Below are positions 1 to 64,000 of a stretch of DNA of 64,000 nucleotides, one piece after another. The notes beneath the pieces were generated by a model. That model worked only from the letters and a program-made list of their open reading frames with translations. It ran no database searches and was not told the origin of the DNA. Source of the DNA: Gammaproteobacteria bacterium (GTDB lineage Bacteria > Pseudomonadota > Gammaproteobacteria > Burkholderiales > Gallionellaceae); assembly GCA_018813765.1 (NCBI GenBank), contig JAHJBC010000008.1, positions 62,001 to 126,000 of the forward strand. The letters are read 5' to 3'. A program made the translations under genes and the position numbers. How positions within the stretch are numbered: position 1 is the first letter of the stretch; each line of letters begins with the position of its first letter.

Positions 1-1
1 C

Positions 2-1129
2 GCCGATGCGGACGGGAAGGTGACCAGCTTCAACCATGCCGCCGAACGGCTGCTGGGTTATTCGGCCACAGAGGTCGTCGGCAGGCAGACGCCCGCACTC
101 TGGCACGACAAGGAAGAGCTGGCGCTTTACGCCCGGCGCTTGTCGGAAGAACTGGGCCTCAAGGTCGAGGCTGGATTCGAGGTGTTCACGGCCAAGCCGC
201 TGCGCAACCTGCCGGAAGAGAACGAGTGGACCTTCATCCACAAGGACGGCAGACGCATCCCGGTGAACCTGTCCGTGACCGCGCTGCGTGACGAAAGCGG
301 CAACATCAGCGGTTTCGTGGGTCTGGTCTACGACCTGACCGAACGCAAGCAGGCCGGGGCGGTGATCCGCAAACTCAACCAGGAACTGGAGCGGCGCGTA
401 GTCGAGCGCACAGCGCAACTGGAAGAGGTGAACAGGGAACTGGAGGCGTTCTCCTATTCCGTCTCGCACGACTTGCGCACCCCCTTGCGCGCCATCGACG
501 GCTTCTCCCATATCCTGCAGGATGAATATATCGGCAAGCTCGACGAGGAAGGCAAGCGTCTGCTCGACATGGTGAGTGGCAACGCCAACCGCATGGGACA
601 GCTCATCGACGACATCCTGCAATTCTCGCGAACCGGCCGCACCGAGATCAGGACGGTCGTGATCGACATGCAACGGATGGCACGCGAGGTGCTGGACGAG
701 TTGCAGAGCACCGTCACGAAAATCCCGAACCTGCAGTGCGAGATCGGTGAGCTGCCGAAAGCCCGCGGCGACCGCGCGATGATGCGGCAGGTGTTCAGCA
801 ACCTGATCTCGAACGCCCTCAAGTTCAGCCGTAACCGCGAGGCGCCCAGGATCGAGGTGGGCGGTTCCATCCAGGGGGACGAGGCGGTCTATTACGTGAG
901 AGACAACGGCGCCGGTTTCGACATGCGCTATGCCGCCAAGCTGTTCGGCGTGTTCCAGCGTTTGCATACTGCCGAGGAGTTCGAAGGCACCGGTATCGGC
1001 TTGGCCATCGTCAAGCGCATCATCGCGCGCCACGGCGGCCGGGTGTGGGCGGAAGGCAAGGTTAACGAAGGGGCGACGATGTATTTTGCATTGCCGTGCA
1101 TCCCTGCCAACGCTGATCGGGGAGGGTAA
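2..1129 (+). CDS. PAS-domain sensor histidine kinase (5' end outside window)
   Basis: The reading frame is open from the first bases of the window, and the PAS domain reads continuously through the GTG at 20 ([19 protein letters not shown]), so the true start lies upstream. Order: PAS/PAC (about 1-118), coiled coil with the [15 protein letters not shown] signature, HisKA with [17 protein letters not shown] (phospho-accepting His about residue 156 of the visible part), then HATPase_c with N box ([10 protein letters not shown]), DNGAGFDM, the FGVFQRLH stretch and GTGIGLAIV. No membrane segment is visible in the part present. The transmitter is the phytochrome-like HisKA type and is nearly repeated in the following kinases. 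The next gene starts directly after the stop, so the two are probably co-transcribed. The ligand is unknown. Confidence 0.9.
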
Positions 1130-3274
1130 ATGTCCGGCGAGACGACAGCGCAATCCCCGCATTCAGCCGCATCCGCGTTTTCCCTGCTGATGGCGTGGGG
1201 CATCGTGCTGATCAACCTGTTCGTTTTCGGCATGGCGGGGTTCGTGCTGTACCAGAGTCATGAGGAATACGAAGAGCGCTCCGGCATCGTGGCGCAGAAC
1301 CTGTCGCGCATGCTGGCGCTGGACATGAGTCGCGAGTTCGAAAAGATCGACACCACCCTGCTGGTGGCAGCGGACGAGATCACAAACCAATTGCGGCGCG
1401 GCATCGACGCGGCGAGGCTGAATGCCTTTCTCCGTCACCTGCAGGGGCATGTGCCGGAGATCATCAGCCTGCGCGTGACCGATGCAAACGGCATCGTTCG
1501 CTACGGTGTCGGCGTGGACCCGAAGGTGCGCATCGACATCTCGGACCGAGAATATTTCCTCCGCCAGCGCGACGACCCGCAGGCCGGTCTGGTGGTCGCC
1601 AGCCCGGTGATGGCGCGCATCGACAAACGCTGGGTGGTCATCTTCTCGCACGCGCTGTGCCGGACCGACGGTTCCTTCGCCGGCATCGTCTACGCCAATG
1701 TGTCGATCGACCATCTGGTGCAACTGCTCTCGTCCGTCGAGGTCGGACCGCGCGATTCTTCCTCGCTGCGCGATACCGGACTGCGCATCTATGCGCGCTA
1801 CCCGGTGCCCGAGAATGTGGACAAAGTCTACGGCAAGCGGCTGGACGTACCAGAGTTGCAGAAGGTGATTGAGGATGGGCTGGATGCCGGGAGCTATGTC
1901 TCCAGCCACACGGTCGATGGCGTCGAGCGTAAATTCGCCGTGCGCCGGGTGGGCAAGCTGCCGCTCTATGTTGTGGTCGGCCGGGCCGCCGACGAATACA
2001 TGCTGCCATGGCGCGAACAGGCGGCGAAGACGCTGGCCGTTTTCCTGCTGTTCTTCGTGACCAGCCTGGTCGCTTCCTGGCTGATATATCGCAGTTGGCG
2101 CAGCCAGGTTGCCGCCACGGCCGAACTGGCGCGCGAAGAAGAAAAGTTCCACACCGTGGCCGATCATACCTACGACTGGGAATACTGGGAGGGGCGGCAG
2201 GGCGAAATCCGCTACATGTCGCCGTCCTGCCAGCGCGTGACCGGTTATGCGCAGGCCGAGTTCGTCGCCGACCCCGGTCTGCTGCAGCGCATCGTCCACC
2301 CCGGCGACCAGACGTTGCTGGCCGGACACCGCCACGACATCGAACACAAGGACGAGGCGGCGCTGGATTTCCGCATCGTGTGCCGCGACGGCGAGATACG
2401 CTGGCTCGCCCATGTCTGCCAGTCGGTATTCGGGAATGACGGTCAGTACATGGGGCGGCGGGTCAGTAACCGCGACATCACCGAACGCAAGCAAGCCGAG
2501 GCGGCGTTGTCCCGCCTCAATGCGGAGCTGGAACGGCATGTGGCGCAGCGCACCGCCGAACTCGAGACCGCGATCTTCGATCTGGAGAACTTCAACTATT
2601 CGGCTTCGCACGACCTGCGCATCCCCTTGCGCGCGGTGGACAGCTTCTCCTGGATATTGCTGCACGAACATGCCCTCCAGCTCGACGAGGAAGGCAAGCG
2701 GCTGCTGAACGTGGTGCGCGTCAACACGCAGCGGATGGCGCAGATCATCGACGACATGCAGGGCTTTTCCCGCGCCGGACGCTTGGTGATGGCACCGGGC
2801 GACATCGACGTGGACGAACTGGTGCGCGAGGTGATGGAGGAACTCAAGTCCGCCAGCGCGGGGCGCGAAGTCAGGCTGGAGCTCAAGCATCTCGGCCATG
2901 TCCACGCCGACCGCGCCCTGCTGCGCTGGGTCATGCTCAACCTGCTCGGCAATGCGCTCAAGTTCACGCGTACCAGGGCACAGGCGCTGATCGAGGTGGG
3001 AGCGCAGCCGGGGGACAAGGAGACCGTCATCTATGTGAAGGACAACGGCGTCGGCTTCGACATGTTGTATGCGGACAAGCTGTTCGGCGTGTTCCAGCGC
3101 CTGCACGGGGTGGAAGAATTCGAGGGGGCCGGCATCGGCCTCGCCATCGTCAAGCGCATCGTCACGCGGCTGGGCGGAAGAGTGTGGGCCGAGGGCAAGG
3201 TCGACGAGGGCGCGACGGTGTATTTCTCGCTGCCGTTAGTTGTGGAGTCAACGAAATCGAATGGAGAAGGATGA
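1130..3274 (+). CDS. Cache-PAS sensor histidine kinase
   Basis: 714 aa. The ATG follows the upstream stop without a gap, with GGGGAGGG as ribosome site. A first membrane segment lies at about residues 17-42, followed by a periplasmic double-Cache sensor (about 50-300, with the typical ISDREYFLRQRDDP motif), a second membrane segment at about 302-322, a PAS domain (about 340-460), a coiled coil, HisKA with His494 (YSASHDLRIPLRAVDSF) and HATPase_c ending near 700. Family knowledge: dCache domains bind small extracytoplasmic ligands such as amino acids and carboxylates; the ligand here cannot be read from sequence. The transmitter matches its neighbours. The stop overlaps the next start (ATGATGG), implying translational coupling. 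Confidence 0.92.
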   Translation: MSGETTAQSPHSAASAFSLLMAWGIVLINLFVFGMAGFVLYQSHEEYEERSGIVAQNLSRMLALDMSREFEKIDTTLLVAADEITNQLRRGIDAARLNAFLRHLQGHVPEIISLRVTDANGIVRYGVGVDPKVRIDISDREYFLRQRDDPQAGLVVASPVMARIDKRWVVIFSHALCRTDGSFAGIVYANVSIDHLVQLLSSVEVGPRDSSSLRDTGLRIYARYPVPENVDKVYGKRLDVPELQKVIEDGLDAGSYVSSHTVDGVERKFAVRRVGKLPLYVVVGRAADEYMLPWREQAAKTLAVFLLFFVTSLVASWLIYRSWRSQVAATAELAREEEKFHTVADHTYDWEYWEGRQGEIRYMSPSCQRVTGYAQAEFVADPGLLQRIVHPGDQTLLAGHRHDIEHKDEAALDFRIVCRDGEIRWLAHVCQSVFGNDGQYMGRRVSNRDITERKQAEAALSRLNAELERHVAQRTAELETAIFDLENFNYSASHDLRIPLRAVDSFSWILLHEHALQLDEEGKRLLNVVRVNTQRMAQIIDDMQGFSRAGRLVMAPGDIDVDELVREVMEELKSASAGREVRLELKHLGHVHADRALLRWVMLNLLGNALKFTRTRAQALIEVGAQPGDKETVIYVKDNGVGFDMLYADKLFGVFQRLHGVEEFEGAGIGLAIVKRIVTRLGGRVWAEGKVDEGATVYFSLPLVVESTKSNGEG

Positions 3275-6261
3275 TGGACCGCGACTATATCCTGAGCATC
3301 CTGTACGAGATGGCGCAGGTCATCGGCGGCGAGGTGAGTCTGAAACCGCTGCTTACCAAGACGCTGCAACATCTGCTCTACAACACCTCGTTCCCGGCAG
3401 GCTTCATCTGTCTGGGCGTGCCGTTCTCGCCGCCGGATGCCGGGGGCATGAGCGAAGTGACCATGGATGTCGCCATGGGCGACTATGAAATGATCGGGCT
3501 GGTCGGGCAGAGGGTGCACCTGCCCGCACGATTGCTGTTGGGGCAGGCAGAGCGCGCCGAGGACGCTGCTTTGCTGTCGCTGCTGCCGTGCAAGGCCAAC
3601 GCATACAAGGGTTATCTGCGCCTGCCCATCGACGGGCAGGGAGTGATCGTGCTGCTGGCGCAGGAATTGCCGCAAAGCGAACTGCCGCTCACGCAACTGT
3701 TCCAGCCGGTGATGTCCAGACTGGCCAGGGCCATCCTGCTGTGCCGCAGCTACGATGCCTATACCGCCAGCCTGATCGCCGCACGCGACGCCAGCCAGCA
3801 GGCGCTGGCGTCGAGCGAGGAGAAGTTCAAGGCGATCAGCGCCGCTGTGCTGGATGCGCTGATCATGGTGGATGACCGCGGTACGCTGGTGTACTGGAAC
3901 CCGGCGGCCGAGCGCATCCTGGGCTATTCCGCCGACGAGGCGGTCGGTAAACCGCTGCACCAGTTGCTTACCCCGCAGCGCTACCAGGAACGTGCCGAGC
4001 GCGGCTTCGACGCGTTCCGCGAAAGCGGACAGGGCGCGGTGGTCGGCAAGACCATCGAGATCGAGGCGCTGCACAAGGACGGCCGCGAGATTCCGGTGGA
4101 ACTCTCCATCTCCGCGCTCAAGCTCAACGAGCGCTGGCACGCGGTCGGCATCCTGCGCGACATCAGCGAATACAAGCGCGCGGAAGCGAGCCGCGTCCAG
4201 CTTGCCGCCATCGTCGAATCGTCCAGCGACGCCATCATCGGCAAGACTGCCGACGGCATCATCACCAGCTGGAACAAGGGGGCCGAGCGCATCTACGGCT
4301 ACAGCGCGGAAGAGGCCTTGGGACGGCCGATCAGCATGCTGGTACAACCCGAACGACGCGCGCAGATCCGGGAATTGCTGCAAGCTGTCGGTCGCGGCGA
4401 GTCGGTCGCCAGTCTCGAATGCGAACGCATACGCAAGGACGGCTCCACCATCCATGTCGCGCTCACGCTCTCGCCCATCCGCGACGACACGGGCAACGTT
4501 TCCGGCATCTCCACCATCGCGCGCGACATCACCGAGAAGAAGCGCATGGAAGCGGATCTGCAGCGCACGGTGAACGGCCTGGCCGAGGCGCAGCGCATCG
4601 CGCACCTGGGCAACTGGGAGCTGGACCTCGTGAGCAACGAATTGGAATGGTCGGGCGAGATATATCGCATTTTCGAGATCGACCCGCAAAAGTTCGGCGC
4701 TTCCTACGAGGCGTTCCTCAATGCGATCCATCCCGATGACCGCGAGCTGGTGAACAAGGCCTACACGGACTCGGTCAGGGACCGGATCCCCTACAACATT
4801 GAGCACCGCCTGCTGATGCCGGATGGCCGCATCAAGTACGTCAACGAAAAGTGCGAGACCTACTACGATGCGGACGGCAAACCGTTGCGTTCGGTCGGCA
4901 CGGTACACGACATCACCGAACGCAAACTGGACGAGGAAGCGTTGCGGCGCCTGAACCGCGAGTTGCGCGCCATCAGCAACTGCAACCAGACCCTGATGCG
5001 TGCCGTGAACGAACAGGCGCTGCTCGACGACATCTGTCGCATCATCTGCGACGACGCCGGTTACCGCATGGCCTGGGTGGGCTTCCCCGAGCAGGACGAA
5101 GACAAGCGCATCCGTCCGGTCTCCTGGGCCGGAGCCGAGAGCGGCTATCTGCAGAACGCGCAGATCAGCTGGGCCGACACCGAGCGCGGGCGCGGCCCCA
5201 GCGGAAGCGCCATCCGCAGCGGCAAGAGCGTGGCGATCCAGGACTTCCTCACCGACCCCAACGCCGCGCCCTGGCGCGAGGCGGCGACACAGCGCGGCTA
5301 CCGATCCAGCATCGCGCTGCCGCTCAAGGATGACGCGGGCGAGGTGTTCGGCATCCTCAACATCTATGCCGTGCAAGCCGATGCCTTCACGGCGGAGGAA
5401 GTGCGTCTGCTGGAAGAACTGGCAGGCGACATGGCCTTCGGCATCATGGTGCTACGCACGCGGGTCGAGCGCCAGCGCGCGGAAGAGGAGATCCGCAAGC
5501 TCAATCTGGAACTGGAGCAGCGCGTCGCCGAGCGCACCGCACAATTGGAGTCGGCCAACAAGGAACTGGAAGCGTTCAGTTATTCCGTCTCGCACGACCT
5601 GCGCTCGCCGCTGCGCGCCATCGACGGTTTCTCCCACATCCTGCTGGAGGACTATGCCGACAAGCTGGACGACGAGGGCAAACGGTTGCTGCACACCGTG
5701 CGCGACAATACCAGCCGCATGGGCCAGCTCATCGACGACATCCTCAAGTTCTCGCGCAGCGGCCGCACCGAGATCACTTACATGCGCATCGACATGGAGA
5801 ACATGGCGCGCACAGTCGCGGCGGAGCTTCAGGCGGCCGACCCGGCAAGCAAGGTGCAGGTCGAGATCGAACCCCTCCCGGCGATACAGGGCGATAGCGC
5901 GATGATGCGCCAGGTGTTCGTCAACCTGATCTCCAACGCGATCAAGTTCAGCCGCCACAGCCCGGCGCCGCTGATCCACATCGGCGCCAACGTCGGCGAG
6001 AACGAGGTCGTCTATTTCGTGCAGGACAACGGCGCCGGATTCGACATGAAGTTTGTCGACAAACTGTTCGGCGTGTTCCAGCGCCTGCACAGCATGAGCG
6101 AGTTCGAAGGCACCGGCATCGGGCTGGCCATCGTCAAGCGCGTCATCGCGCGCCAGGGCGGGCGGGTGTGGGCCGAGGGCAAGGTCGGCGCAGGGGCGAC
6201 GTTCTTTTTTGCCTTGCCGCAAAACGGGAACGGGGAGAGTGCACATGACGAGCATGTTTGA
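3271..6261 (+). CDS. Cytoplasmic multi-PAS/GAF sensor histidine kinase
   Basis: 996 aa, with no membrane segment. The start chosen is the ATG overlapping the previous stop, preceded by GGAGAAGG; a longer in-frame extension to 3184 lies inside the upstream kinase and is unlikely. Order: N-terminal GAF-like region (1-170), PAS (about 190-305), PAS (about 310-430, with ESSSDAIIGKTADGI), a PAS_3-type domain (about 440-560, with HLGNWELD), GAF (about 575-725), coiled coil, HisKA (His775 in [17 protein letters not shown]) and HATPase_c. The second PAS is strikingly like one in the ethylene-receptor-like kinase at 13.3 kb, also at DNA level. Function: cytosolic sensing of an unknown signal, feeding the shared phosphorelay. 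Confidence 0.92.
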   Translation: MMDRDYILSILYEMAQVIGGEVSLKPLLTKTLQHLLYNTSFPAGFICLGVPFSPPDAGGMSEVTMDVAMGDYEMIGLVGQRVHLPARLLLGQAERAEDAALLSLLPCKANAYKGYLRLPIDGQGVIVLLAQELPQSELPLTQLFQPVMSRLARAILLCRSYDAYTASLIAARDASQQALASSEEKFKAISAAVLDALIMVDDRGTLVYWNPAAERILGYSADEAVGKPLHQLLTPQRYQERAERGFDAFRESGQGAVVGKTIEIEALHKDGREIPVELSISALKLNERWHAVGILRDISEYKRAEASRVQLAAIVESSSDAIIGKTADGIITSWNKGAERIYGYSAEEALGRPISMLVQPERRAQIRELLQAVGRGESVASLECERIRKDGSTIHVALTLSPIRDDTGNVSGISTIARDITEKKRMEADLQRTVNGLAEAQRIAHLGNWELDLVSNELEWSGEIYRIFEIDPQKFGASYEAFLNAIHPDDRELVNKAYTDSVRDRIPYNIEHRLLMPDGRIKYVNEKCETYYDADGKPLRSVGTVHDITERKLDEEALRRLNRELRAISNCNQTLMRAVNEQALLDDICRIICDDAGYRMAWVGFPEQDEDKRIRPVSWAGAESGYLQNAQISWADTERGRGPSGSAIRSGKSVAIQDFLTDPNAAPWREAATQRGYRSSIALPLKDDAGEVFGILNIYAVQADAFTAEEVRLLEELAGDMAFGIMVLRTRVERQRAEEEIRKLNLELEQRVAERTAQLESANKELEAFSYSVSHDLRSPLRAIDGFSHILLEDYADKLDDEGKRLLHTVRDNTSRMGQLIDDILKFSRSGRTEITYMRIDMENMARTVAAELQAADPASKVQVEIEPLPAIQGDSAMMRQVFVNLISNAIKFSRHSPAPLIHIGANVGENEVVYFVQDNGAGFDMKFVDKLFGVFQRLHSMSEFEGTGIGLAIVKRVIARQGGRVWAEGKVGAGATFFFALPQNGNGESAHDEHV

Positions 6262-7234
6262 GAGCGCGACCGTGCATACCCGGCGGTATGCCCAATTGGC
6301 CCTGTCCGCCGTCGCAGTCGGCCTGCTGTTGCTTGCGGCCTGTTCGCCGCAGAAAACGCTCACCGTTGCCCTGCATCCCTGGGTGGGATACGAAGGGCTG
6401 TATCTCGCCCGCGATCTGAAGTGGCTGCCGGACACGATACAACTGCGCGATGTCCAGACGCTGGACGAATCCATCGCCGCCCTGAGATCAGGTGAGGCAG
6501 ATGCCGCCTGCATGACGCTGGACGAGATGCTGCGCGCACGCGCCGACGGCATCCCCTTGTCGGCGGCGCTGGTGTTCGATGTCTCGGCCGGGGCCGACGC
6601 CGTGCTGGTACGGCCGCAGATCAGGCGCCTGTCCGATCTCGCCCGCAAGCGCATCGGCTACGACCGCAACGCGCTCGGCGCGCTGGTGTTCGAAAAACTG
6701 CTCGAAGCGGCGAAACTGTCCGCGTCCGACGTGATCCAGGTCGATCTGCCGCCGGCGCGGCAACTGGAGGCCTGGAAGCGCGGCGAGGTCGATGCCGTCA
6801 TCACCTACGAACCCATGGTCACGGAATTCCTGCGTGAAGGCGCACACAGCCTGTTCGACAGCCGGCAGATGCCCGACACCATCATCGACGTGCTGGCGGT
6901 GCGGCGCGACCGGCCGGAGATGGTGGCATTGCTGCGCACCCTGGTGGCAACCCACTTCCGCGCGCTCGAACATATGCACATCAGCGAGCAGGATGCCCTG
7001 TTCCGCATTTCCGCGCGCGAAGGAGTCAGCGTGCCGGAAGCACGGCGCATGCTGGCGGGTGTGACGCTGCCCTCGCTTGCCGCCAACCGTGCCTATCTGG
7101 GGGGCGATGAGGCGCGCCTGCTGCACGCAGCGAAGACGCTGTCCGCGCTGATGTTCAAGCGCGGCTTGCTGCCGCGGCAAGACGATATGAACGAACTGCT
7201 GATGCCGGGCATCCTGCCCGGAGAGGGGGGCTAG
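6245..7234 (+). CDS. NMT1/SsuA-like substrate-binding lipoprotein, no transporter partners
   Basis: 329 aa. The ATG at 6245 is preceded by GGGGAGAG and overlaps the end of the upstream kinase by 17 bases. The N-terminus carries a signal peptide with lipobox LLAAC, so it is probably anchored in the membrane facing the periplasm. The mature part resembles the NMT1/THI5/SsuA periplasmic binding family: TVALHPWVGYEGLYLARD, then GEADAACMTLDEMLRARADG, DLARKRIGYDRNALGA and WKRGEVDAVITYEPMV. These proteins normally feed ABC importers of sulfonates, nitrate or pyrimidine-like ligands, but no permease or ATPase gene is nearby. Its place between two kinases suggests a sensory accessory protein that presents a ligand. 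That role is an inference. Confidence 0.85.
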   Translation: MTSMFESATVHTRRYAQLALSAVAVGLLLLAACSPQKTLTVALHPWVGYEGLYLARDLKWLPDTIQLRDVQTLDESIAALRSGEADAACMTLDEMLRARADGIPLSAALVFDVSAGADAVLVRPQIRRLSDLARKRIGYDRNALGALVFEKLLEAAKLSASDVIQVDLPPARQLEAWKRGEVDAVITYEPMVTEFLREGAHSLFDSRQMPDTIIDVLAVRRDRPEMVALLRTLVATHFRALEHMHISEQDALFRISAREGVSVPEARRMLAGVTLPSLAANRAYLGGDEARLLHAAKTLSALMFKRGLLPRQDDMNELLMPGILPGEGG

Positions 7235-7238
7235 GCTC

Positions 7239-9413
7239 ATGCGAAGTCTGTTCGCCATGCTGTTCATGCTGCTGAGTGTCGGCGCGGCCGGTGCGGCGAC
7301 GGATGAGGCTGTGCTGAAGATGGGCGTGCTCGCCTACCGGCCCAAACCTCAGGCGCTGGCGCAGTGGCAGCCGGTGGCGGCATATCTGGAAAGGACGCTG
7401 GGGCGGCGCGTGGAACTGGCTGTCTACGACCATGCGGAATTGGCGGATGCGGCGTCGCGCCGGGCCGTGGATGTGATCACCACCACGCCCAACCATTTCA
7501 TCCTGTTGCAGCACACGGCTGGCGTGTCCGCCGCGCTGGCCACGCTGCTCACGCGCGAAGGCGAGCATGAACTGAGCGGTTATGGCGGGGTCATCGTTGC
7601 TCGTGCCGAACGTGACGACATCCGCGAACTGGCCGATCTGGCCGGCAAGCGCATCGCGGCGACCTCGCGCGATGCCTTCGGCAGTTATCAGATGCAGGCG
7701 GCCGAGATGGTGGCGGCGGGAATCAGGCTACCGGCCAGCGAGCGCTGGATGTTTGTCGGGCAGCCCAACGACAAGGTGATCGAGACGGTTCTTGCCGGGA
7801 GTGCGGATGCCGGTTTTGTGCGTACCGGCGTGATCGAAGCGATGGCCAGGGAGGGCAAGCTGGACCTGCAGCAACTCAAGGTCGTCAACCGCCAGAACTT
7901 GTCATCCTATCCCTATGCTGTCTCCACCCCGATCTATCCGGAATGGCCGGTGGCGGTGATGCCGCAGGTGGATGAGCAGACTGCCAGTCGATTGGCGGCG
8001 GCCCTGTTCCTGCTGCCGCGCAGGGATACCGGCGGCATCGCCGGATTCACCACTCCTGCCAACTATGCCGGCGTTGAGAATCTGATGCGCCACCTGCGCC
8101 TTCCCCCCTTCGAACAGGCGCCCGAGATCAAGCTGCGCGATCTTTGGGGACGTTACAGCGGCAGGATGCTGGCGCTGGGCGGGCTGCTGCTGTTGCTGGC
8201 TGCGGCCAGTATCGGCCTGATCATGCTGTATCGGCGTTCGCAGCAGACCCTGCATGCGCTGGCGCAACAGGCGGAGAAGGAGAAACTCATCCTGTCCAGT
8301 CTGGCCGAAGGGGTCTATGGCGTCGATGCAGAGGGAAAGTGCATCTTCATTAACCCGCGCGCCTTGGGCATGCTGGGCTACGCCGAGAGCGAGGTGCTCG
8401 GCCGGAATGCGCACTGCCTGTTTCACCAGTGCAGGGAAAACGATTCCGTCTATCCGGCGGAAGGTTGTCCGGTCAGCCATGCACTGCGCGATGGGCGCAA
8501 GCGCGAGGTCGAAGACAGCTTCATGCGCCGCGAAGGCGGCTGGTTCCCCGTGTTGCTCAACGTTTCCGCGATGCAGCATGGCGAGACCATCGTCGGCGCG
8601 GTCGTGGTGTTTCAAGACATTACCGAACGCAAGCAGGCGGAGGAGGAGATTCGCAGGCTCAATCAGGATCTGGAGCGGCGTGTCATCGAGCGTACCGCCG
8701 AGTTGCAGGAGGCCAACCGCGAACTGGAGACCTTCACCTATTCCGTCTCGCACGACCTGCGCCAGCCGCTGCGGGCCATCGACGGATACCTCGCTTTACT
8801 GAAGGAGCAAATGGGCACTGCGCTCGACGATGAGGGGCGGCGCTTCATGGCGACCATCTCGGAGCAGGCGATGCGCATGGCCAACCTGATCGACTCCCTG
8901 CTCGCGTTCTCCCGCAGCGGGCGGTTCGAGATGAACAAGGGGGGCGTGGACCTGGGCGAGCTGGCGCACGAGGTGGCGCGGGAACAGCAAGCGGAAGCGC
9001 AGGAAAGGACGATTGAGTGGCGCATCGGCGAATTGCCGCTGGTCAACGGCGACCGCGCCATGCTGCGCATGGTATTCGCCAGCCTGATCTCGAACGCCAT
9101 CAAATTCACCCAGCCGCGCGAACGGGCGCTGATCGAGATCGGCAGCCAGGCCGGAGAAGAAAACGAGGTGATCGTCTACGTGCGCGACAACGGCGTCGGA
9201 TTCGACATGCAGTATGCGAAGAAGCTGTTCGGCGTGTTCCAGCGCCTGCACGGGATGGATGAATTCAAGGGGGCAGGCATCGGCCTTGCGAACGTACGCC
9301 GGGTGATCGCGCGCCATGGCGGGCGCACCTGGGCGGAAGGCAAGGTCAACGAAGGGGCGACATTCTATTTTTCGCTGCCGCTGCAAAAGCCGGTGCAAGG
9401 CGGTGTCGCATGA
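7239..9413 (+). CDS. PhnD-like periplasmic domain-PAS sensor histidine kinase
   Basis: 724 aa. A signal peptide (MRSLFAMLFMLLSVGAAGA) leads into a PhnD/phosphonate-binding-like domain (about 25-300; VLAYRPKPQALAQWQPVAAY, YQMQAAEM, GFVRTGVIEAM). A membrane segment at about 308-330 precedes a PAS domain (345-465) containing a Cys/His-bearing loop (CLFHQCREND...YPAEGCPV). HisKA follows (His505, [17 protein letters not shown]), then HATPase_c. It is therefore a binding-protein-type receptor fused to a kinase. The same periplasmic domain recurs fused to GGDEF at 44.3 kb. The upstream lipoprotein is separated by four bases, and the downstream RACo-type gene starts inside the stop region (ATGA), so all three are likely translated together. 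Confidence 0.92.
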   Translation: MRSLFAMLFMLLSVGAAGAATDEAVLKMGVLAYRPKPQALAQWQPVAAYLERTLGRRVELAVYDHAELADAASRRAVDVITTTPNHFILLQHTAGVSAALATLLTREGEHELSGYGGVIVARAERDDIRELADLAGKRIAATSRDAFGSYQMQAAEMVAAGIRLPASERWMFVGQPNDKVIETVLAGSADAGFVRTGVIEAMAREGKLDLQQLKVVNRQNLSSYPYAVSTPIYPEWPVAVMPQVDEQTASRLAAALFLLPRRDTGGIAGFTTPANYAGVENLMRHLRLPPFEQAPEIKLRDLWGRYSGRMLALGGLLLLLAAASIGLIMLYRRSQQTLHALAQQAEKEKLILSSLAEGVYGVDAEGKCIFINPRALGMLGYAESEVLGRNAHCLFHQCRENDSVYPAEGCPVSHALRDGRKREVEDSFMRREGGWFPVLLNVSAMQHGETIVGAVVVFQDITERKQAEEEIRRLNQDLERRVIERTAELQEANRELETFTYSVSHDLRQPLRAIDGYLALLKEQMGTALDDEGRRFMATISEQAMRMANLIDSLLAFSRSGRFEMNKGGVDLGELAHEVAREQQAEAQERTIEWRIGELPLVNGDRAMLRMVFASLISNAIKFTQPRERALIEIGSQAGEENEVIVYVRDNGVGFDMQYAKKLFGVFQRLHGMDEFKGAGIGLANVRRVIARHGGRTWAEGKVNEGATFYFSLPLQKPVQGGVA

Positions 9414-11035
9414 ACCCGACGGCGCCCATGCTCACGGTGCGGCATGCGCAGGGCGAAGCGCAGATTCCCTGCCGCGCGGGCATGAAGCTGCACGAGCTGC
9501 TGCTGTCCGGCGGCTTTGCGGTGCAGTCGTCCTGCGGCGGCAATGGCAGTTGCGGCGAATGCCAGGTGCGTGTGGCGACCGCCGCCGCCATCCCGATCAC
9601 CGATGTCGAGCGTTTGCGCCTCACTGCGGCGCAATTGGACGACGGCATACGATTGGCCTGCCAGTTGACGCCGACCACAGATACCCAGGTCACACTGGTG
9701 CGGCCGGTGATGCAGATGGCGTGGCGCGCCCTGCGCGAGGACGAATACTGCAAGGTGGAACTGGCCGACAGCGCGCAGCCGACGGCCGTGCGCTTCGGTG
9801 TCGCCATCGACCTGGGCACCACGCATATCCGGATCACGCTGTGCGACCTGACGCGCGGTGTGCGCATCGCCGGACGTACCGGACTCAATCCGCAGGCCAG
9901 CTACGGCAGCGATGTGCTGACGCGCCTGATGGAGGCAGCCCATTCGACCGAGATCGCACGCCGGATCGGCGGTGTGTTGCAGCAGGCGATAGCGGAAGCA
10001 CTGGCGGAAATTTCCATGTCGGCGGCTGTCGATCTGCGCATGGTCGGCAAAGTGGCGCTGGTGGGCAATACCGCGATGCTCAGCCTGCTGGCGGGCAAGA
10101 ACCATGCGTTGTTGTTGCAGCCGGAGAACTGGACGCTCCGCATCGATTGCCAGCCTGATGATACGGGCTTATTGCGCGATGCCTGGGGGCTGGCGCACGA
10201 TGCCGATATCCGTTTCGTCGCGCCCCTGGGCGGCTTCATCGGCTCCGACCTGCTGGCCGGGCTTGTTGCGACCCGGCTCACCGAACGCCCTGCGGGTTCC
10301 CTGCTCATCGATTTCGGCACCAACTCGGAAATGGCATTGTGGGATGGAAGCATGTTGTATGTGACTTCGTCGGCCGGAGGCCCGGCCTTCGAAGGCAGCG
10401 GCATCAGTTGCGGCATGCCGGGCGAGAACGGGGCGATCTTCCGCCTGCAGCAGGATGGCAGCGGCTTTGCCCTTCGCGTGCTGGGCGATGCCGAGCCGCT
10501 CGGGGTATGCGGCTCCGGGCTGGTGGACGCAGTGGCCTGGCTGCTGCGCAACGGCAAGCTAGACCGGGTGGGCCGCTTCTGCGAAAGCGAGCGCAACGGC
10601 TTCGTGCTGCACGAGGGCGCACAGCACATTGCGCTGTTGCGCGGAGACATCGATGTGCTGCAGCGTGCCAAAGCGGCGATCGGCGGCGGGGTGGAATGGC
10701 TGTGCCGTCAGGCTGGCCTGCCTTTGTCTGCATTGCGCGAGGTTTATGCCTGCGGCGCGTTCGGGCATCTGCTCGATGTGGACAATGCGCGGCAGATCGG
10801 TCTGCTGCCGCCGGTCGGCACGCAGCAAGTGCGGCTGGAGAGCAATGCTGCGCTGGCCGGCTGCGAGATGCTGCTGATGTCCGCCGCGGCGGAAAGCGAA
10901 CTGGAGTGGTTGCGGGGGTGCAGTCGGGTCTTCAATCTGGCCGAGGATGCCGAGTTCGAGTCGCTGTTCGTGAACAATCTTTATCTGCAGCCCATGCAGA
11001 TATCGGAACCGGATCATCAGCCGGATCGGGGCTGA
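9410..11035 (+). CDS. RACo-type corrinoid activation protein (2Fe-2S ferredoxin plus ASKHA domain)
   Basis: 541 aa. The N-terminal plant-type 2Fe-2S domain has cysteines 42, 48, 51 and 84 (SCGGNGSCGEC ... LACQL). A linker and a large ASKHA ATPase-like domain (DUF4445 type) follow: VAIDLGTTHIRITLCDL near 130, then SLLIDFGTNSEMALW and GSGISCGMPGENGAI. This is the architecture of RACo/RamA-like reductive activators, which use ATP to reduce inactive Co(II) corrinoid back to Co(I) in methyltransferase systems. The next gene encodes a corrinoid protein, the expected partner. It overlaps the kinase upstream by four bases. Finding a corrinoid repair enzyme translationally coupled to a sensor kinase is unusual. 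Confidence 0.9.
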   Translation: MNPTAPMLTVRHAQGEAQIPCRAGMKLHELLLSGGFAVQSSCGGNGSCGECQVRVATAAAIPITDVERLRLTAAQLDDGIRLACQLTPTTDTQVTLVRPVMQMAWRALREDEYCKVELADSAQPTAVRFGVAIDLGTTHIRITLCDLTRGVRIAGRTGLNPQASYGSDVLTRLMEAAHSTEIARRIGGVLQQAIAEALAEISMSAAVDLRMVGKVALVGNTAMLSLLAGKNHALLLQPENWTLRIDCQPDDTGLLRDAWGLAHDADIRFVAPLGGFIGSDLLAGLVATRLTERPAGSLLIDFGTNSEMALWDGSMLYVTSSAGGPAFEGSGISCGMPGENGAIFRLQQDGSGFALRVLGDAEPLGVCGSGLVDAVAWLLRNGKLDRVGRFCESERNGFVLHEGAQHIALLRGDIDVLQRAKAAIGGGVEWLCRQAGLPLSALREVYACGAFGHLLDVDNARQIGLLPPVGTQQVRLESNAALAGCEMLLMSAAAESELEWLRGCSRVFNLAEDAEFESLFVNNLYLQPMQISEPDHQPDRG

Positions 11036-11050
11036 TAAAGGAGAAAAATC

Positions 11051-12742
11051 ATGCTGAATGAGATCATCAAGAACTACAACGCCGCCGTGCTGGACACGGA
11101 TCGGGCGCGCGCATTGCAGGTCGTGGCGGACGCGGTCAAGCAGGGCGTGAGCCCGGAAGACATCGTGTTCAAGGTGGTCATCCCCGGCATGGACATGATG
11201 GTGAAGGCGCTGGACGAGGGCTTCGACACCAATCTGGCGCAGCACTTCATGACCTCGCAGATCGCGGCGGATGTCACCGAAAAGATGTTGCTCCTGTTCA
11301 AAGCGCCGCCCAAGATCGTCGGCACCGTGGTGATCGGCACGGCCACGGGCGACCTGCACACGCTGGGCAAGCGCATCGTCATGGGCTGCCTCAAGGCGCA
11401 GATGATCGAGGTGATCGACCTGGGCGTGAACGTGTCGGCGGAAAAGTTCGTCGACGAGGCGGTGGCGCGCGGCGCGCAAGTCATCGGCATCTCGGCGATG
11501 ATGGTGCATACCGCGCGCGGCGAGAACGGCGCGCTCAAGGTGCGGCGCCTGCTGCACGAGCGCGGGCTGGAGCGCAAGATCAAGCTGGTGGTGGGCGGCG
11601 CGCCGTACCGCTACGACCCCAACCTGTACAAGCTGGTGCAGGCGGACGCCTGGGCCGAGAACGGCGTGACCGCTTCGCGCGTGATCATGGACTGCATCGC
11701 CGAGGTGAAGACCATCACCAGCATGGACCGGCTGGTCGCCGCCGCCAACGGCCGCATCCTCGACCACATCCCGGTGTTCTGCAACCTGCTCGACCAGGGC
11801 GCGCGCGAACTGGGCATGTCCATCGAGGAATATTTCTCCAACGGCGACAACGTGGCCGAGGCGCAGTTGCGCATGCTGAAGAAGTTCGGCCACGACAATG
11901 TGTGGAGCCTGTTCTACGTGGGCAAGGAGGCCGAACTGTTAGGCTGCAAAAAGATCCGCTTCGCCGAGGACGGCCCGCCCAACGTCGAGGACTATGTCAT
12001 CAAGAGCTACGACGACATCGTCAAGTTGCAGGTCCCGGACGATATCACCAGCCATCCGGCGTTCGCCGAGAACGCGAAGTGCCTGGCGCGGCTGAAACGC
12101 GAAGTGGGCGGCAAGGTGCCGATCTGCGCCTATCTCACCGCCTCGATGTCGCTGCCCGCGCTGTTGATGGGCATGGAGAAGTGGCTGGAACTGCTGATGA
12201 TCGGCGACCCGGCGATGCGCGACCTGCTGCTGGAAAAATGTTCAGACTTCTTCCGCAAGGAGATCGCCGCCTATCGCCAGGCTGGGGCCGATGTGCTGGT
12301 GTATGCCGACCCCTACGGTTCGACCGACATCGTGCCGATGAAATTGTTCAAGGAGCTGTCGCTCAAGTGGATCAAGCGCGACCTCGAACCGGGCGGGCTG
12401 AACGGCGTGGTGTATTACGTCGGCGGCGCGCGGCTCAATACGGTGGCCGACGAGGTGATCCGCGAGGTGGGCATCTCGGTGTTCTATCCCAGCCCGATGG
12501 AAGACATCGCCGAGTCGATGCGCATCATCAAAGAGCGCGCGCTGTGCGCCGCGGTGATCAACGACATCAAATTGCTGGACTGGACGCCGGATGAGGTGCG
12601 CGCCGAAGTGAAGCGCATCGTGCAGAGCGGGCTGGGCGTGGGGAAAAAATTGTTCTTCGGCACTGTGGTGATGCCCTACGGTATCCCCGAGGCGAACATC
12701 AAGGCGATGATCGATGCCGCCAAGGAATATGGCCGGGCCTGA
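11051..12742 (+). CDS. Fused corrinoid protein / UroD-like methyltransferase
   Basis: 563 aa, with a strong AAAGGAG site before the ATG. The N-terminal 210 residues are a corrinoid-binding module: a helical cap (1-90), then GTATGDLHTLGKRIV with the DxHxxG cobalt-ligand motif (Asp101, His103, Gly106) and VSAMMVH-like strands. Residues about 225-563 resemble the uroporphyrinogen decarboxylase-like methyltransferase family (MtaA/MtbA/CmuA type). Comparable corrinoid-UroD fusions occur in methylotrophic archaea and bacteria. By eye, the HxC zinc-ligand motif of MtaA/MtbA appears replaced (VVYYVGGARLN where LHICG would stand), so thiol methylation is doubtful. It could move methyl groups between a substrate and tetrahydrofolate or act as a sensor. 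RACo and DUF1638 genes flank it. Confidence 0.88.
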   Translation: MLNEIIKNYNAAVLDTDRARALQVVADAVKQGVSPEDIVFKVVIPGMDMMVKALDEGFDTNLAQHFMTSQIAADVTEKMLLLFKAPPKIVGTVVIGTATGDLHTLGKRIVMGCLKAQMIEVIDLGVNVSAEKFVDEAVARGAQVIGISAMMVHTARGENGALKVRRLLHERGLERKIKLVVGGAPYRYDPNLYKLVQADAWAENGVTASRVIMDCIAEVKTITSMDRLVAAANGRILDHIPVFCNLLDQGARELGMSIEEYFSNGDNVAEAQLRMLKKFGHDNVWSLFYVGKEAELLGCKKIRFAEDGPPNVEDYVIKSYDDIVKLQVPDDITSHPAFAENAKCLARLKREVGGKVPICAYLTASMSLPALLMGMEKWLELLMIGDPAMRDLLLEKCSDFFRKEIAAYRQAGADVLVYADPYGSTDIVPMKLFKELSLKWIKRDLEPGGLNGVVYYVGGARLNTVADEVIREVGISVFYPSPMEDIAESMRIIKERALCAAVINDIKLLDWTPDEVRAEVKRIVQSGLGVGKKLFFGTVVMPYGIPEANIKAMIDAAKEYGRA

Positions 12743-12755
12743 CCCGGAAATGATC

Positions 12756-13349
12756 ATGAGTGGAACGAACTGCATGCTGCTGGGTTGCGGGATATTGCGC
12801 AAGGAGGTCGAGTACCTCATCCGCAAGAACGGCTGGTCGCTCGACACCGACTGGCTGGACTCGGCCCTGCACATCGACCTCGAAGCTCTGGCAGCGGCAT
12901 TGCAGAGCGGCATCCAGCGTAACCGCGGGCGCGAGGTCGTGGTGCTCTACGGCTGCTGCCATCCACGCATGGACGACATGCTGACCGATGCGCAACTGAT
13001 CCGCACCCAGGGACAGAACTGTGTGGAGATACTGCTGGGCCACGAAACCTTCATGCGCGAACTGGAGGCGGGTACCTTCTTCCTGCTGGAAGACTGGGCG
13101 CTACGCTGGGACGAGGTCATCGGCAAGACCTTCGGCGGCAAGCCCGAGGTGGTGAAGGAGATCTTCGCGCTGACCAGCACCTCGCTGCTGTGCCTGCGCA
13201 CACCCTGCTCGGGCGACTACACGCAGGCAGCGAACGCGGCGGGCGAGAAGGTAGGGCTGCCGGTGCGCTGGATGGATGTGGGGCTGGAACATCTGGAAGC
13301 GGTGCTGAAGCAGGCCATGCAACAGGCCCGGACGGGAACGACGAGATGA
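12756..13349 (+). CDS. DUF1638 family protein linked to corrinoid methyltransferase
   Basis: 197 aa from the ATG at 12756; an ATG two codons earlier (12750) is equally possible, and the ribosome site is weak (CCGGA). No signal peptide or membrane segment. The sequence has the DUF1638 look: GCGILRKEVEYLI at the start, VVLYGCCHPRMDDML centrally, and EDWALRWDEVIGKTFG. Conserved cysteines in GCG and YGCCHP could bind metal. Family members commonly sit beside corrinoid methyltransferases and their activators, but no biochemical role is established that I can name. It follows the methyltransferase by 13 bases and its end overlaps the next kinase start by four bases, so it belongs to the same transcript. 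Confidence 0.8.
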   Translation: MSGTNCMLLGCGILRKEVEYLIRKNGWSLDTDWLDSALHIDLEALAAALQSGIQRNRGREVVVLYGCCHPRMDDMLTDAQLIRTQGQNCVEILLGHETFMRELEAGTFFLLEDWALRWDEVIGKTFGGKPEVVKEIFALTSTSLLCLRTPCSGDYTQAANAAGEKVGLPVRWMDVGLEHLEAVLKQAMQQARTGTTR

Positions 13350-15631
13350 ACGAGAGTCTGATGCAGTCGCACGCGTATTGCTTCCCCTGTGAGCCTTGGC
13401 TCACGGCTGCGCTGCTGCTCGGCAATCTGCTGATCGTGCTGGCCTACTTCAGCATCCCGCTGGCGATCCTGCGCTTCATCAGCAAGCGTCGCGACATCGA
13501 TTACCGTTATCTGCACTGGCTGTTCGCCGCCTTCATCGTGAGCTGCGGCATCACCCACCTGCTACATCTGGTCGCGCTATGGTATCCGGTGCCCTACCTG
13601 GAAGCGGCGATGGATCTGATGACCGGGATCATTTCGCTGGTTGCGGCGGTCGCGATCTGGAAGCTGCTGCCCGTGTTCATCGCCATGCCCAGCACGCACC
13701 AGTTGCAGGCTGCCAGGGAGCTGCTGCTGCATACCAACGAGGCGCTGACCGAGTCGGAAGCTCAGTTGCATGCGCTCGGCGACAACCTGCCCGACAGTTA
13801 TCTCTACCAATACACGCTCGATGGCGACAAGCCGCGTTTCCTCTACATCAGTTCCGGGGTGGAGCGGGTGCACGGTCTCAAGGTGGGCGATGTCCTGCGG
13901 GACGCCATGGCCCTGCTGGGGCGGGTGGACCCGGACCAGATCGAGGCTTACTTTACCCTGCAGGTGGCAAGCCAGCGCGATCTCGGCGACTTCGAGATGG
14001 AGATACATGTGCAAAGTGTTTCGGGCGAGTGGCGCTGGATGCAACTGAAGTCGCACCCGCAACAGGGCAAGGATGGCAAGGTCATCTGGAACGGCGTGGC
14101 GACCGATGTCACCGACCGCCACCTGCTACAGACCGAGATCAACCGCCTGGCGCAGGCGATCGAGCAGAACCCGACCGGCGTGCTGATCACCGACCTGCAG
14201 GGTACCTTGTTGTTCATGAACCAGGCCAGCACCCGCATCTGCGGATACCAGTTCGCCGACCTTTACGGCAGGGCGCAGTCGCTGCGCGAGATCATCTCGA
14301 CCGAGATGAGCGATGCGGAATACGCGCTGGTCGAGGAGCGTCTGCACGCGGGCAATTCCTGGAGCGGGGTGATGCGCAATCGCCACCGCAGCGGGCGTCT
14401 GTACTGGGAGCAGGTCACCGTCGCGCCGCTGTACGACGACAATGGCAAGGTGACGAATTATTTGTTCCTGCGCGCGGACGTCACCGGGCAGAAGGAGGCG
14501 GAAACCACCCGCACCCAGTTGGCCGCCATCGTCGAGTCGTCCAGCGACGCCATCATCGGCAAGACCACGGATGGCATCATCACCCACTGGAACAAGGGGG
14601 CCGAGCGGATCTACGGCTATGCCGCCGAAGAGGTCATCGGCAAGTCGATCACCCTGCTGGCGGCGCGGCGCTACCACGCGGAAATTTCCGAATTCCTGCA
14701 AACGGTGGGCAAGGGCGGGACTGTCGAGAATCACGAGACGGAAAGAATCCGCAAGGATGGCGCACTTATTCATGTTGCGCTGGCCATCTCGCCCATCAAG
14801 GATGCTGCCGGCAGGGTTGTCGGCATCTCCACCATTGCGCGCGACATCACCGAGCGGAAACGCGCCGAGGAAGAGATATTCAAGCTCAATCTTGAACTGG
14901 AACGGCGTGTGACCGAGCGCACTGCGCAACTTGAGGCGGCCAACAAGGAACTGGAGGCCTTCTCCTACTCGGTGTCGCACGATCTGCGCACGCCGCTGCG
15001 TGCCATCGACGGTTTTTCCAAGATATTGCTCGACGGCTATGCCGACAAAGTGGACGAGGAGGGCAAGCGATTGCTGCGGGTGGTGCGCAACAACACCGGC
15101 CGCATGGAGCATCTGATCGACGACATACTGCAATTCTCCCGCACCGGCCGTGTGGGACTGAGCTTCGCGACCGTCGACATGGAGCAACTGGCGCGCGGCG
15201 TCGTCGCCGAACTCAAGGCCGCCGATCCGGCGGGCAAGGCGCAGATCGAGATCGGGGCCCTTCCGCCAGCGCGCGGCGACAGCGCCATGATGCGTCAGGT
15301 ATTCGTCAACCTGCTGGCCAATGCCATCAAGTTCAGCCGCGAGCGCGAGTCGCCGCTGGTCGAGGTGGGAGCGGAGGTAAAAAGCGGCGAGACGGTCTAT
15401 CATGTGAGGGACAACGGTGTCGGTTTCGACATGCGCTTTGCGGACAAGCTGTTCGGCGTGTTCCAGCGCCTGCACAGCGTGAGCGAGTTCGAGGGAACGG
15501 GAATCGGTCTGGCCATCGTCAACCGCATCGTCACGCGTCATGGCGGGCGGGTGTGGGCCGAGGGCAAGGTCAACGAGGGGGCAACCATATTTTTCTCGTT
15601 GCCGAGGGGTGAAGAAAATGGCAAGGCGTGA
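13346..15631 (+). CDS. Ethylene-receptor-like (ETR1-type) membrane domain, multi-PAS histidine kinase
   Basis: 761 aa. The start is the ATG overlapping the DUF1638 stop; an extension to 13190 lies inside that gene. The first 110 residues form three membrane helices very like the ethylene-binding domain of plant ETR1 and cyanobacterial homologues: AYFSIP at 33-38, then FIVSCGITHLLHL with Cys67 and His71 at the spacing of the ETR1 copper ligands Cys65/His69. Two N-terminal cysteines (12 and 15) recall the ETR1 dimer disulfides. The position of ETR1 Asp25 is Asn27 here. Then come a PAS_3-like domain (about 135-260), PAS (270-385), PAS (390-505), coiled coil, HisKA (His545, [17 protein letters not shown]) and HATPase_c. 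It likely senses a small molecule through bound Cu(I); whether that is ethylene is open. Confidence 0.9.
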   Translation: MNESLMQSHAYCFPCEPWLTAALLLGNLLIVLAYFSIPLAILRFISKRRDIDYRYLHWLFAAFIVSCGITHLLHLVALWYPVPYLEAAMDLMTGIISLVAAVAIWKLLPVFIAMPSTHQLQAARELLLHTNEALTESEAQLHALGDNLPDSYLYQYTLDGDKPRFLYISSGVERVHGLKVGDVLRDAMALLGRVDPDQIEAYFTLQVASQRDLGDFEMEIHVQSVSGEWRWMQLKSHPQQGKDGKVIWNGVATDVTDRHLLQTEINRLAQAIEQNPTGVLITDLQGTLLFMNQASTRICGYQFADLYGRAQSLREIISTEMSDAEYALVEERLHAGNSWSGVMRNRHRSGRLYWEQVTVAPLYDDNGKVTNYLFLRADVTGQKEAETTRTQLAAIVESSSDAIIGKTTDGIITHWNKGAERIYGYAAEEVIGKSITLLAARRYHAEISEFLQTVGKGGTVENHETERIRKDGALIHVALAISPIKDAAGRVVGISTIARDITERKRAEEEIFKLNLELERRVTERTAQLEAANKELEAFSYSVSHDLRTPLRAIDGFSKILLDGYADKVDEEGKRLLRVVRNNTGRMEHLIDDILQFSRTGRVGLSFATVDMEQLARGVVAELKAADPAGKAQIEIGALPPARGDSAMMRQVFVNLLANAIKFSRERESPLVEVGAEVKSGETVYHVRDNGVGFDMRFADKLFGVFQRLHSVSEFEGTGIGLAIVNRIVTRHGGRVWAEGKVNEGATIFFSLPRGEENGKA

Positions 15632-15667
15632 TTTGTGGTCATTTGGCGGAACGGCGAGGGAGTGAAC

Positions 15668-16735
15668 ATGATTGTCGGCATCCTTGGTCTTTCCATCGCC
15701 CTGCAGTTCATTGCGGCGGTCATGGCTTTCCGGCTTATCCGGCTGACGGGTGAACGCTGGGCCTGGGGGTTCATTGCTGCCGCAATAATGCTGATGACGA
15801 TAAGGCGCAGCATTTCGTTGTTTCACATGGTTGTGAATGGCAATTCCTACAAGGCGGATGTCATCGCTGAAGTCGTTGCTCTGGTGATATCTATACTGAT
15901 GGTCATCGGGATTGCGCGCATTGCTCCGGTGTTCCGCTCCGTCAGGCAGGCGAAAGAAGATGCGCAACTGGCGGAGAAAGAGGTGCGCACCCTGAAAGAA
16001 AAACTGGAGGCGCGGGTGACCGAGCGCACCTCGCAACTGGAAGCGGCCAACAAGGAACTGGAAGCGTTTTCCTATTCCGTATCGCACGACCTGCGTTCGC
16101 CGCTGCGTGCCATCGATGGCTTCTCCAGCATCCTGCTGGAAAACTACTCTGCCAAACTGGACGACGAGGGCAAACGTCTGCTCGGCGTGGTGCGCGACAA
16201 CACTAGTCACATGGGGCAACTCATAGACGACATACTGCAGTTTTCCCGCACCGGCCGGGCAGAATTGGCCTCCGTTGTGGTCGACATGGACAGACTGGTC
16301 CGCGATGTGCTGCACGAGCTCAGACACTTGACGATGGGCAGTACACTACAGGTAGAGATCGGACACCTGCCTGCGGTCAGGGGCGACAGCGCCATGCTGC
16401 GCCAGGTATTCGTCAACCTGCTGACCAATGCCATCAAATTCAGCCGTACCCGCGATACGCCCCGGATTGGAATAGGGGCTGAAGTCAAGGAACGCGAGAC
16501 CGTCTATTATGTGAAGGACAACGGCGTCGGCTTCGACTTGCAGCATTCCGACAAGATGTTCGGCGCTTTCGAGCGTTTGAACAATGTGAATGAATTCGAA
16601 GGAACCGGTATCGGCCTGGCCATCGTCAAACGCATCGTCACGCGTCATGGCGGGCGGGTGTGGGCCGAGGGCAAGGTCAACGAAGGTGCAACGATCTATT
16701 TCGCTTTACCAAACAAGGAGAACGACCATGAATGA
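15668..16735 (+). CDS. Short membrane-bound histidine kinase
   Basis: 355 aa from the ATG at 15668, which has a good GAGGGAG site; an upstream GTG at 15635 is less likely. About three hydrophobic segments fill residues 1-100 ([52 protein letters not shown]), with no recognisable periplasmic or PAS domain. A coiled coil leads to HisKA (His140, [17 protein letters not shown]) and HATPase_c. Here the usual FGVFQRLH stretch has become FGAFERLN. A 53-base run near the 3' end (16631-16683) is identical to the preceding kinase, suggesting recent duplication or gene conversion. The stop lies eight bases inside the following response regulator. Confidence 0.9.
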
Positions 16736-17183
16736 AGATACGAAGGAAGTCGAGATTCTGCTGGTGGAAGACAACCCGACCGATGCCGAGCTGTGCATCC
16801 GGGCGCTGAAGAAGAACAACCTGGCCAACAAGCTGGTGTGGGTCAAGGACGGGGCGGAGGCGCTGGATTTCCTGTTTGCAACCGGGCCTTTTGCCGACCG
16901 CGACGTGTCCTGTCCGCCCAAGGTTGTGTTGCTCGACCTGCGCCTGCCCAAGGTGGATGGCATGGAGGTGCTGCGCAAGGTCAAGGCGGATGAGCGCACC
17001 CGCCCCATTCCGGTGGTGGTGCTGACTTCGTCCAAGGAAGACCGCGATGTGGCGGAGAGTTACAAGCTCGGAGTCAACAGTTATATCAGCAAGCCGGTGG
17101 AGTTTGATGCTTTTGCGAAGACAGTCTCCGAACTCGGGCTATACTGGCTGCTGGTGAACCGCCCACCGGTGACGACGAGGTAA
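16728..17183 (+). CDS. Rcp1-like single-domain response regulator
   Basis: 151 aa, starting at the ATG overlapping the kinase stop, with AAGGAG eight bases upstream. It is a receiver domain only: acidic pocket [12 protein letters not shown], phospho-acceptor Asp70 in [13 protein letters not shown], switch Thr/Ser in [10 protein letters not shown], and Lys in YISKPVEF. The extended loop after helix 1 ([14 protein letters not shown]) and the short C-terminal extension are typical of the Rcp1 group, which partners phytochrome-type kinases with the same DLRxPLRAI transmitter as the kinases upstream. It is the only stand-alone regulator in the block and so may collect phosphate from all of them. 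Output is presumably by protein contact or phosphotransfer. Confidence 0.93.
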
Positions 17184-17185
17184 AC

Positions 17186-18592
17186 ATGGAGCAGGAACAA
17201 CATCGCAAGATCCGTATCCTGATGCTGGAGGACACGCCCAGCGATGCCGAACTGGAAGAATACGAGCTGCGCAAGTCCGGCTTGCAGTTCGAGCTGAAGC
17301 GGGTGGAGACGCGCGATGGTTTTGTGCAGGCGCTGGATGAATTCAGGCCAGACATCGTGCTGTCGGATTACAACCTGCCGGACTTCAGCGGCATGGCCGC
17401 GCTGGAATATGTGCGCGACAACCATCCGGACGTGCCGATCATCATGGTCACCGGCGCGCTCTCCGACATCGAGGCGGTGGGGCTGATCCATGCCGGCGCC
17501 AAGGACTATGTGCTGAAAGACCGCCTGGCGCGGCTGGGCGCCGCGGTGCAGCGGGTGCTGTCCATGGAACATGGCATCCGCGCGCGCAAGGCGGCCGAAA
17601 AATCCCTGCGCGAGAGCGAGGCGCGCTACCGCGCGCTGGTGGAATCCTCCAGCGACTGGATCTGGGAGATCGACGAGCATGCCGTCTACACCTATTCCAG
17701 TCCGCAGGTGTTCGAACTACTGGGCCATCGGGCAGAGGATGTCATCGGCAAGACGCCATTCGACCTGATGACGCCGGAGGATGCGACGCGGCTGCGCGAG
17801 CAATTCGCCGCCGTGGCGTCGGAGCGCTCGCATTTCCGGCTGCTGGGGAACGCCAACCTGCACAAGGACGGGCATGTCGTGTACATGGAGACCAGCGGCA
17901 CCCCCATGTTCGATGCGCATGGCGAGTTTCGCGGATATCGCGGCATCGACCGCGACATCACCGAGCGCAAGGAGGCTGAAAAAGAACGCCGCGTGAGCGC
18001 GGAGAAGCTGGAACAACTGCTGATGCAGACCATCGGCGCCATTTCCGCAACGGTCGAAGCGCGCGATCCCTACACCGCAGGTCACGAGCAGCGCGTGGCG
18101 CAGTTGGCCAGCGCCATCGCCGTCGAGATGGGGCTGTCGGCGGAAGCGGTGCACGGCATCTCGCTTGCGTCCAGCATCCACGACCTGGGCAAGATCCGCG
18201 TACCCGCCGAGATTCTCAGCAAACCCGGCAAGCTCAGCCCGATCGAATACGAACTGGTCAAGATCCATTCGCAGACCGGCTACGACATCATCAAGGATAT
18301 TGAATTTCCCCTGCCCATCGCACTCATGGTGCTACAGCACCATGAGCGGCTGGACGGCTCCGGTTATCCGCAAGGCCTGAAGGATGGGCAGATATTGCTC
18401 GAAGCCAAGATCATGGGGGTGGCCGACGTGGTCGAGGCGATGTCAATGCACCGTCCGTACCGTCCCGGCCTCGGTATCGATGCCGCGCTGGAAGAGATAT
18501 CCAGGCATCGCGGTGTGATGTACGACGCGGATGTGGTGGATAGTTGCGTTGCGTTGTTCCGGGAAAAAAAATTCAGCTTTGATCCTCAGTGA
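17186..18592 (+). CDS. REC-PAS-HD-GYP cyclic-di-GMP phosphodiesterase
   Basis: 468 aa, two bases after the preceding regulator. REC at 1-125 with phospho-acceptor Asp61 (VLSDYNLPDFSG), PAS at about 140-255 (ESSSDWIWEIDEHAVYTY), and HD-GYP at 275-460 with the HD pair in SSIHDLGKIRVPAEIL and the GYP motif in HHERLDGSGYPQGL. HD-GYP proteins hydrolyse cyclic-di-GMP, usually with a di- or tri-iron centre, and here activity would be set by phosphorylation and the PAS ligand. The REC domain is a close relative of the one in the REC-kinase at 46.9 kb. This is the last gene of the sensory block and its most likely effector output. Confidence 0.92.
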   Translation: MEQEQHRKIRILMLEDTPSDAELEEYELRKSGLQFELKRVETRDGFVQALDEFRPDIVLSDYNLPDFSGMAALEYVRDNHPDVPIIMVTGALSDIEAVGLIHAGAKDYVLKDRLARLGAAVQRVLSMEHGIRARKAAEKSLRESEARYRALVESSSDWIWEIDEHAVYTYSSPQVFELLGHRAEDVIGKTPFDLMTPEDATRLREQFAAVASERSHFRLLGNANLHKDGHVVYMETSGTPMFDAHGEFRGYRGIDRDITERKEAEKERRVSAEKLEQLLMQTIGAISATVEARDPYTAGHEQRVAQLASAIAVEMGLSAEAVHGISLASSIHDLGKIRVPAEILSKPGKLSPIEYELVKIHSQTGYDIIKDIEFPLPIALMVLQHHERLDGSGYPQGLKDGQILLEAKIMGVADVVEAMSMHRPYRPGLGIDAALEEISRHRGVMYDADVVDSCVALFREKKFSFDPQ

Positions 18593-18610
18593 TCATCGGC
18601 ATGCCGATGA
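18593..18610. promoter_or_regulatory. 18-base perfect palindrome after the HD-GYP gene
   Basis: TCATCGGCATGCCGATGA is a perfect palindrome directly after the stop codon. It has no loop and no T-run, so it could be an operator for the downstream TonB receptor rather than a terminator. A second small inverted repeat (TTGAC-TAAT-GTCAA at 18641-18654) lies between it and that gene. No clear -35/-10 pair was recognised. Function is unproven. Confidence 0.35.
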
Positions 18611-18742
18611 ATGAATAGTTTTTTGCTGGCGCGGCTTTCGTTGACTAATGTCAATAAAGGCCCCGTCGTTTTGGTGATATGGTTATTGCAGTAAGATTTC
18701 CTCGCTGTGATGTCGAATTCAGTAATAACGTCAAGGTCAAGC

Positions 18743-20791
18743 ATGCCGTCCAGTAAAAAGTTGGTGCCGATTCTGCAAACTGTCGGCGCGTTGCTGGCGG
18801 CATTCTGGGTTGCCGGCGCATATGCCGGGACGCTGTCCGAGGAAGACGAACTGGCACTGGTTTACGGCGACAATGCTACCGTCAGCATCGCAACCGGGAG
18901 TTCCCAGGAATTGCGCCGCGCCCCTTCCGTGGCGTCGGTGATTACCGCAGAAGATATTGCCGCCATGGGTGCCACGGATCTGGACGAGGTGCTGGAATCC
19001 GTGCCGGGTCTGCATGTTTCGCACGCATCGATCCGTTACGCTTCAATCTACATGGTTCGCGGGCTTGGCGGTGGCAATCAGGTCAATCCACAGATTCTGT
19101 TGTTGCAGAACGGCATTCCGATGACCGCCATGTATAACGGTGATCGTGGCTCCGCCTGGAACGCCGTACCGCTGGAAAACGTTGCCCGCATCGAAGTTAT
19201 CCGTGGTCCCGGTTCGGCGCTTTATGGCGCCGACGCCTTCTCCGGGGTGATCAATATCATTACCAAGACTGCGGCAGATACGCCGGGCACCGAGTTCGGC
19301 GTGCGGGTCGGTTCTTTCAATACCAGGAATGTGTGGACGCAATATGGCGGCGAGGCGGGAGAAGTGGAGGTGGCAGCGTACCTGCACGCCGGCAGCAGCG
19401 ACGGGATCGGGGAGGTCACTCGTGCCGTATCCAGCCCGGAACCGGGCGCGGTCAGCACCGACTACGATGCGGTGGACGGCAGCCTGAATCTTTCCTATGA
19501 CAAATGGCGTTTCCGTACCAACTATAAATTGCGGGATAACGTGGGCACGGGCGCAGGTGTGTCGCGCGCCCTCGATCCCGCAAGCAAGAGCAGGGCCGAA
19601 CACATCACTTCCGATATTTCATGGACCGATACGCAATTCGCGCAAAATTGGAGTGCGGGTGCGACGGCCAGTTATCTCTATTACTCGATGGAGTACCCGG
19701 ACAACTTGATGTTGCTGCCCCCGTCGGCTTGGCCGCCGGACGGGATGATCGGCGGGCCCAACCAGTGGGAGCGACAACAGCGGTATTCAGGGTTCGCTGT
19801 CTATTCCGGCTTGACCGACCACATCGTGCGCTTGGGTCTGGGGTACGACGACCTGGAAATATATAAAACCAGAACTTACAAGAACTACATGTTCAATTCA
19901 TCGGGCATCCCGGTCTACACCGGCCCGGTAACGGACTACTCGGATATCCAGCCCCACATTCGCCCGCAGCAACGTCAGGTGAGTTACGTCTTTGCGCAGG
20001 ATGAGTGGCGTTTCGCTCCCGACTGGACGCTTACTGCCGGTGTGCGGCACGACCATTATTCGGATTTCGGCGACACGACCAATCCGCGCGCTGCCCTGGT
20101 GTGGGCGGCGGCATACAACCTGACCGCAAAACTGATCTATGGCCGCGCTTTCCGCGCCCCTTCCTTTAACGAACAATACGGCATCAACCCGGTGGCGAAC
20201 GGCAACCCGAACCTGGGGCCGGAAAGGATAGCCACTTCCGAGGCAGCAGTGTCCTGGCAGGTGGATAAAGACCTGCTGATGAACCTGAACGTGTATCGCT
20301 ACGACGCCAAGGACATCATTCGACTCATCGGCGGCTATTTCACCAATATCGGCGCAGTGCATGGCAGCGGCGGAGAACTGGAATCGGTGTGGGATATCAA
20401 TCGCAGGTTGCGCCTGACCGGCAATTATTCGTATCAGCAGACCATCGATGAGGTTAGCCAGGCCGATGCAGGCTATGTGCCGCACCATCATCTTTTCCTG
20501 CGCGGGGATATGCGTCTTGCGGCAAGCTGGATGGCAAGCATGAAATTCAATTGGATCGCGGATCGCCAGCGCGCCGTGGGCGATGCGCGCCCGGATGTCG
20601 CCGACTACAAAACGGTGGACATATTCTTGCGCACCGAGCAGCTCGAAAACTCCTGGGATGTCGCCGTGTCGGTTCGCAACCTGTTCAATGCCCGCGTGCT
20701 GGAGCCGACCCTGGCGCCGGGAACGGCTTTGCCCGACGATTTGCCGATGGCGCGGCGTTCGTTCTATATCCAGGCGCTTTATTATTTATAA
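18743..20791 (+). CDS. TonB-dependent outer-membrane receptor
   Basis: 682 aa from the ATG at 18743, which gives a clean signal peptide (LVPILQTVGALLAAFWVAGAYA); in-frame starts at 18707/18710 would add 12 residues. Plug domain at about 45-165: RRAPSVASVITAEDIAAMG, LDEVLESVPGLHVS, then VARIEVIRGPGSALYGADAF and GVINIITK, the classic plug motifs. The rest is a 22-strand-type barrel with NPNLGPERIATSEAAVSW. The last residue is Leu (ALYYL) instead of the usual aromatic. Such receptors import siderophores, cobalamin or other large ligands with TonB energy. A cobalamin role would fit the corrinoid genes upstream but is speculative, and no riboswitch was recognised. Intergenic gap to the preceding gene about 150 bases. 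Confidence 0.9.
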   Translation: MPSSKKLVPILQTVGALLAAFWVAGAYAGTLSEEDELALVYGDNATVSIATGSSQELRRAPSVASVITAEDIAAMGATDLDEVLESVPGLHVSHASIRYASIYMVRGLGGGNQVNPQILLLQNGIPMTAMYNGDRGSAWNAVPLENVARIEVIRGPGSALYGADAFSGVINIITKTAADTPGTEFGVRVGSFNTRNVWTQYGGEAGEVEVAAYLHAGSSDGIGEVTRAVSSPEPGAVSTDYDAVDGSLNLSYDKWRFRTNYKLRDNVGTGAGVSRALDPASKSRAEHITSDISWTDTQFAQNWSAGATASYLYYSMEYPDNLMLLPPSAWPPDGMIGGPNQWERQQRYSGFAVYSGLTDHIVRLGLGYDDLEIYKTRTYKNYMFNSSGIPVYTGPVTDYSDIQPHIRPQQRQVSYVFAQDEWRFAPDWTLTAGVRHDHYSDFGDTTNPRAALVWAAAYNLTAKLIYGRAFRAPSFNEQYGINPVANGNPNLGPERIATSEAAVSWQVDKDLLMNLNVYRYDAKDIIRLIGGYFTNIGAVHGSGGELESVWDINRRLRLTGNYSYQQTIDEVSQADAGYVPHHHLFLRGDMRLAASWMASMKFNWIADRQRAVGDARPDVADYKTVDIFLRTEQLENSWDVAVSVRNLFNARVLEPTLAPGTALPDDLPMARRSFYIQALYYL

Positions 20792-20821
20792 ACCGGATAA
20801 TCCATCAGACCGGAAACCCAT

Positions 20822-20884
20822 TGCAGGAGCCAGCTTGCTGGCGAAAGCACTTGATTTTGCTTCGCCAGCAAGCTGGCTCCTGCA
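20822..20884. repeat. REP-like palindrome, AGCTTGCTGGCGA family
   Basis: Two perfect 24-base arms (20822-20845 and 20861-20884) surround a 15-base centre. Between the TonB receptor and radA it could also act as a terminator or mRNA end stabiliser. Related copies lie in frame inside cheA (about 28497-28585) and cusB (about 53646-53699). Confidence 0.85.
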
Positions 20885-20986
20885 CTATGTGCATGCCAGC
20901 GCGCCTGCATTGATCGTGTCGGTGGTGCGTTGCGAACAATGCTGGTAGATTGCCAAGCCTCGTTCCGATGTCCCGAATCGATTCAA

Positions 20987-22348
20987 ATGGCAAAAGCAAA
21001 AACCATCTATAGCTGCACCGAATGCGGCGGACAATCCCCCAAATGGCAAGGCCAGTGCCCGCATTGCGGCGAGTGGAATACGCTGGTGGAAGCAGTAGCG
21101 GAAGCTGCACCCGCAGCAGGCAAGAACCGCTATAGCGCGCTTGCGGCATCGGGCAAGTTGCAGCAACTGGCCGAGGTGGAAGCCAGCGAAGTGTCGCGCA
21201 CGCCCACGGGCATCGCCGAGTTCGACCGCGTGCTGGGCGGCGGCCTGGTGGAAGGCGGCGTGGTGCTGATCGGCGGCGACCCCGGCATCGGCAAATCCAC
21301 CCTGTTGTTGCAGGCGCTGGCGCATCTCTCCACCACTCAAAAAGTCCTCTACGTCAGCGGCGAAGAATCGGCGCAGCAGATCGCGCTGCGCGCCAAGCGT
21401 CTTGCACTCGACGCGCGCGAAGTGCACCTGTTGCCCGAAATTCAACTCGAAAAAATCCAGGCCACCGTCGCGCACGAGAAACCGGACGTGGTGGTCATCG
21501 ACTCCATCCAGACCGTGTATTCCGAACAACTCACCAGCGCGCCCGGCTCGGTGGCGCAGGTGCGCGAATGTGCGGCGCAACTCACGCGGCTGGCCAAGAG
21601 CAGCGGCGTCACCATCATCCTCGTCGGCCATGTCACCAAGGAAGGCGCGCTGGCCGGACCGCGCGTGCTGGAACACATCGTCGACACCGTGCTGTATTTC
21701 GAGGGCGACACCCATTCCAGTTTTCGCCTGATCCGCGCGTTCAAGAACCGCTTCGGCGCGGTGAACGAACTGGGCGTGTTCGCCATGACCGAGAAAGGAT
21801 TGCGCGAAGTCAGCAACCCGTCCGCGTTGTTCCTGTCGCAGCACGGCGCGCAAGTGCCCGGCTCCTGCGTGATGGTTACGCAGGAAGGCACAAGACCATT
21901 GCTGGTGGAGATACAGGCACTGCTCGACGACTCGCATTCGCCCACCCCGCGCCGCCTCTCGCTGGGCCTGGAACAGAACCGCCTCGCCATGCTGCTCGCC
22001 GTGTTGCACCGCCATGCGGGCATCGCCTGCTTCGACCAGGACGTGTTCATCAACGCCGTGGGCGGCGTGAAGATCACCGAACCGGGGGCGGACCTGGCCG
22101 TGCTGCTCGCGATTGTTTCCTCGCTACGCAACAAACCACTGCCGGAAAAAATGGTGGTGTTTGGCGAAGTGGGTCTCGCCGGGGAAGTACGGCCGGTGCA
22201 GCGTGGCCAGGAGCGATTGAAAGAAGCTGCCAAGCTCGGTTTCACCCACGCCATCATCCCCAAGGCCAACGCACCCAAGCACAAGATCGAGGGCATGCAG
22301 ATCATCGCGGTGGAACGGGTGGATGAGGCGGTGGAGAAGATGCGGTAG
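20987..22348 (+). CDS. radA: DNA repair/recombination protein RadA (Sms)
   Basis: 453 aa from the ATG at 20987 (MAKAKTIYSC), the standard start for this family. An N-terminal C4 zinc finger (CTECGGQSPKWQGQCPHC) precedes the RecA-like ATPase with Walker A GGDPGIGKSTL, Walker B VVVIDSIQT, and the RadA-specific KNRFG motif (FKNRFGAVNE). A Lon-protease-like C-terminal domain follows (GVKITEPGADLAVLLAI; VVFGEVGLAGEVRPV). RadA is a hexameric helicase that drives branch migration in recombination. Length is normal. The 3' end is partly duplicated at 44051-44182. It is a single gene with no operon partner evident. Confidence 0.97.
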   Translation: MAKAKTIYSCTECGGQSPKWQGQCPHCGEWNTLVEAVAEAAPAAGKNRYSALAASGKLQQLAEVEASEVSRTPTGIAEFDRVLGGGLVEGGVVLIGGDPGIGKSTLLLQALAHLSTTQKVLYVSGEESAQQIALRAKRLALDAREVHLLPEIQLEKIQATVAHEKPDVVVIDSIQTVYSEQLTSAPGSVAQVRECAAQLTRLAKSSGVTIILVGHVTKEGALAGPRVLEHIVDTVLYFEGDTHSSFRLIRAFKNRFGAVNELGVFAMTEKGLREVSNPSALFLSQHGAQVPGSCVMVTQEGTRPLLVEIQALLDDSHSPTPRRLSLGLEQNRLAMLLAVLHRHAGIACFDQDVFINAVGGVKITEPGADLAVLLAIVSSLRNKPLPEKMVVFGEVGLAGEVRPVQRGQERLKEAAKLGFTHAIIPKANAPKHKIEGMQIIAVERVDEAVEKMR

Positions 22349-22787
22349 GGTGGGTTGCTCAAAACGGCCAGACGTTGTCGGTCGGTGCGTTGGTGCTAAA
22401 CGTATGCCGATTGAGCAGTTTGAGGCACTGGTGAGACAGAGAAGAAACGACCGCTTCTGTGTAGTTTGATGTACCTCTTCCCGCAGAGTTGACCGTTGAC
22501 ATAGAGCCGAAGGCGCAAGGCCGGTGTCGGCTGCTGTCCATTTTGTTCCCGATATTTTTGACAATAGCCTGTTGCCACGCGCCCTCTACGTATTCCTACG
22601 TACTGCGCCCGTATGAGGTCTGGGGGAGGATATACGTTGTTTGGCACATTGTTCATGCGCTATATCGATCAGATTTGGCAGACAGGGGGGGGCTGTAGTT
22701 CGTCCCCTATGTTGTTAAGCGCAGCAAAAGATGTAAACAAAAAAAATATAGTCATAGGAGGATTCACCGCTTAACAGGGATACCACA
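22349..22787. other. Intergenic region, no recognised gene
   Basis: About 440 bases between radA and the HD-GYP gene. It reads less GC-rich than its surroundings and has short open frames on both strands (for example 22396-22656 on the minus strand, 86 codons) that I could not match to any family. A GTAGGGTGGG sequence sits at the radA stop. An AGGAGG lies at about 22757-22762, some 25 bases before the next start, too far to serve it directly. It may be a remnant of a lost gene. Confidence 0.5.
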
Positions 22788-23918
22788 ATGCAAGCTCTCG
22801 ACACGAGGTGCGCCACACCTCTCGGCCCACGACGGGCCACTGTGCTCGTCGTGGACGACGACACGGGAAATCTTGGTATCCTCGGCAACGTGCTCCAACC
22901 ATATTACGATGTACTGGCCGCGCCTTCCGGGGAACGTGCATTGCAGATTTCCGCCGGCACCCCGCAACCTGATCTGATCCTGCTCGATGTGTTGATGCCG
23001 CACATGGACGGCTACGCCGTGTTCGCGCGCCTGCACGAAAACCCGGCCACCCGCGATATTCCGGTCATCTTCGTCACCGGCCTGGACTCCACCGAAGACG
23101 AAGAAAAGGGCTTCGCGCTCGGCGCAGTGGATTACATCGCCAAGCCTTACCGCGCCCCCATCGTCCTGGCACGCGTACGCACCCAGCTTGAACTCAAGCG
23201 CGCACGCGACTTGCTGCGCGACCAGAATTCCTATCTGGAGGCGGAGGTGATGCGGCGCATGCAGGACACCCTGCTGGTTCAGGACCTCACCATCAACGCC
23301 CTCGCCGAACTCGCCGAAACGCGCGACAACGAGACCGGCAACCACATCCGACGTACCCAGGAATACGTAAACATACTGGTACAGCGCTTGCAGCTACATC
23401 CCAGCTTCGCAGGCTACCTGACCAACAAAGCCGTCGATCTGATGATCAAATCCGCCCCGCTGCACGATATAGGCAAAGTCGGCATCCCCGATAACATTCT
23501 CCTCAAACCCGGCAAGTTGACGGAGGAGGAATGGGGCATCATGAAGACCCATAGCATGCTGGGCGTGACGTCCATCGAACGGGCCTTGCGCAATGCAGAC
23601 CGCCGCCTCGACTTTCTCGACATGGCGATGCAGATCGCGCATTACCACCACGAAAAATGGGATGGCAGCGGCTATCCGGAGGGGCTGAAAGGAGATGCCA
23701 TCCCCATCCCTGCCCGGCTGATGGCGTTGGCCGACGTATTCGATGCCCTCATTACGCATCGCGTCTATAAGCCACCGATGCCCTACGAAGAAGCGAAGAA
23801 AATAATTGTCGCCGAGCGCGGGCGTCACTTCGATCCCGATGTGGTAGATGCTTTTCTCCGCGGCTTCGACGAATTCGTAACCATCGCGGAAAAATACCGG
23901 GAGCGCGGCGGTGAATGA
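22788..23918 (+). CDS. RpfG-like response regulator with HD-GYP phosphodiesterase
   Basis: 376 aa. REC at about 18-135: VLVVDDDTGNLGILGNVLQ, phospho-acceptor in DLILLDVLMPHMDG, and the Lys in YIAKPYRAP. After a helical linker comes HD-GYP (about 165-365) with SAPLHDIGKVGIPDNIL and HHEKWDGSGYPEGLKG. Predicted action: cyclic-di-GMP hydrolysis controlled by phosphorylation. The next gene, cheR, starts eight bases inside it, so it heads the chemosensory operon and is the obvious target of the CheA downstream. In Wsp systems that place is taken by the diguanylate cyclase WspR, the opposite activity. No good ribosome site sits immediately before the ATG. Confidence 0.92.
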   Translation: MQALDTRCATPLGPRRATVLVVDDDTGNLGILGNVLQPYYDVLAAPSGERALQISAGTPQPDLILLDVLMPHMDGYAVFARLHENPATRDIPVIFVTGLDSTEDEEKGFALGAVDYIAKPYRAPIVLARVRTQLELKRARDLLRDQNSYLEAEVMRRMQDTLLVQDLTINALAELAETRDNETGNHIRRTQEYVNILVQRLQLHPSFAGYLTNKAVDLMIKSAPLHDIGKVGIPDNILLKPGKLTEEEWGIMKTHSMLGVTSIERALRNADRRLDFLDMAMQIAHYHHEKWDGSGYPEGLKGDAIPIPARLMALADVFDALITHRVYKPPMPYEEAKKIIVAERGRHFDPDVVDAFLRGFDEFVTIAEKYRERGGE

Positions 23919-25167
23919 CAGAGCGCCCATCATCAACAACGAAACCTATTTCTTCCGGGACCACGGACAGTTCGACTTGCTTCGCCTGCGCCTGCTGCCG
24001 GAACTGATCGAGCGCCGCCGCGATACGAAAGCCCTGCGCCTGTGGAGCGCCGGTTGCTCCAGCGGCGAGGAAACCTATTCCCTCGCCATGCTGCTGGACA
24101 TGCTGTTGCCGGAGCGCGACGGCTGGGACATCCTCATCCTCGGCAGCGACATCGACGAGATGGCGCTGGCGAAAGCGCGGCGAGCACACTATGGACAATG
24201 GTCGTTTCGCATGGCGCCGACCGCGCTGAAACACCGCTACTTCCGGCGCACAGGAGACGAATGGATACTGGACGAGCGCATCCGCAACATGGTGACCTTT
24301 CGCACCTCCAACTTGATCGGTGAAGCATTTCCCAGTGCGGAATTGCGTGACATGGACCTGATCCTGTGCCGCAACGTGTTCATCTATTTCGGCGCCGCGG
24401 CTGTGGCCGCCGTGGCGGAAAAACTGGCTGCCGCGTTAAACGAAGGCGGCTATCTCATGACCGCCCACACCGAACTCATCGGCCATCGCGTGCGGAATCT
24501 GCAAAGCAGGTTATTTGCCGAAGGCGTGGTGTATCAGCGGGGCGCTCCTGTGTCTGTTCCTGCTGCTGCGAAACATGCACCTTACTTAAACCCAAAAAAT
24601 CCATTTGACCCAAACCCCCTCCAACTCCCCCTTGTCAGGGGGAGAGCAAAACCTGCTCCTCCCCTGACTGCGGGAGGGGCGCTGCAAAGCAGCGGGGTAC
24701 CCACCGGCGTACTCCTTGCGGGTGCAAGGGGAGCCTGGGAGGGGTTTAAGCCTAATGAACAATCCGGGTCAGTGCCGACAATCGCACCAAGCGCAGAAGA
24801 CCTGCTTGCATCGGCACACGCATTCGCCGACCGCGGCGACTATGATCGGGCAGCGCAAGCCTGCCGCAGTGCGCTGACCGTTGCACCGCTCGCGCCGGAG
24901 CCGCATTTTCTGCTGGCGCAACTGGCCCAGCTCGACGGAGATTTCGAGCAGGCGCGGCAACTGCTGGACAAGACCCTCTACCTCGATCCGCGCAGCATCG
25001 CAGCTACCCTGGAACTTGCGGCGTTATGCGAGCGAACCGAAAACCTGCTGCGGGCACAGACCCTGCGGCGCGCGGCGCTGGACATCGTGCGCGCACTGCC
25101 CGGCGATGCGGTAATCGAACCTTATGAAACGACTGCGGCCGAGATGGCGCAGTGGCTTGCGCAATGA
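23911..25167 (+). CDS. cheR: CheR-type methyltransferase with TPR repeats, lacking the N-terminal CheR domain
   Basis: 418 aa from GTG at 23911, overlapping the previous stop. The protein begins almost directly at the catalytic domain (NNETYFFRDHGQFD; SAM site LWSAGCSSGEETYSLAML; LILCRNVFIYF). The roughly 70-residue helical N-terminal domain usual in CheR is missing. Residues about 220-290 are Pro/Gly-rich and coded by palindromic repeat DNA (24590-24760). TPR-like repeats follow (about 290-400; SAHAFADRGDYDRAAQACRSAL). The CheR-TPR architecture matches WspC. It should methylate glutamates of the MCP encoded two genes downstream, setting receptor adaptation. Confidence 0.88.
   Translation: MNDRAPIINNETYFFRDHGQFDLLRLRLLPELIERRRDTKALRLWSAGCSSGEETYSLAMLLDMLLPERDGWDILILGSDIDEMALAKARRAHYGQWSFRMAPTALKHRYFRRTGDEWILDERIRNMVTFRTSNLIGEAFPSAELRDMDLILCRNVFIYFGAAAVAAVAEKLAAALNEGGYLMTAHTELIGHRVRNLQSRLFAEGVVYQRGAPVSVPAAAKHAPYLNPKNPFDPNPLQLPLVRGRAKPAPPLTAGGALQSSGVPTGVLLAGARGAWEGFKPNEQSGSVPTIAPSAEDLLASAHAFADRGDYDRAAQACRSALTVAPLAPEPHFLLAQLAQLDGDFEQARQLLDKTLYLDPRSIAATLELAALCERTENLLRAQTLRRAALDIVRALPGDAVIEPYETTAAEMAQWLAQ
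24590..24760. repeat. Palindromic repeat cluster inside cheR
   Basis: Inverted C-rich/G-rich arms (CCCCCTCCAACTCCCCC ... GGGGGAG; CTCCTCCCCTGACTGCGGGAGGGG; GGTACCCACCGG) lie within the reading frame of cheR without breaking it. They encode a low-complexity linker between methyltransferase and TPR parts. The arms resemble the intergenic family at 25211-25313. Confidence 0.7.
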
Positions 25168-25210
25168 AACCGGATTATTCAAAAGCGCATGATTGTGCTA
25201 CCAAACGGCA

Positions 25211-25313
25211 TACCCCCCTTTCGCAAAGGGGGGCCAGGGGGGATTTGAGTTTCATCCGATTGCACAAATCCCCCTCAGTCCCCCTTTATCTAAAGGGGGA
25301 AGTGGGTGGCATT
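25211..25313. repeat. Intergenic CCCCCTTT/AAAGGGGG inverted repeat
   Basis: A large imperfect inverted repeat fills most of the cheR-cheW gap: arms CCCCCCTTTCGCAAAGGGGG and CCCCCTTTATCTAAAGGGGG are themselves hairpins, joined by AAATCCCCC/GGGGGATTT. The same family occurs at 62636-62735. The two genes on either side are probably still co-transcribed. Confidence 0.8.
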
Positions 25314-25359
25314 TTTATTGGAATATTTTGGATAAACCGCCGCATTCAAGGATGACCAC

Positions 25360-26391
25360 ATGACTACCCAATCCCTGCTGATTTTCGATCACGATGGCGC
25401 GCGCTTCGGTGTGGACGCCACGCAGGTGCGCGAATCCGTGTGGCTGCCTGAGCTGACGCCGGTCGAAGAAGCGCCGCCGTGGATCGTTGGTCTTTTCAAC
25501 CTGCGCGGACAGATCATTCCCGTCGCAGACCTCCATCTGCGCTTCGACCATCCGGCGCGGCGCTACAGCACTGGCGATCATGTCGTGGTGCTGGAGACTG
25601 ATCGCCTGCCGCTGGGGCTGATCGTCAGCGAAGTGCGCGAAGTGATCGAGCTGCCCGTTGATGCAATCCAGTCGCCACCGCAGTTCGATGCCGCCGTTCC
25701 CGGCGCAATGCATTTGGTGACCGGTGAAGCGCGCGTGGGCGATGAACTCGTGACCCTGCTCGATGTTTCCCGCTTGATGCACCTGCCCGAAGGAACGGGG
25801 CTGATCGAAGCAGCGGAACAACCTGCGCCCGCCGGCTATTTCTGCCCGGATGCGACGCCCGCAGAACGCGCGCTGTTCCGCAAGCGGGCGATGGCGCTAC
25901 GCGAAACCGCCGCCGATGAAGAAGGCTCACGCTTGGGACTGGCGGTGGTGGAACTGGGCGGCGAATACTTCGGCGTCGAGCTTGCGGCCGTACTGGAATT
26001 TTGCGATATCGCCGAATTGAGCCCCATTCCCTGCTGCCCCCCGCACATCCTGGGCGCGATGAGCCTGCGCGGCGAACTGCTCACGCTGATCGACCCGCGT
26101 TCCGCGCTCAACCTGCCGCCTGCCGATCGAGGCGGCAAGGCCGTGATCGCCAGTACTTCGACCGGGCTCAGCACGGGCTTCGGCGAGCAGGCAGTGGGAA
26201 TCGCCGTGGATCAAGTGCATGACGTTGTTTACCTGCGCGACGAAGAATTGCAGCCAGCCCCTGCGGCACTGCGCGAACTGTGCGGGGTATCAATCACGGG
26301 CACCGCACCGTATGCCGGCAGGACGATGACCGTACTGGATTTGCCCGCGCTGCTGGCGCGGGAAGAATGGACTGTCAATGAACATGTGTGA
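25360..26391 (+). CDS. cheW: Tandem CheW coupling protein
   Basis: 343 aa with two CheW domains: the first about 1-145 (LLIFDHDGARFGVDATQVRE; WIVGLFNLRGQIIPVADLHL) and the second about 190-343 (LAVVELGGEYFGVELAAVLE; HILGAMSLRGELLTLIDPRS). Both show the NLRG/SLRG turn. CheW links chemoreceptors to CheA. Wsp systems have two separate CheW proteins, WspB and WspD, and this gene looks like the fused equivalent. It lies between cheR and the receptor gene. The ATG at 25360 follows a weak AAGGATGACCAC site. Confidence 0.9.
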   Translation: MTTQSLLIFDHDGARFGVDATQVRESVWLPELTPVEEAPPWIVGLFNLRGQIIPVADLHLRFDHPARRYSTGDHVVVLETDRLPLGLIVSEVREVIELPVDAIQSPPQFDAAVPGAMHLVTGEARVGDELVTLLDVSRLMHLPEGTGLIEAAEQPAPAGYFCPDATPAERALFRKRAMALRETAADEEGSRLGLAVVELGGEYFGVELAAVLEFCDIAELSPIPCCPPHILGAMSLRGELLTLIDPRSALNLPPADRGGKAVIASTSTGLSTGFGEQAVGIAVDQVHDVVYLRDEELQPAPAALRELCGVSITGTAPYAGRTMTVLDLPALLAREEWTVNEHV

Positions 26392-26633
26392 TTGAAAGAG
26401 AAAGCTTTTATGTAGGGTGGGCAAGCGCACCCTGCATGCTGTCACATCAATGCAGGAGCGCAATTTATTGCGTGATGGCTTTGCAACAGAATCGCGCAAT
26501 GCACCCGCAAGGAGTAGGCCGTGGCTGTAAGGGGCTAAAGCCCCAACAGCGCACGCTCAATTGCGCTCGCACAAGGAGTTTTAGTTGTAATGGATTTTTT
26601 GGTTAATGAATACGTGTATCGAAGGAGAATGTC
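26392..26633. repeat. Spacer with short inverted repeats upstream of the MCP gene
   Basis: About 240 bases without a gene. It contains AGGGTG-GGCAAGCG-CACCCT (about 26414-26433), CGCAAT-TT-ATTGCG (about 26460-26473) and GGGGCTAAAGCCCC (about 26532-26545), all small hairpins. They may shape the polycistronic mRNA. No promoter was identified with confidence. Confidence 0.6.
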
Positions 26634-28085
26634 ATGTTCGAAAAAATGAAACTGCGCCAGCGCATCTTGCTGGGTTATCTGGCCCCGCTCGTTCTGTTGC
26701 TGGGCGCCATGAGTCTGGTGTTCGTCAACCTGCAGCAGGCGACGCACGCGGCGGCAGGGGTAGAAGCTTCGCACCTGACGATGGACGAAGCCAGGGACCT
26801 CGCCTACACCCTGACAAAAATGCAGCGTGCAGCGCGCGGCTATCTGCTGATGAAAAATCCGACCTCGCGCCAGACTTTCCTGGACAACGAAAAGGAGTTC
26901 ACCAGCAGCGGCGAAAAACTCACCGGCCTGGTGAAAGACCCGCAGCAGCAGGACAACCTGCGCAGCATGCTGGGCATGGGACAGAATCTGATCAAGCTGG
27001 ACAACCAGTTCCTGGTCCTGGTGGACGCAGGCAAGCAGGCGGAAGCCCAAGCCAAATTCCGTGGCGGAGAGGGCATCAAGGAATCGGCAGAAGTGGATGC
27101 GCAGTGGAATCGCTTCAAGCAACGGGAAATCGAGATCGTGAAGGAACGTCAGGAAGCCTACGATACGGCCATGCGCGCCGTCGCCAACTCGATCATCTAC
27201 GGCATGCTGGGCGCCGTCGCGCTGGCCGTTGTCATTGCCGTCTGGCTTGCCGCGGCGGTGAGCCGCAAGATCACTGTCAACGCTGCCCAGCTTTCCACTG
27301 CCGCCAATGAAATCGCCGCCACCATAACCCAGCACGAGCGCACCGCCAGCCAACAGGCTGCCGCCGCCAACGAGACTTCCGCCACCATCGAGGAACTGTC
27401 GGTTTCCTCGCGCAAGTCGTCCGAACAGGCAGCGAACGCGGCGGCAGCGGCGGAAAAAGCCGGCGCCGCCACGGTGCAGGGCGGGGACGCCACACGTCAG
27501 GCGGTGAGTGCGATGGCTGGCCTCAAGGACAAGATCGGCGCCATGGCCGAGCAGATCCTGCATCTGGGCGAGCAGACCGGCCAGATCGGCAACATCGCCA
27601 TACTGGTAAAGGATTTGTCGGCACAGATCAACATGCTGGCATTGAACGCCGCAGTGGAGGCCGCCCGCGCCGGCGAGCACGGCAAGGGTTTCGCCGTGGT
27701 GGCGAGCGAGGTGCGTAAGCTCGCCGACGAGACCAAGAAGTCGGCTGAACAGGCCGGCGTGCTGGTGGCTGAGATTCAGAAGGCCACCAATTCCTCCATC
27801 ATGATGACCGAGGAGGGCGCCCGCACCGTGGCCGAGGTGACACAACTTGCCGTCAGGGTGTCCGAGCTGTTCGACAGCCTTGCCGGCATGGCCGGCAGCG
27901 TCAACGAAAATGCCCAGCAGGTGATGCTCAACGCCCAGCAGCAATCCGCCGCCTTCAACCAGGTAGTCGAGGCGACCAACAGCATTGCCGCCGGAGCCAA
28001 GGACACCGCCGCCGGTATCAGCCAGACCAAGATAGGCGTGCAGAACCTGAACGAGGCGGCAGAAAACCTCAAGGCGATCGCGTGA
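26634..28085 (+). CDS. Methyl-accepting chemotaxis protein (WspA-like)
   Basis: 483 aa, with GAAGGAG twelve bases before the ATG. TM1 at about 13-33 ([21 protein letters not shown]), a periplasmic four-helix-bundle-type sensor (35-185), and TM2 at about 187-210 ([19 protein letters not shown]). There is no clear HAMP, then a long coiled signalling domain whose hairpin tip reads [20 protein letters not shown] and [20 protein letters not shown]. It has no C-terminal CheR-docking pentapeptide (ends NLKAIA). It should form arrays with the tandem CheW and CheA. The Wsp-like context suggests surface or envelope sensing, though the ligand is not visible. Confidence 0.92.
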
Positions 28086-28107
28086 CCGGAGCGGCGGGAG
28101 ACACGCC

Positions 28108-30447
28108 ATGATCGAAGACAAGGAACTGCACAAACTGTTCGAGGCGGAAAGCGCGGAGCATCTCGCCCGCCTTGACGACGGCTTGCTGCGCCTCGAGAAA
28201 ACGCCGGCCGACCCGGCGCTTCTAGAAGAAGTGTTCCGCGAGTCGCACAGCTTGAAAGGCGCGGCGCGCATGCTGGGGCTGGGCAAGATCGAAACAGCAG
28301 CACACGGCCTGGAAAGCATCTTCAATGCGGCACGCAAGGGCGAGACACCACTCACGCCGGACGTGATCGAGCACATGAATGCTGCACTGGTTGATCTGCG
28401 AAAGCATGTGCAGGAGGCGCTGAGTGGCGAGCCCGCAAAAATGTCAGGTGCTGATTTATTAAACACGGGTGATCCGTCAGGTCGAACACCTATTGTAGGA
28501 GCCAGCTTGCTGGCGAATTCCACGGACATTATCGCCAGCAAGCCTGTCCTGAGCACATTCGACGGGCTGGCTCCTACAACTGCCGCAGAGCGCGCAACTA
28601 CAGCTACTCCTTCCCCCTTGCAGGGGGAAGGTCGGAATGGGGGTGGAAATTCCGAAAGTTCGCCTACCTCGTCCACTTCTACCCCCACCCTAACCCTCCC
28701 CCAGCAAGGGGGAGGGGATAAAGGGAATGCCGCCAATCCTTTCCGCATCGATACCGTGCGCGTGGAGACCCGCAAACTCGACGACCTGCTAACCCAAGTA
28801 GGCGAACTCTCCGTGATTCAGGGGCGGGCGCAACACCGGCTGGCGCTGATGGAAGAACTTTTGGAACAATGGACGGTAGTGGAACGGGGCCGCCGCAAGC
28901 GCAGGGCAAATTCGTCTGCGCGGCACGCGGAGGAACACGAGGCGCTGCTGCACTTCGGCAGCCTGCTCAAGCAGGCGCGCGATGCGCATTTTGACGACAG
29001 CGCACGCCTGGAATCCACCGTACACCTGCTGGAAGATCAGGTGCGTAGCGTCCGTCTGTTGCCGCTGTCCACCGTGTTCGCGCTGTTTCCGCGCATGGTG
29101 CGCGACCTGGCCAAAGAACAGGGCAAGGAAGCGGAACTGGTGATCGAGGGCGGCGACATCAGCGTCGACAAACGCATCCTCGAGGAAATGAAAGACCCGC
29201 TGATGCACCTGATCCGCAACGCCATCGACCACGGCATTGAAGCGCCCGCCGAGCGAGAACGGCTGGGCAAGCCGCAGAGCGCCACGGTGCGGCTGCGTGC
29301 CACGCGCGAAAACGCCAGCGTGCAACTGGCAGTGCAGGACGACGGCCGCGGGCTGGACACCGCGGTCATCCTGCAGGAAGCAAAGAAGCACGGCCTGCAC
29401 GACGAGGCAACGCTGGCCGCCATGACTCCGGCTCAATTGCAGCAACTGATTTTCACGCCCGGCTTTTCCACCAGCAGCTACGTCACCGAACTCTCCGGGC
29501 GCGGTGTGGGGCTGGATGTGGTGCGCGTCAATGTCGAGCGCATGAAGGGAAGCGTGCACCTGCAATCAGTCGCTGGTCAGGGGCTGACAGTGCAACTGCG
29601 CCTGCCGCTGAGCCTCACCACCACGCAAATCCTGCTGGCGAGCGCGGGTGGCGGGCTGTACGGACTGCCGGTCGAGTCTGTCCATACCTCGCGCCGGGTG
29701 CGCGAAGAAGACATCTTTACACTCGAAGGACATCTGGCCATTCTGCTGGACGGCCAGCCGGTGATCACCGCGCGCCTTGCCGACCTGCTGCAACTGCCGA
29801 CCGGTGAACTTGTCGCGCCCGGCATCCTGGCGTGTATCGTAATCCAGGTCGGCGAAGAGAGGCTCGGTTTGCTGGTGGACGAACTGCTGGCCGAGGAGGA
29901 AGTGGTACCCAAACCGCCCGGCCCGCCGTTGCGGCGCGTGCGCAACGTATCCGCGCTGGCCATGCTGGGCAGCGGCAAAATTTGCGCGGTGCTGAATCCT
30001 GCCGACCTGCTGCGCTCGGCGTACAAAACGGGCGCAACGCGGCACGACGAGAAGCACGACATCCTGCACGAGATTGCGAAACCCGCCATATTGCTGGTGG
30101 AGGATTCGGCACTTATTCGCGCCATGGAAAAACGCATTCTCGAAGACGGCGGCTACGAAGTGGTGGCGACAGTGGACGGCGTGGATGCGCTCAACGCCCT
30201 GGGCAGCCGCTCCTTCGCCGCCGTGGTGTCGGACGTCATGATGCCCAACATGGACGGCCTCACCCTCACCGCGCGCATTCGCGCCGAGCCGCGCTACAAG
30301 GAACTGCCGCTGATCCTGGTGACCAGCCTCGCCTCGGATGAAGACAAGCGGCGCGGCCTCGATGCAGGTGCCAACGCCTATATTCCCAAGCCGACGTTCG
30401 ACCAGCGCGTGTTGCTGGAAACGTTGAAAAGATTGGTTGTGACATGA
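28108..30447 (+). CDS. cheA: Hybrid CheA histidine kinase with C-terminal receiver (WspE-like)
   Basis: 779 aa. HPt at 1-105 with phospho-accepting His47 (ESHSLKGAARMLGLG), then a repeat-coded linker (about 110-205), a dimerisation region (RIDTVRVETRKLDDLLTQVG) and HATPase (about 315-450; HLIRNAIDHGIEAP, DDGRGLD, GRGVGLDVV). A CheW-like domain (about 455-600) and a receiver (about 655-779; DVMMPNMDGL, YIPKPTFDQ) follow. No P2 docking domain is evident. CheA fused to REC matches WspE. Its phosphate targets should be the HD-GYP regulator at 22.8 kb and CheB. The ribosome site is GGGAG. Confidence 0.93.
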   Translation: MIEDKELHKLFEAESAEHLARLDDGLLRLEKTPADPALLEEVFRESHSLKGAARMLGLGKIETAAHGLESIFNAARKGETPLTPDVIEHMNAALVDLRKHVQEALSGEPAKMSGADLLNTGDPSGRTPIVGASLLANSTDIIASKPVLSTFDGLAPTTAAERATTATPSPLQGEGRNGGGNSESSPTSSTSTPTLTLPQQGGGDKGNAANPFRIDTVRVETRKLDDLLTQVGELSVIQGRAQHRLALMEELLEQWTVVERGRRKRRANSSARHAEEHEALLHFGSLLKQARDAHFDDSARLESTVHLLEDQVRSVRLLPLSTVFALFPRMVRDLAKEQGKEAELVIEGGDISVDKRILEEMKDPLMHLIRNAIDHGIEAPAERERLGKPQSATVRLRATRENASVQLAVQDDGRGLDTAVILQEAKKHGLHDEATLAAMTPAQLQQLIFTPGFSTSSYVTELSGRGVGLDVVRVNVERMKGSVHLQSVAGQGLTVQLRLPLSLTTTQILLASAGGGLYGLPVESVHTSRRVREEDIFTLEGHLAILLDGQPVITARLADLLQLPTGELVAPGILACIVIQVGEERLGLLVDELLAEEEVVPKPPGPPLRRVRNVSALAMLGSGKICAVLNPADLLRSAYKTGATRHDEKHDILHEIAKPAILLVEDSALIRAMEKRILEDGGYEVVATVDGVDALNALGSRSFAAVVSDVMMPNMDGLTLTARIRAEPRYKELPLILVTSLASDEDKRRGLDAGANAYIPKPTFDQRVLLETLKRLVVT
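28490..28722. repeat. Two palindromic repeat elements in frame inside cheA
   Basis: 28497-28585 is an imperfect copy of the TGTAGGAGCCAGCTTGCTGG family seen at 20822 and 53646. 28605-28722 is an inverted pair of the CTTCCCCCTTGCAGGGGGAAG / CCCTCCCCCAGCAAGGGGG kind. Together they encode the HPt-to-dimer linker without a stop codon. Confidence 0.8.
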
Positions 30448-30486
30448 ACGCGACTATCTCCTTAAAGCCGTCATTGATGGAACTAC

Positions 30487-30688
30487 TAGCCAATCCACTA
30501 AGCCAGCAAGCTGGCAAGTGGCTGGTTATCCCGCGCAGGCGGGAATCCAGATGCGTAGGATGGGTGGAGCCCTTCGACTTCGCTCAGGACAGGCTGCGCG
30601 ATACCCATCAATCATTTTCATTCAAACAAATGATGGGTATCGCGTTGCTCAACCCATCCTACGGTTTCTGCCACGCGAAGGGTTTCCC
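30487..30688. repeat. Composite palindromic repeats between cheA and cheB
   Basis: Contains CCAGCAAGCTGG, the CCCGCGCAGGCGGGAATCC hairpin, and a long inverted repeat around GCGATACCCATC/GATGGGTATCGCG with a CTTCGCTCAGGACAGG core. Open frames through it (30444-30692; 30518 onward) are repeat translation and were not called as genes. Confidence 0.75.
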
Positions 30689-31732
30689 ATGATCCGCGTC
30701 CTCCTTGTCGACGATTCCCCCATCGCGCTGCACATCATGCAACGCCTGCTGTCCAACTCGACCGGCATTCAGGTGGCGGGCACCGCCGCCAACGGCAAGG
30801 AGGCGCTGGAATTGTTGCCCGGCCTGAATCCCGACGTGATCTGCACCGATCTGCACATGCCGGTGATGGATGGCCTGGAGTTCACCCGCGCGGTGATGAA
30901 CAAGTATCCGCGCCCCATCCTGGTGGTGAGCGTGTCGGTGGAGCCGGACTCGTCCAATATATTCCAGATGTTGGGGGCGGGGGCGGTGGACGTCTATCCG
31001 AAGCCGCGTGACATCCTAGGGGCGGATCAGGACAAGCTGGCGAGGGAACTCGCCAGCAAGATACGCATCCTCGCCGGCGTGCATGTCTTCCGCCGCACCG
31101 CAACAGCGAAAATCACCCCGCCGCCGCTGCCGCCCCTTGCGCTGCCGCCCCACGCCCCCGTGCGCATCGTGGTAATCGGCGCTTCCACCGGCGGCCCGCA
31201 AGCCCTGCGCGAAATTCTCTCCCATTTGCCAGCCAACTTCCCGGTGCCGGTGATGTGCGTGCAGCACATCGGAGGCGACTTCCTGACCGGGATGGTGATC
31301 TGGCTGGCCGAAGCCTGCTCGCTGCTGGTACGCAAGGCCGTGCAGGGCGAGCAGCCGCGAGCCGGGATGGTCTATTTCGCGCCCGAAAACGCTCATCTGG
31401 GATTCGACGACAGCGGACGATTCGATCTCACGCAAGCACCTCCCTGCGACGGCCACCGGCCCTCGGTGACCGTCGCCCTGCGCGCGGCGGCGCACCGGTA
31501 CGGCGCCGGGGCAGTAGGCGTCCTGCTCACCGGCATGGGCCGCGACGGCGCCGAAGGCATGGCAGACATCGCCGCCGCGGGTGGTGTCACCATCGCCCAG
31601 GACGAGGCGAGCAGCGTGGTTTACGGCATGCCCAAGGCGGCGGTGGAACTGGGGGCGGCGCAGCATGTACTGCCGCTCGATCAAATTGCAGCGGCGTTGG
31701 TGGCGTTGGCGAAGCGGAGTGCTGAGGACTAG
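30689..31732 (+). CDS. cheB: CheB-type protein-glutamate methylesterase
   Basis: 347 aa from the ATG at 30689 (MIRVLLVDDSPIALHIMQ); a frame extending to 30518 runs through repeats and is rejected. REC at 1-125 (DVICTDLHMPVMDGLEF), then the CheB esterase domain (about 155-340) with catalytic Ser in GASTGGPQAL, His in CVQHIGGDF and Asp in LLTGMGRDGAEGM. It removes methyl groups from the receptor when phosphorylated by CheA, opposing the CheR-TPR protein, and corresponds to WspF. It is the last chemosensory gene. The following hybrid kinases are on the same strand 160 bases away. Confidence 0.95.
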   Translation: MIRVLLVDDSPIALHIMQRLLSNSTGIQVAGTAANGKEALELLPGLNPDVICTDLHMPVMDGLEFTRAVMNKYPRPILVVSVSVEPDSSNIFQMLGAGAVDVYPKPRDILGADQDKLARELASKIRILAGVHVFRRTATAKITPPPLPPLALPPHAPVRIVVIGASTGGPQALREILSHLPANFPVPVMCVQHIGGDFLTGMVIWLAEACSLLVRKAVQGEQPRAGMVYFAPENAHLGFDDSGRFDLTQAPPCDGHRPSVTVALRAAAHRYGAGAVGVLLTGMGRDGAEGMADIAAAGGVTIAQDEASSVVYGMPKAAVELGAAQHVLPLDQIAAALVALAKRSAED

Positions 31733-31737
31733 CGCCG

Positions 31738-31850
31738 ATTGAGTCCCCTCTCCCTCTGGGAGTGGGTGAGGGTGAGGGATAACTCGTTGAATCCTTACCC
31801 TCACCCCAGCCCTCTCCCAAAGGGCGAGAGAGAGAAAAACAGACTTAATC
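31738..31850. repeat. CCCTCTCCC-type inverted repeat
   Basis: Arms CCCCTCTCCCTCTGGGAG and CCCTCTCCCAAAGGGCGAGAG plus GGGTGAGGG/CCCTCACCC form a long stem after cheB. The same family is at 48452-48540 and inside cusA at about 51905-52025. It may terminate or stabilise the che transcript. Confidence 0.75.
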
Positions 31851-31892
31851 GGCGCATCCTATGATTAATCGGAATAATTGGAGTGCGGAACG

Positions 31893-34800
31893 ATGAATGA
31901 AAGCGAATCGAAAACGGATTCCACGCTCGGGACTGCGGCCTCCATTCCGCAATACGAAATCCTGATCGTCGAAGACAGCCCCGTCGAGGCGGAAGTGCTG
32001 CGCCGCACGCTCGCCAAGGCGGGCTACGCGGTGAGCGTGGCGCACAACGGCGAGGAAGCCCTGCAAGCAGCGCATACGCACCGGCCCGCGCTGGTGTTGA
32101 GCGACATCAACATGCCGGTGATGAACGGCTTTCAGTTGTGCCGCGAACTCAAGTATGACGATGATCTGTGGAACGTTCCGCTGATGCTGCTCACGGTGCT
32201 GTCGGAGCCGAAAGACATCATCGAGGCGATCAACTCCGGCGCCGACGCCTACATCATCAAACCCTATTCCGAGGCTACCCTGCTGGATCGCATCCGCTCC
32301 CTGCTCGATGCCCCGATCGAGAGGCCGCGAACGGAAGAGCGGCGCAAGGAAGTGGTGGGCTACGGCGGCCAGCGCCACGCCGTCGCCGGCGGCGGCCAGC
32401 AGATACTCAACCTGCTGCTCTCGCTCTACGAGAACACGCTCAACCAGAACCTGGAACTGGAGACCACCCAGACCCAACTCAACCTGCTCAACGAGAGCCT
32501 GGATCGGCAAGTGCAGGAGCGTACTGCGGCGGTTCGCGCGAGCGAGGAACGCTATAAACGCATCACCGAGGGGCTCACGGATTACCTGTACACGGTGCGC
32601 GTCGAGAACGGCCGAGCGGTGGAGACGCGGCAGAGCCCGGCCAGCGTGGCCGTGACGGGATACACGCCGGAAGAGTTTGCCGCCGATCCCTTTCTCTGGA
32701 TTCATATGGTCGTGCCGGATGACCGCGAACTGGTCAACGAGCACGTACGAAAAATTCTGGCGGGGCAGGATGGCCTGCCTGTCGAACACCGCATTATCCG
32801 CAAGGATGGAAAGATTCGCTGGGTAAGCGATACGGCGGTTCTGTGCAAGGATGCCGCGGGGAAACTTTTGTCCTACGATGGCTTGATCAAGGACATCACC
32901 GAGCGCAAGCAGGCGCAAACGGAACTGTATGTTTCCGAGACGCGCTATCGTCGCCTCTTTGAAGCGGCCAAAGATGGCATCCTGATTCTGGATGCCGAGA
33001 CCGGCATGGTCGTGGATGTCAATCCGTTCCTGATCGAGATGCTGGGTTTCACGCGCGAGGAATTCCTCGGCAAGCATTTATGGGAGCTGGGTTTCTTCTC
33101 GAATATCGCGGCGAACAAGGAGAACTTCCGGACGCTGCAGCAGCAGAATTTTGTGCGCTACGAAGACCTGCCGCTAAAAACATCGCTGGGGAAAGAGCTC
33201 CATGTCGAATTCGTCAGCAATGTCTATCTGGTGGAAAACATCCGGGTTGTCCAATGCAATGTTCGCGACATCACCGAGCGCAAGGCCGCCGAAGATCAGA
33301 TCCGCAAGCTTTCACTGGCCGTCGAGCAAAGCACGGATAGCATCGTCATTACCGATCTCGACGCCAACATCGAGTACGTGAACGAAGCCTTTGTCCGGGT
33401 TACCGGCTACAGCCGCGGGGAAGCGCTTGGCCAAAAACCAAGCATTCTGCATTCCGGCAAGACGCCGCGCGCAACCTACGACGCCCTGTGGGACGCCCTG
33501 AAGCAGGGCCAAGCCTGGCAGGGCAAGTTCATTAACCACCGCCGCGACGGCAGCGAATACACCGAGTTTGCCACGATCACGCCGATCCGCCAGGCCGACG
33601 GACATATCAGCCACTATGTGGCAGTGAAGAAGGACATCACCGAGGAAAACCGCCTTGCTGAAGAACTGGATCAGCACCGTCATCATCTGGAAGAACTGGT
33701 CGAGACCCGCACGCGCGAATTGGAACAGGCCAAGGCAGCGGCCGAGGCGGCGAACGCGGCCAAGAGCGCCTTCGTCGCCAACATGAGCCACGAGATACGC
33801 ACGCCCTTGAATGCCATCGTCGGGCTTACGCACCTGCTGCGGCGCGGCAATCCTGATGCCGCGCAACTGGAAAAGCTGGACAAGATTGTCGATGCTTCCC
33901 GCCACCTGCTCTCGGTCATCAGCGACATACTCGATTTTTCCAAAATCGAGGCGGGCAAGCTGAATCTGGGTGTCGCCGATTTTTCCTTCGCCCGCATGCT
34001 GGACAACGTCGTCTCCATGATCGGCCCCAGGGTACGCGACAAGCATCTGGAACTCGTCGTGGAGCGGGACACAATTCCGCCGGTGCTGGTGGGCGATTCC
34101 ACCCGGCTGGCGCAAGCCCTGCTTAACTATCTTTCCAACGCCGTCAAATTCACCGAGCGCGGCACGATCACCGTGCGCATTTCCAAGTCGGAGGAAACGG
34201 CCACCAGCCTTCTGGTGCGCTTCGAAGTGACGGACAGCGGCATCGGCATCGAACCGGAAAAATTGTCCGGCCTGTTCGCTGCCTTCGAGCAGGTCGATGC
34301 CACCATCTCGCGCCGTTACGGCGGCACCGGCCTGGGACTCGCCATCACCCGGCAACTGGCGCGTCTCATGGGCGGCGAAGCCGGAGCGCAGAGTGTGCCC
34401 GGGCAGGGCAGCACCTTCTGGTTTACCGCACGCCTTGGCAATAGCGAACTCGGCGTGGATGAGTTAACCAATGCCCCAAAGCTTTCCAAAATGAGCCTGC
34501 AAACCATGCCGGTCGGCGCACGCATCCTGCTGGCCGAAGACAACAAGATCAACCAGGAAGTCGCGGTAGAACTTCTGAGCGAAGTCGGATTGAAAGTGGA
34601 GGTCGCCAACGACGGCTTTGAGGCGCTGGAGATGGCGCGCAAAGGCGGCTATGACCTGATCCTGATGGATATGCAGATGCCGGGCATGGACGGCCTGGAA
34701 GCGACCCGTGCCATCCGCGCCCAGCCCGGCTGCGCGATGCTCCCCATTCTGGCGATGACCGCCAACGCCTTCGACGAAGATCGCGAACACTGCAAGGCGG

Positions 34801-35531
34801 CAGGCATGAACGACTTCATCACCAAGCCGGTCGATCCCGAGCAACTGTTCGGCACGCTGCTGCGCTGGCTGCCGACGGCAGCGATGGTGACGCCCGCCGC
34901 CCCCGTTGCGGCAGAGTCGCTTCCCGCCGAACTCGCGGCCATCCCCGGCCTGGATGAAGAGAAGGGGCTCAAGGTGTTAAACGGCCACGTCGCCACCTAC
35001 CTGCGTTTGCTGCGCCAATATGCGGTCGATCATGGCGACGACATGGCACGGTTGCGCAAGCATATGGCTGCGGGAGAGCGGGACGACGCTAGGCTACTGG
35101 CCCATACCCTGAAAGGCAGTTCGGCCAATCTGGGTGCGGTCGGCGTACGGGGGCTAGCCGCCAAACTGGAAGAGGCAATCAAGGGTGGCCGCGATGTTGC
35201 AGCAATCGGACGGCTGGCGCACACGCTTGAGATCGGCTTGCAGGAGTTGGTTGCCGGGATACGCACGGCACTGCCGGATGAGGCTGCAGTGCCCCATGTG
35301 GGCGAAGTGGATTGGACAGCGGTGCGGCAGGTGCTGGCAGAGCTGGAGCCGCTGCTGGCAACGGGCAGCATGCAGGCCAACCGAATCTTCGCGACCCACG
35401 CCGCATTGCTCAAGGCCGCGCTCGGCCCTTTGGGTGCGGAACTGGAAGAGCGAATTGAACATTTCCTCTACCCCGAGGCGTTGGAGACCGTAAAGCGGGC
35501 ACGGCAGGAACACGGGGAGTTGGTGCAATGA
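31893..35531 (+). CDS. Hybrid sensor kinase: REC-PAS-PAS-PAS-HisKA-HATPase-REC-HPt
   Basis: 1212 aa from the ATG at 31893, with GGAG ten bases upstream. An N-terminal receiver (about 18-140; [18 protein letters not shown]) is followed by a coiled coil and three PAS domains (about 215-335, 345-465, 470-590). HisKA has His633 ([17 protein letters not shown]), HATPase has GGTGLGLAI, a second receiver contains [17 protein letters not shown], and a C-terminal HPt contains His1071 ([16 protein letters not shown]). No membrane segments. BarA/EvgS-type phosphorelay logic is complete in one chain, and the N-terminal receiver may take input from the che kinase. The stop overlaps the start of a paralogue. 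Confidence 0.93.
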
Positions 35532-38500
35532 CGGCTGCCCCGGAAATCCTGATCGTCGAGGACAGCGCGGTGGAGGCAGAGTTGCTGCGCCGCACGCTTG
35601 CAAGGGCGGGCTATGCCGCGAGCATCGCGCACAACGGCGAGGAAGGCCTGCAGGCGGCGCGTGCGCACCGCCCAGCGCTGGTGATGAGCGACATCAACAT
35701 GCCGCTGATGAACGGCTACCAGTTGTGCCGCGCCATCAAGGCTGACGATGCGCTGTGGAACGTCCCGCTGATGTTGCTCACGGTGCTGGCGGAGCCGGAA
35801 GACATCATCGAGGCGATCAACTCCGGTGCCGATGCCTACATCGTCAAGCCCTTCGCCGAAGCCGACCTGTTGAGCCGCATCCGTTCCTTGCTCGACTCCC
35901 CGATCGAGCGGCGGCATGCGGAAGAGCGGCGGGACGAAGTGGTGTCCTACGGCGGCAAGCACTACAGCATCGCCGCCGGCGGCAAGCAGGTGCTGAACCT
36001 GATGCTCTCGCTGTACGTGAACATGCTCAACCTGAGCCGCGAACTGGTCGCCATCCAGACCGAGCTCAACCTGATCAATGAGAACCTCGACGTGCAGGTG
36101 CGCGAACGCACCGCGGCATTGCGCGAAGGCGAGGAGAATTTCCGCCAGTTGTTCGAGGGCTCGCGCGATGCATTGATGGTGGCCAAGCCGCCATCATGGC
36201 ACTTCACGGAAGTGAATCAAGCCGCGCTGCAACTGTTCGGCGCTGCCAGCAAGGCCGATTTCACGTCACTGGGGCCATGGGATCTTTCGCCGGAGCGGCA
36301 ACCGGACGGGCGCATCTCGAAAGAGAAGGGGGAGGAATTGGGGGCGATCGTCCTGCGCGAAGGTTCCTGCCTTTTCGAGTGGGAACTGCGGCGCCTGAAC
36401 GGCGAGACCTTTACCGCCAGCGTGCTGGGAACCCGCATGGGACCGAGAGGACAGACATTCCTGCAGGCCTCGGTGCGCGACATCAGCAAAGACAAGCAGG
36501 CTGAACTGGAATTGCGGGAAAGCGAGAGGAAATACCGGCAGTTGTTCGAGAGCTCGCGCGATGCATTGATGGTGCTGGAGCCGCCGTCCTGGCGCTTTAC
36601 CGACGCCAACCAGGCAACGCTGCAAATGTTCGGCGCCGCCAGCACGGTTGAATTCACCGCCCTTGGTCCGTGGGCTGTTTCGCCCGAACGGCAACCCGAC
36701 GGACGCTCCTCGGCGGAGAAGGCACAGGAGATGATCGCAGCTGCCATGCGCGAAGGTTCGCATTTTTTTGAATGGGAACATCAGCGCCTCGACGGCGAAC
36801 CCTTTGCCGCCGAGGTGTTGTTGTCACGCATGGAAATGGATGGCCGGATATCTTTGAAGGCCACGGTGCGCGACATCACCCAGCGCAAGCGGGAGCAGCA
36901 GGCGCTGGCGGAATCCAGAATTCTGCTCAGTACCATTTTCGACTCGGTGCAGGACGGAATCGTCCTGATGGACGCCTCAACCCGGCAGTTTCGCATGAGC
37001 AATACTTCGGCTCAGCGCATGCTCGGATATAGCTCCGATGAGATTCTCGAACTGGGTGTGGAAGACATTCATCCCGCGGAAGCGATCGACAACGTCATGC
37101 GCCAGATCGAGCGGCAGCTCAAACACGAAATCAACCTCGCGCCGAACCTGCCGGTGAAAAGAAAGGATGGCACGATCTTCTATGCGGACATCAATGCCAC
37201 TCCGATGACGGCGAAAGGAACTTCTTTCCTGCTCGGCGTTTTCAGGGATATCACCGAGCGCAAGCAGGCAGAACGGGCGTTGCAGGAAAGCGAATATTTT
37301 CTTAACACGTTGCTGAATGCGATCCCCGTTCCCGTTTTCTACAAGGACAGGGAGGGACGCTATCTGGGATTCAACAATGCCTACGAGACTTTCTTCGGTG
37401 CGACAAGGGATCAGCTGATCGGAAAGAGCGTCTTCGACATCAGCCCGCCGGAACTTGCGCAAATCTATCATGCAAAGGATGCAGCGCTTTTCGAAACCGG
37501 TGAGATGCAGCAATACGAGTCTCAGGTAAAGAACACGCACGGCTTGCTGCGCGACGTGATCTTCAACAAGGCGGTTTTTGCCGACAGTCAGGGAGCCGTC
37601 GCCGGACTGATCGGGGTGATCCTCGACATCACCGAACGAAAAAATCTGGAGCAGGTGCTACAGGAAAATAACACGCAACTGGAAAGTGCCAAGGCAGCTG
37701 CCGAGAAAGCGAACGTGGCCAAGAGCGCCTTTATCGCCAACATGAGCCACGAGATACGCACGCCCCTGAATGCCATCGTCGGGCTCACGCACCTGCTGCG
37801 GCGCGGCAATCCGGATCCGGTGCAAACCGAGAAGCTGGAGAAAATCGTCGAAGCCTCCCGCCACCTGCTCTCGGTCATCAACAACATTCTCGACTTTTCC
37901 AGGATCGAGGCGGGCATGCTGAATCTCAATGCAGCCGGCTTCGCCCTCGAGCGCATGCTGGACAATGTCGTTTCCATGATCGGTCCGAAAGCACGCGACA
38001 AGCGTTTGCAACTCGTCGTGGACAGGTGCGACGTGCCGCCGGTGCTAGTGGGCGATTCCACCCGGCTGGCACAAGCCCTGCTCAACTATCTTTCCAACGC
38101 CATCAAATTTTCCGAGCGCGGCAAGATCACCGTGCGCATCTCCAAGTTGGAGGAAACAGAAACCGGCCTTTTGCTGCGCTTCGAAGTGACAGACACCGGC
38201 ATCGGCATCGCGCCGGAGAGAATCGCGGACTTGTTCGCGGCCTTCGAACAGGTCGATGCCACCACCTCGCGCCGCTACGGCGGTACGGGCCTGGGACTCG
38301 CCATCACCCGGCGGCTGGCGCAGTTGATGGGCGGCGAGGCCGGGGCACAGAGCGTGCCCGGCGAGGGCAGCACTTTCTGGTTTACCGCACGCCTCGGCAA
38401 AAGCAATCTCAGGCCGGATGAACTTACAGAAGAGACGCCCGCCATCGCCGAGTTCAGCCTGCAGACCATGCCGGTCAGTGCGCGCATCCTGCTGGCCGAA

Positions 38501-39493
38501 GACAACAAGATCAATCAGGACGTCGCAGTAGAGTTGCTGAACGATGTCGGACTGAAAGTGGAGGTCGCCAACGACGGGCATGAGGCGCTGGAAAAGGCGC
38601 GTGGTGGCGGCTTTGATCTGATCCTGATGGATATGCAGATGCCGGGCATGGACGGCCTGGAGGCGACCCGCGCCATCCGCGCCCTGCCCGGCTGCACGAC
38701 GCTGCCTATCGTGGCGATGACCGCCAATGCGTTCGACGAGGATCGCGAACGCTGCAGGGAAGCAGGCATGAACGACTTCATCACCAAGCCGGTCGATCCG
38801 GAGCAATTTTTCGGCACGCTGTTGCGCTGGCTGCCGGACAGCGCGATGGTTACGCCCGCCGCCCCTGTTGCAACGGAGACGCTGCCCGCGGTCCTCGCAG
38901 CCATTCCCGGCCTGGATGCAGAGAAAGGGCTCAAGGTGCTGAACGGCCACCTCGCCACTTACCTGCGGCTGCTGCGCCAGTATGCAGTCGATCATGGCGA
39001 CGACGTGACCCGCTTGCGCGAGCGAATGTCTGCGGGAGCGCGAGACGATGCCAGGCTGCTGGTACATACGCTGAAAGGCAGTTCGGCCAATCTGGGCGCG
39101 ACCGGTGTGCAGGGATTAGCCGCCAAACTGGAAACGGCGATCAAGGGTGACAGCGATGCGGCGGCAATCGAACGTCTGGCGCGCACGCTCGAAACCGGGT
39201 TGCAGAAGTTGGTTGCCGGAATACGCACGGCGCTGCCCGAGGAGGCTCTAGCGCCCTATGCCGGTGAAGTGGATTGGACGCTGGTGCGGAAAGTGCTGGT
39301 CAAACTGGAGCCGATGCTGAAGGCTTCCAGCGTGCAGGCCAACCAGATCATTGAGCATCACGCCGCACTGCTCAAGGCTGCGCTCGGCCCTTTGGGGACG
39401 GAACTGGTACAGCAGGTCGAACATTTTCTGTTCCCTGAGGCGTTGGAGACCGTCAAGCGGGCGCGGCAGGAACGGTCGGAGTTGGCGGGATGA
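35528..39493 (+). CDS. Hybrid sensor kinase: REC-PAS(4)-HisKA-HATPase-REC-HPt, paralogue of the preceding gene
   Basis: 1321 aa, coupled by ATGA to the gene before it. The N-terminal receiver (about 5-125) and everything from HisKA onward (His741; REC with [17 protein letters not shown]; HPt His1180) closely match the preceding kinase. The PAS section differs: two adjacent PAS domains are near copies of each other (about 36139-36508 and 36529-36898; [14 protein letters not shown] / [14 protein letters not shown]). Two more PAS domains follow (about 460-580 and 585-700). It is soluble, with no membrane helix. The pair looks like a tandem duplication with exchange of sensory inputs. Confidence 0.93.
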
Positions 39494-39539
39494 GTTTCTT
39501 CCATGAATATGTAGGATGGGTTTTACTACTCCGTGGGAG

Positions 39540-39612
39540 TATTAATAACGGTCAGGATTCCGGCCTGACCGAAGGTCGGCCTGTCCTGAGCCTAGCGAGG
39601 GGCCGGAATGAC
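39540..39612. repeat. ATTCCGGC-type repeat near the start of the REC-HPt gene
   Basis: Contains GATTCCGGCCTGACC, GAAGGTCGGCCTGTCC and GGGGCCGGAATGAC, an imperfect inverted repeat. The frame from an ATG at 39490, coupled to the upstream stop, stays open right through it into the REC-HPt gene, so the repeat may have separated an original coupled start from its gene. Confidence 0.65.
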
Positions 39613-39624
39613 GCGGCAGCGAGG

Positions 39625-40446
39625 ATGAATGAAATGGACCCGAACAAAACCGAAGTGACAACCCGCGCAAGAATTCTGATTGTGGACGGCGATCCGGGTA
39701 ATCTGGCGGCTCTCGGCAGTCTGCTCCAACCGCATTACGATGTGTTGGCGGCACCTTCCGGGGAGCTTGCATTGCAGATCGCCGCAGGCACCCCTCCACC
39801 GGATCTGATTTTGCTCGATGTATTAATGCCGGGGATGGATGGCTATGAGCTGACCGCTGCTATCCGCGCCGCAGAGCAGGGAGCACGACACATCCCGATT
39901 GTGGCCCTGACCGCCAACGCTCTGAAGGGCGAGGCCGATCACTGCCGTGCAATCGGGATGGACGAACATCTGAGCAAGCCGGTGCAACTCACAGAACTGA
40001 AAGCAATGCTGGAAAGATGGCTGCCTGTTGCGGCTGAATCTACGCCAGCCGAACCTGTGCCAGCCGAAACCATATCAATGGATACTGCGCCGCCCGCACC
40101 AGCCACCATTGGAACATCCAAACCGGTTGACGTGAATGTACTCAAGGCTCTGGTGGGCGACGACGAGGCGACCATACGCGACTTCTTGAACACCTTCCGC
40201 CTCAACTCAAAAATAGTAGCAGCCGAGTTGTGCACCGCATGCACTGCCGGCCAGACATCGGCCGCCTGGGCATTGGCGCACAAACTCAAGTCGTCTGCGC
40301 GAACGGTGGGTGCACTGGCGCTGGGCGAGTTGTGCGCCAAGATGGAACAGGCTGGAAAAGCCGACAACGCCGATGCAATGGCGGCACTATTGCCCAAGTT
40401 CGAGCAGGAACAGGCGAACGTGGAGCATTTTCTTGAGGAGTATTGA
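39625..40446 (+). CDS. Receiver-HPt phosphotransfer protein
   Basis: 273 aa from the ATG at 39625 (another at 39634; a frame from 39490 would add 45 repeat-coded residues). REC (about 10-135): ILIVDGDPGNLAALGSLLQ, phospho-acceptor in DLILLDVLMPGMDGYEL, and HLSKPVQLTEL. HPt (about 170-270) has its His in LAHKLKSSARTVGAL. In the acidic pocket the usual VDD reads VDG. The first half of REC resembles the HD-GYP regulator at 22.8 kb, while the second half (IVALTANALKGEADHCRA) resembles receivers of hybrid kinases, suggesting a recombinant. It may shuttle phosphate out of the two hybrid kinases. Confidence 0.88.
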   Translation: MNEMDPNKTEVTTRARILIVDGDPGNLAALGSLLQPHYDVLAAPSGELALQIAAGTPPPDLILLDVLMPGMDGYELTAAIRAAEQGARHIPIVALTANALKGEADHCRAIGMDEHLSKPVQLTELKAMLERWLPVAAESTPAEPVPAETISMDTAPPAPATIGTSKPVDVNVLKALVGDDEATIRDFLNTFRLNSKIVAAELCTACTAGQTSAAWALAHKLKSSARTVGALALGELCAKMEQAGKADNADAMAALLPKFEQEQANVEHFLEEY

Positions 40447-40538
40447 AAAGCATATTCGGTTTTCGGTGTAACCCAGCAACGGAAGATCCTTTCAAGTTTT
40501 TGCATTAACGCGCTGACCGCTATTTAAGGAGTTTCATT

Positions 40539-40634
40539 ATGAATGAAATCTCAATCAGGATTCCGGCACTCGACAGAGCCTATGATTGTCTTTGCAAGAA
40601 CAACCGTAATCTATCGTTTGTAGCCATTCCATAA
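40539..40634 (+). CDS. Small ORF, 31 codons, with a strong ribosome site
   Basis: AAGGAG at 40526-40531 stands eight bases before the ATG, and the stop (TAA) ends three bases before the next gene's ATG. The product begins MNEISIRIPALDRAYD and contains two cysteines. No family was recognised. It may be a leader peptide controlling translation of the double-receiver protein or a genuine small protein. Coding evidence is only the start signal and the spacing. Confidence 0.4.
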   Translation: MNEISIRIPALDRAYDCLCKNNRNLSFVAIP

Positions 40635-40637
40635 AGG

Positions 40638-41831
40638 ATGCTGCCCGCCATGGATACTCTAGCCTCAAACGACGCAAAGATTCTGATCTCTACGGATAGT
40701 GTTACCGATGCCGAGATGGTGAAGAATCTATTGCATCCCGAATTTGACAACGTTTCCATTTCTACCAAGCCGACACCTGACGTGTCCGACTTTGACCATG
40801 TTCAGCCGGACGTGCTCGTGCTGGCATTCAACGAATTGGAAAAATCGGAGCGTTACTATCTGAGTTTGTACCGGCACAGCCAAACGGTACAGCAGCATCC
40901 GCATCGCACCGTGATTCTGTGTGGCCGGGAAGAGGTGAGGCGTGCTTATGAATTATGCATGAAGGATATTTTCGACGATTACGTCTTGTTCTGGCCGATG
41001 ACCTTCGACGCATCCCGGCTGCTGATGTCCATCCACAATGAGCTCAGAGAGCTGTCCTCCATCAAGGCCAAGTTGCCGACTGTCGCCGAGTTTGCGGCCC
41101 AGGCGCGACGCTTGGCAGAACTGGAGAGCAAGTTGGATCAGCAGGTAGCGCAAGGTGTCAGCCACATTGAAACGTCAAGCCGCGCCATGGAGCAGGCCGA
41201 ACAGGGAATCGATTTGGCGCTGGATGAATTTTCCCAAAGGCTGATTTCGGAGGCGCAGCCAAATCCAGCCGAAGTCAAAAACACCGAGGCGTTGAAAAAT
41301 GAAATCAGCCGATTCAAGCAGGAAGAAGTACATCAGCATTTTCATGCTGCAGCCGATTCTGCGCAACCACTGAAGCAATGGGTGCAAGGATTGAAGCAGG
41401 AATATGCGCCGCATATGGAGTCGGTTCGCGCTCTGAATGCGATGGCGGAGCGTGTCAGACCTGTCGTGCTGGTGGTGGATGATGATGAGTTACAGCATAA
41501 GATTATTGGCAATATATTGGCAGAGGAAAATTACCAGCTCATTTTTGCCGATAGCGCTATGCAGGCATTGGGTATGCTGCACAAAGCCAAACCCGACGTT
41601 ATTCTCATGGATGTCATGATGCCGGATATGGACGGTATCGAAGCTACGCGCCATCTGAGGGGGGTAGAACGATATGCCAAAATACCTGTGATCATGATTA
41701 CAGGAAACAGCGAAGGAAAAACCGTAGCTGACTCCCTACAAGCAGGAGCCAATGATTTCGTGGTAAAACCTATTGCCCGCACCACTTTGATTGCCAAGAT
41801 GGCTCGCGCATTAAGCATGATGCCAACTTGA
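40638..41831 (+). CDS. Double-receiver protein with a degenerate first receiver
   Basis: 397 aa (an ATG at 40650 is an alternative). Residues 10-135 fold like a receiver (AKILISTDSVTDAEMVKNLL; VLVLAFNELEKSERYY) but lack the phospho-acceptor Asp and acidic pocket. A long helical/coiled region (140-270) follows. The C-terminal receiver (about 275-395) is intact: VVLVVDDDELQHKIIGNIL, VILMDVMMPDMDGIEA, MITGNSEGKT and FVVKPIART. The organisation, with no effector domain, suggests a phosphorylation-dependent scaffold or an adaptor in the hybrid-kinase pathway. It is followed by a hairpin terminator, ending this run of genes. Confidence 0.85.
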   Translation: MLPAMDTLASNDAKILISTDSVTDAEMVKNLLHPEFDNVSISTKPTPDVSDFDHVQPDVLVLAFNELEKSERYYLSLYRHSQTVQQHPHRTVILCGREEVRRAYELCMKDIFDDYVLFWPMTFDASRLLMSIHNELRELSSIKAKLPTVAEFAAQARRLAELESKLDQQVAQGVSHIETSSRAMEQAEQGIDLALDEFSQRLISEAQPNPAEVKNTEALKNEISRFKQEEVHQHFHAAADSAQPLKQWVQGLKQEYAPHMESVRALNAMAERVRPVVLVVDDDELQHKIIGNILAEENYQLIFADSAMQALGMLHKAKPDVILMDVMMPDMDGIEATRHLRGVERYAKIPVIMITGNSEGKTVADSLQAGANDFVVKPIARTTLIAKMARALSMMPT

Positions 41832-41833
41832 TT

Positions 41834-41858
41834 CCCGGCAATTGCATAAATTGCCGGG
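41834..41858 (+). terminator. Hairpin after the double-receiver gene
   Basis: A perfect 10-base stem, CCCGGCAATT / AATTGCCGGG, with a five-base loop, three bases after the stop codon. An A-rich stretch but no T-run follows on the plus strand. Position makes a transcription end likely, though the missing T-run leaves intrinsic termination uncertain. Confidence 0.6.
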
Positions 41859-41962
41859 CAAAAGAAGTGTCGCAACATTATTTGAATTTTACCCCCTACT
41901 TTAAAGGGCAAGCCTCCCTGCGAACTGTGGAGTGCGGATTGCGCTGTCGGAGAGGAGGTTAA

Positions 41963-42142
41963 CAGCAGCGCATTAGAACCGGTCTCGGAACATGTTCGGC
42001 AAAATTACTCGCGGTGGCGCAAAACGGAATGATTTCGCTGGAGGTTGCCGATCCGGAAAACCGGATCACGATTACCGTGACACTGCTGCGTTACGCCGGG
42101 GCGGCAGCCTCGATATTGGAGGATGGCTCGAATGCACACTGA
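41963..42142 (+). pseudogene. Remnant of a histidine kinase C-terminus
   Basis: An open frame of 59 codons without a proper start reads RTGLGTCSAKLLAVAQNG then ISLEVADPENRITITV, which resembles the G2 box and last strands of a HATPase_c domain. The rest of the kinase is gone. A regulator remnant overlaps its stop, the normal arrangement in a kinase/regulator operon. Call rests on recognition by eye. Confidence 0.55.
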
Positions 42143-42209
42143 GAATATGACAGGGGAGATTCAGGCAAGAATTCTGGTTGTGGACAACGATGCAGGCATC
42201 CGACGTTGA
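42132..42209 (+). pseudogene. Remnant of a response-regulator N-terminus
   Basis: The ATG overlaps the end of the kinase remnant. The frame reads MTGEIQARILVVDNDAGIRR, typical of strand 1 and the acidic pocket of a receiver, then hits TGA. No continuation was recognised downstream. Together with the kinase remnant it marks a decayed two-component pair. Confidence 0.55.
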
Positions 42210-42736
42210 GATGACCAGAGGGTCATCCTTACTGTAACGGATTTGTCGATGATGGTGATGCTGAGGTTTATCGCAGCGACTTGAGTACTTTGCTTGTCAG
42301 GCTTTCACAGATTGCTAAAGTTGACATGAAGTGAAGTTTCGGTAATTAAACAACCCAAAGGCATAGGAACAGAATCATTGAGATGAGCTAATTTTCTGCT
42401 TTTTCAGTGACCGCTTGCGGTACAAGCAGCCGCTCAGAGGTTCCACTGCGAGGGGCTGGTGTGGGTCGAAAGCGTGAGTTCGCCAAAGTCCGGTTTGCGA
42501 CGACTAATTCGTTAAGTGCTATGACCGCACCGAACAGCCGCCATGCATTGCATGTGCGGCGACCGCCGGAGTGTCCCTGGACGACGACTCTGTTCAGGCC
42601 CAGAATTCCGAAAAGTCCGGGCAGCGTTACTGACATACGTACGTACGTCTTCTTATGGACGCTTATCCGTGATGTCTGCATACTGCCCTTCGCCGATGTA
42701 ACTCACCTTCGAAGCAAATAAGGCAGGGGTAATCAT
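42210..42736. other. Gene-poor stretch upstream of the permease
   Basis: About 530 bases with no gene I can support. A short palindromic run (ACGTACGTACGT, about 42635-42650) lies roughly 100 bases upstream of the permease start and might be a regulator site. Open frames here (for example 42407-42721) have no recognisable product. Confidence 0.5.
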
Positions 42737-43795
42737 ATGTTGATCGAACTCCTTTCCGCAGGCTTGGCCGCGTTGAACGATTACATCGCGACGCATGTGC
42801 TGACCTGTCTGGTGCCCGCCTTTCTGCTGGCTGGCGCGATGGTGACCTTCATTCGCAGGGAGGCGATCCTGGCGCTGCTCGGCGAGCGGGTCAGCAAGTT
42901 CAAGTCGTTCCCGCTCGCGGCCGGGTCCAGTTTCCTCGTCGCGGCCTGCTCCTGTACCGTGATTCCCGTCGCCAGCGGCCTGTACTACGCGGGCGCGGGC
43001 ATTGGCGCGGCGTTCATCGTGTTGTGGGTCGCGCCGGCGTCGAACATCCTGGCGCTGACTTATACCGGCACCATCCTGGGCGGTGAGATGGTCGTGGCGC
43101 GCGTCGTGGCGTCTCTCCTGATGGCGTTCGTGGTGGGCATGGTCATGAGTTACGCCTTTCGGGATGCGCCCCAGCCGCCCCGAGCGCGGGCGCCGACGCC
43201 GGGCCCGGCCAGCAAGGACGATGCCTTCATCGACCGCCGGAGCCTGATCCTGATCGGACTGCTGGTGCTCACCCTGTTGTTGCCCAACTACCTGGTCCAG
43301 AGTGGTCCCTATCTGCTCAAGGTGGGTGTCTGGGGTGTGCTGACGCTGGTGACTGCCGCCTATGCGTGGTGGGCCATCGAGCGGGAGCAGTTGCAGTTGT
43401 GGCTGCAGGAGACCTGGTGGTTTGTGCGTATCATCTTCCCGCTGCTGCTGGCCGGTGTGTTCGTCGTCGGCATCGTCGGATATTTGCTGCCCGAGGCATG
43501 GGTGCGCGAGTGGCTCGGCGGCAACAGCCTGATGGCGACGTTCCTGGCGACGCTGATCGGCTCGGTCACCTATTTCGCGACCATGACGGAAGCCCCGTTC
43601 GTGCATACCCTGATGGGGCTCGGCATGGGCAAGGGCCCGGCGCTGGCGCTGTTGTTGTGCGGGCCCGGGCTCAGCCTGCCGAACTGGCTCGCAATCGCGC
43701 GCGTGTTCGGTGTCCGCCAGGCCATGGTTTATGTGCCGACCATCATTGTGTTGAGTACGGCGGTCGGCTGGGTCTTTGGTAATTTCATTTTGTAG
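42737..43795 (+). CDS. COG0701 (DUF318/ArsP-like) permease
   Basis: 352 aa, about eight to ten membrane helices. Starts MLIELLSAGLAALNDYIATHV and contains the family signature near 70-110: AACSCTVIPVASGLYYAGAG, then LWVAPASNILALTYTG. A similar half-repeat appears later (VTYFATMTEAPFVHTLMGLG; LLCGPGLSLPNWLAI). Members include the organoarsenical exporter ArsP and predicted metal permeases (SO_0444 type). The Cys pair in CSC suits thiophilic substrates. The next gene encodes a thioredoxin-like protein, and this pairing is common in the family. The substrate cannot be decided: methylated arsenic, or Cu/Zn-like metals. Confidence 0.88.
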   Translation: MLIELLSAGLAALNDYIATHVLTCLVPAFLLAGAMVTFIRREAILALLGERVSKFKSFPLAAGSSFLVAACSCTVIPVASGLYYAGAGIGAAFIVLWVAPASNILALTYTGTILGGEMVVARVVASLLMAFVVGMVMSYAFRDAPQPPRARAPTPGPASKDDAFIDRRSLILIGLLVLTLLLPNYLVQSGPYLLKVGVWGVLTLVTAAYAWWAIEREQLQLWLQETWWFVRIIFPLLLAGVFVVGIVGYLLPEAWVREWLGGNSLMATFLATLIGSVTYFATMTEAPFVHTLMGLGMGKGPALALLLCGPGLSLPNWLAIARVFGVRQAMVYVPTIIVLSTAVGWVFGNFIL

Positions 43796-43803
43796 GAGGG
43801 GTC

Positions 43804-44043
43804 ATGAAGATCCAGATAGCAGGTCCGGGATGTGCGAAATGCCAGGCGTGCGAGAAGAATGTGCGCGAAGCATGCGCGCAGCTCGGCGTCGAGGCCGAGA
43901 TCGAGCACCTGACGGAACCGCGCGAGTTCGCGCCGCTGGGTGTCATGATGACGCCGGCGGTGCTCATCGACGGCAGGCTGGTGGGTTCAGGTCATGTGCC
44001 GACCGTCGACAAGCTGAAGCAGGCGATCGGCGAGGCCGGTTGA
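43804..44043 (+). CDS. Small thioredoxin-like (TM0996/MTH895 family) protein
   Basis: 79 aa, with GGAGGGG eight bases before the ATG and inside the permease stop region. MKIQIAGPGCAKCQACEKNV holds a CAKCQAC motif in place of the thioredoxin CxxC. A cis-proline follows in VMMTPAVLIDGRLVGSG. Members of this family of roughly 77-80 residues act as disulfide reductants or thiol carriers, often beside permeases of the preceding kind or arsenic genes. Probably reduces or delivers the permease's thiophilic substrate in the cytoplasm. Confidence 0.87.
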   Translation: MKIQIAGPGCAKCQACEKNVREACAQLGVEAEIEHLTEPREFAPLGVMMTPAVLIDGRLVGSGHVPTVDKLKQAIGEAG

Positions 44044-44050
44044 ACGCTGC

Positions 44051-44182
44051 CCCACGCCATCATTCCCGAAGACAACGCCCCAAAGCCAACGCCCCAAAGC
44101 CAACGCCCCAAAGCACAAGATCGATGGCATGGTGATCATCGCGGTGGAGCGGGTGGATGAGGCAGTGGAGAAGATGCGTTAG
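44051..44182 (+). pseudogene. Duplicated 3' end of radA with a 14-base triplication
   Basis: The sequence from CCCACGCCATCATTCCC to the TAG near 44182 matches the last about 110 bases of radA (22245-22348). It includes GTGGAGCGGGTGGATGAGGC, with few substitutions. A 14-base unit, AACGCCCCAAAGCC, is repeated three times at 44074-44115 where radA has it about once; the extra 28 bases shift the frame. It is a fragment with no start and is not functional as RadA. Confidence 0.85.
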
Positions 44183-44312
44183 TCCGAAACATCTCATGTG
44201 GCGTGCCGGTCGTGCGTGACCTGCATTACGCAACCCTTTGTCCGGCAGGGAAAATCAGGCAATCACCGATGTGTTAAAGTGGCGTCGACAGGCATTGTTG
44301 TCCCGACAGGTC

Positions 44313-45968
44313 ATGGATAATTGCGAAATGAACTTTCATCAAAATTCCCGGCGCGATCCTGTCGTCAGGTTGGCGCTGCTTGTGCTGATGACTTTCATCG
44401 TGTTCATCGCTTCTGCCCAGGCTGCGCAGCCGGTGCGTATCGGTGTATTGGCGTTCCGACCCAAAGCGATCACGCTGGAGCAATGGCAACCGCTGGCGGG
44501 CGTCTTCAAACAGTCCATGCCGGGGCGCGAATTCGTGATCGAAGCCTTCACCCTGCCGGAAATGGAAAAGGCCGTCGCCGCCAACGAGCTGGATTTCGTG
44601 CTGACCAATTCCGGCCACTACGTGTTGCTGAGCAAGCGCTACGGGTTGACTTCACCCATCGCCACGCTCGTCGTCGACGAGAGCGGCAAACTGGCCCGCT
44701 CGTTTGGCGGTGTCATCTTCACGCGCGCTGCCGTGACGAATATCGATACATTGAGCTCCCTGCGCGGCAAGACGATCGCTATCGTGAATACCGATTCGCT
44801 GGGTGCCTATCAGATGCAGGCATACGAATTGAAGCGGGCGGGGGTACGTCTGCCGCTGGATGCAAAACTGGTCGTCACCGGGTTGCCGCAGGATAACGTG
44901 GTCGAAGCAGTGCTGGATGGACGGGCGGACGTCGGGTTTGTGCGCACCGGGGTGCTGGAAGCGCTGGTGCGCGAGGGCAAGCTCGATGCGTCCAGACTCA
45001 AGGTGCTGAACCCGCAGCATCCGCCGGGATTCCCGGTGCAGATCTCCACGCACCTGTATCCGGAATGGCCGTTCGCCGCGCTGCCGCATGTCGACGAACA
45101 CCTGGCCCGGCATGTTGCCGCATCGCTGTTCATGCTGGAGGCTGACTCTGCTGCCGCGAAGGCCATGAAGATCCACGGCTTCGTCATTCCCGGCGATTAC
45201 GCGTCTGTGGCCGAAGTGTTGCGCGAACTGCGCGCGCCGCCGTTCGAACAGACTCCGTTATTCACCCTTGATGATGTGATCATCCAGTATCGCTGGCAGA
45301 TATTGGCCTCGCTGTTCGCCGGCGGTCTGGTCATGTTTCTGATGCTGCGGCTGATGTGGACCAAGCGCAAACTGCACGAAGAGCATCGCCTGGTGCTGCG
45401 CCAGCAGCAGCAGATGCGGCACATGGCCTTCTACGACATGCTCACCCTGTTGCCCAACCGCCGCCTGCTGCATGACCGTCTGGGGCAGGCCCTCGCGGCG
45501 AGCAACCGCAGCAAACGCTATGCGGCGCTGATGTTCCTCGATCTGGACAACTTCAAGCCGCTCAACGATACCCACGGACACGAAGTCGGCGATCTGCTGC
45601 TGATCGAGGTGGCAAGACGACTGAAGGCTTGCGTGCGCGAGGTGGATACGGTGGCGCGCCTGGGCGGCGATGAGTTTGTCGTGCTGCTGTCCGAGCTGGG
45701 GCCGCGCAGGGAAGAATCGGCGGTGCAGGCGGGCATCGTCGCCGAGAAGATACGTGCAGCGCTCTCCGAGCCCTACCGCCTGACGATTGCGCACGAGGAT
45801 AAATCGGGGGAGACGGTCGAGCATCATTGCAGTGCCAGCATCGGCGTGACCCTGTTCCTGGACCATGACGGGCGACCCGAAGACATCCTCAAACTGGCCG
45901 ATGCGGCGATGTACCGGGCCAAGGAACTGGGACGCAATCGCATCCATTTCAGCGATGAGAAGGCCTGA
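44313..45968 (+). CDS. PhnD-like periplasmic sensor fused to GGDEF diguanylate cyclase
   Basis: 551 aa from the ATG at 44313; an ATG at 44328 is possible, and the frame extends to a TTG at 44238. Signal-type hydrophobic segment (VRLALLVLMTFIVFIASAQA), then a PhnD-like domain (VLAFRPKAITLEQWQPLAGV; GAYQMQAYEL; GFVRTGVLEAL), closely related to that of the kinase at 7.2 kb. A membrane segment (QILASLFAGGLVMFLMLRLM) precedes a short coiled coil and GGDEF (about 385-550) with an intact RLGGDEFVVLL motif and an RxxD inhibitory site five residues before it (REVD). Predicted to make cyclic-di-GMP in response to a periplasmic ligand. Confidence 0.93.
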   Translation: MDNCEMNFHQNSRRDPVVRLALLVLMTFIVFIASAQAAQPVRIGVLAFRPKAITLEQWQPLAGVFKQSMPGREFVIEAFTLPEMEKAVAANELDFVLTNSGHYVLLSKRYGLTSPIATLVVDESGKLARSFGGVIFTRAAVTNIDTLSSLRGKTIAIVNTDSLGAYQMQAYELKRAGVRLPLDAKLVVTGLPQDNVVEAVLDGRADVGFVRTGVLEALVREGKLDASRLKVLNPQHPPGFPVQISTHLYPEWPFAALPHVDEHLARHVAASLFMLEADSAAAKAMKIHGFVIPGDYASVAEVLRELRAPPFEQTPLFTLDDVIIQYRWQILASLFAGGLVMFLMLRLMWTKRKLHEEHRLVLRQQQQMRHMAFYDMLTLLPNRRLLHDRLGQALAASNRSKRYAALMFLDLDNFKPLNDTHGHEVGDLLLIEVARRLKACVREVDTVARLGGDEFVVLLSELGPRREESAVQAGIVAEKIRAALSEPYRLTIAHEDKSGETVEHHCSASIGVTLFLDHDGRPEDILKLADAAMYRAKELGRNRIHFSDEKA

Positions 45969-45983
45969 GAGAGACTATAGTCC

Positions 45984-46940
45984 ATGAACATGCATCCAGA
46001 TAGCGACCCACGCTGGGACCACCAGCACATCTTCAACCAGGGCAACCCTGCTGCCGAACGCGGCACGCGCGCCGTGATGTGGATCACCGCCGTCATGATG
46101 GTGGTGGAGATTATTGCCGGCTGGTGGTTCAACTCGATGGCGCTGCTGGCCGACGGGTGGCACATGAGTTCGCATGCCTTCGCCATCGGGCTGAGCGCTT
46201 ATGCCTACGGCGCGGCGCGACGTTATGCGCAGGACCCGCGCTTCGCCTTCGGCACCTGGAAGATAGAGATACTGGGCGGTTTCGCTAGCGCCATCTTCCT
46301 GCTCGGCGTCGCCGCCATGATGGTGATCAGCTCGGTCGAACGGCTGTTGCAGCCGCAGACCATTCATTATCAGGAGGCGATCTTCATCGCCGTGATCGGC
46401 CTGCTGGTGAATATCGTCTGTGCCGTCATCCTCGGCAAATCACAGCACGGGCACCATCATCACGAGCATGGCGGGCATGACCATCATCACGACCATCACC
46501 ACCACCACCACGACCTGAACCTGAAGTCGGCCTACCTGCACGTCATCGCCGATGCGGCGACTTCGGTATTGGCCATCGTCGCGCTGGCGGGCGGCATGTT
46601 CTACGGCTGGTCGTGGCTGGACCCGGTGATGGGCATCGTCGGCGCGACGCTGGTGGCGATCTGGGCGAGAGGGCTGCTGCTCGATACCGGCAAGATACTG
46701 CTCGACCGCGAGATGGATCATCCTGTCGTCGATGAGATACGCGAAGTCATCGAGATTCCCGGACATCCCGATGCGACCAGGATCGTCGATCTGCATGTCT
46801 GGCGCGTCGGCGCGGATGCCTATGCCTGCGCGATCGGCATCGTGACGCGTAGCGCCGAACTGACCCCGGAGCAGGTGCGCGAGCAGTTGCGCCAGCATGA
46901 GGAGATAGTGCACAGTACGATAGAGATACATCGATATTGA
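45984..46940 (+). CDS. dmeF: DmeF-like cation diffusion facilitator
   Basis: 318 aa. Six membrane helices with the CDF metal site in ALLADGWHMSSHAFAIGLS (helix 2) and HVIADAATSVLAIVALAGG (helix 5). Between helices 4 and 5 is a His-rich loop (about residues 153-174, with HDHHHDHHHHHHD). A cytoplasmic C-terminal domain follows. It fits the Co(II)/Ni(II) exporter DmeF group best; zinc transport is possible. A piece of this gene around the His loop is repeated at about 48333-48387. The following gene starts within the last bases of this one or shortly after, so they may be co-transcribed. Confidence 0.9.
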   Translation: MNMHPDSDPRWDHQHIFNQGNPAAERGTRAVMWITAVMMVVEIIAGWWFNSMALLADGWHMSSHAFAIGLSAYAYGAARRYAQDPRFAFGTWKIEILGGFASAIFLLGVAAMMVISSVERLLQPQTIHYQEAIFIAVIGLLVNIVCAVILGKSQHGHHHHEHGGHDHHHDHHHHHHDLNLKSAYLHVIADAATSVLAIVALAGGMFYGWSWLDPVMGIVGATLVAIWARGLLLDTGKILLDREMDHPVVDEIREVIEIPGHPDATRIVDLHVWRVGADAYACAIGIVTRSAELTPEQVREQLRQHEEIVHSTIEIHRY

Positions 46941-46966
46941 CGTTATTCCGAGACAAGGAGGAAGCC

Positions 46967-48313
46967 ATGTCCGAATCGCTTATGGATCGTGAACTGCGAA
47001 TCTTGATACTGGAAGACACAGCTACCGACGCGGAGTTGTCAGAACACGAATTGCGCAAGGCGGGCGTCTACTTCACCTCACGGCGCGTCGAGACGCTGGC
47101 AGCGTTCAAACAGGCGTTGAACGATTTCAAGCCGGACATCATTCTCTCGGACTACAACCTGCCGGATTGCACCGGCCTGGAGGCGCTGGAAGTTGTGCAG
47201 CGCGATCATCCGGAAGTGCCGGTGGTCATGGTCACCGGCGTGCTCAGCGATATTGCTGCAGTGGAACTGATCCATGCCGGGGCGAAAGATTATGTGCTGA
47301 AAGACCGTCTGGCGCGGTTGGCGCCCGCGGTGCAACGGGCGCTGGCGATGGAGCAGAGCGCCCGTGCGCGGGCGGCAGCCGAACTGGAACTGCGCAAGTC
47401 TCACGATGATCTGGAAGCGCGCGTGCGCCAGCGCACTGCCGAGTGGACCATCGCCAATGCCGCACTGAAGCTCGAAAAAGAAGAGCAGGGAAAGCTGATC
47501 AAGGAACTTGCTGCGGCCCACAGCCAGATGCTGCAATCCGAGATGATGGCCTCGCTGGGGCAACTTGCCGCCGGGGTGGCGCACGAGATCAGCGATCCGG
47601 TCGGGTTCGTGGCTTCCAATCTGGGCACCTTGGGCAAATGCATCCATGGTCTGCTCAGGGTGCTGGAGGCTTACGAGAGCCACGAGGGTGAACTGTCGCC
47701 GGAGAGTCGCGCAGCAATCGCCGGGATCAGGCAACAGGTTGATCTCGATTCCACGCGCAGCGATGCGGACAATCTGCTGTCGGAATCGATGGCGGGCCTG
47801 CAAAGGGTCAAGCGCATCGTCCTGGATCTGAATGATTTCTCGCATGTGAAGAGTCAGGACAGGCAAATGGCGGATCTGGAACGCGGCCTGGACAGCACGC
47901 TCAACATCGTATGGAACGAGCTCAAGGACAAGGCCGAGATCGTCAAGGAATACGCGGGCATTCCCAAGATCAAATGCCTCCTCGCCCAGCTCAACCAGGT
48001 ATTCATGCACCTGCTGATCAATGCCGGGCAGGCGATAGACGAACACGGACGCATCACCATCCGTACCGGCGAGACCGACACAGAGGTGTGGGTGGAGATT
48101 GAAGACACCGGCAGGGGCATCCTGCCGGAGCATATGAAGCGCATCTTCGATCCCTTCTTCACCACCAGACCTGCCGGCGCAGGCACGGGGCTGGGGCTGT
48201 CCATGTCCAACGACATCGTGCGCGAGCATGGCGGACGCATCGAAGTCAAAAGCGAATTCGGCAGGGGATCGGTATTCAGGGTGGTACTGCCGAAAGAAGC
48301 AAGGCCGGAATGA
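46967..48313 (+). CDS. Receiver-coupled histidine kinase
   Basis: 448 aa from the ATG at 46967, with AAGGAGG as ribosome site; an in-frame TTG at 46937 is rejected. REC (about 5-130; DIILSDYNLPDCTGLEAL; AGAKDYVLKDRLARL) is nearly the same as the REC of the REC-PAS-HD-GYP protein at 17.2 kb. A coiled coil follows, then HisKA of the NtrB-like class (MASLGQLAAGVAHEISDPVG; the usual HEINNP reads HEISDP) and HATPase_c (LLINAGQAIDEHG; DTGRGILPEHM; GTGLGLSMSNDIV). It should act as a phosphorylation-gated kinase. There is no sensor or membrane domain. Confidence 0.92.
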   Translation: MSESLMDRELRILILEDTATDAELSEHELRKAGVYFTSRRVETLAAFKQALNDFKPDIILSDYNLPDCTGLEALEVVQRDHPEVPVVMVTGVLSDIAAVELIHAGAKDYVLKDRLARLAPAVQRALAMEQSARARAAAELELRKSHDDLEARVRQRTAEWTIANAALKLEKEEQGKLIKELAAAHSQMLQSEMMASLGQLAAGVAHEISDPVGFVASNLGTLGKCIHGLLRVLEAYESHEGELSPESRAAIAGIRQQVDLDSTRSDADNLLSESMAGLQRVKRIVLDLNDFSHVKSQDRQMADLERGLDSTLNIVWNELKDKAEIVKEYAGIPKIKCLLAQLNQVFMHLLINAGQAIDEHGRITIRTGETDTEVWVEIEDTGRGILPEHMKRIFDPFFTTRPAGAGTGLGLSMSNDIVREHGGRIEVKSEFGRGSVFRVVLPKEARPE

Positions 48314-48332
48314 TCATCTTCGGACGATGTTG

Positions 48333-48387
48333 ACGATCATCACCACCACGACCTGAACCTGAACTGCACGTCATCGCTGACGCCGGA
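48333..48387. repeat. Partial duplicate of the dmeF His-loop region
   Basis: GATCATCACCACCACGACC followed by TGAACCTGAA and TGCACGTCATCGCTGACGC matches dmeF at about 46488-46555, with an internal deletion. It is non-coding here and directly follows the REC-kinase stop. Confidence 0.75.
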
Positions 48388-48451
48388 TCAAATGCGCAAA
48401 CAGCCAAACCAGCACAAATAAATCGTGCATGCGCCGATTGCATGGCGCAAA

Positions 48452-48540
48452 CCCTCATCCCCAGCCCTTCTCCCAGAGGGAGAAGGGAGTAAAAGCCCCT
48501 CTCCCTCTGGGAGAGGGGTTGGGGTGAGGGAACCACCTCA
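48452..48540. repeat. CCCTCTCCC-type inverted repeat
   Basis: CCTCATCCCCAGCCCTTCTCC, GAGGGAGAAGGG, CCCCTCTCCCTCTGGGAG and GGGTTGGGGTGAGGG build nested hairpins. Same family as at 31738-31850 and inside cusA. It separates the REC-kinase from the small gene downstream. Confidence 0.8.
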
Positions 48541-48605
48541 ACCAGCTTGCCGCGAGAGAAATTGACGAAGAGCAACTGCGGTTTTTAGAGTCATACGGAG
48601 GTGCC

Positions 48606-48866
48606 ATGCATAAACTCAAGAACGAAGCCGCCCTGTTCAAGGAAGCGTTCCAGGCCGGAATAAAGTATGCCGAAGGGCGCGGTGTGGTCGTGTTCGAGCC
48701 GAAAGACTCGGCCAGCGAAAAGCTGCTGTACATCTACCGGCTGCTGGTGCACGACAAAGTCATCGTGCCCTTGCCCGAAGACCAGGTGGCCGAAAAGACC
48801 ATGAGGCACAAGCTGGCAATCTGGTACTCAAAGCAATTGCCCGCAGATCATCCGTTGCTGAAATAG
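48606..48866 (+). CDS. Small DUF5062-like protein
   Basis: 86 aa, with GGAGG seven bases before the ATG. MHKLKNEAALFKEAFQAGIK then YAEGRGVVVFEPKDSASEKL and LYIYRLLVHDKVIVPLPED resemble the small DUF5062 family as I remember it. Mostly helical, charged, cytoplasmic, with no metal-binding motif. Function unknown. It stands alone between two repeat clusters. Confidence 0.7.
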   Translation: MHKLKNEAALFKEAFQAGIKYAEGRGVVVFEPKDSASEKLLYIYRLLVHDKVIVPLPEDQVAEKTMRHKLAIWYSKQLPADHPLLK

Positions 48867-49202
48867 GGATGTGAGGCGGATGCGAAATGCCTATTGAGCT
48901 ATTTCCAAATTCATAACAAAGTACCAAACCTGCTACCACGTCATTCCGGCGCAGGCCGGAATCCAGTGCTGATATTCAAAATATAGTTGGGTTTTGTCCC
49001 GCAATGCGGGGCTTGTTGGATTAACTGGATTCCGGCCTGCGCCGGAATGACGAATGAGGCCTTAATCAGGCATCCCATGGTTGTAGCGTCAATGACGGTA
49101 ATCACGAAATTTGCATAACGAATTTCGGCAAAATCAATAAAATAGCTACAGCATGCTGAAAAGCAAAACGGGTAGCAGCAAAGAACCTGGGGAGAGTACA
49201 AA
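48867..49202. repeat. Intergenic ATTCCGGCGCAGGCCGGAAT inverted repeat
   Basis: The copies at about 48938-48968 (CGTCATTCCGGCGCAGGCC) and 49022-49054 (GGATTCCGGCCTGCGCCGG) face each other and could form a long stem. The remaining about 150 bases before the hemerythrin gene are AT-richer and should hold its promoter, but I cannot fix -35/-10 boxes. The same repeat family flanks cusB (53297-53366; 55013-55132). Confidence 0.75.
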
Positions 49203-49619
49203 ATGCAATGGATGGAAGAATACGCAGTCGGCGTCGATGAAATCGACGAGCAGCATAAAGGCATCATCGACCTGTTCACCGTGATCAACACGGCCATCGC
49301 CCAGCGCGAAGGCTGGGCAGACCTCTTCTTCAAACTCGAAAAACTGCGCGAACACGCACGCTTCCACTTCGCGATCGAAGAATCCCTGATGCGCATGCAC
49401 AGCTATCCAAAACACGCGGAACATGCCGAACAACACAGGCACTTCCTCGACAAGCTCGACCAGTTGCAGATGACCACCCTGAGCCGGCAAGTAACCATGA
49501 ACACCATCGATTACCTGGCCAACTGGTATCCGGAACATATGAAAACACTGGATCGCGACTTCGTCCGCTACCTCATCGACCACGGCAAAGTGAACCTCAC
49601 CCATCCCCCGGCCGCATGA
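49203..49619 (+). CDS. Bacteriohemerythrin
   Basis: 138 aa, with GGGGAGAG before the ATG. A single hemerythrin domain with the di-iron ligands in order: VDEIDEQHKGIIDLF, LREHARFHFAIEESLM (H..H...E), HAEQHRHFLDKLDQL (H...H) and LANWYPEHMKTLDRDF (His in EH, Asp in LDRDF). It binds O2 reversibly, and free-standing forms serve as oxygen carriers, stores or sensors. Monocistronic, convergent with the cus operon; a shared hairpin lies between. Confidence 0.93.
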   Translation: MQWMEEYAVGVDEIDEQHKGIIDLFTVINTAIAQREGWADLFFKLEKLREHARFHFAIEESLMRMHSYPKHAEHAEQHRHFLDKLDQLQMTTLSRQVTMNTIDYLANWYPEHMKTLDRDFVRYLIDHGKVNLTHPPAA

Positions 49620-49623
49620 TCCT

Positions 49624-49652
49624 GCCGAACGGCATGCAACGTGCCGTCCGGC
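49624..49652. terminator. Bidirectional hairpin between convergent genes
   Basis: Stem GCCGAACGGCA / TGCCGTCCGGC (11 pairs, one mismatch) with a seven-base loop, placed between the hemerythrin stop and the end of cusF. A second weaker pair, GCAATAGC / GCTATTGC (49668-49675 and 49699-49706), reaches into the cusF end. No long T-run. Confidence 0.6.
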
Positions 49653-49699
49653 GGCGATGATGGCATGGCAATAGCATTAGCGCTTCGGCCATTTTCCGG

Positions 49700-50029
49700 C
49701 TATTGCTTCTCGATCTTCTCGATCACCCATTTCTTCTTTTCATTCTGCATCATTTCGAAGTGCACACGGTCGCCGATCTGGATGCCGTGACCGGCATGAC
49801 CATTCAAATCGAACCACATGGTCATCGACGGCCAGTCCAGCGACGGGATGGGTTCATGAGCGATCTGCAACTTGCCCGCCTTGGCCGCTTTTACTACACC
49901 CATGCCCTGGTGCATGGTCATATGTTCGCTATGCGCGGCCATGTCATGGTTCATGTCGTGTTCGTGCGAGGCGGCTTGGGCGAGGCCAATGGAGGCGAGC
50001 AGGGCGAATGCGAGGGTAAGTTGTTTCAT
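49700..50029 (-). CDS. cusF: CusF-like periplasmic copper/silver-binding protein
   Basis: 109 aa. The ATG on the minus strand overlaps the cusA stop (ATGA), preceded by AGGAAACACC. A signal peptide (LTLAFALLASIGLAQA) is followed by a His/Met-rich segment (HEHDMNHDMAAHSEHMTMHQ) and the CusF beta-barrel with IAHEPIPSLDWPSMTMWFDL, where the His, Trp and two Met match the known Cu(I)/Ag(I) site (H..W..M.M). It hands metal to the CusCBA pump. Longer frames on this strand upstream are cusA shadows. A second CusF domain is fused to CusB in the same operon. Confidence 0.93.
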   Translation of the reverse strand: MKQLTLAFALLASIGLAQAASHEHDMNHDMAAHSEHMTMHQGMGVVKAAKAGKLQIAHEPIPSLDWPSMTMWFDLNGHAGHGIQIGDRVHFEMMQNEKKKWVIEKIEKQ

Positions 50030-53000
50030 GGTGTTTCCTTTCGGTTGGTGGTTGAAGAAGATTCGTTTCGCTTGATCAGCGCATAGATCACCGGGATCAC
50101 CAGTAGGGTGAGTACAGCCGATGAGATCATGCCGCCAACCATGGGGGCGGCGATGCGGCGCATCACTTCCGAGCCGGTGCCGCTGCTCCACAGGATGGGC
50201 AGCAGGCCGGCCATGATGGCGACCACGGTCATCATCTTGGGGCGGACGCGTTCGACTGCGCCGTGCATGATGGCGGCTTGCAGGTCGGCGGCGGTCGGTT
50301 GTCTTCCTTCGCTCAAACAGCGTGCCTGAACGTCCTTCCAGGCATGTTCCAGATAGATCAGCATCACCACCCCGGTCTCCGCCGCCACCCCCGCCAGCGC
50401 GATGAATCCCACCGCGACCGCTACGCTCAGGTTGTAATCGAGCAGCCACAGCAGCCATACGCCGCCCACCAGCGCGAACGGCACCGACAGCATCACCACC
50501 AGCGATTCGGTGACGCGCTTGAAGTTGAGATACAGCAGCAGGAAGATCAGCAGCAGCGTGACGGGGATGACGATCTTCATCTTCGAGATAGCGCGTTCCA
50601 TGTACTCGAACTGCCCGCTCCAGGTCGCGTAGTAGCCGGGCGGGAACTTCACCTCCGCCGCCACCGCCTTGCGCGCCTCGTCCACATAAGAGCCGATGTC
50701 GCGCTCGCGGATGTCCACGTAGATGTAGGCGGAGAGCAGGGCGTTCTCGGTGCGGATACTCGGCGCGCCCTTGCTGAGGCTCACCCTGGCGACCTGGCCG
50801 AGCGGGATCATCGCGCCGTCCATGGTCGTCACCAGCACTTCGCGCGCGATCCGTTCCGGCGTGTCGCGCAGTTCGCGCGGGTAACGCACGCTGACGCCGA
50901 AGCGTTCCAGTCCTTCCACCGTGGTGGTGACCATCTCGCCGCCGAGTGCGGTGGCGATGACGTCCTGCAATTCGCCGACGGACAGTCCGTAGCGCGCCAG
51001 CGCCAGCCGGTCCGGTTCGATGTCGAGATAGAAACCGCCGGTGATGCGCTCGGCGTAGGCGCTAGTCGTGCCCGGTATGTTTTTGACCACGGCCTCGATC
51101 TGCTTGGCGACACGCTCCATCTCGTCGAGGTTCTTGCCGTACACCTTGATGCCGATGGGCGTGCGGATGCCGGTGGAGAGCATGTCGATGCGCGCCTTGA
51201 TCGGCATGGTCCAGGAGTTGGCCACGCCGGGGAATTGCAATGCCTTGTCCATCTCGGCGATCAGCTTGTCGGTGTCCATGCCGTCGCGCCATTCCTCCTG
51301 CGGCTTGAGGTTGATCACCGTCTCGAACATCTCCAGCGGCGCCGGGTCGGTGGCGGTCTGCGCGCGTCCGGCCTTGCCATACACCGACGCGACTTCGGGG
51401 AAGCTCTTGATGATCTTGTTCTGCGTCTGCAGCAGTTCGGCGGCCTTGGTTACGGACATGCCGGGCAAGGCGGTGGGCATGTAGAACAGCGTGCCTTCGT
51501 TGAGCGTCGGCATGAACTCGCTGCCCAGCTTCATGGCGGGATACACGCTCAACAGCATCGCCGCTGCGGCGACGGCGAGTGTGGTCTTCTTGCGCTGCAG
51601 CACGGCGGCGATGAGCGGACGGTAGCCCGCGATGAGCCAGCGGTTGAGCGGGTTCTCCGCTTCCGGTTTGATGTTGCCCTTGATGAACAGCAGCATCAGC
51701 ACCGGCACCAGTGTGACCGAGAGCAGGGCGGCGCCGGCCATGGCGAAGGTTTTTGTGAACGCGAGCGGTGCGAACAGGCGGCCCTCCTGCGCTTCCAGCG
51801 TGAACACCGGCAGGAAAGAGACAGTGATGATGAGCAGGGAGAAGAAGAGGGAGGGGCCGACTTCTTTGCAGGCTGACAAAATGGCATTGGCGCGGTCAGC
51901 AAAGAGTGCGCCCTCATCCCCAGCCCTTCCCCCAGAGGGGGAAGGGAGTAGAGCCCCTCGCCCCTCCCTCACCCCATGCCCTCTCCCGGAGGGAGAGGGA
52001 GTTCTCACGGGGTTGGGGTGAGGAAGCCGCTCCAAATGCTTATGCGCATTCTCGATCATCACGATTGCCGCATCCACCATCGCCCCAATCGCAATCGCGA
52101 TCCCGCCCAGACTCATGATGTTTGAATTCAGATTCAAAAATCGCATGGCGATGAACGCGATCAGCACGCCGATAGGCAGCATCACGATGGCGACTAGCGC
52201 GCTACGTGCATGCATCAAGAACACCATGCACACCAGCGCCACGATCAATCCTTCCTCCAGCAGCGTTTTCTTCAGCGTGGCGATGGCGCGCTCGATCAGT
52301 TCGGAGCGGTCGTATACCGTCTGGATGGTCACGCCTTCGGGCAGGCCGGGCGCGATCTCGGCGATCTTGTCCTTGATGTTCTGAATCACTTCCAGCGCAT
52401 TCTGGCCGTAACGCGCCATGGCGATGCCGGACACCACTTCGCCTTCGCCGTTCAACTCGCTCAGTCCGCGCCGCTCGTCCGGTCCCAGTTCCACACGCGC
52501 GATGTCGCGCAGCAGCACCGGCGTGCCGCGTTCGGCTTTCATCACCAGATTTTCGATATCCGCTTTGCCGCGCAGGTAGCCGTGGCCGCGCACCATGTAC
52601 TCGGTCTCGGCCATCTCCACCACGCGCCCGCCGACGTCGCGGTTCGATTCGCGGATGACCTGCGATACCTTGCTCAGCGGGATGCCGTAGGAACGCAGCT
52701 TCAGCGGATCGACCGTCACCTGGTATTGCTGCACGAAGCCGCCGATGGAGGCGACCTCGGCCACACCGTGCGCCTTGGTCAGTTGATAGCGCACATACCA
52801 GTCCTGCATGGTGCGCAGCTCGGCGAGGTTGTGCTTGTCGCTGAGCACCGCGTACTGATACACCCAGCCCACGCCGCTCGCATCCGGCCCCAGTTGCGGC
52901 GACACACCCTTGGGCATGCGCCCGGCGATGCTGTTGAGGTATTCCAGCACGCGCGAGCGCGCCCAGTAGATGTCGGTGCCGTCCTCGAAGATCACGTACA

Positions 53001-53277
53001 CGAACGACGCGCCGAAGAAGGAGAAGCCGCGCACCACTTTTGATTTCGGCACCGACAGCATGGCCGTGGTGAGCGGGTAGGTGACCTGGTCTTCCACCAC
53101 CTGCGGCGCCTGTCCCGAATATTCGGTGTAGACGATTACCTGCACATCGGAAAGATCGGGCAGCGCGTCCAGCGGTGTTTTCACCAGCGCGTAGATGCCT
53201 GCCAGCGTGATGAACAGGGTGGCGAGGAGGACAAGGAAGCGGTTGCGCGCTGACCACTCGATGATTGTGTTCAGCAT
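50026..53277 (-). CDS. cusA: CusA-type heavy-metal RND efflux pump
   Basis: 1083 aa, inner-membrane RND transporter of the HME class: MLNTIIEWSARNRFLVLLAT, then DVQVIVYTEYSGQAPQVVED, and LPGMSVTKAAELLQ and RIDMLSTGIRTPIGIKVYG, which include methionines resembling the CusA copper relay. The family is usually about 1045 residues. The extra length equals a 40-residue Pro/Gly/Arg-rich insert (about residues 417-457; PHPNPVRTPSPSGRGHG) encoded by a palindromic repeat, placed in a loop before VGPSLFFSLLIITVSFLPVF. It pumps Cu(I)/Ag(I) with CusB and CusC using proton force. Confidence 0.95.
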   Translation of the reverse strand: MLNTIIEWSARNRFLVLLATLFITLAGIYALVKTPLDALPDLSDVQVIVYTEYSGQAPQVVEDQVTYPLTTAMLSVPKSKVVRGFSFFGASFVYVIFEDGTDIYWARSRVLEYLNSIAGRMPKGVSPQLGPDASGVGWVYQYAVLSDKHNLAELRTMQDWYVRYQLTKAHGVAEVASIGGFVQQYQVTVDPLKLRSYGIPLSKVSQVIRESNRDVGGRVVEMAETEYMVRGHGYLRGKADIENLVMKAERGTPVLLRDIARVELGPDERRGLSELNGEGEVVSGIAMARYGQNALEVIQNIKDKIAEIAPGLPEGVTIQTVYDRSELIERAIATLKKTLLEEGLIVALVCMVFLMHARSALVAIVMLPIGVLIAFIAMRFLNLNSNIMSLGGIAIAIGAMVDAAIVMIENAHKHLERLPHPNPVRTPSPSGRGHGVREGRGALLPSPSGGRAGDEGALFADRANAILSACKEVGPSLFFSLLIITVSFLPVFTLEAQEGRLFAPLAFTKTFAMAGAALLSVTLVPVLMLLFIKGNIKPEAENPLNRWLIAGYRPLIAAVLQRKKTTLAVAAAAMLLSVYPAMKLGSEFMPTLNEGTLFYMPTALPGMSVTKAAELLQTQNKIIKSFPEVASVYGKAGRAQTATDPAPLEMFETVINLKPQEEWRDGMDTDKLIAEMDKALQFPGVANSWTMPIKARIDMLSTGIRTPIGIKVYGKNLDEMERVAKQIEAVVKNIPGTTSAYAERITGGFYLDIEPDRLALARYGLSVGELQDVIATALGGEMVTTTVEGLERFGVSVRYPRELRDTPERIAREVLVTTMDGAMIPLGQVARVSLSKGAPSIRTENALLSAYIYVDIRERDIGSYVDEARKAVAAEVKFPPGYYATWSGQFEYMERAISKMKIVIPVTLLLIFLLLYLNFKRVTESLVVMLSVPFALVGGVWLLWLLDYNLSVAVAVGFIALAGVAAETGVVMLIYLEHAWKDVQARCLSEGRQPTAADLQAAIMHGAVERVRPKMMTVVAIMAGLLPILWSSGTGSEVMRRIAAPMVGGMISSAVLTLLVIPVIYALIKRNESSSTTNRKETP
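51905..52025. repeat. CCCTCTCCC-type palindrome in frame inside cusA
   Basis: On the plus strand: GCCCTCATCCCCAGCCCTTCC, CCAGAGGGGGAAGGGAG, CCCTCTCCCGGAGGGAGAGGG and GGGGTTGGGGTGAGG. About 120 bases keep the cusA frame and add about 40 residues, matching the excess over the normal CusA length. Intergenic relatives are at 31738 and 48452. Confidence 0.85.
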
Positions 53278-53296
53278 ATCAGTGCACCTACTAATT

Positions 53297-53366
53297 CGTC
53301 ACACCGGCGAAGGCCGGTGTCCAGTTGATTAAAAGCACTGGATTCCGGCCTTCGCCGGAATGACGG
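53297..53366. repeat. CCGGCGAAGGCCGG inverted repeat between cusA and cusB
   Basis: CGTCACACCGGCGAAGGCC and GGATTCCGGCCTTCGCCGGA face each other across about 20 bases. Part of the ATTCCGGC family seen at 48938 and 55013. It could modulate relative expression of the pump subunits. Confidence 0.8.
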
Positions 53367-53397
53367 AATCTGAGTTTTTCGTTGCCTCTTGTACATG

Positions 53398-54993
53398 TCA
53401 GTGTCCCTCGTGCTGCGCCTGCAGCTTGGTGATCACCCATTCGCCTTCGCCGCGCTCCACGATCTCGAAGCTGATGGCACTACCCGGCTTGATGTTGGCC
53501 GCCAGCGACGGGTTCGCCAGCGCGAAGTCCATTGTCATCGACGGCCACTTGAGCGCGGGAATGGGATCGTGGGTGATGCTGACGGTGCTGTCGTCGTTGA
53601 TTGCTTCGAGCGTGCCTTGGGCTTGATGGCCGACAGAGCCAGCCTTGTAGGAGCCAGCTTGCTGGCGATTGCCATTCGCCAGCAAGCTGGCTCCTACAGG
53701 TGCTTCGCCCATGCCACCCAACGCCGCCTTCAGATTGCTCTCCGAATCCAGCAGGAAGTTGGCCGAGGTCACGACTTCTTCACCTGCCACGATGCCGCTC
53801 AGCACTTCGACATAGTCGTCGCTACGACTACCCAGCGTAACCGCACGCGGCTCGAAGCGTCCCTCCGCCAGCCTTACCAGCACTGTTTGTCTGGTGCCGC
53901 TGTCGATCACCGCCGAGGTCGGCACGGTCACCACCTTCTCGGCCTTGCCCGCGCCGATCTGCGCATTGGCGAACATGGCGGGTTTTAGCAGCGCTTTCGG
54001 GTTGGCGATCTCGATGCGCACCTGCACCGTGCGCGTCGCGCTGTTCAGCGTCGGGTAGATGAACGCCACCTTGCCGTCGAAGCTGCGCTCCGGCCAGGCA
54101 TCGACCGTGACTTGAGTCGGGGATCCGAGTTCGATCTGGCCGATGTCCTGCTCCGGCACTTCGGCGATCACCCACACCGACGACAGGTCGGCGATCTGGT
54201 ACAGCATCTCGCCGGGCATGAAGCGCATGCCTTGCACGGCTTTCTTTTCCAACACGATGCCGTTGGCGGGGGCTCGGAAGGTCACGCGCGGGCGGGCAGG
54301 GATTGAAGATTGACTTTCTCGTTCGCCTCCTCGCCCACTGGGAGAGGATTGAGGTGAGGGTAATTCAGATATGGGTGTATCGGCCATGTCCCAGTTCTTC
54401 AGGCGTTCGGCGCTGGCATCGGCAAGTTGCCGCATGCTCTGCTTCGCATCGTCGTCGGCATCCTTGAGCGCGGCCAAGCCCTGTTGCGCCAGGGCATGTT
54501 CACGTTGGGCCGAGACCAGTTCCGGGCTGTACACATCGAACAGCGCCTGTCCCTTCGTCACGGCCTGCCCGGTGGTGTTCACATACAGGTGTTCCACCCA
54601 CCCCCCGAATCTGGGCGCGATGGTATGCAGGCGGCGCTCATCGATCTCGATGCGTCCGGTCACGCGCAGCGTCCGGTTCAGTTCGCGCAGGGCGGCGGCC
54701 TCGCTCTTCACACCCAGCTTCTGCACCTTGTCCACGCTGATGCTGAGTTGACTGCCGGATTCCGCTTCGCCCTCATACACCGGCACATAATCCATGCCCA
54801 TCGAGTCTTTCTTCGGCACCGGCGAGGTGTCCGGCAATCCCATCGGATTGCGGTAGTAGAGCGGCTTGCGTTCTGCCTTTCCCTCGGCACTCGGCACCCG
54901 GAACTCTGCACTGGAATTTCCATACCAGTATCCGCCCGCAGCCACGACCAGCAACAGTGCTACGCCCAGCATCGTTTTGACGGCGTTGCTCAT
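53398..54993 (-). CDS. cusB: CusB-type membrane fusion protein with fused C-terminal CusF domain
   Basis: 531 aa. An N-terminal membrane anchor (MLGVALLLVVAAGGYWYG) precedes a heavy-metal-binding domain (YYRNPMGLPDTSPVPKKDSM, MDYVPVYEGE), then barrel-sandwich, alpha-hairpin and beta-barrel segments of a periplasmic adaptor (RIEIDERRLHTIAPRFGGWV; GIVLEKKAVQGMRFMPGEML). After about residue 450 comes a complete CusF-like domain (ITHDPIPALKWPSMTMDFAL). Two palindromic repeats are read through in frame: one in the hairpin region (about 54305-54361) and one in the linker to the CusF domain (about 53641-53701). It links CusA to CusC and accepts metal. Confidence 0.94.
   Translation of the reverse strand: MSNAVKTMLGVALLLVVAAGGYWYGNSSAEFRVPSAEGKAERKPLYYRNPMGLPDTSPVPKKDSMGMDYVPVYEGEAESGSQLSISVDKVQKLGVKSEAAALRELNRTLRVTGRIEIDERRLHTIAPRFGGWVEHLYVNTTGQAVTKGQALFDVYSPELVSAQREHALAQQGLAALKDADDDAKQSMRQLADASAERLKNWDMADTPISELPSPQSSPSGRGGERESQSSIPARPRVTFRAPANGIVLEKKAVQGMRFMPGEMLYQIADLSSVWVIAEVPEQDIGQIELGSPTQVTVDAWPERSFDGKVAFIYPTLNSATRTVQVRIEIANPKALLKPAMFANAQIGAGKAEKVVTVPTSAVIDSGTRQTVLVRLAEGRFEPRAVTLGSRSDDYVEVLSGIVAGEEVVTSANFLLDSESNLKAALGGMGEAPVGASLLANGNRQQAGSYKAGSVGHQAQGTLEAINDDSTVSITHDPIPALKWPSMTMDFALANPSLAANIKPGSAISFEIVERGEGEWVITKLQAQHEGH
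53641..53701. repeat. REP-like palindrome in frame inside cusB
   Basis: TGTAGGAGCCAGCTTGCTGG and CCAGCAAGCTGGCTCCTACA form near-perfect arms around a short centre. This is the same element as at 20822 and in cheA. It encodes part of the linker between adaptor and CusF domain. Confidence 0.85.
54310..54361. repeat. Partial CCCTCTCCC-type repeat inside cusB
   Basis: CTCGCCCACTGGGAGAGG followed by TTGAGGTGAGGG is half of the CCCTCTCCC family element. It encodes LPSPQSSPSGRGGERES in the adaptor's hairpin region without frameshift. Confidence 0.7.
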
Positions 54994-55012
54994 AATGACA
55001 CCTCAATTGGTT

Positions 55013-55132
55013 CGTCATTCCGGCGCAGGCCGGAATCCAGTTCTATGAAACAATTCCACCGCAACGCGGTGGGCAAACCCCCAAGGCATGTTTGATAGAA
55101 CCGCTGGATTCCGGCCTGCGCCGGAATGACGG
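55013..55132. repeat. ATTCCGGCGCAGGCCGGAAT inverted repeat between cusB and cusC
   Basis: GTCATTCCGGCGCAGGCCGG at the left and CCGGCCTGCGCCGGAATGAC at the right, about 70 bases apart, pair over more than 25 bases. It fills most of the gap between the two genes. Confidence 0.85.
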
Positions 55133-55153
55133 AATTCAAATGTTTTGAGGTTT

Positions 55154-56413
55154 TCATAGTTCTTCTCCCAATGTTCTTTCGATGTCGGCCAGGCGCAATT
55201 GCATGTCGGTCTGTATTTGCAATTGTTGCTGGCGGGCTTTCAATATCTGTTTCTGCGCTTCGATTAGCATGGTGAAGTCCACTTTGCCGGTCTCGTATCC
55301 CGCCAGTGCGGAGCGATAGGTGAGCTCGGCCTGCGGCAACAGGCGCGTGGCGATGAGCGTATCGGTGCGGCGTGCGGACTCCAGCGCGGAGAGGTTCTCG
55401 GACAGTTCAGATTGCATCCGGTCGAGCACCGCCTGTTTGCGCGCGGTCGAGGCGGACAGCAGTGCTTCCGATTCGCGTTCCTGCGCGCGGCGCGACGACT
55501 GTTGCAACGGGATGTTGAGTTCGACCATCAGATTCCAGCTTTGTACCGCGCTGCCGGATTGCGTGGGAGCGACGCCGAGGGTGACGCCGGGATAGCGATT
55601 GGCGTGGGCCAGGTCGCGGCTCTTGGCGGAGGACTGGATGCCCGCTTCGGCGATGCGCAACTGCGGGTTCTGCGTGAGCAGGCGCTGCTGCAAAGCAGCC
55701 TCGTCCAGCTTGGCGGGGGGCGGCATGGCGCGCTGCTGTGCGGGTTCGGCCAACGCTGCATTCACCGGACGCGACAGCAGGGCATTCAGGCGCGCATGGG
55801 TGTGGTGGCTCTCGTTCTGCAGCGCGATCAGTTCGCTCTTCAGCATGGTCTTCTCGACCTGCACGCGGATGACATCCTGTTGTTGCCCCAGCCCGTTGGC
55901 GTAACGCGTCTGCGCGATCTGCTCCAAATCATCCAGCAATGTCAGCGTCTGTTGCGTAAGTTGTGCGCTGGCGGCGGTGAAGTAGCGCATGGCATGGGTC
56001 TGCTTGATGCGCGCCGCCAGATCGGACCAGCTTGCCGCGACCTGTCCGCTGGCCTGTGCAGCCTGCGCGTCGGCCACTTTGCGGAGCAGATCGCGGGTGC
56101 CGTACCAGGGGAAGTTTTGCATCAGCGTGTAGCGCGTCGCGCCGGTCTGCGAGGGCAACAGACGCGCACCGGTTGTGCCGCCGTTGGTGATGTCCATCAA
56201 CTCGGTACGCAGCACCGGGTCGGGCAGGGCGTCGGCCGCCTCGCTGCGCTGTTGCGCCGCCTCGGCCTCAAAGCGCGTGGCGGCCAGTGCCGGGTTGTGC
56301 TCGCGCGCGTGATCCAGCAATCCGGGGAGATCGCTGCCCAGCGGCGGCTCCGCGATGGCGGGCGTCAGCCATAGCGTGCAAAGCAGGGTGATAAAGGTTG
56401 AGACGTGTCTCAT
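55154..56413 (-). CDS. cusC: CusC/CzcC-type outer-membrane efflux protein (TolC family)
   Basis: 419 aa from the ATG at 56413, with AGGAAG upstream; an in-frame start at 56467 would precede the signal peptide (HVSTFITLLCTLWLTPAIA). Two outer-membrane-efflux repeats are visible: LLDHAREHNPALAATRFEAE with the alanine/leucine-rich helices to about 220, and the second from RLLTQNPQLRIAEAGIQSSA. No lipobox is seen, unlike E. coli CusC. It forms the outer-membrane channel of the CusCBA pump. Confidence 0.92.
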   Translation of the reverse strand: MRHVSTFITLLCTLWLTPAIAEPPLGSDLPGLLDHAREHNPALAATRFEAEAAQQRSEAADALPDPVLRTELMDITNGGTTGARLLPSQTGATRYTLMQNFPWYGTRDLLRKVADAQAAQASGQVAASWSDLAARIKQTHAMRYFTAASAQLTQQTLTLLDDLEQIAQTRYANGLGQQQDVIRVQVEKTMLKSELIALQNESHHTHARLNALLSRPVNAALAEPAQQRAMPPPAKLDEAALQQRLLTQNPQLRIAEAGIQSSAKSRDLAHANRYPGVTLGVAPTQSGSAVQSWNLMVELNIPLQQSSRRAQERESEALLSASTARKQAVLDRMQSELSENLSALESARRTDTLIATRLLPQAELTYRSALAGYETGKVDFTMLIEAQKQILKARQQQLQIQTDMQLRLADIERTLGEEL

Positions 56414-56517
56414 GTTCCGCTTCCTGTAACGATCGCAGGGCGCGGTCAGCCACGAAGGCGACCGCATAGCGCGGAACGAGGATCAACTACGGAAACAACA
56501 GACGGACTCGTCCCGCG

Positions 56518-56898
56518 TCAGGCGCGGGCGAGAGGAGGCGGAACCAGCGGGGCGGAGGTGTGGGAGTTCAGAACGACCAGATAAGGGGTGGTCTCGAGTG
56601 CGGGGGCCAACGCGGCGACCAGTTCCGCTTCGGGTACGGCCAGATAACCGGTGCAGGCCAGATGGCAAAGGCTGCAGTCGTTGCATGCGGTGCCGGATTC
56701 GTCTGCGGCAGCAGGCATCTCGTGATGCATGTGGTGTTCGCCCATGTCTTGGTGCGACATCGCCTGCATCGCGGCGGCCTCGTCGCAACCGCCCTGCTGC
56801 ATCTGCATGGCGATGGAGGACGCGAGCGCGTTGCCGGTGAACAGCGGCAGCCACAGCAGCATCAGTACAGCGACGAATTTTCGGATTTGGCGAGACAT
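56518..56898 (-). CDS. Small exported Cys/His/Met-rich protein at the head of the cus operon
   Basis: 126 aa from the ATG at 56898. Signal peptide (KFVAVLMLLWLPLFTGNALA), then a segment rich in Met, His and Gln (MQMQQGGCDEAA; SHQDMGEHHMHHEM) and a Cys cluster (ACNDCSLCHLAC). This recalls DUF2946-like periplasmic proteins found beside copper genes, but I cannot assign it firmly. It is likely to bind Cu/Ag in the periplasm. Transcribed as first gene of the operon, about 105 bases before cusC. Confidence 0.8.
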   Translation of the reverse strand: MSRQIRKFVAVLMLLWLPLFTGNALASSIAMQMQQGGCDEAAAMQAMSHQDMGEHHMHHEMPAAADESGTACNDCSLCHLACTGYLAVPEAELVAALAPALETTPYLVVLNSHTSAPLVPPPLARA

Positions 56899-57045
56899 GG
56901 GCGCAGTGTGGCAAAGCCCGGTGGGATAGTCAATCGGGGCCGTCACAAGTCCCTGCGGCGGGAGTATGAATTTATCCATTGTCAGCACCCTGCGCTGGCG
57001 TTACAGTTCGCCTCATCCGCATAAAACAAAAAAAGAGGCTAAGTC

Positions 57046-59484
57046 ATGGCGATCCTGATGGTAGTGGTGCTGGTTGTGGTCTTGTTACTGGCCTTCTTCC
57101 GGGCGTCGATCGTGGGCTGGCTGATCGCCATCGCAGTGCTGGTGCCGTTGGTCGCCATCGAGAGCCGCATCTCCGACGAGGCGCTGAAAACGGTCTTTAT
57201 CTCCCTCGGCATTTTCCTCGCCGTGCTCGGCATCCCCGCCATTCGTCGTTCGCTGGTCAGCAGCTTTTTGCTCAAGGTTTTCCGCAAGATACTGCCGCAG
57301 GTGTCGCAGACCGAGCAGGAAGCGCTGGATGCCGGGACCGTGGGCTGGGAAGGCGAACTGTTCAGCGGCAATCCGCACTGGAAGAAGATGCTGGCCCTGC
57401 CCAAGACCGGCCTGAGCGACGAGGAGCAGTCCTTCCTCGACAACGAGACCGAGCAACTGTGCGCATTGCTGGACGACTGGGACATTACCCACAAGCGGCA
57501 GGACCTGTCGCCCGAAGCCTGGCAGTTCATCAAGGACAAGGGCTTCTTCGGCATGATCATCCCCAAGGCGTATGGCGGCCTCGAATTCTCCGCACAGGCG
57601 CAGTCGGCGGTGATCACCAAGGTCGCCTCGCGTAGCGGCACCGGCGCGGTAACGGTGATGGTGCCGAACTCGCTGGGACCGGCCGAGCTGCTGCTGCATT
57701 ACGGCACGCAGGAGCAGAAGGACAGATACCTGCGCGGTCTCGCCAGCGGAAAAGAGATACCGTGCTTCGCGCTGACCGGGCCGTTCGCCGGTTCCGATGC
57801 GGGCGCGATACCGGATCACGGCACCGTCTGCTACGGCGACTACAACGGCCACAAGAACGTGCTCGGCGTGTGTGTTACCTGGGAGAAGCGCTACATCACG
57901 CTGGCGCCGGTGGCGACATTGCTCGGACTCGCGTTTAAGCTTTACGACCCCAGCAATCTGCTCGGCGCGGAAGTGTCGCGCGGCATCACGCTGGCGCTGA
58001 TCCCCACCGACACGCCCGGCGTGGAGGTGGGTCGCCGTCACTTCCCGCTCAACTCCGCCTTCCTCAACGGCCCGACCACCGGCAACAATGTGTTCATCCC
58101 GATGGAGTACATCATCGGCGGTCCCATGCGCATCGGCCACGGCTGGCGCATGCTGATGGACTGCCTCTCGGTCGGCCGTTCCATCTCGCTGCCCGCCAGC
58201 GCGACCGGTGGCGCCAAACTGGCGGCGCGCACCAGCGGTGCTTACGGCCGCGTGCGCAAGCAGTTCCATGTGCCGATCGGCAAGTTCGAGGGCGTGGAAG
58301 AGGCGCTCGCACGCATCGGCGGCAACCTCTACGTGATGGATGCCGCACGCACCATGACCGCGCAGGAGGTCGACCTGGGCGGCAAGCCCTCGGTCATCTC
58401 CGCCATCGCCAAGTATCATTGCACCGAGCGCGGCCGCGTGGTCATCAACGATGCGATGGACGTACACGGCGGCAAGGGTATCTGCCTCGGCCCGGACAAC
58501 TACCTCGGGCGCTTGTACGAACAGACGCCCATCGGCATCACCGTCGAGGGTGCCAACATCCTCACGCGCAGCCTCATTATCTTCGGCCAAGGCGCGGTGC
58601 GCTCGCATCCCTATGTGCTGAAGGAGATCCACGCCGCGCAGGACCAGAACAACAAGCGCGCAGTGCGGGAATTCGACGCGGCGCTGTTCGGCCACATCAG
58701 CTTCAGCCTCAGCAATGCCGTGCGCAGTCTGGTCTATGGACTGACCGGCGGTTTGATCATCGGCGTGCCGACTGCGCCGCCGACCAGGCGCTATTACCAG
58801 GCGCTCACGCGTTACTCGGCTGCGTTCGCCTTTGCGGCAGACGTATCCATGCTGGTGCTGGGCGGCGGGCTGAAACGCAAGGAGAAACTTTCCGCTCGCC
58901 TCGGCGACGTACTGAGCCAGATGTACCTGTGCTCGGCCGTGCTGAAGCGCTTCGAAGACGACGGTCGTCCCGAGGAAGACCTGCCGCTGTTGCACTGGGG
59001 CATGCAGGATGCGCTCTACCGCATCCAGGTCGCGTTCGACGGCGTGTTGCAGAACTTCCCCAACCGCATCGCCGCGCTGGTGCTGCGAGCGATGATCTTC
59101 CCGCTCGGCCAATGCCGCAAACCGCCGAGCGACCATATCGGCCACCAGGTCGCGTCCTTGATGCTCCAGCCCGGTGCAGCGCGCGACCGGCTGACGGCGG
59201 GCATGTTCATCATGCCCAACGAAAATGACGCGGTCGGCGCACTCGAAGCAGCCCTTGCAAGCACACTGGCGAGCGAACCGTTGCAGGCCGTGCTCGACAC
59301 GGCACGCAAAGCGGGCAAGATCAAGAGTCACGATGAACTGGAGCAGATCGCCGAAGCGCGCGAACTCGGCTACATCGATGCCGAGCAGGCGCTGCAGCTG
59401 GAGCGCGACTACGCCTTGCGCCGCAAGGTCATCATGGTGGACGACTTCGCGCCGGAGGAGTTGCGCGCGGGGAGCTCGCGGTAG
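57046..59484 (+). CDS. fadE: Acyl-CoA dehydrogenase FadE
   Basis: 812 aa, the usual length for the large FadE type (about 815). Two N-terminal membrane helices (LMVVVLVVVLLLAFFRASI; GWLIAIAVLVPLVAI) anchor it. The dehydrogenase core runs from about 130 to 560: PKAYGGLEFSAQAQSAVITK, CFALTGPFAGSDAGAIPDHG, then VHGGKGICLGPDNYLGRLYE. A FadE-specific C-terminal domain (DUF1974) follows. It catalyses the first oxidation step of fatty-acid beta-oxidation with FAD. The start has AAGAGG upstream. It leads a cluster of fatty-acid genes, divergent from the cus operon. Confidence 0.95.
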   Translation: MAILMVVVLVVVLLLAFFRASIVGWLIAIAVLVPLVAIESRISDEALKTVFISLGIFLAVLGIPAIRRSLVSSFLLKVFRKILPQVSQTEQEALDAGTVGWEGELFSGNPHWKKMLALPKTGLSDEEQSFLDNETEQLCALLDDWDITHKRQDLSPEAWQFIKDKGFFGMIIPKAYGGLEFSAQAQSAVITKVASRSGTGAVTVMVPNSLGPAELLLHYGTQEQKDRYLRGLASGKEIPCFALTGPFAGSDAGAIPDHGTVCYGDYNGHKNVLGVCVTWEKRYITLAPVATLLGLAFKLYDPSNLLGAEVSRGITLALIPTDTPGVEVGRRHFPLNSAFLNGPTTGNNVFIPMEYIIGGPMRIGHGWRMLMDCLSVGRSISLPASATGGAKLAARTSGAYGRVRKQFHVPIGKFEGVEEALARIGGNLYVMDAARTMTAQEVDLGGKPSVISAIAKYHCTERGRVVINDAMDVHGGKGICLGPDNYLGRLYEQTPIGITVEGANILTRSLIIFGQGAVRSHPYVLKEIHAAQDQNNKRAVREFDAALFGHISFSLSNAVRSLVYGLTGGLIIGVPTAPPTRRYYQALTRYSAAFAFAADVSMLVLGGGLKRKEKLSARLGDVLSQMYLCSAVLKRFEDDGRPEEDLPLLHWGMQDALYRIQVAFDGVLQNFPNRIAALVLRAMIFPLGQCRKPPSDHIGHQVASLMLQPGAARDRLTAGMFIMPNENDAVGALEAALASTLASEPLQAVLDTARKAGKIKSHDELEQIAEARELGYIDAEQALQLERDYALRRKVIMVDDFAPEELRAGSSR

Positions 59485-59526
59485 GTCGGACTTCAGTCCG
59501 ACAGGCATGTCGGGTTGAAACCCGAC
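59485..59526. repeat. Two adjacent hairpins after fadE
   Basis: GTCGGACT-TC-AGTCCGAC (59485-59502) and GTCGGGTT-GA-AACCCGAC (59509-59526), directly after the stop codon. They belong to a widespread short intergenic palindrome type and may mark the end of the fadE message or protect it. Confidence 0.75.
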
Positions 59527-59543
59527 CCACTTGGGGCAAGCAG

Positions 59544-60371
59544 ATGTCCGATTTGCAAAACAAGACCATCTTCATCACCGGTTCCACCCGCGGCATCGGC
59601 CGCGAGATCGCGTTGCGTTGCGCGCGCGACGGCGCGAAGGTGGTCATCACCGGCAAGACGACCGAGCCGCATTCCAAGCTGCCCGGCACCATCCACAGCG
59701 TGGCGGAAGAGGTGAGGGCGGCGGGCGGTCAGGCGCTGGCCATCCAGCTGGATGTGCGCGACGAGCAGGCCATACACGACGCGGTCGAACAGGCTGCCGC
59801 GCATTTCGGCGGCATCGACGTATTGATCAACAACGCCAGCGCCATCAGTCTCACGCCGACCCTGGAGACCACGGCGAAACGGCTCGACCTGATGTGGGAC
59901 GTGAACATGCGCGCCACCTTCCTCGCCTCGCAGGCCTGCATCCCGCACCTGAAGAAGGCGGCCAATCCGCATATCCTCACGCTGTCGCCGCCGCTGAACA
60001 TGGAAGCAAAATGGTTCGCGCCGCATGTGGCCTACACCATCTCCAAGTTCGGCATGAGCATGGTGATGCTCGGTCTGGCGCAGGAGTTCGCCGCCGACGG
60101 CATCGCGGTGAACTGCCTGTGGCCGCGCACCCTCATCGCCACCTCTGCCATCGAGTTCAATTTTCCGCCCGAGCTGCTGCGCGCCGCGCGCAAGCCCGCC
60201 ATCATCGCGGATGCGGCGCATGCCATCCTGCTGCGCGACAGCAAGACCTTCAGCGGCCATTTCTTCATCGACGACGAGGTGCTGCGTGCGGAAGGCGTGA
60301 AGGACCTGGGGATCTATGCGGTCGATCCGGGCGTGCGGCCCTATCCGGACCTGTTCGTATTGCAGCCGTAG
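59544..60371 (+). CDS. Short-chain dehydrogenase/reductase (HSDL2-like)
   Basis: 275 aa. SDR fold with cofactor motif FITGSTRGIGREIALRCARD, INNASAI after strand 4, and the catalytic YTISK (Tyr and Lys); NCLWPRTLIATSAIEF follows. It resembles the hydroxysteroid dehydrogenase-like 2 group, which works on fatty-acid-type substrates. An NADP preference is suggested but not certain. Being between fadE and an acyl-CoA synthetase, it may act on hydroxy- or keto-acyl compounds. The start has a weak ribosome site (GGGGCAAGCAG). Confidence 0.88.
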   Translation: MSDLQNKTIFITGSTRGIGREIALRCARDGAKVVITGKTTEPHSKLPGTIHSVAEEVRAAGGQALAIQLDVRDEQAIHDAVEQAAAHFGGIDVLINNASAISLTPTLETTAKRLDLMWDVNMRATFLASQACIPHLKKAANPHILTLSPPLNMEAKWFAPHVAYTISKFGMSMVMLGLAQEFAADGIAVNCLWPRTLIATSAIEFNFPPELLRAARKPAIIADAAHAILLRDSKTFSGHFFIDDEVLRAEGVKDLGIYAVDPGVRPYPDLFVLQP

Positions 60372-60398
60372 TACATAACTATAAAAGGGGGATACATC

Positions 60399-62201
60399 AT
60401 GACAAATGCCACAGAAGACGTGATCTCGCCACAGCAGGCGGTGACACTGCACGGGTTGTTCCTGGAGCGCGTGAAACGCACGCCCGACAAGGAGGCCTAC
60501 CGCTACTTCGATGTGCCGCGCAATGAGTGGGTATCGCTGAACTGGAAGCAGATGCACGACGAGGTCGCGCGCTGGCAGGCGGCGCTGGCGAAGGAGGGGC
60601 TGAGCAAGGGCGACCGCGTGGCGCTGATGCTGCGCAACTGTCCACAATGGGTGATGTTCGACCAGGCGGCGATGTCGCTGGGGCTCATCTGCGTGCCGCT
60701 TTACACCGTGGACCGCGCCGAGAACATCGCCTACATCGTCAACGATTCGCAGTGCAAGGTAATGTTGTTCGAGACCGCCGAGCAGTGGAAGGAACTCTCC
60801 GGCGTGCTCGACCAGATGGGTTGCGTGCAGCGTTTCGTCTCGCTCGACGAAGTCAAGGCGGACGATGTGCGTCTGCTGTCCTCGGCGAAATACCTGCCCG
60901 CCAGCGCCGAACTGAAGGCCGCCCCGCCCTGTGGCAGCGACGAGTTGGCCAGCATCATCTACACCTCGGGCACCACCGGCAAACCCAAAGGCGTGATGCT
61001 GAGCCACAACAACATGCTCTCCAACGCCTATGATGCGATGGCGACCTTTCTGGTGCGCAGCGACGACCTGATGCTGTCTTTCCTGCCCTTGTCGCACACC
61101 TTCGAGCGCACCTGCGGCTACTACCTGCAAGTGATGACTGGCGCGACCGTGGCCTATGCACGCTCCATCCCGCAGTTGTCGGAAGACCTGCAGACCATCA
61201 AGCCCACCATCCTGATCTCGGTGCCGCGCATCTACGAGCGCATCAACGCGGCGATCAAGGCCAAGCTGGACGAAGGCTCCGCGCTCAAGCGCGCGCTGTT
61301 CCATCTCGCGGTGGAGACGGGCTGGGCGCGTTTCCTGCGCGATCAGGGGCGCGGCGGCTGGAAGCCATCCTTCCTGCTGTGGTCGCTGCTCAATGCGCTG
61401 GTGGCGAAGAAAATCCTGGCGCGCTTCGGCGGACGCCTGCGCACCGCCGTCAGCGGCGGCGCGGCATTGCCGGTCGAGATCGCGCATCTTATCGTCGGCC
61501 TCGGCGTGCCGGTGGTGCAGGGCTACGGCATGACCGAGACCAGTCCCATCGTGACCGGCAACAGCATGGAAAACAATTTCCCCGACAGCGTCGGCCAGCC
61601 GATACGCAACGTGCAGGTCAAGCTGGGCGCGCAGAGCGCGCTGCTGGTGAAGGGGCCGAACGTGATGATGGGCTACTGGAACAATCCGGAAGCCACCAAA
61701 GCGATCATCGATCCGGACGGCTGGCTCAACACTGGCGACATCGCACACATCAGCGACACCGGCCACGTCTACATCACCGGACGACTCAAGGAGATCATCG
61801 TACTTTCCACCGGCGAGAAGATCCCGCCCGCCGACATGGAAGCCGCCATCCTCAACGACCCGCTGATCGACCAGGTGATGATCTATGGCGAGGGCAAGCC
61901 TTACCTGGTGGCGCTGGCCGTGCTCAATCCGGTGGTGTGGCCGCAGATCGCCGCCAAGGTCGGCGTGGACTGCAACCTGCCGGGATCGCTGACCAACAAG
62001 GACGTGGAGGCCAAGGTGCTGCGCCGCATCGCGCGCAACATCAGCGCCTTCCCCGGTTATGCCAAGGTGCATCGCGTGCTGCTGCTGTGCGACCCTTGGA
62101 ACATCGACAACGGCCTGCTCACCCCCAAGCTAAGCCTGAAACGCAACAAGGTGGTCGAAATGTTCGGCAAGCAGATCGAAGAACTCTACAAAGGACACTG
62201 A
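60399..62201 (+). CDS. Long-chain acyl-CoA synthetase (AMP-binding, FAA1-like)
   Basis: 600 aa, with AAAGGGGG before the ATG. Adenylating enzyme: IIYTSGTTGKPKGVMLSHNN (phosphate loop), GYGMTETSPIVTGNSMENNF, then GWLNTGDIAHISDTGHVYIT and GRLKEIIVLSTGEKIPPADM near the C-terminus, and LSLKRNKVVEMF. The layout is closer to the long-chain FAA1/FadD15 group (AMP-dependent synthetase COG1022) than to E. coli FadD. It activates free fatty acids taken up by FadL to CoA thioesters for FadE. The thioesterase gene follows by one base. Confidence 0.93.
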   Translation: MTNATEDVISPQQAVTLHGLFLERVKRTPDKEAYRYFDVPRNEWVSLNWKQMHDEVARWQAALAKEGLSKGDRVALMLRNCPQWVMFDQAAMSLGLICVPLYTVDRAENIAYIVNDSQCKVMLFETAEQWKELSGVLDQMGCVQRFVSLDEVKADDVRLLSSAKYLPASAELKAAPPCGSDELASIIYTSGTTGKPKGVMLSHNNMLSNAYDAMATFLVRSDDLMLSFLPLSHTFERTCGYYLQVMTGATVAYARSIPQLSEDLQTIKPTILISVPRIYERINAAIKAKLDEGSALKRALFHLAVETGWARFLRDQGRGGWKPSFLLWSLLNALVAKKILARFGGRLRTAVSGGAALPVEIAHLIVGLGVPVVQGYGMTETSPIVTGNSMENNFPDSVGQPIRNVQVKLGAQSALLVKGPNVMMGYWNNPEATKAIIDPDGWLNTGDIAHISDTGHVYITGRLKEIIVLSTGEKIPPADMEAAILNDPLIDQVMIYGEGKPYLVALAVLNPVVWPQIAAKVGVDCNLPGSLTNKDVEAKVLRRIARNISAFPGYAKVHRVLLLCDPWNIDNGLLTPKLSLKRNKVVEMFGKQIEELYKGH

Positions 62202-62202
62202 G

Positions 62203-62610
62203 ATGCATGACTCACATCCGGGCACCACGCTGCCGCAACGCGAACCGACCCTGCGCGTGGCAGCCATGCCGGCCGACGCCAACTATACCGGCGATATCTT
62301 CGGCGGTTGGCTGATGGGGCAGGTGGATGTCGCCGGCAGCATTCCCGCCGTACACCGCGCCAAAGGTCGCGTGGCGACGGTGGCGGTCAACTCCTTCGTG
62401 TTCAAGCAGCCCATCTTCATCGGCGACCTGGTGAGCTTCTACACCCGCATCGTCAAGACCGGCACCACCTCGGTCACGGTCGATGTCGAGGTCTATGTGC
62501 AGCGCAACCCTTCCAACCCGCAGTGCTACAAGGTGACAGAAGCGACGCTGACCTATGTCGCTGTGGGTGAGGACCGCAAACCGCGCCCGCTGCCGCCCGA
62601 GCAGGAATGA
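62203..62610 (+). CDS. YciA-like acyl-CoA thioesterase
   Basis: 135 aa hot-dog fold protein with RVAAMPADANYTGDIFGGWL and the following MGQVDVAG, where Asp in GDIFGGW is the expected catalytic residue; AVNSFVFKQPIFIGDLV and ITYVAVG-like strand at the end. YciA-type enzymes hydrolyse a broad range of acyl-CoAs and may recover CoA. It begins just after the synthetase stop with AAAGGAC as ribosome site, so the two are co-translated. Confidence 0.92.
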   Translation: MHDSHPGTTLPQREPTLRVAAMPADANYTGDIFGGWLMGQVDVAGSIPAVHRAKGRVATVAVNSFVFKQPIFIGDLVSFYTRIVKTGTTSVTVDVEVYVQRNPSNPQCYKVTEATLTYVAVGEDRKPRPLPPEQE

Positions 62611-62635
62611 GGTTGCCATTGCGAGATATTGCAAT

Positions 62636-62735
62636 AGCCCCCCTTTAGAAAAGGGGGGTGTGGGGGGATTTGAGAGAAGACGATGTCCCGCTATTCAAAT
62701 CCCCCTCCCGTCCCCCTTTAGTCAAAGGGGGATGC
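62636..62735. repeat. CCCCCTTT/AAAGGGGG inverted repeat upstream of fadL
   Basis: CCCCCCTTTAGAAAAGGGGGG and CCCCCTTTAGTCAAAGGGGG hairpins joined by GGGGGATTTGAG ... CAAATCCCCC form one long stem. Same family as at 25211-25313. It lies in the thioesterase-fadL gap. Confidence 0.85.
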
Positions 62736-62774
62736 TGAACACAGAGATAATTCAACAACCCAGGAGGAAATGAA

Positions 62775-64000
62775 ATGTTTTTCAGGAAATCGATGATCGG
62801 CTGCTCCGTGGCTTGCGCATTGCAACTCATGTCGGGCAATGCGTCGGCCTCGGCGTTCGCGTTGATCGAACAGAGCAGCGGTCTGGGCAACTCTTTTGCG
62901 GGAGGAGCGGCCGCAGCGGAAGACGCGACCACCATCTTCTTCAACCCGGCAGGCATGACCAAGCTCAAGGGCGACCAGGTGACGGTGGCGGCCAGCTTCA
63001 TCGATTTCTCGGCGAAGTTCAGCGATACCGGTTCGACAGGGGCCGCGTTGCAGACTGCGGGCGGTAACGGCGGCGATGCGGGCGCCCTGGCGGTGGTGCC
63101 CAACACCTACATCGTGGCCGAGATCGAACCCGTGCTGCGTTTCGGCCTCGGCATCAATGCGCCGTTCGGCCTCATGACGGAATATGACCCGGACTGGATC
63201 GGGCGCTTTCAGGCTATCGATTCCAAGATACAGACCATCAACATCAATCCCTCGCTTTCCTACGAGATGAACGACATTGTCAGTCTCGGCATCGGATTGA
63301 ACTACCAGCACATCACAGGGGAGCTGACCAGCGCGGTGAATTACAGTGCGGCGGCCTATGATGCAGGGGGGGCAGGACTGCTGACAGCGATCGGCGGACC
63401 GGGCGTTGAGGGCGTGAGCACCATCAAGGGCAGCGACTCGGCCTGGGGATATAACCTCGGCGTGCTGTTCCAGGTCGCACCCGAGACGCGCTGGGGTCTC
63501 TCTTACCGTTCGAAGATCAAGTACACATTGAACGGCACCATCACCTTCGCCGATGTGCCCGCAGCGCTGACCGCCAGCCCGCTGCTTGCCAACGGCGATG
63601 TGACCCTGCCCATCACCATGCCGGATTCGCTCTCCATCAGCGTGTTCCACCAGATGGGCAACGGCTGGGACATCATGGCCGACGCCACCCGCACCGGCTG
63701 GAGCGTGTTGCAGGAGATGAAGATAGACCGCAGCAACGGCAGCAACGTGCTCACCGTGCAGGAAAAATGGAAGGACACCTGGCGCGTCGCCGCCGGGGCC
63801 AGCTATCACTACAACGAGCAATGGCTGGCGCGCATGGGCGTGGCGTATGACCAGACGCCGGTGCCGGATGCCTACCGCACGGCGCGCATCCCCGACAACG
63901 ACCGCACCTGGATCTCCGTCGGCGGACAGTACAAGGTCTCGCAGGCGGGCACGCTCGACTTCGGTTACGCGCACCTGTTCGTCAAGGATGCCAGCATCGC
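62775..64000 (+). CDS. fadL: FadL-type outer-membrane fatty-acid transporter (3' end outside window)
   Basis: 408 residues visible, frame open at the window end. GGAGG stands nine bases before the ATG. Signal peptide (MIGCSVACALQLMSGNASA) followed by the FadL hallmark hatch sequence: SAFALIEQSSGLGNSFAGGA then ATTIFFNPAGMTKLKGDQV. Barrel strands include LRFGLGINAPFGLMTEYD, WIGRFQA and ININPSLSYEMNDIVSLGIG. FadL lets hydrophobic substrates (fatty acids, alkanes, aromatics) cross the outer membrane. It completes a set with the synthetase and FadE upstream. Confidence 0.93.
   Translation, partial: MFFRKSMIGCSVACALQLMSGNASASAFALIEQSSGLGNSFAGGAAAAEDATTIFFNPAGMTKLKGDQVTVAASFIDFSAKFSDTGSTGAALQTAGGNGGDAGALAVVPNTYIVAEIEPVLRFGLGINAPFGLMTEYDPDWIGRFQAIDSKIQTININPSLSYEMNDIVSLGIGLNYQHITGELTSAVNYSAAAYDAGGAGLLTAIGGPGVEGVSTIKGSDSAWGYNLGVLFQVAPETRWGLSYRSKIKYTLNGTITFADVPAALTASPLLANGDVTLPITMPDSLSISVFHQMGNGWDIMADATRTGWSVLQEMKIDRSNGSNVLTVQEKWKDTWRVAAGASYHYNEQWLARMGVAYDQTPVPDAYRTARIPDNDRTWISVGGQYKVSQAGTLDFGYAHLFVKDASI

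Follow-up and report, generated by a model that had tools for sequence, protein, structure and literature searches.

A non-flagellar chemosensory cluster apparently combined with an RpfG/RpfC-like HD-GYP and hybrid-kinase pair in a Gallionellaceae bacterium

Through which partner would a chemosensory array control a cyclic-di-GMP enzyme encoded beside it? A 64,000-nucleotide stretch of a Gallionellaceae genome (the window) raises this question: it holds a che cluster headed by an HD-GYP gene, which an initial annotation had described as a Wsp-like operon with HD-GYP in place of WspR and a response of reversed sign.

Results

Open reading frames and a domain search placed genes for a REC-HD-GYP regulator, CheR-TPR, a double CheW, a chemoreceptor (MCP), CheA-REC and CheB on the forward strand of the window (Table 1). 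Pfam domains and coordinates bear out the gene content and order annotated initially, and no CheY, CheD, CheZ or flagellar gene was found between HD-GYP and CheB, as had been stated. The end of the cluster had been set too early, at 31732: genes for two hybrid kinases (HK1 and HK2), a REC-Hpt protein and a REC protein continue on the same strand to 41831. The earlier CheB reading frame used a longer GTG start at 30518.

Table 1. Features of the chemosensory cluster and the genes downstream of it, in window coordinates
Feature	Coordinates	Strand	Domains and remarks
REC-HD-GYP response regulator, 376 aa	22788..23918	+	RpfG-like layout; PF00072 19-129, PF13487 172-352
CheR methyltransferase	23911..25167	+	C-terminal TPRs; no match to CheR N-terminal domain
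Double CheW	25360..26391	+	Two CheW domains in one protein; two PF01584 stretches
Chemoreceptor (MCP)	26634..28085	+	TM, CHASE3 (4HB-like) periplasmic domain, TM, MCP signalling domain
CheA	28108..30447	+	P1 (Hpt; H47), kinase core (HATPase_c), CheW-like domain, C-terminal REC (D709)
CheB	30689..31732	+	REC and methylesterase; above cut-off of two NCBIfam CheB families
HK1 hybrid kinase	31893..35531	+	N-terminal receiver, PAS domains, HisKA-HATPase, REC, Hpt
HK1 residues 1-215	31893..32537	+	che-type output receiver and linker
HK1 kinase body	33720..35528	+	HisKA-HATPase-REC-Hpt
HK2 hybrid kinase	35528..39493	+	Layout as HK1; kinase body 80% identical to HK1
REC-Hpt protein	39490..40446	+	Chimera
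REC protein	40638..41831	+	Unassigned N-terminal region of ~265 aa

The cheR start lies 8 bp inside the HD-GYP gene, with an in-frame stop at 23878, and 4 bp overlaps join HK1 to HK2 and HK2 to the REC-Hpt gene. Gaps of 160–242 bp follow cheR, cheW, cheA and cheB, so a single transcript for the cluster is unproven; a promoter and terminator scan gave fewer matches than shuffled sequences. Among eight of the ten proteins (all but HK1 and HK2; best 25 families per protein), the two CheB subfamilies were the only NCBIfam matches above cut-off. In the REC-Hpt protein, the N-terminal half of the receiver resembles the HD-GYP receiver (a 164 nt repeat, 79%), whereas the C-terminal half and the Hpt resemble hybrid kinases encoded in other che clusters (L053, L057). 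It is uncertain whether the final REC protein belongs to the cluster unit; its sole relative among the loci fetched ends che cluster L057 (45%).

Two congeneric genomes, L048 and L049 (HD-GYP proteins 83% identical), keep this gene order, so the arrangement is more than chance. The double CheW protein is also found in L048, L049, L050, L065 and L066. L065 has the slot receiver and no HD-GYP. The close relative L071 is without an output slot: its CheB is followed by CheR, with neither a slot receiver nor HD-GYP detected by tblastn within its 9.3 kb. Neighbouring genes were called with a home-made open reading frame caller and small domain models derived from proteins of the window and the loci, so weak domains may go undetected. 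One tally, of 17 clusters, leaves out L019, a contig of 3.7 kb. In a class-wide survey with a seven-row model, CheA was detected at E ≤ 1e-130 in 17 of 369 genomes, the window scoring highest (1404 bits; next 563).

Features of the broad non-flagellar (ACF) class, as given in the excerpt of PMC10782961, are present: CheA has a C-terminal REC and no P2 match in the domain search, and the cluster is without flagellar genes; a CheA receiver is not exclusive to ACF, as F3, F5 and Tfp CheAs also carry one. Wsp of Pseudomonas is classed as ACF (excerpt of PMC8846402), and shares with the window a receptor, CheW, CheR-TPR, CheA-REC, CheB and a likely c-di-GMP enzyme as output. Membership in Wsp was rejected on the CheA tree, gene order and receptor architecture, and the label Wsp-like is not supported. 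In a 45-row CheA tree, its rows picked by hand from a 101-row quick tree after that tree had been viewed (among those dropped as long or odd were L139 and L083), the window lies in a double-CheW clade (support 99/97), whereas Wsp-order rows form a separate clade (100/100); a joint clade of the two was rejected (p-AU 0.007, the group having been named after the tree was seen). These two rows cut against clades this neat: in the quick tree the Wsp clade does not include L139, a partial cluster with REC-GGDEF, nor does the double-CheW clade include L083, whose order is CheR-CheWW-MCP-A-B. Compared through Wsp-order clusters rather than the Pseudomonas aeruginosa genes, the order MCP-CheW-CheR-CheW-CheA-CheB-WspR contrasts with HD-GYP-R-WW-MCP-A-B-HK in the window, where one protein holds both CheW domains. 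HAMP was not matched in the MCPs of the window, L048, L049 or L050, but was found in all three scanned MCPs of Wsp-order clusters (L061, L063, L226). Directly after cheB, where a REC-GGDEF gene would mark WspR (the yardstick, from L061, matches WspR 3bre at E 9.5e-111), the window has HK1. The slot assigned to WspR is thus held by receiver-fronted hybrid kinases, and HD-GYP is not simply a substitute for WspR.

HK1 residues 1–215 had 22 matches in 18 of 100 genomes, and each of the 17 strongest (E ≤ 2.5e-31) has a CheA match no more than 6 kb away. The outputs carried by this receiver module vary by cluster (HK, GGDEF-EAL, GGDEF, HD-GYP). The kinase body has a different ancestry: beyond the che clusters of the window, L048 and L049, its nearest relative among the matches listed is a kinase of genome G035 (65% over 602 aa). 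In a quick tree of 57 rows (stretches of at least 320 residues with a strong kinase match), the bodies of HK1 and HK2 group exclusively with the kinases of L048, L049 and G035 (L196), in a clade (SH-aLRT 100) that contains no che-slot kinase of another cluster. Other relatives among the matches listed in a whole-genome search reach at most 60% identity, often over ~385 aa without Hpt. The front ends differ: HK1 and HK2 begin with a soluble che-type receiver and, like the L048 and L049 kinases, show no TM-like stretch, whereas the G035 kinase has predicted membrane segments and a near-threshold dCache match (44.2 against 45 bits).

The HD-GYP regulator presents the receiver acidic, Asp, Thr and Lys residues and the GYP motif. 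All eight metal-ligand positions are present (E182, H186, H226-D227, H255, H287-H288 and D316), and the nearest PDB sequences to the HD part are 4r8z and 4mcw. With its sites intact and its position conserved, the output of the cluster is likely a c-di-GMP phosphodiesterase, as annotated initially. Simple sign reversal, the other part of that claim, with CheA phosphorylating HD-GYP directly, is only one option, given that hybrid kinases fill the WspR slot and that the HD-GYP family is often kinase-paired. The closest non-chemosensory homologue of the regulator (71%) is again in G035, where the hybrid kinase gene lies 36 bp downstream in the same order, HD-GYP then kinase, and no CheA was found at that locus at E ≤ 1e-60. 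An immediate same-strand hybrid kinase neighbour was present at 15 of 19 stand-alone REC-HD-GYP loci, 13 of the 15 with Hpt; of 24 listed full-length matches outside che clusters, 18 were fetched (the remaining six belong to G097, G087, G047, G074, G046 and G053). By eye, the alpha-1 helix of the HD-GYP receiver is like that of G035 and unlike those of che receivers.

Discussion

The cluster appears, from its sequence, to be a novel combination of parts already known. We favour, with slight conviction, the reading of a merger between a non-flagellar double-CheW/CheA-REC cluster and an RpfG/RpfC-like pair of HD-GYP and hybrid kinase, with the che genes now separating the HD-GYP gene from the kinase genes and an output receiver of the wider CheA group serving as the sensory front end of the kinase. 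The receptor array would probably control HD-GYP through an additional kinase step, not directly. A membrane receptor would set the activity of CheA, which would phosphorylate the N-terminal receivers of HK1 and HK2, as well as CheB and its own REC (a sink or buffer). Receiver phosphorylation would raise or lower autophosphorylation of the kinases, and phosphate would travel along HisKA, REC and Hpt, perhaps also through the stand-alone REC-Hpt protein, and on to the HD-GYP receiver, altering c-di-GMP breakdown up or down. It is an even bet whether, more specifically, the array took over an RpfC/RpfG-type phosphorelay by a receiver swap, its output receiver replacing the membrane sensor of the kinase, so that receptor methylation and adaptation would gate a multistep relay ending in c-di-GMP degradation; the slot after cheB would then be an interchangeable output socket, of which this is one case. 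We infer that the window lineage underwent the merger and that G035 did not instead lose che genes, but the trees are unrooted and the G035 genome is 85% complete.

Some observations count against the favoured reading. Receivers resembling that of HD-GYP also head REC-HK proteins in L048, L049 and at two more sites in G003, and 11 of 13 further kinase-body relative loci that were fetched are without HD-GYP. The notion that nearly all kinase-body relatives adjoin HD-GYP genes was dropped on this count, having come from a database mainly of che and HD-GYP loci. The kinase–HD-GYP pairing thus draws its main support from the G035 pair and from how often genes of the HD-GYP family adjoin kinases; we claim only the G035 pair as kin, and on that basis HK1 and HK2 are presumed partners of HD-GYP. 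The HD-GYP gene overlaps cheR and not a kinase gene, which also counts against the favoured reading and means that HD-GYP may be a direct target of CheA.

Direct phosphorylation of the HD-GYP receiver by CheA, as from WspE to WspR, with a response of opposite sign and HK1 and HK2 as a second branch, is the less likely course, and we consider it a possible but improbable one. Besides that overlap, kept at the head of the cluster in L048 and L049, it draws on L050, whose post-cheB slot is a REC-PAS-GAF-HD-GYP protein with HD-GYP fused directly to the che receiver and no kinase (an arrangement we counted against a kinase relay), and on REC-HD-GYP genes in che clusters L060, L104, L134 and L066. 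Yet the HD-GYP receiver matches kinase-paired homologues, with the alpha-1 helix and the frequent kinase neighbours described above, and a same-strand HD-GYP within eight genes of CheA is rare, seen at 3 of the 80 named che loci but at none of 16 class-level loci. That HD-GYP is co-transcribed but signals independently, the che proteins controlling HK1, HK2 and another output only, seems to us decidedly improbable: close homologues do exist without che genes, another REC-HD-GYP/HK-REC-Hpt pair stands alone elsewhere in this genome (C11, L232), and there are the gaps between several genes, but the HD-GYP–che–kinase order is kept in three genomes and the kinase adjoining the G035 HD-GYP groups with HK1 and HK2. 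We give very little credence to the idea of a degenerate or decayed Wsp system with an unlinked WspR as its real partner. The genome does encode an unlinked REC-GGDEF protein (G000:C12:333810-334733, 42% to a WspR homologue), but its gene adjoins a GGDEF-EAL gene (L230), phospho-sites and catalytic motifs are present in the cluster, and the CheA lies outside the Wsp clade by the tree and AU test above.

Steps of the favoured kinase relay have precedents in known systems. By architecture the cluster resembles Che3 of Rhodospirillum centenum, with a hybrid CheA and a second hybrid kinase with an N-terminal receiver; there, a receiver mutant of CheA3 has been shown to pass phosphate to the receiver of CheS3 (excerpt of PMC3868531), a precedent for the step from CheA to the kinase receivers. 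The partner of CheS3 is the single-domain CheY3, whereas HK1 and HK2 contain REC-Hpt relays and share their cluster with an HD-GYP regulator. By layout, an HisKA-REC-Hpt hybrid kinase paired with a REC-HD-GYP regulator whose sites are intact resembles RpfC/RpfG, encoded in rpfGHC, which opens with rpfG and closes with rpfC (excerpts of PMC4504480 and PMC9758175). The Hpt of RpfC passes phosphate to RpfG and so activates the phosphodiesterase (excerpt of PMC4504480), a precedent for the step from kinase Hpt to HD-GYP. Unlike in RpfC, the input is a soluble che-type receiver with PAS domains and not membrane helices, and che genes lie between. In Lysobacter, too, a chemosensory pathway touches an HD-GYP protein, RpfG of the DSF system binding WspR as an adaptor (excerpt of PMC9758175), but in the window the genes for HD-GYP and the kinases are part of a che cluster that lacks WspR. 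Wsp differs again, in that the window has hybrid kinases in the output slot and an enzyme predicted to degrade c-di-GMP.

If true, chemoreceptor arrays and multistep phosphorelays, two highly elaborate types of signalling, would have been joined through the swap of one receiver module. The G035 locus, where no che genes were found, and the che clusters of the window, L048 and L049 offer a natural comparison for how receiver identity determines wiring. The cluster also suggests that removal of c-di-GMP, besides its synthesis, can be the output of non-flagellar chemosensory systems.

Organization of the chemosensory cluster

ORF lists and Pfam scans confirmed the genes, strand and order proposed in the initial annotation (REC-HD-GYP, CheR-TPR, double CheW, MCP, CheA-REC, CheB), but its end had been set too early, as two hybrid kinases (HK1 and HK2), a REC-Hpt protein and a REC protein come after cheB. 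The HD-GYP gene and cheR overlap by 8 bp, MCP and CheA genes are 22 bp apart, gaps of 160-242 bp lie 3' of cheR, cheW, cheA and cheB, and 4-bp overlaps join HK1 to HK2 and HK2 to REC-Hpt.

Genes following cheB, with window coordinates
Feature	Coordinates	Basis
HK1 hybrid kinase	31893-35531	ORF list and Pfam
HK2 hybrid kinase	35528-39493	ORF list and Pfam
REC-Hpt	39490-40446	ORF list and Pfam
REC protein	40638-41831	ORF list and Pfam

CheA (P1 and REC), CheB, REC-Hpt and HD-GYP all have their phospho-acceptor residues, as do the N-terminal REC, HisKA, C-terminal REC and Hpt domains of both HK1 and HK2. The HD-GYP protein, whose HD part is nearest to 4r8z and 4mcw among PDB sequences, retains E182, H186, HD226-227, H255, HH287-288, D316 and GYP, where we take the metal ligands to be those listed from HD-GYP structures. 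The REC-Hpt receiver carries Gly at the usual second acidic position; the protein is a chimera, with its N-half from the HD-GYP receiver and its C-half and Hpt from other che-slot kinase sequence. The N-terminal region of the REC protein (~265 aa) had no Pfam match, and its sole relative among the fetched loci ends another che cluster (L057, 45%). By eye, the CheA linker between P1 and kinase core (28440-28728) appears to be encoded mostly by palindromic, repeat-like DNA read in-frame; a 28-nt element recurs inverted 5' of cheB (30568-30595), and the linker sequence of the same-genus cluster L048 differs.

Relation to Wsp and conservation

The family label Wsp-like did not survive the CheA tree, an AU test and the MCP scans. 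A Wsp-order cluster (L061, in G037) does exist in the same family, and its REC-GGDEF protein aligns along almost all of its length with WspR (3bre; E 9.5e-111). In a 45-row CheA tree, built after two rows at odds with neat labels (L139, L083) had been left out, the window CheA fell inside a double-CheW clade (support 99/97), and Wsp-order CheAs and their kin formed a separate clade (100/100, branch 1.06). Joining the window's six-row clade with 12 Wsp rows, a grouping picked after the tree had been seen, cost 28.7 log units and was rejected (p-AU 0.007). HAMP was found in all three scanned MCPs from Wsp-order clusters and in none of the four window-type MCPs scanned.

Searching 100 relatives with the window CheA (E ≤ 1e-60) gave some match in 82; besides the window, only G003, G005, G034 and G095 held close orthologues (68-90%), and the next-best-scoring CheA had 39% identity. 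The same-genus clusters L048 (G003) and L049 (G005) share the order HD-GYP-CheR-CheWW-MCP-CheA-CheB-hybrid kinase; next comes a REC-HK gene, and the receiver it encodes has 69-72% identity with that of the window HD-GYP. A Desulfobulbaceae cluster (L065, 61%) has the receiver that fronts HK1, with HD-GYP not found; an 'Elusimicrobia' contig (L071, 66%) has neither in the fetched DNA. Cyanobacterial and deltaproteobacterial double-CheW clusters are more distant relatives. Two archaeal Methanoculleus loci (L118, L135) carry CheW-CheW, MCP, CheA-REC and REC-HK, with no CheB seen and similar slot logic.

The output slot after cheB

A receiver-fronted protein with a varied end is often encoded directly 3' of cheB in clusters of this broad type. 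In a set of 17 clusters from the window and its relatives, this slot held REC..GGDEF-EAL (6), REC..HK (5), another REC protein (3), REC..GGDEF (2) or REC..HD-GYP (1). The 80 named loci gave other REC proteins (16), HK (10), GGDEF-EAL (7), GGDEF (5) and no HD-GYP; the rest had no CheB within five genes (24), a gene on the opposite strand (8), no N-terminal REC (8) or the locus end (2). In 16 class-level loci we counted GGDEF (5), no N-terminal REC (5), GGDEF-EAL (2), HK (2), no CheB (1) and opposite strand (1). A same-strand HD-GYP gene lay within eight genes of CheA in 6/17, 3/80 (L066, L104, L134) and 0/16, respectively.

The N-termini of HK1 and HK2 consist of the slot receiver and its linker. 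HK1 residues 1-215 had 22 matches in 18 of 100 genomes. The best 17 (E ≤ 2.5e-31), two of them in the window itself, were all within 6 kb of CheA matches. The remaining five (E 2e-23 to 6e-26) covered the receiver only and lay farther from CheA; for one of them, in G086, the distance to a long CheA of a different kind was about 7 kb.

Origin of the HD-GYP protein and the kinase body

From their closest homologues, the HD-GYP protein and the HK1/HK2 kinase body appear to come from outside the che system. The best non-che homologue of the HD-GYP protein (G035:C3:105779-106852, 71%) lies in a relative's genome (G035; 85% complete, no CheA at E ≤ 1e-60), with a kinase gene 36 bp downstream that is, among matches listed, the best match to the HK1 kinase body outside the three che clusters of the window, L048 and L049 (G035:C3:101507-103306, 65% over 602 aa). 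In a 57-row quick tree this G035 kinase grouped with HK1, HK2 and the kinases of L048 and L049 (SH-aLRT 100), and che-slot kinases from other clusters fell elsewhere. The G035 kinase shows TM-like stretches together with a dCache match just under threshold (44.2 of 45 bits); no TM-like stretch was found in the kinases of the window, L048 and L049.

A hybrid kinase was the immediate same-strand neighbour in 15 of 19 stand-alone REC-HD-GYP loci (18 of 24 listed non-che matches plus a more distant own-genome pair), and 13 of these 15 kinases carried Hpt; a contig end cuts two of the remaining four (L198, L199, L200, L205). The own-genome pair (C11; L232, 8695) is REC-HD-GYP/HK-REC-Hpt. An impression that kinase-body relatives usually adjoin HD-GYP came from a biased comparison and was dropped, as the fetched DNA of 11 of 13 further relatives contained no HD-GYP. 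Receivers resembling that of the HD-GYP protein also front REC-HK proteins, both in L048 and L049 and at two additional sites in G003.

A putative merger and the route to HD-GYP

The simplest account of these sequences would be a merger of an RpfG/RpfC-like pair with che genes. In such a pair the regulator comes first and the kinase second; the che genes would have been placed between them, and the membrane sensor of the kinase would have been swapped for a che output receiver; the post-cheB kinase has two copies in the window and one each in L048 and L049. By analogy, each half of the merger has a published precedent, in CheA3/CheS3 and RpfC/RpfG. In R. centenum, CheA3 is reported to phosphorylate the receiver of the hybrid kinase CheS3 (PMC3868531), and RpfC phosphate is described as passing through REC and Hpt to RpfG, activating its phosphodiesterase (PMC4504480, PMC9758175). 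By eye, the alpha-1 helix of the HD-GYP receiver resembles that of G035 and not those of che receivers, which fits, if weakly, an Hpt as its phosphate donor.

Alternatively, CheA may phosphorylate the HD-GYP receiver directly, as the initial annotation had proposed. Cluster L050, in the relative G095, would fit this route, with HD-GYP fused straight onto a che receiver in the order CheWW-MCP-CheA-CheB, REC-PAS-GAF-HD-GYP, CheR. The output proposed in the initial annotation was half right; the HD-GYP sites are kept, and hybrid kinases hold the slot after cheB. The Che3 authors propose that CheA works by restraining the second kinase (PMC3868531), so the sign of the response here may run either way.

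Genomic context and possible repeated recruitment of HD-GYP

The window's left end is largely occupied by a plus-strand run of PAS/HK kinase genes (1-16735). A second regulator gene, REC-PAS-HD-GYP (17186-18592), lies 4 kb before the cluster and upstream of an apparent TonB-type receptor gene; at 48938-55132, a 29-nt palindromic repeat has five matches (≤3 mismatches; chance expectation none). The c-di-GMP network of this 3.14-Mb genome is very dense (55 GGDEF matches, of which 54 exceed the Pfam cut-off).

In a review, c-di-GMP-modulating chemosensory systems are assigned to the ACF and Tfp classes (PMC8846402); among the open-literature matches listed, titles and abstract openings describe no che cluster combined with a pair of HD-GYP and hybrid-kinase genes. 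REC-HD-GYP genes also occupy other positions in che clusters. One such cluster, L066, belongs to the double-CheW clade, and L060 (gene at 3250-4470), L104 and L134 belong to a different CheA clade, which suggests that REC-HD-GYP proteins have been recruited repeatedly into che clusters.
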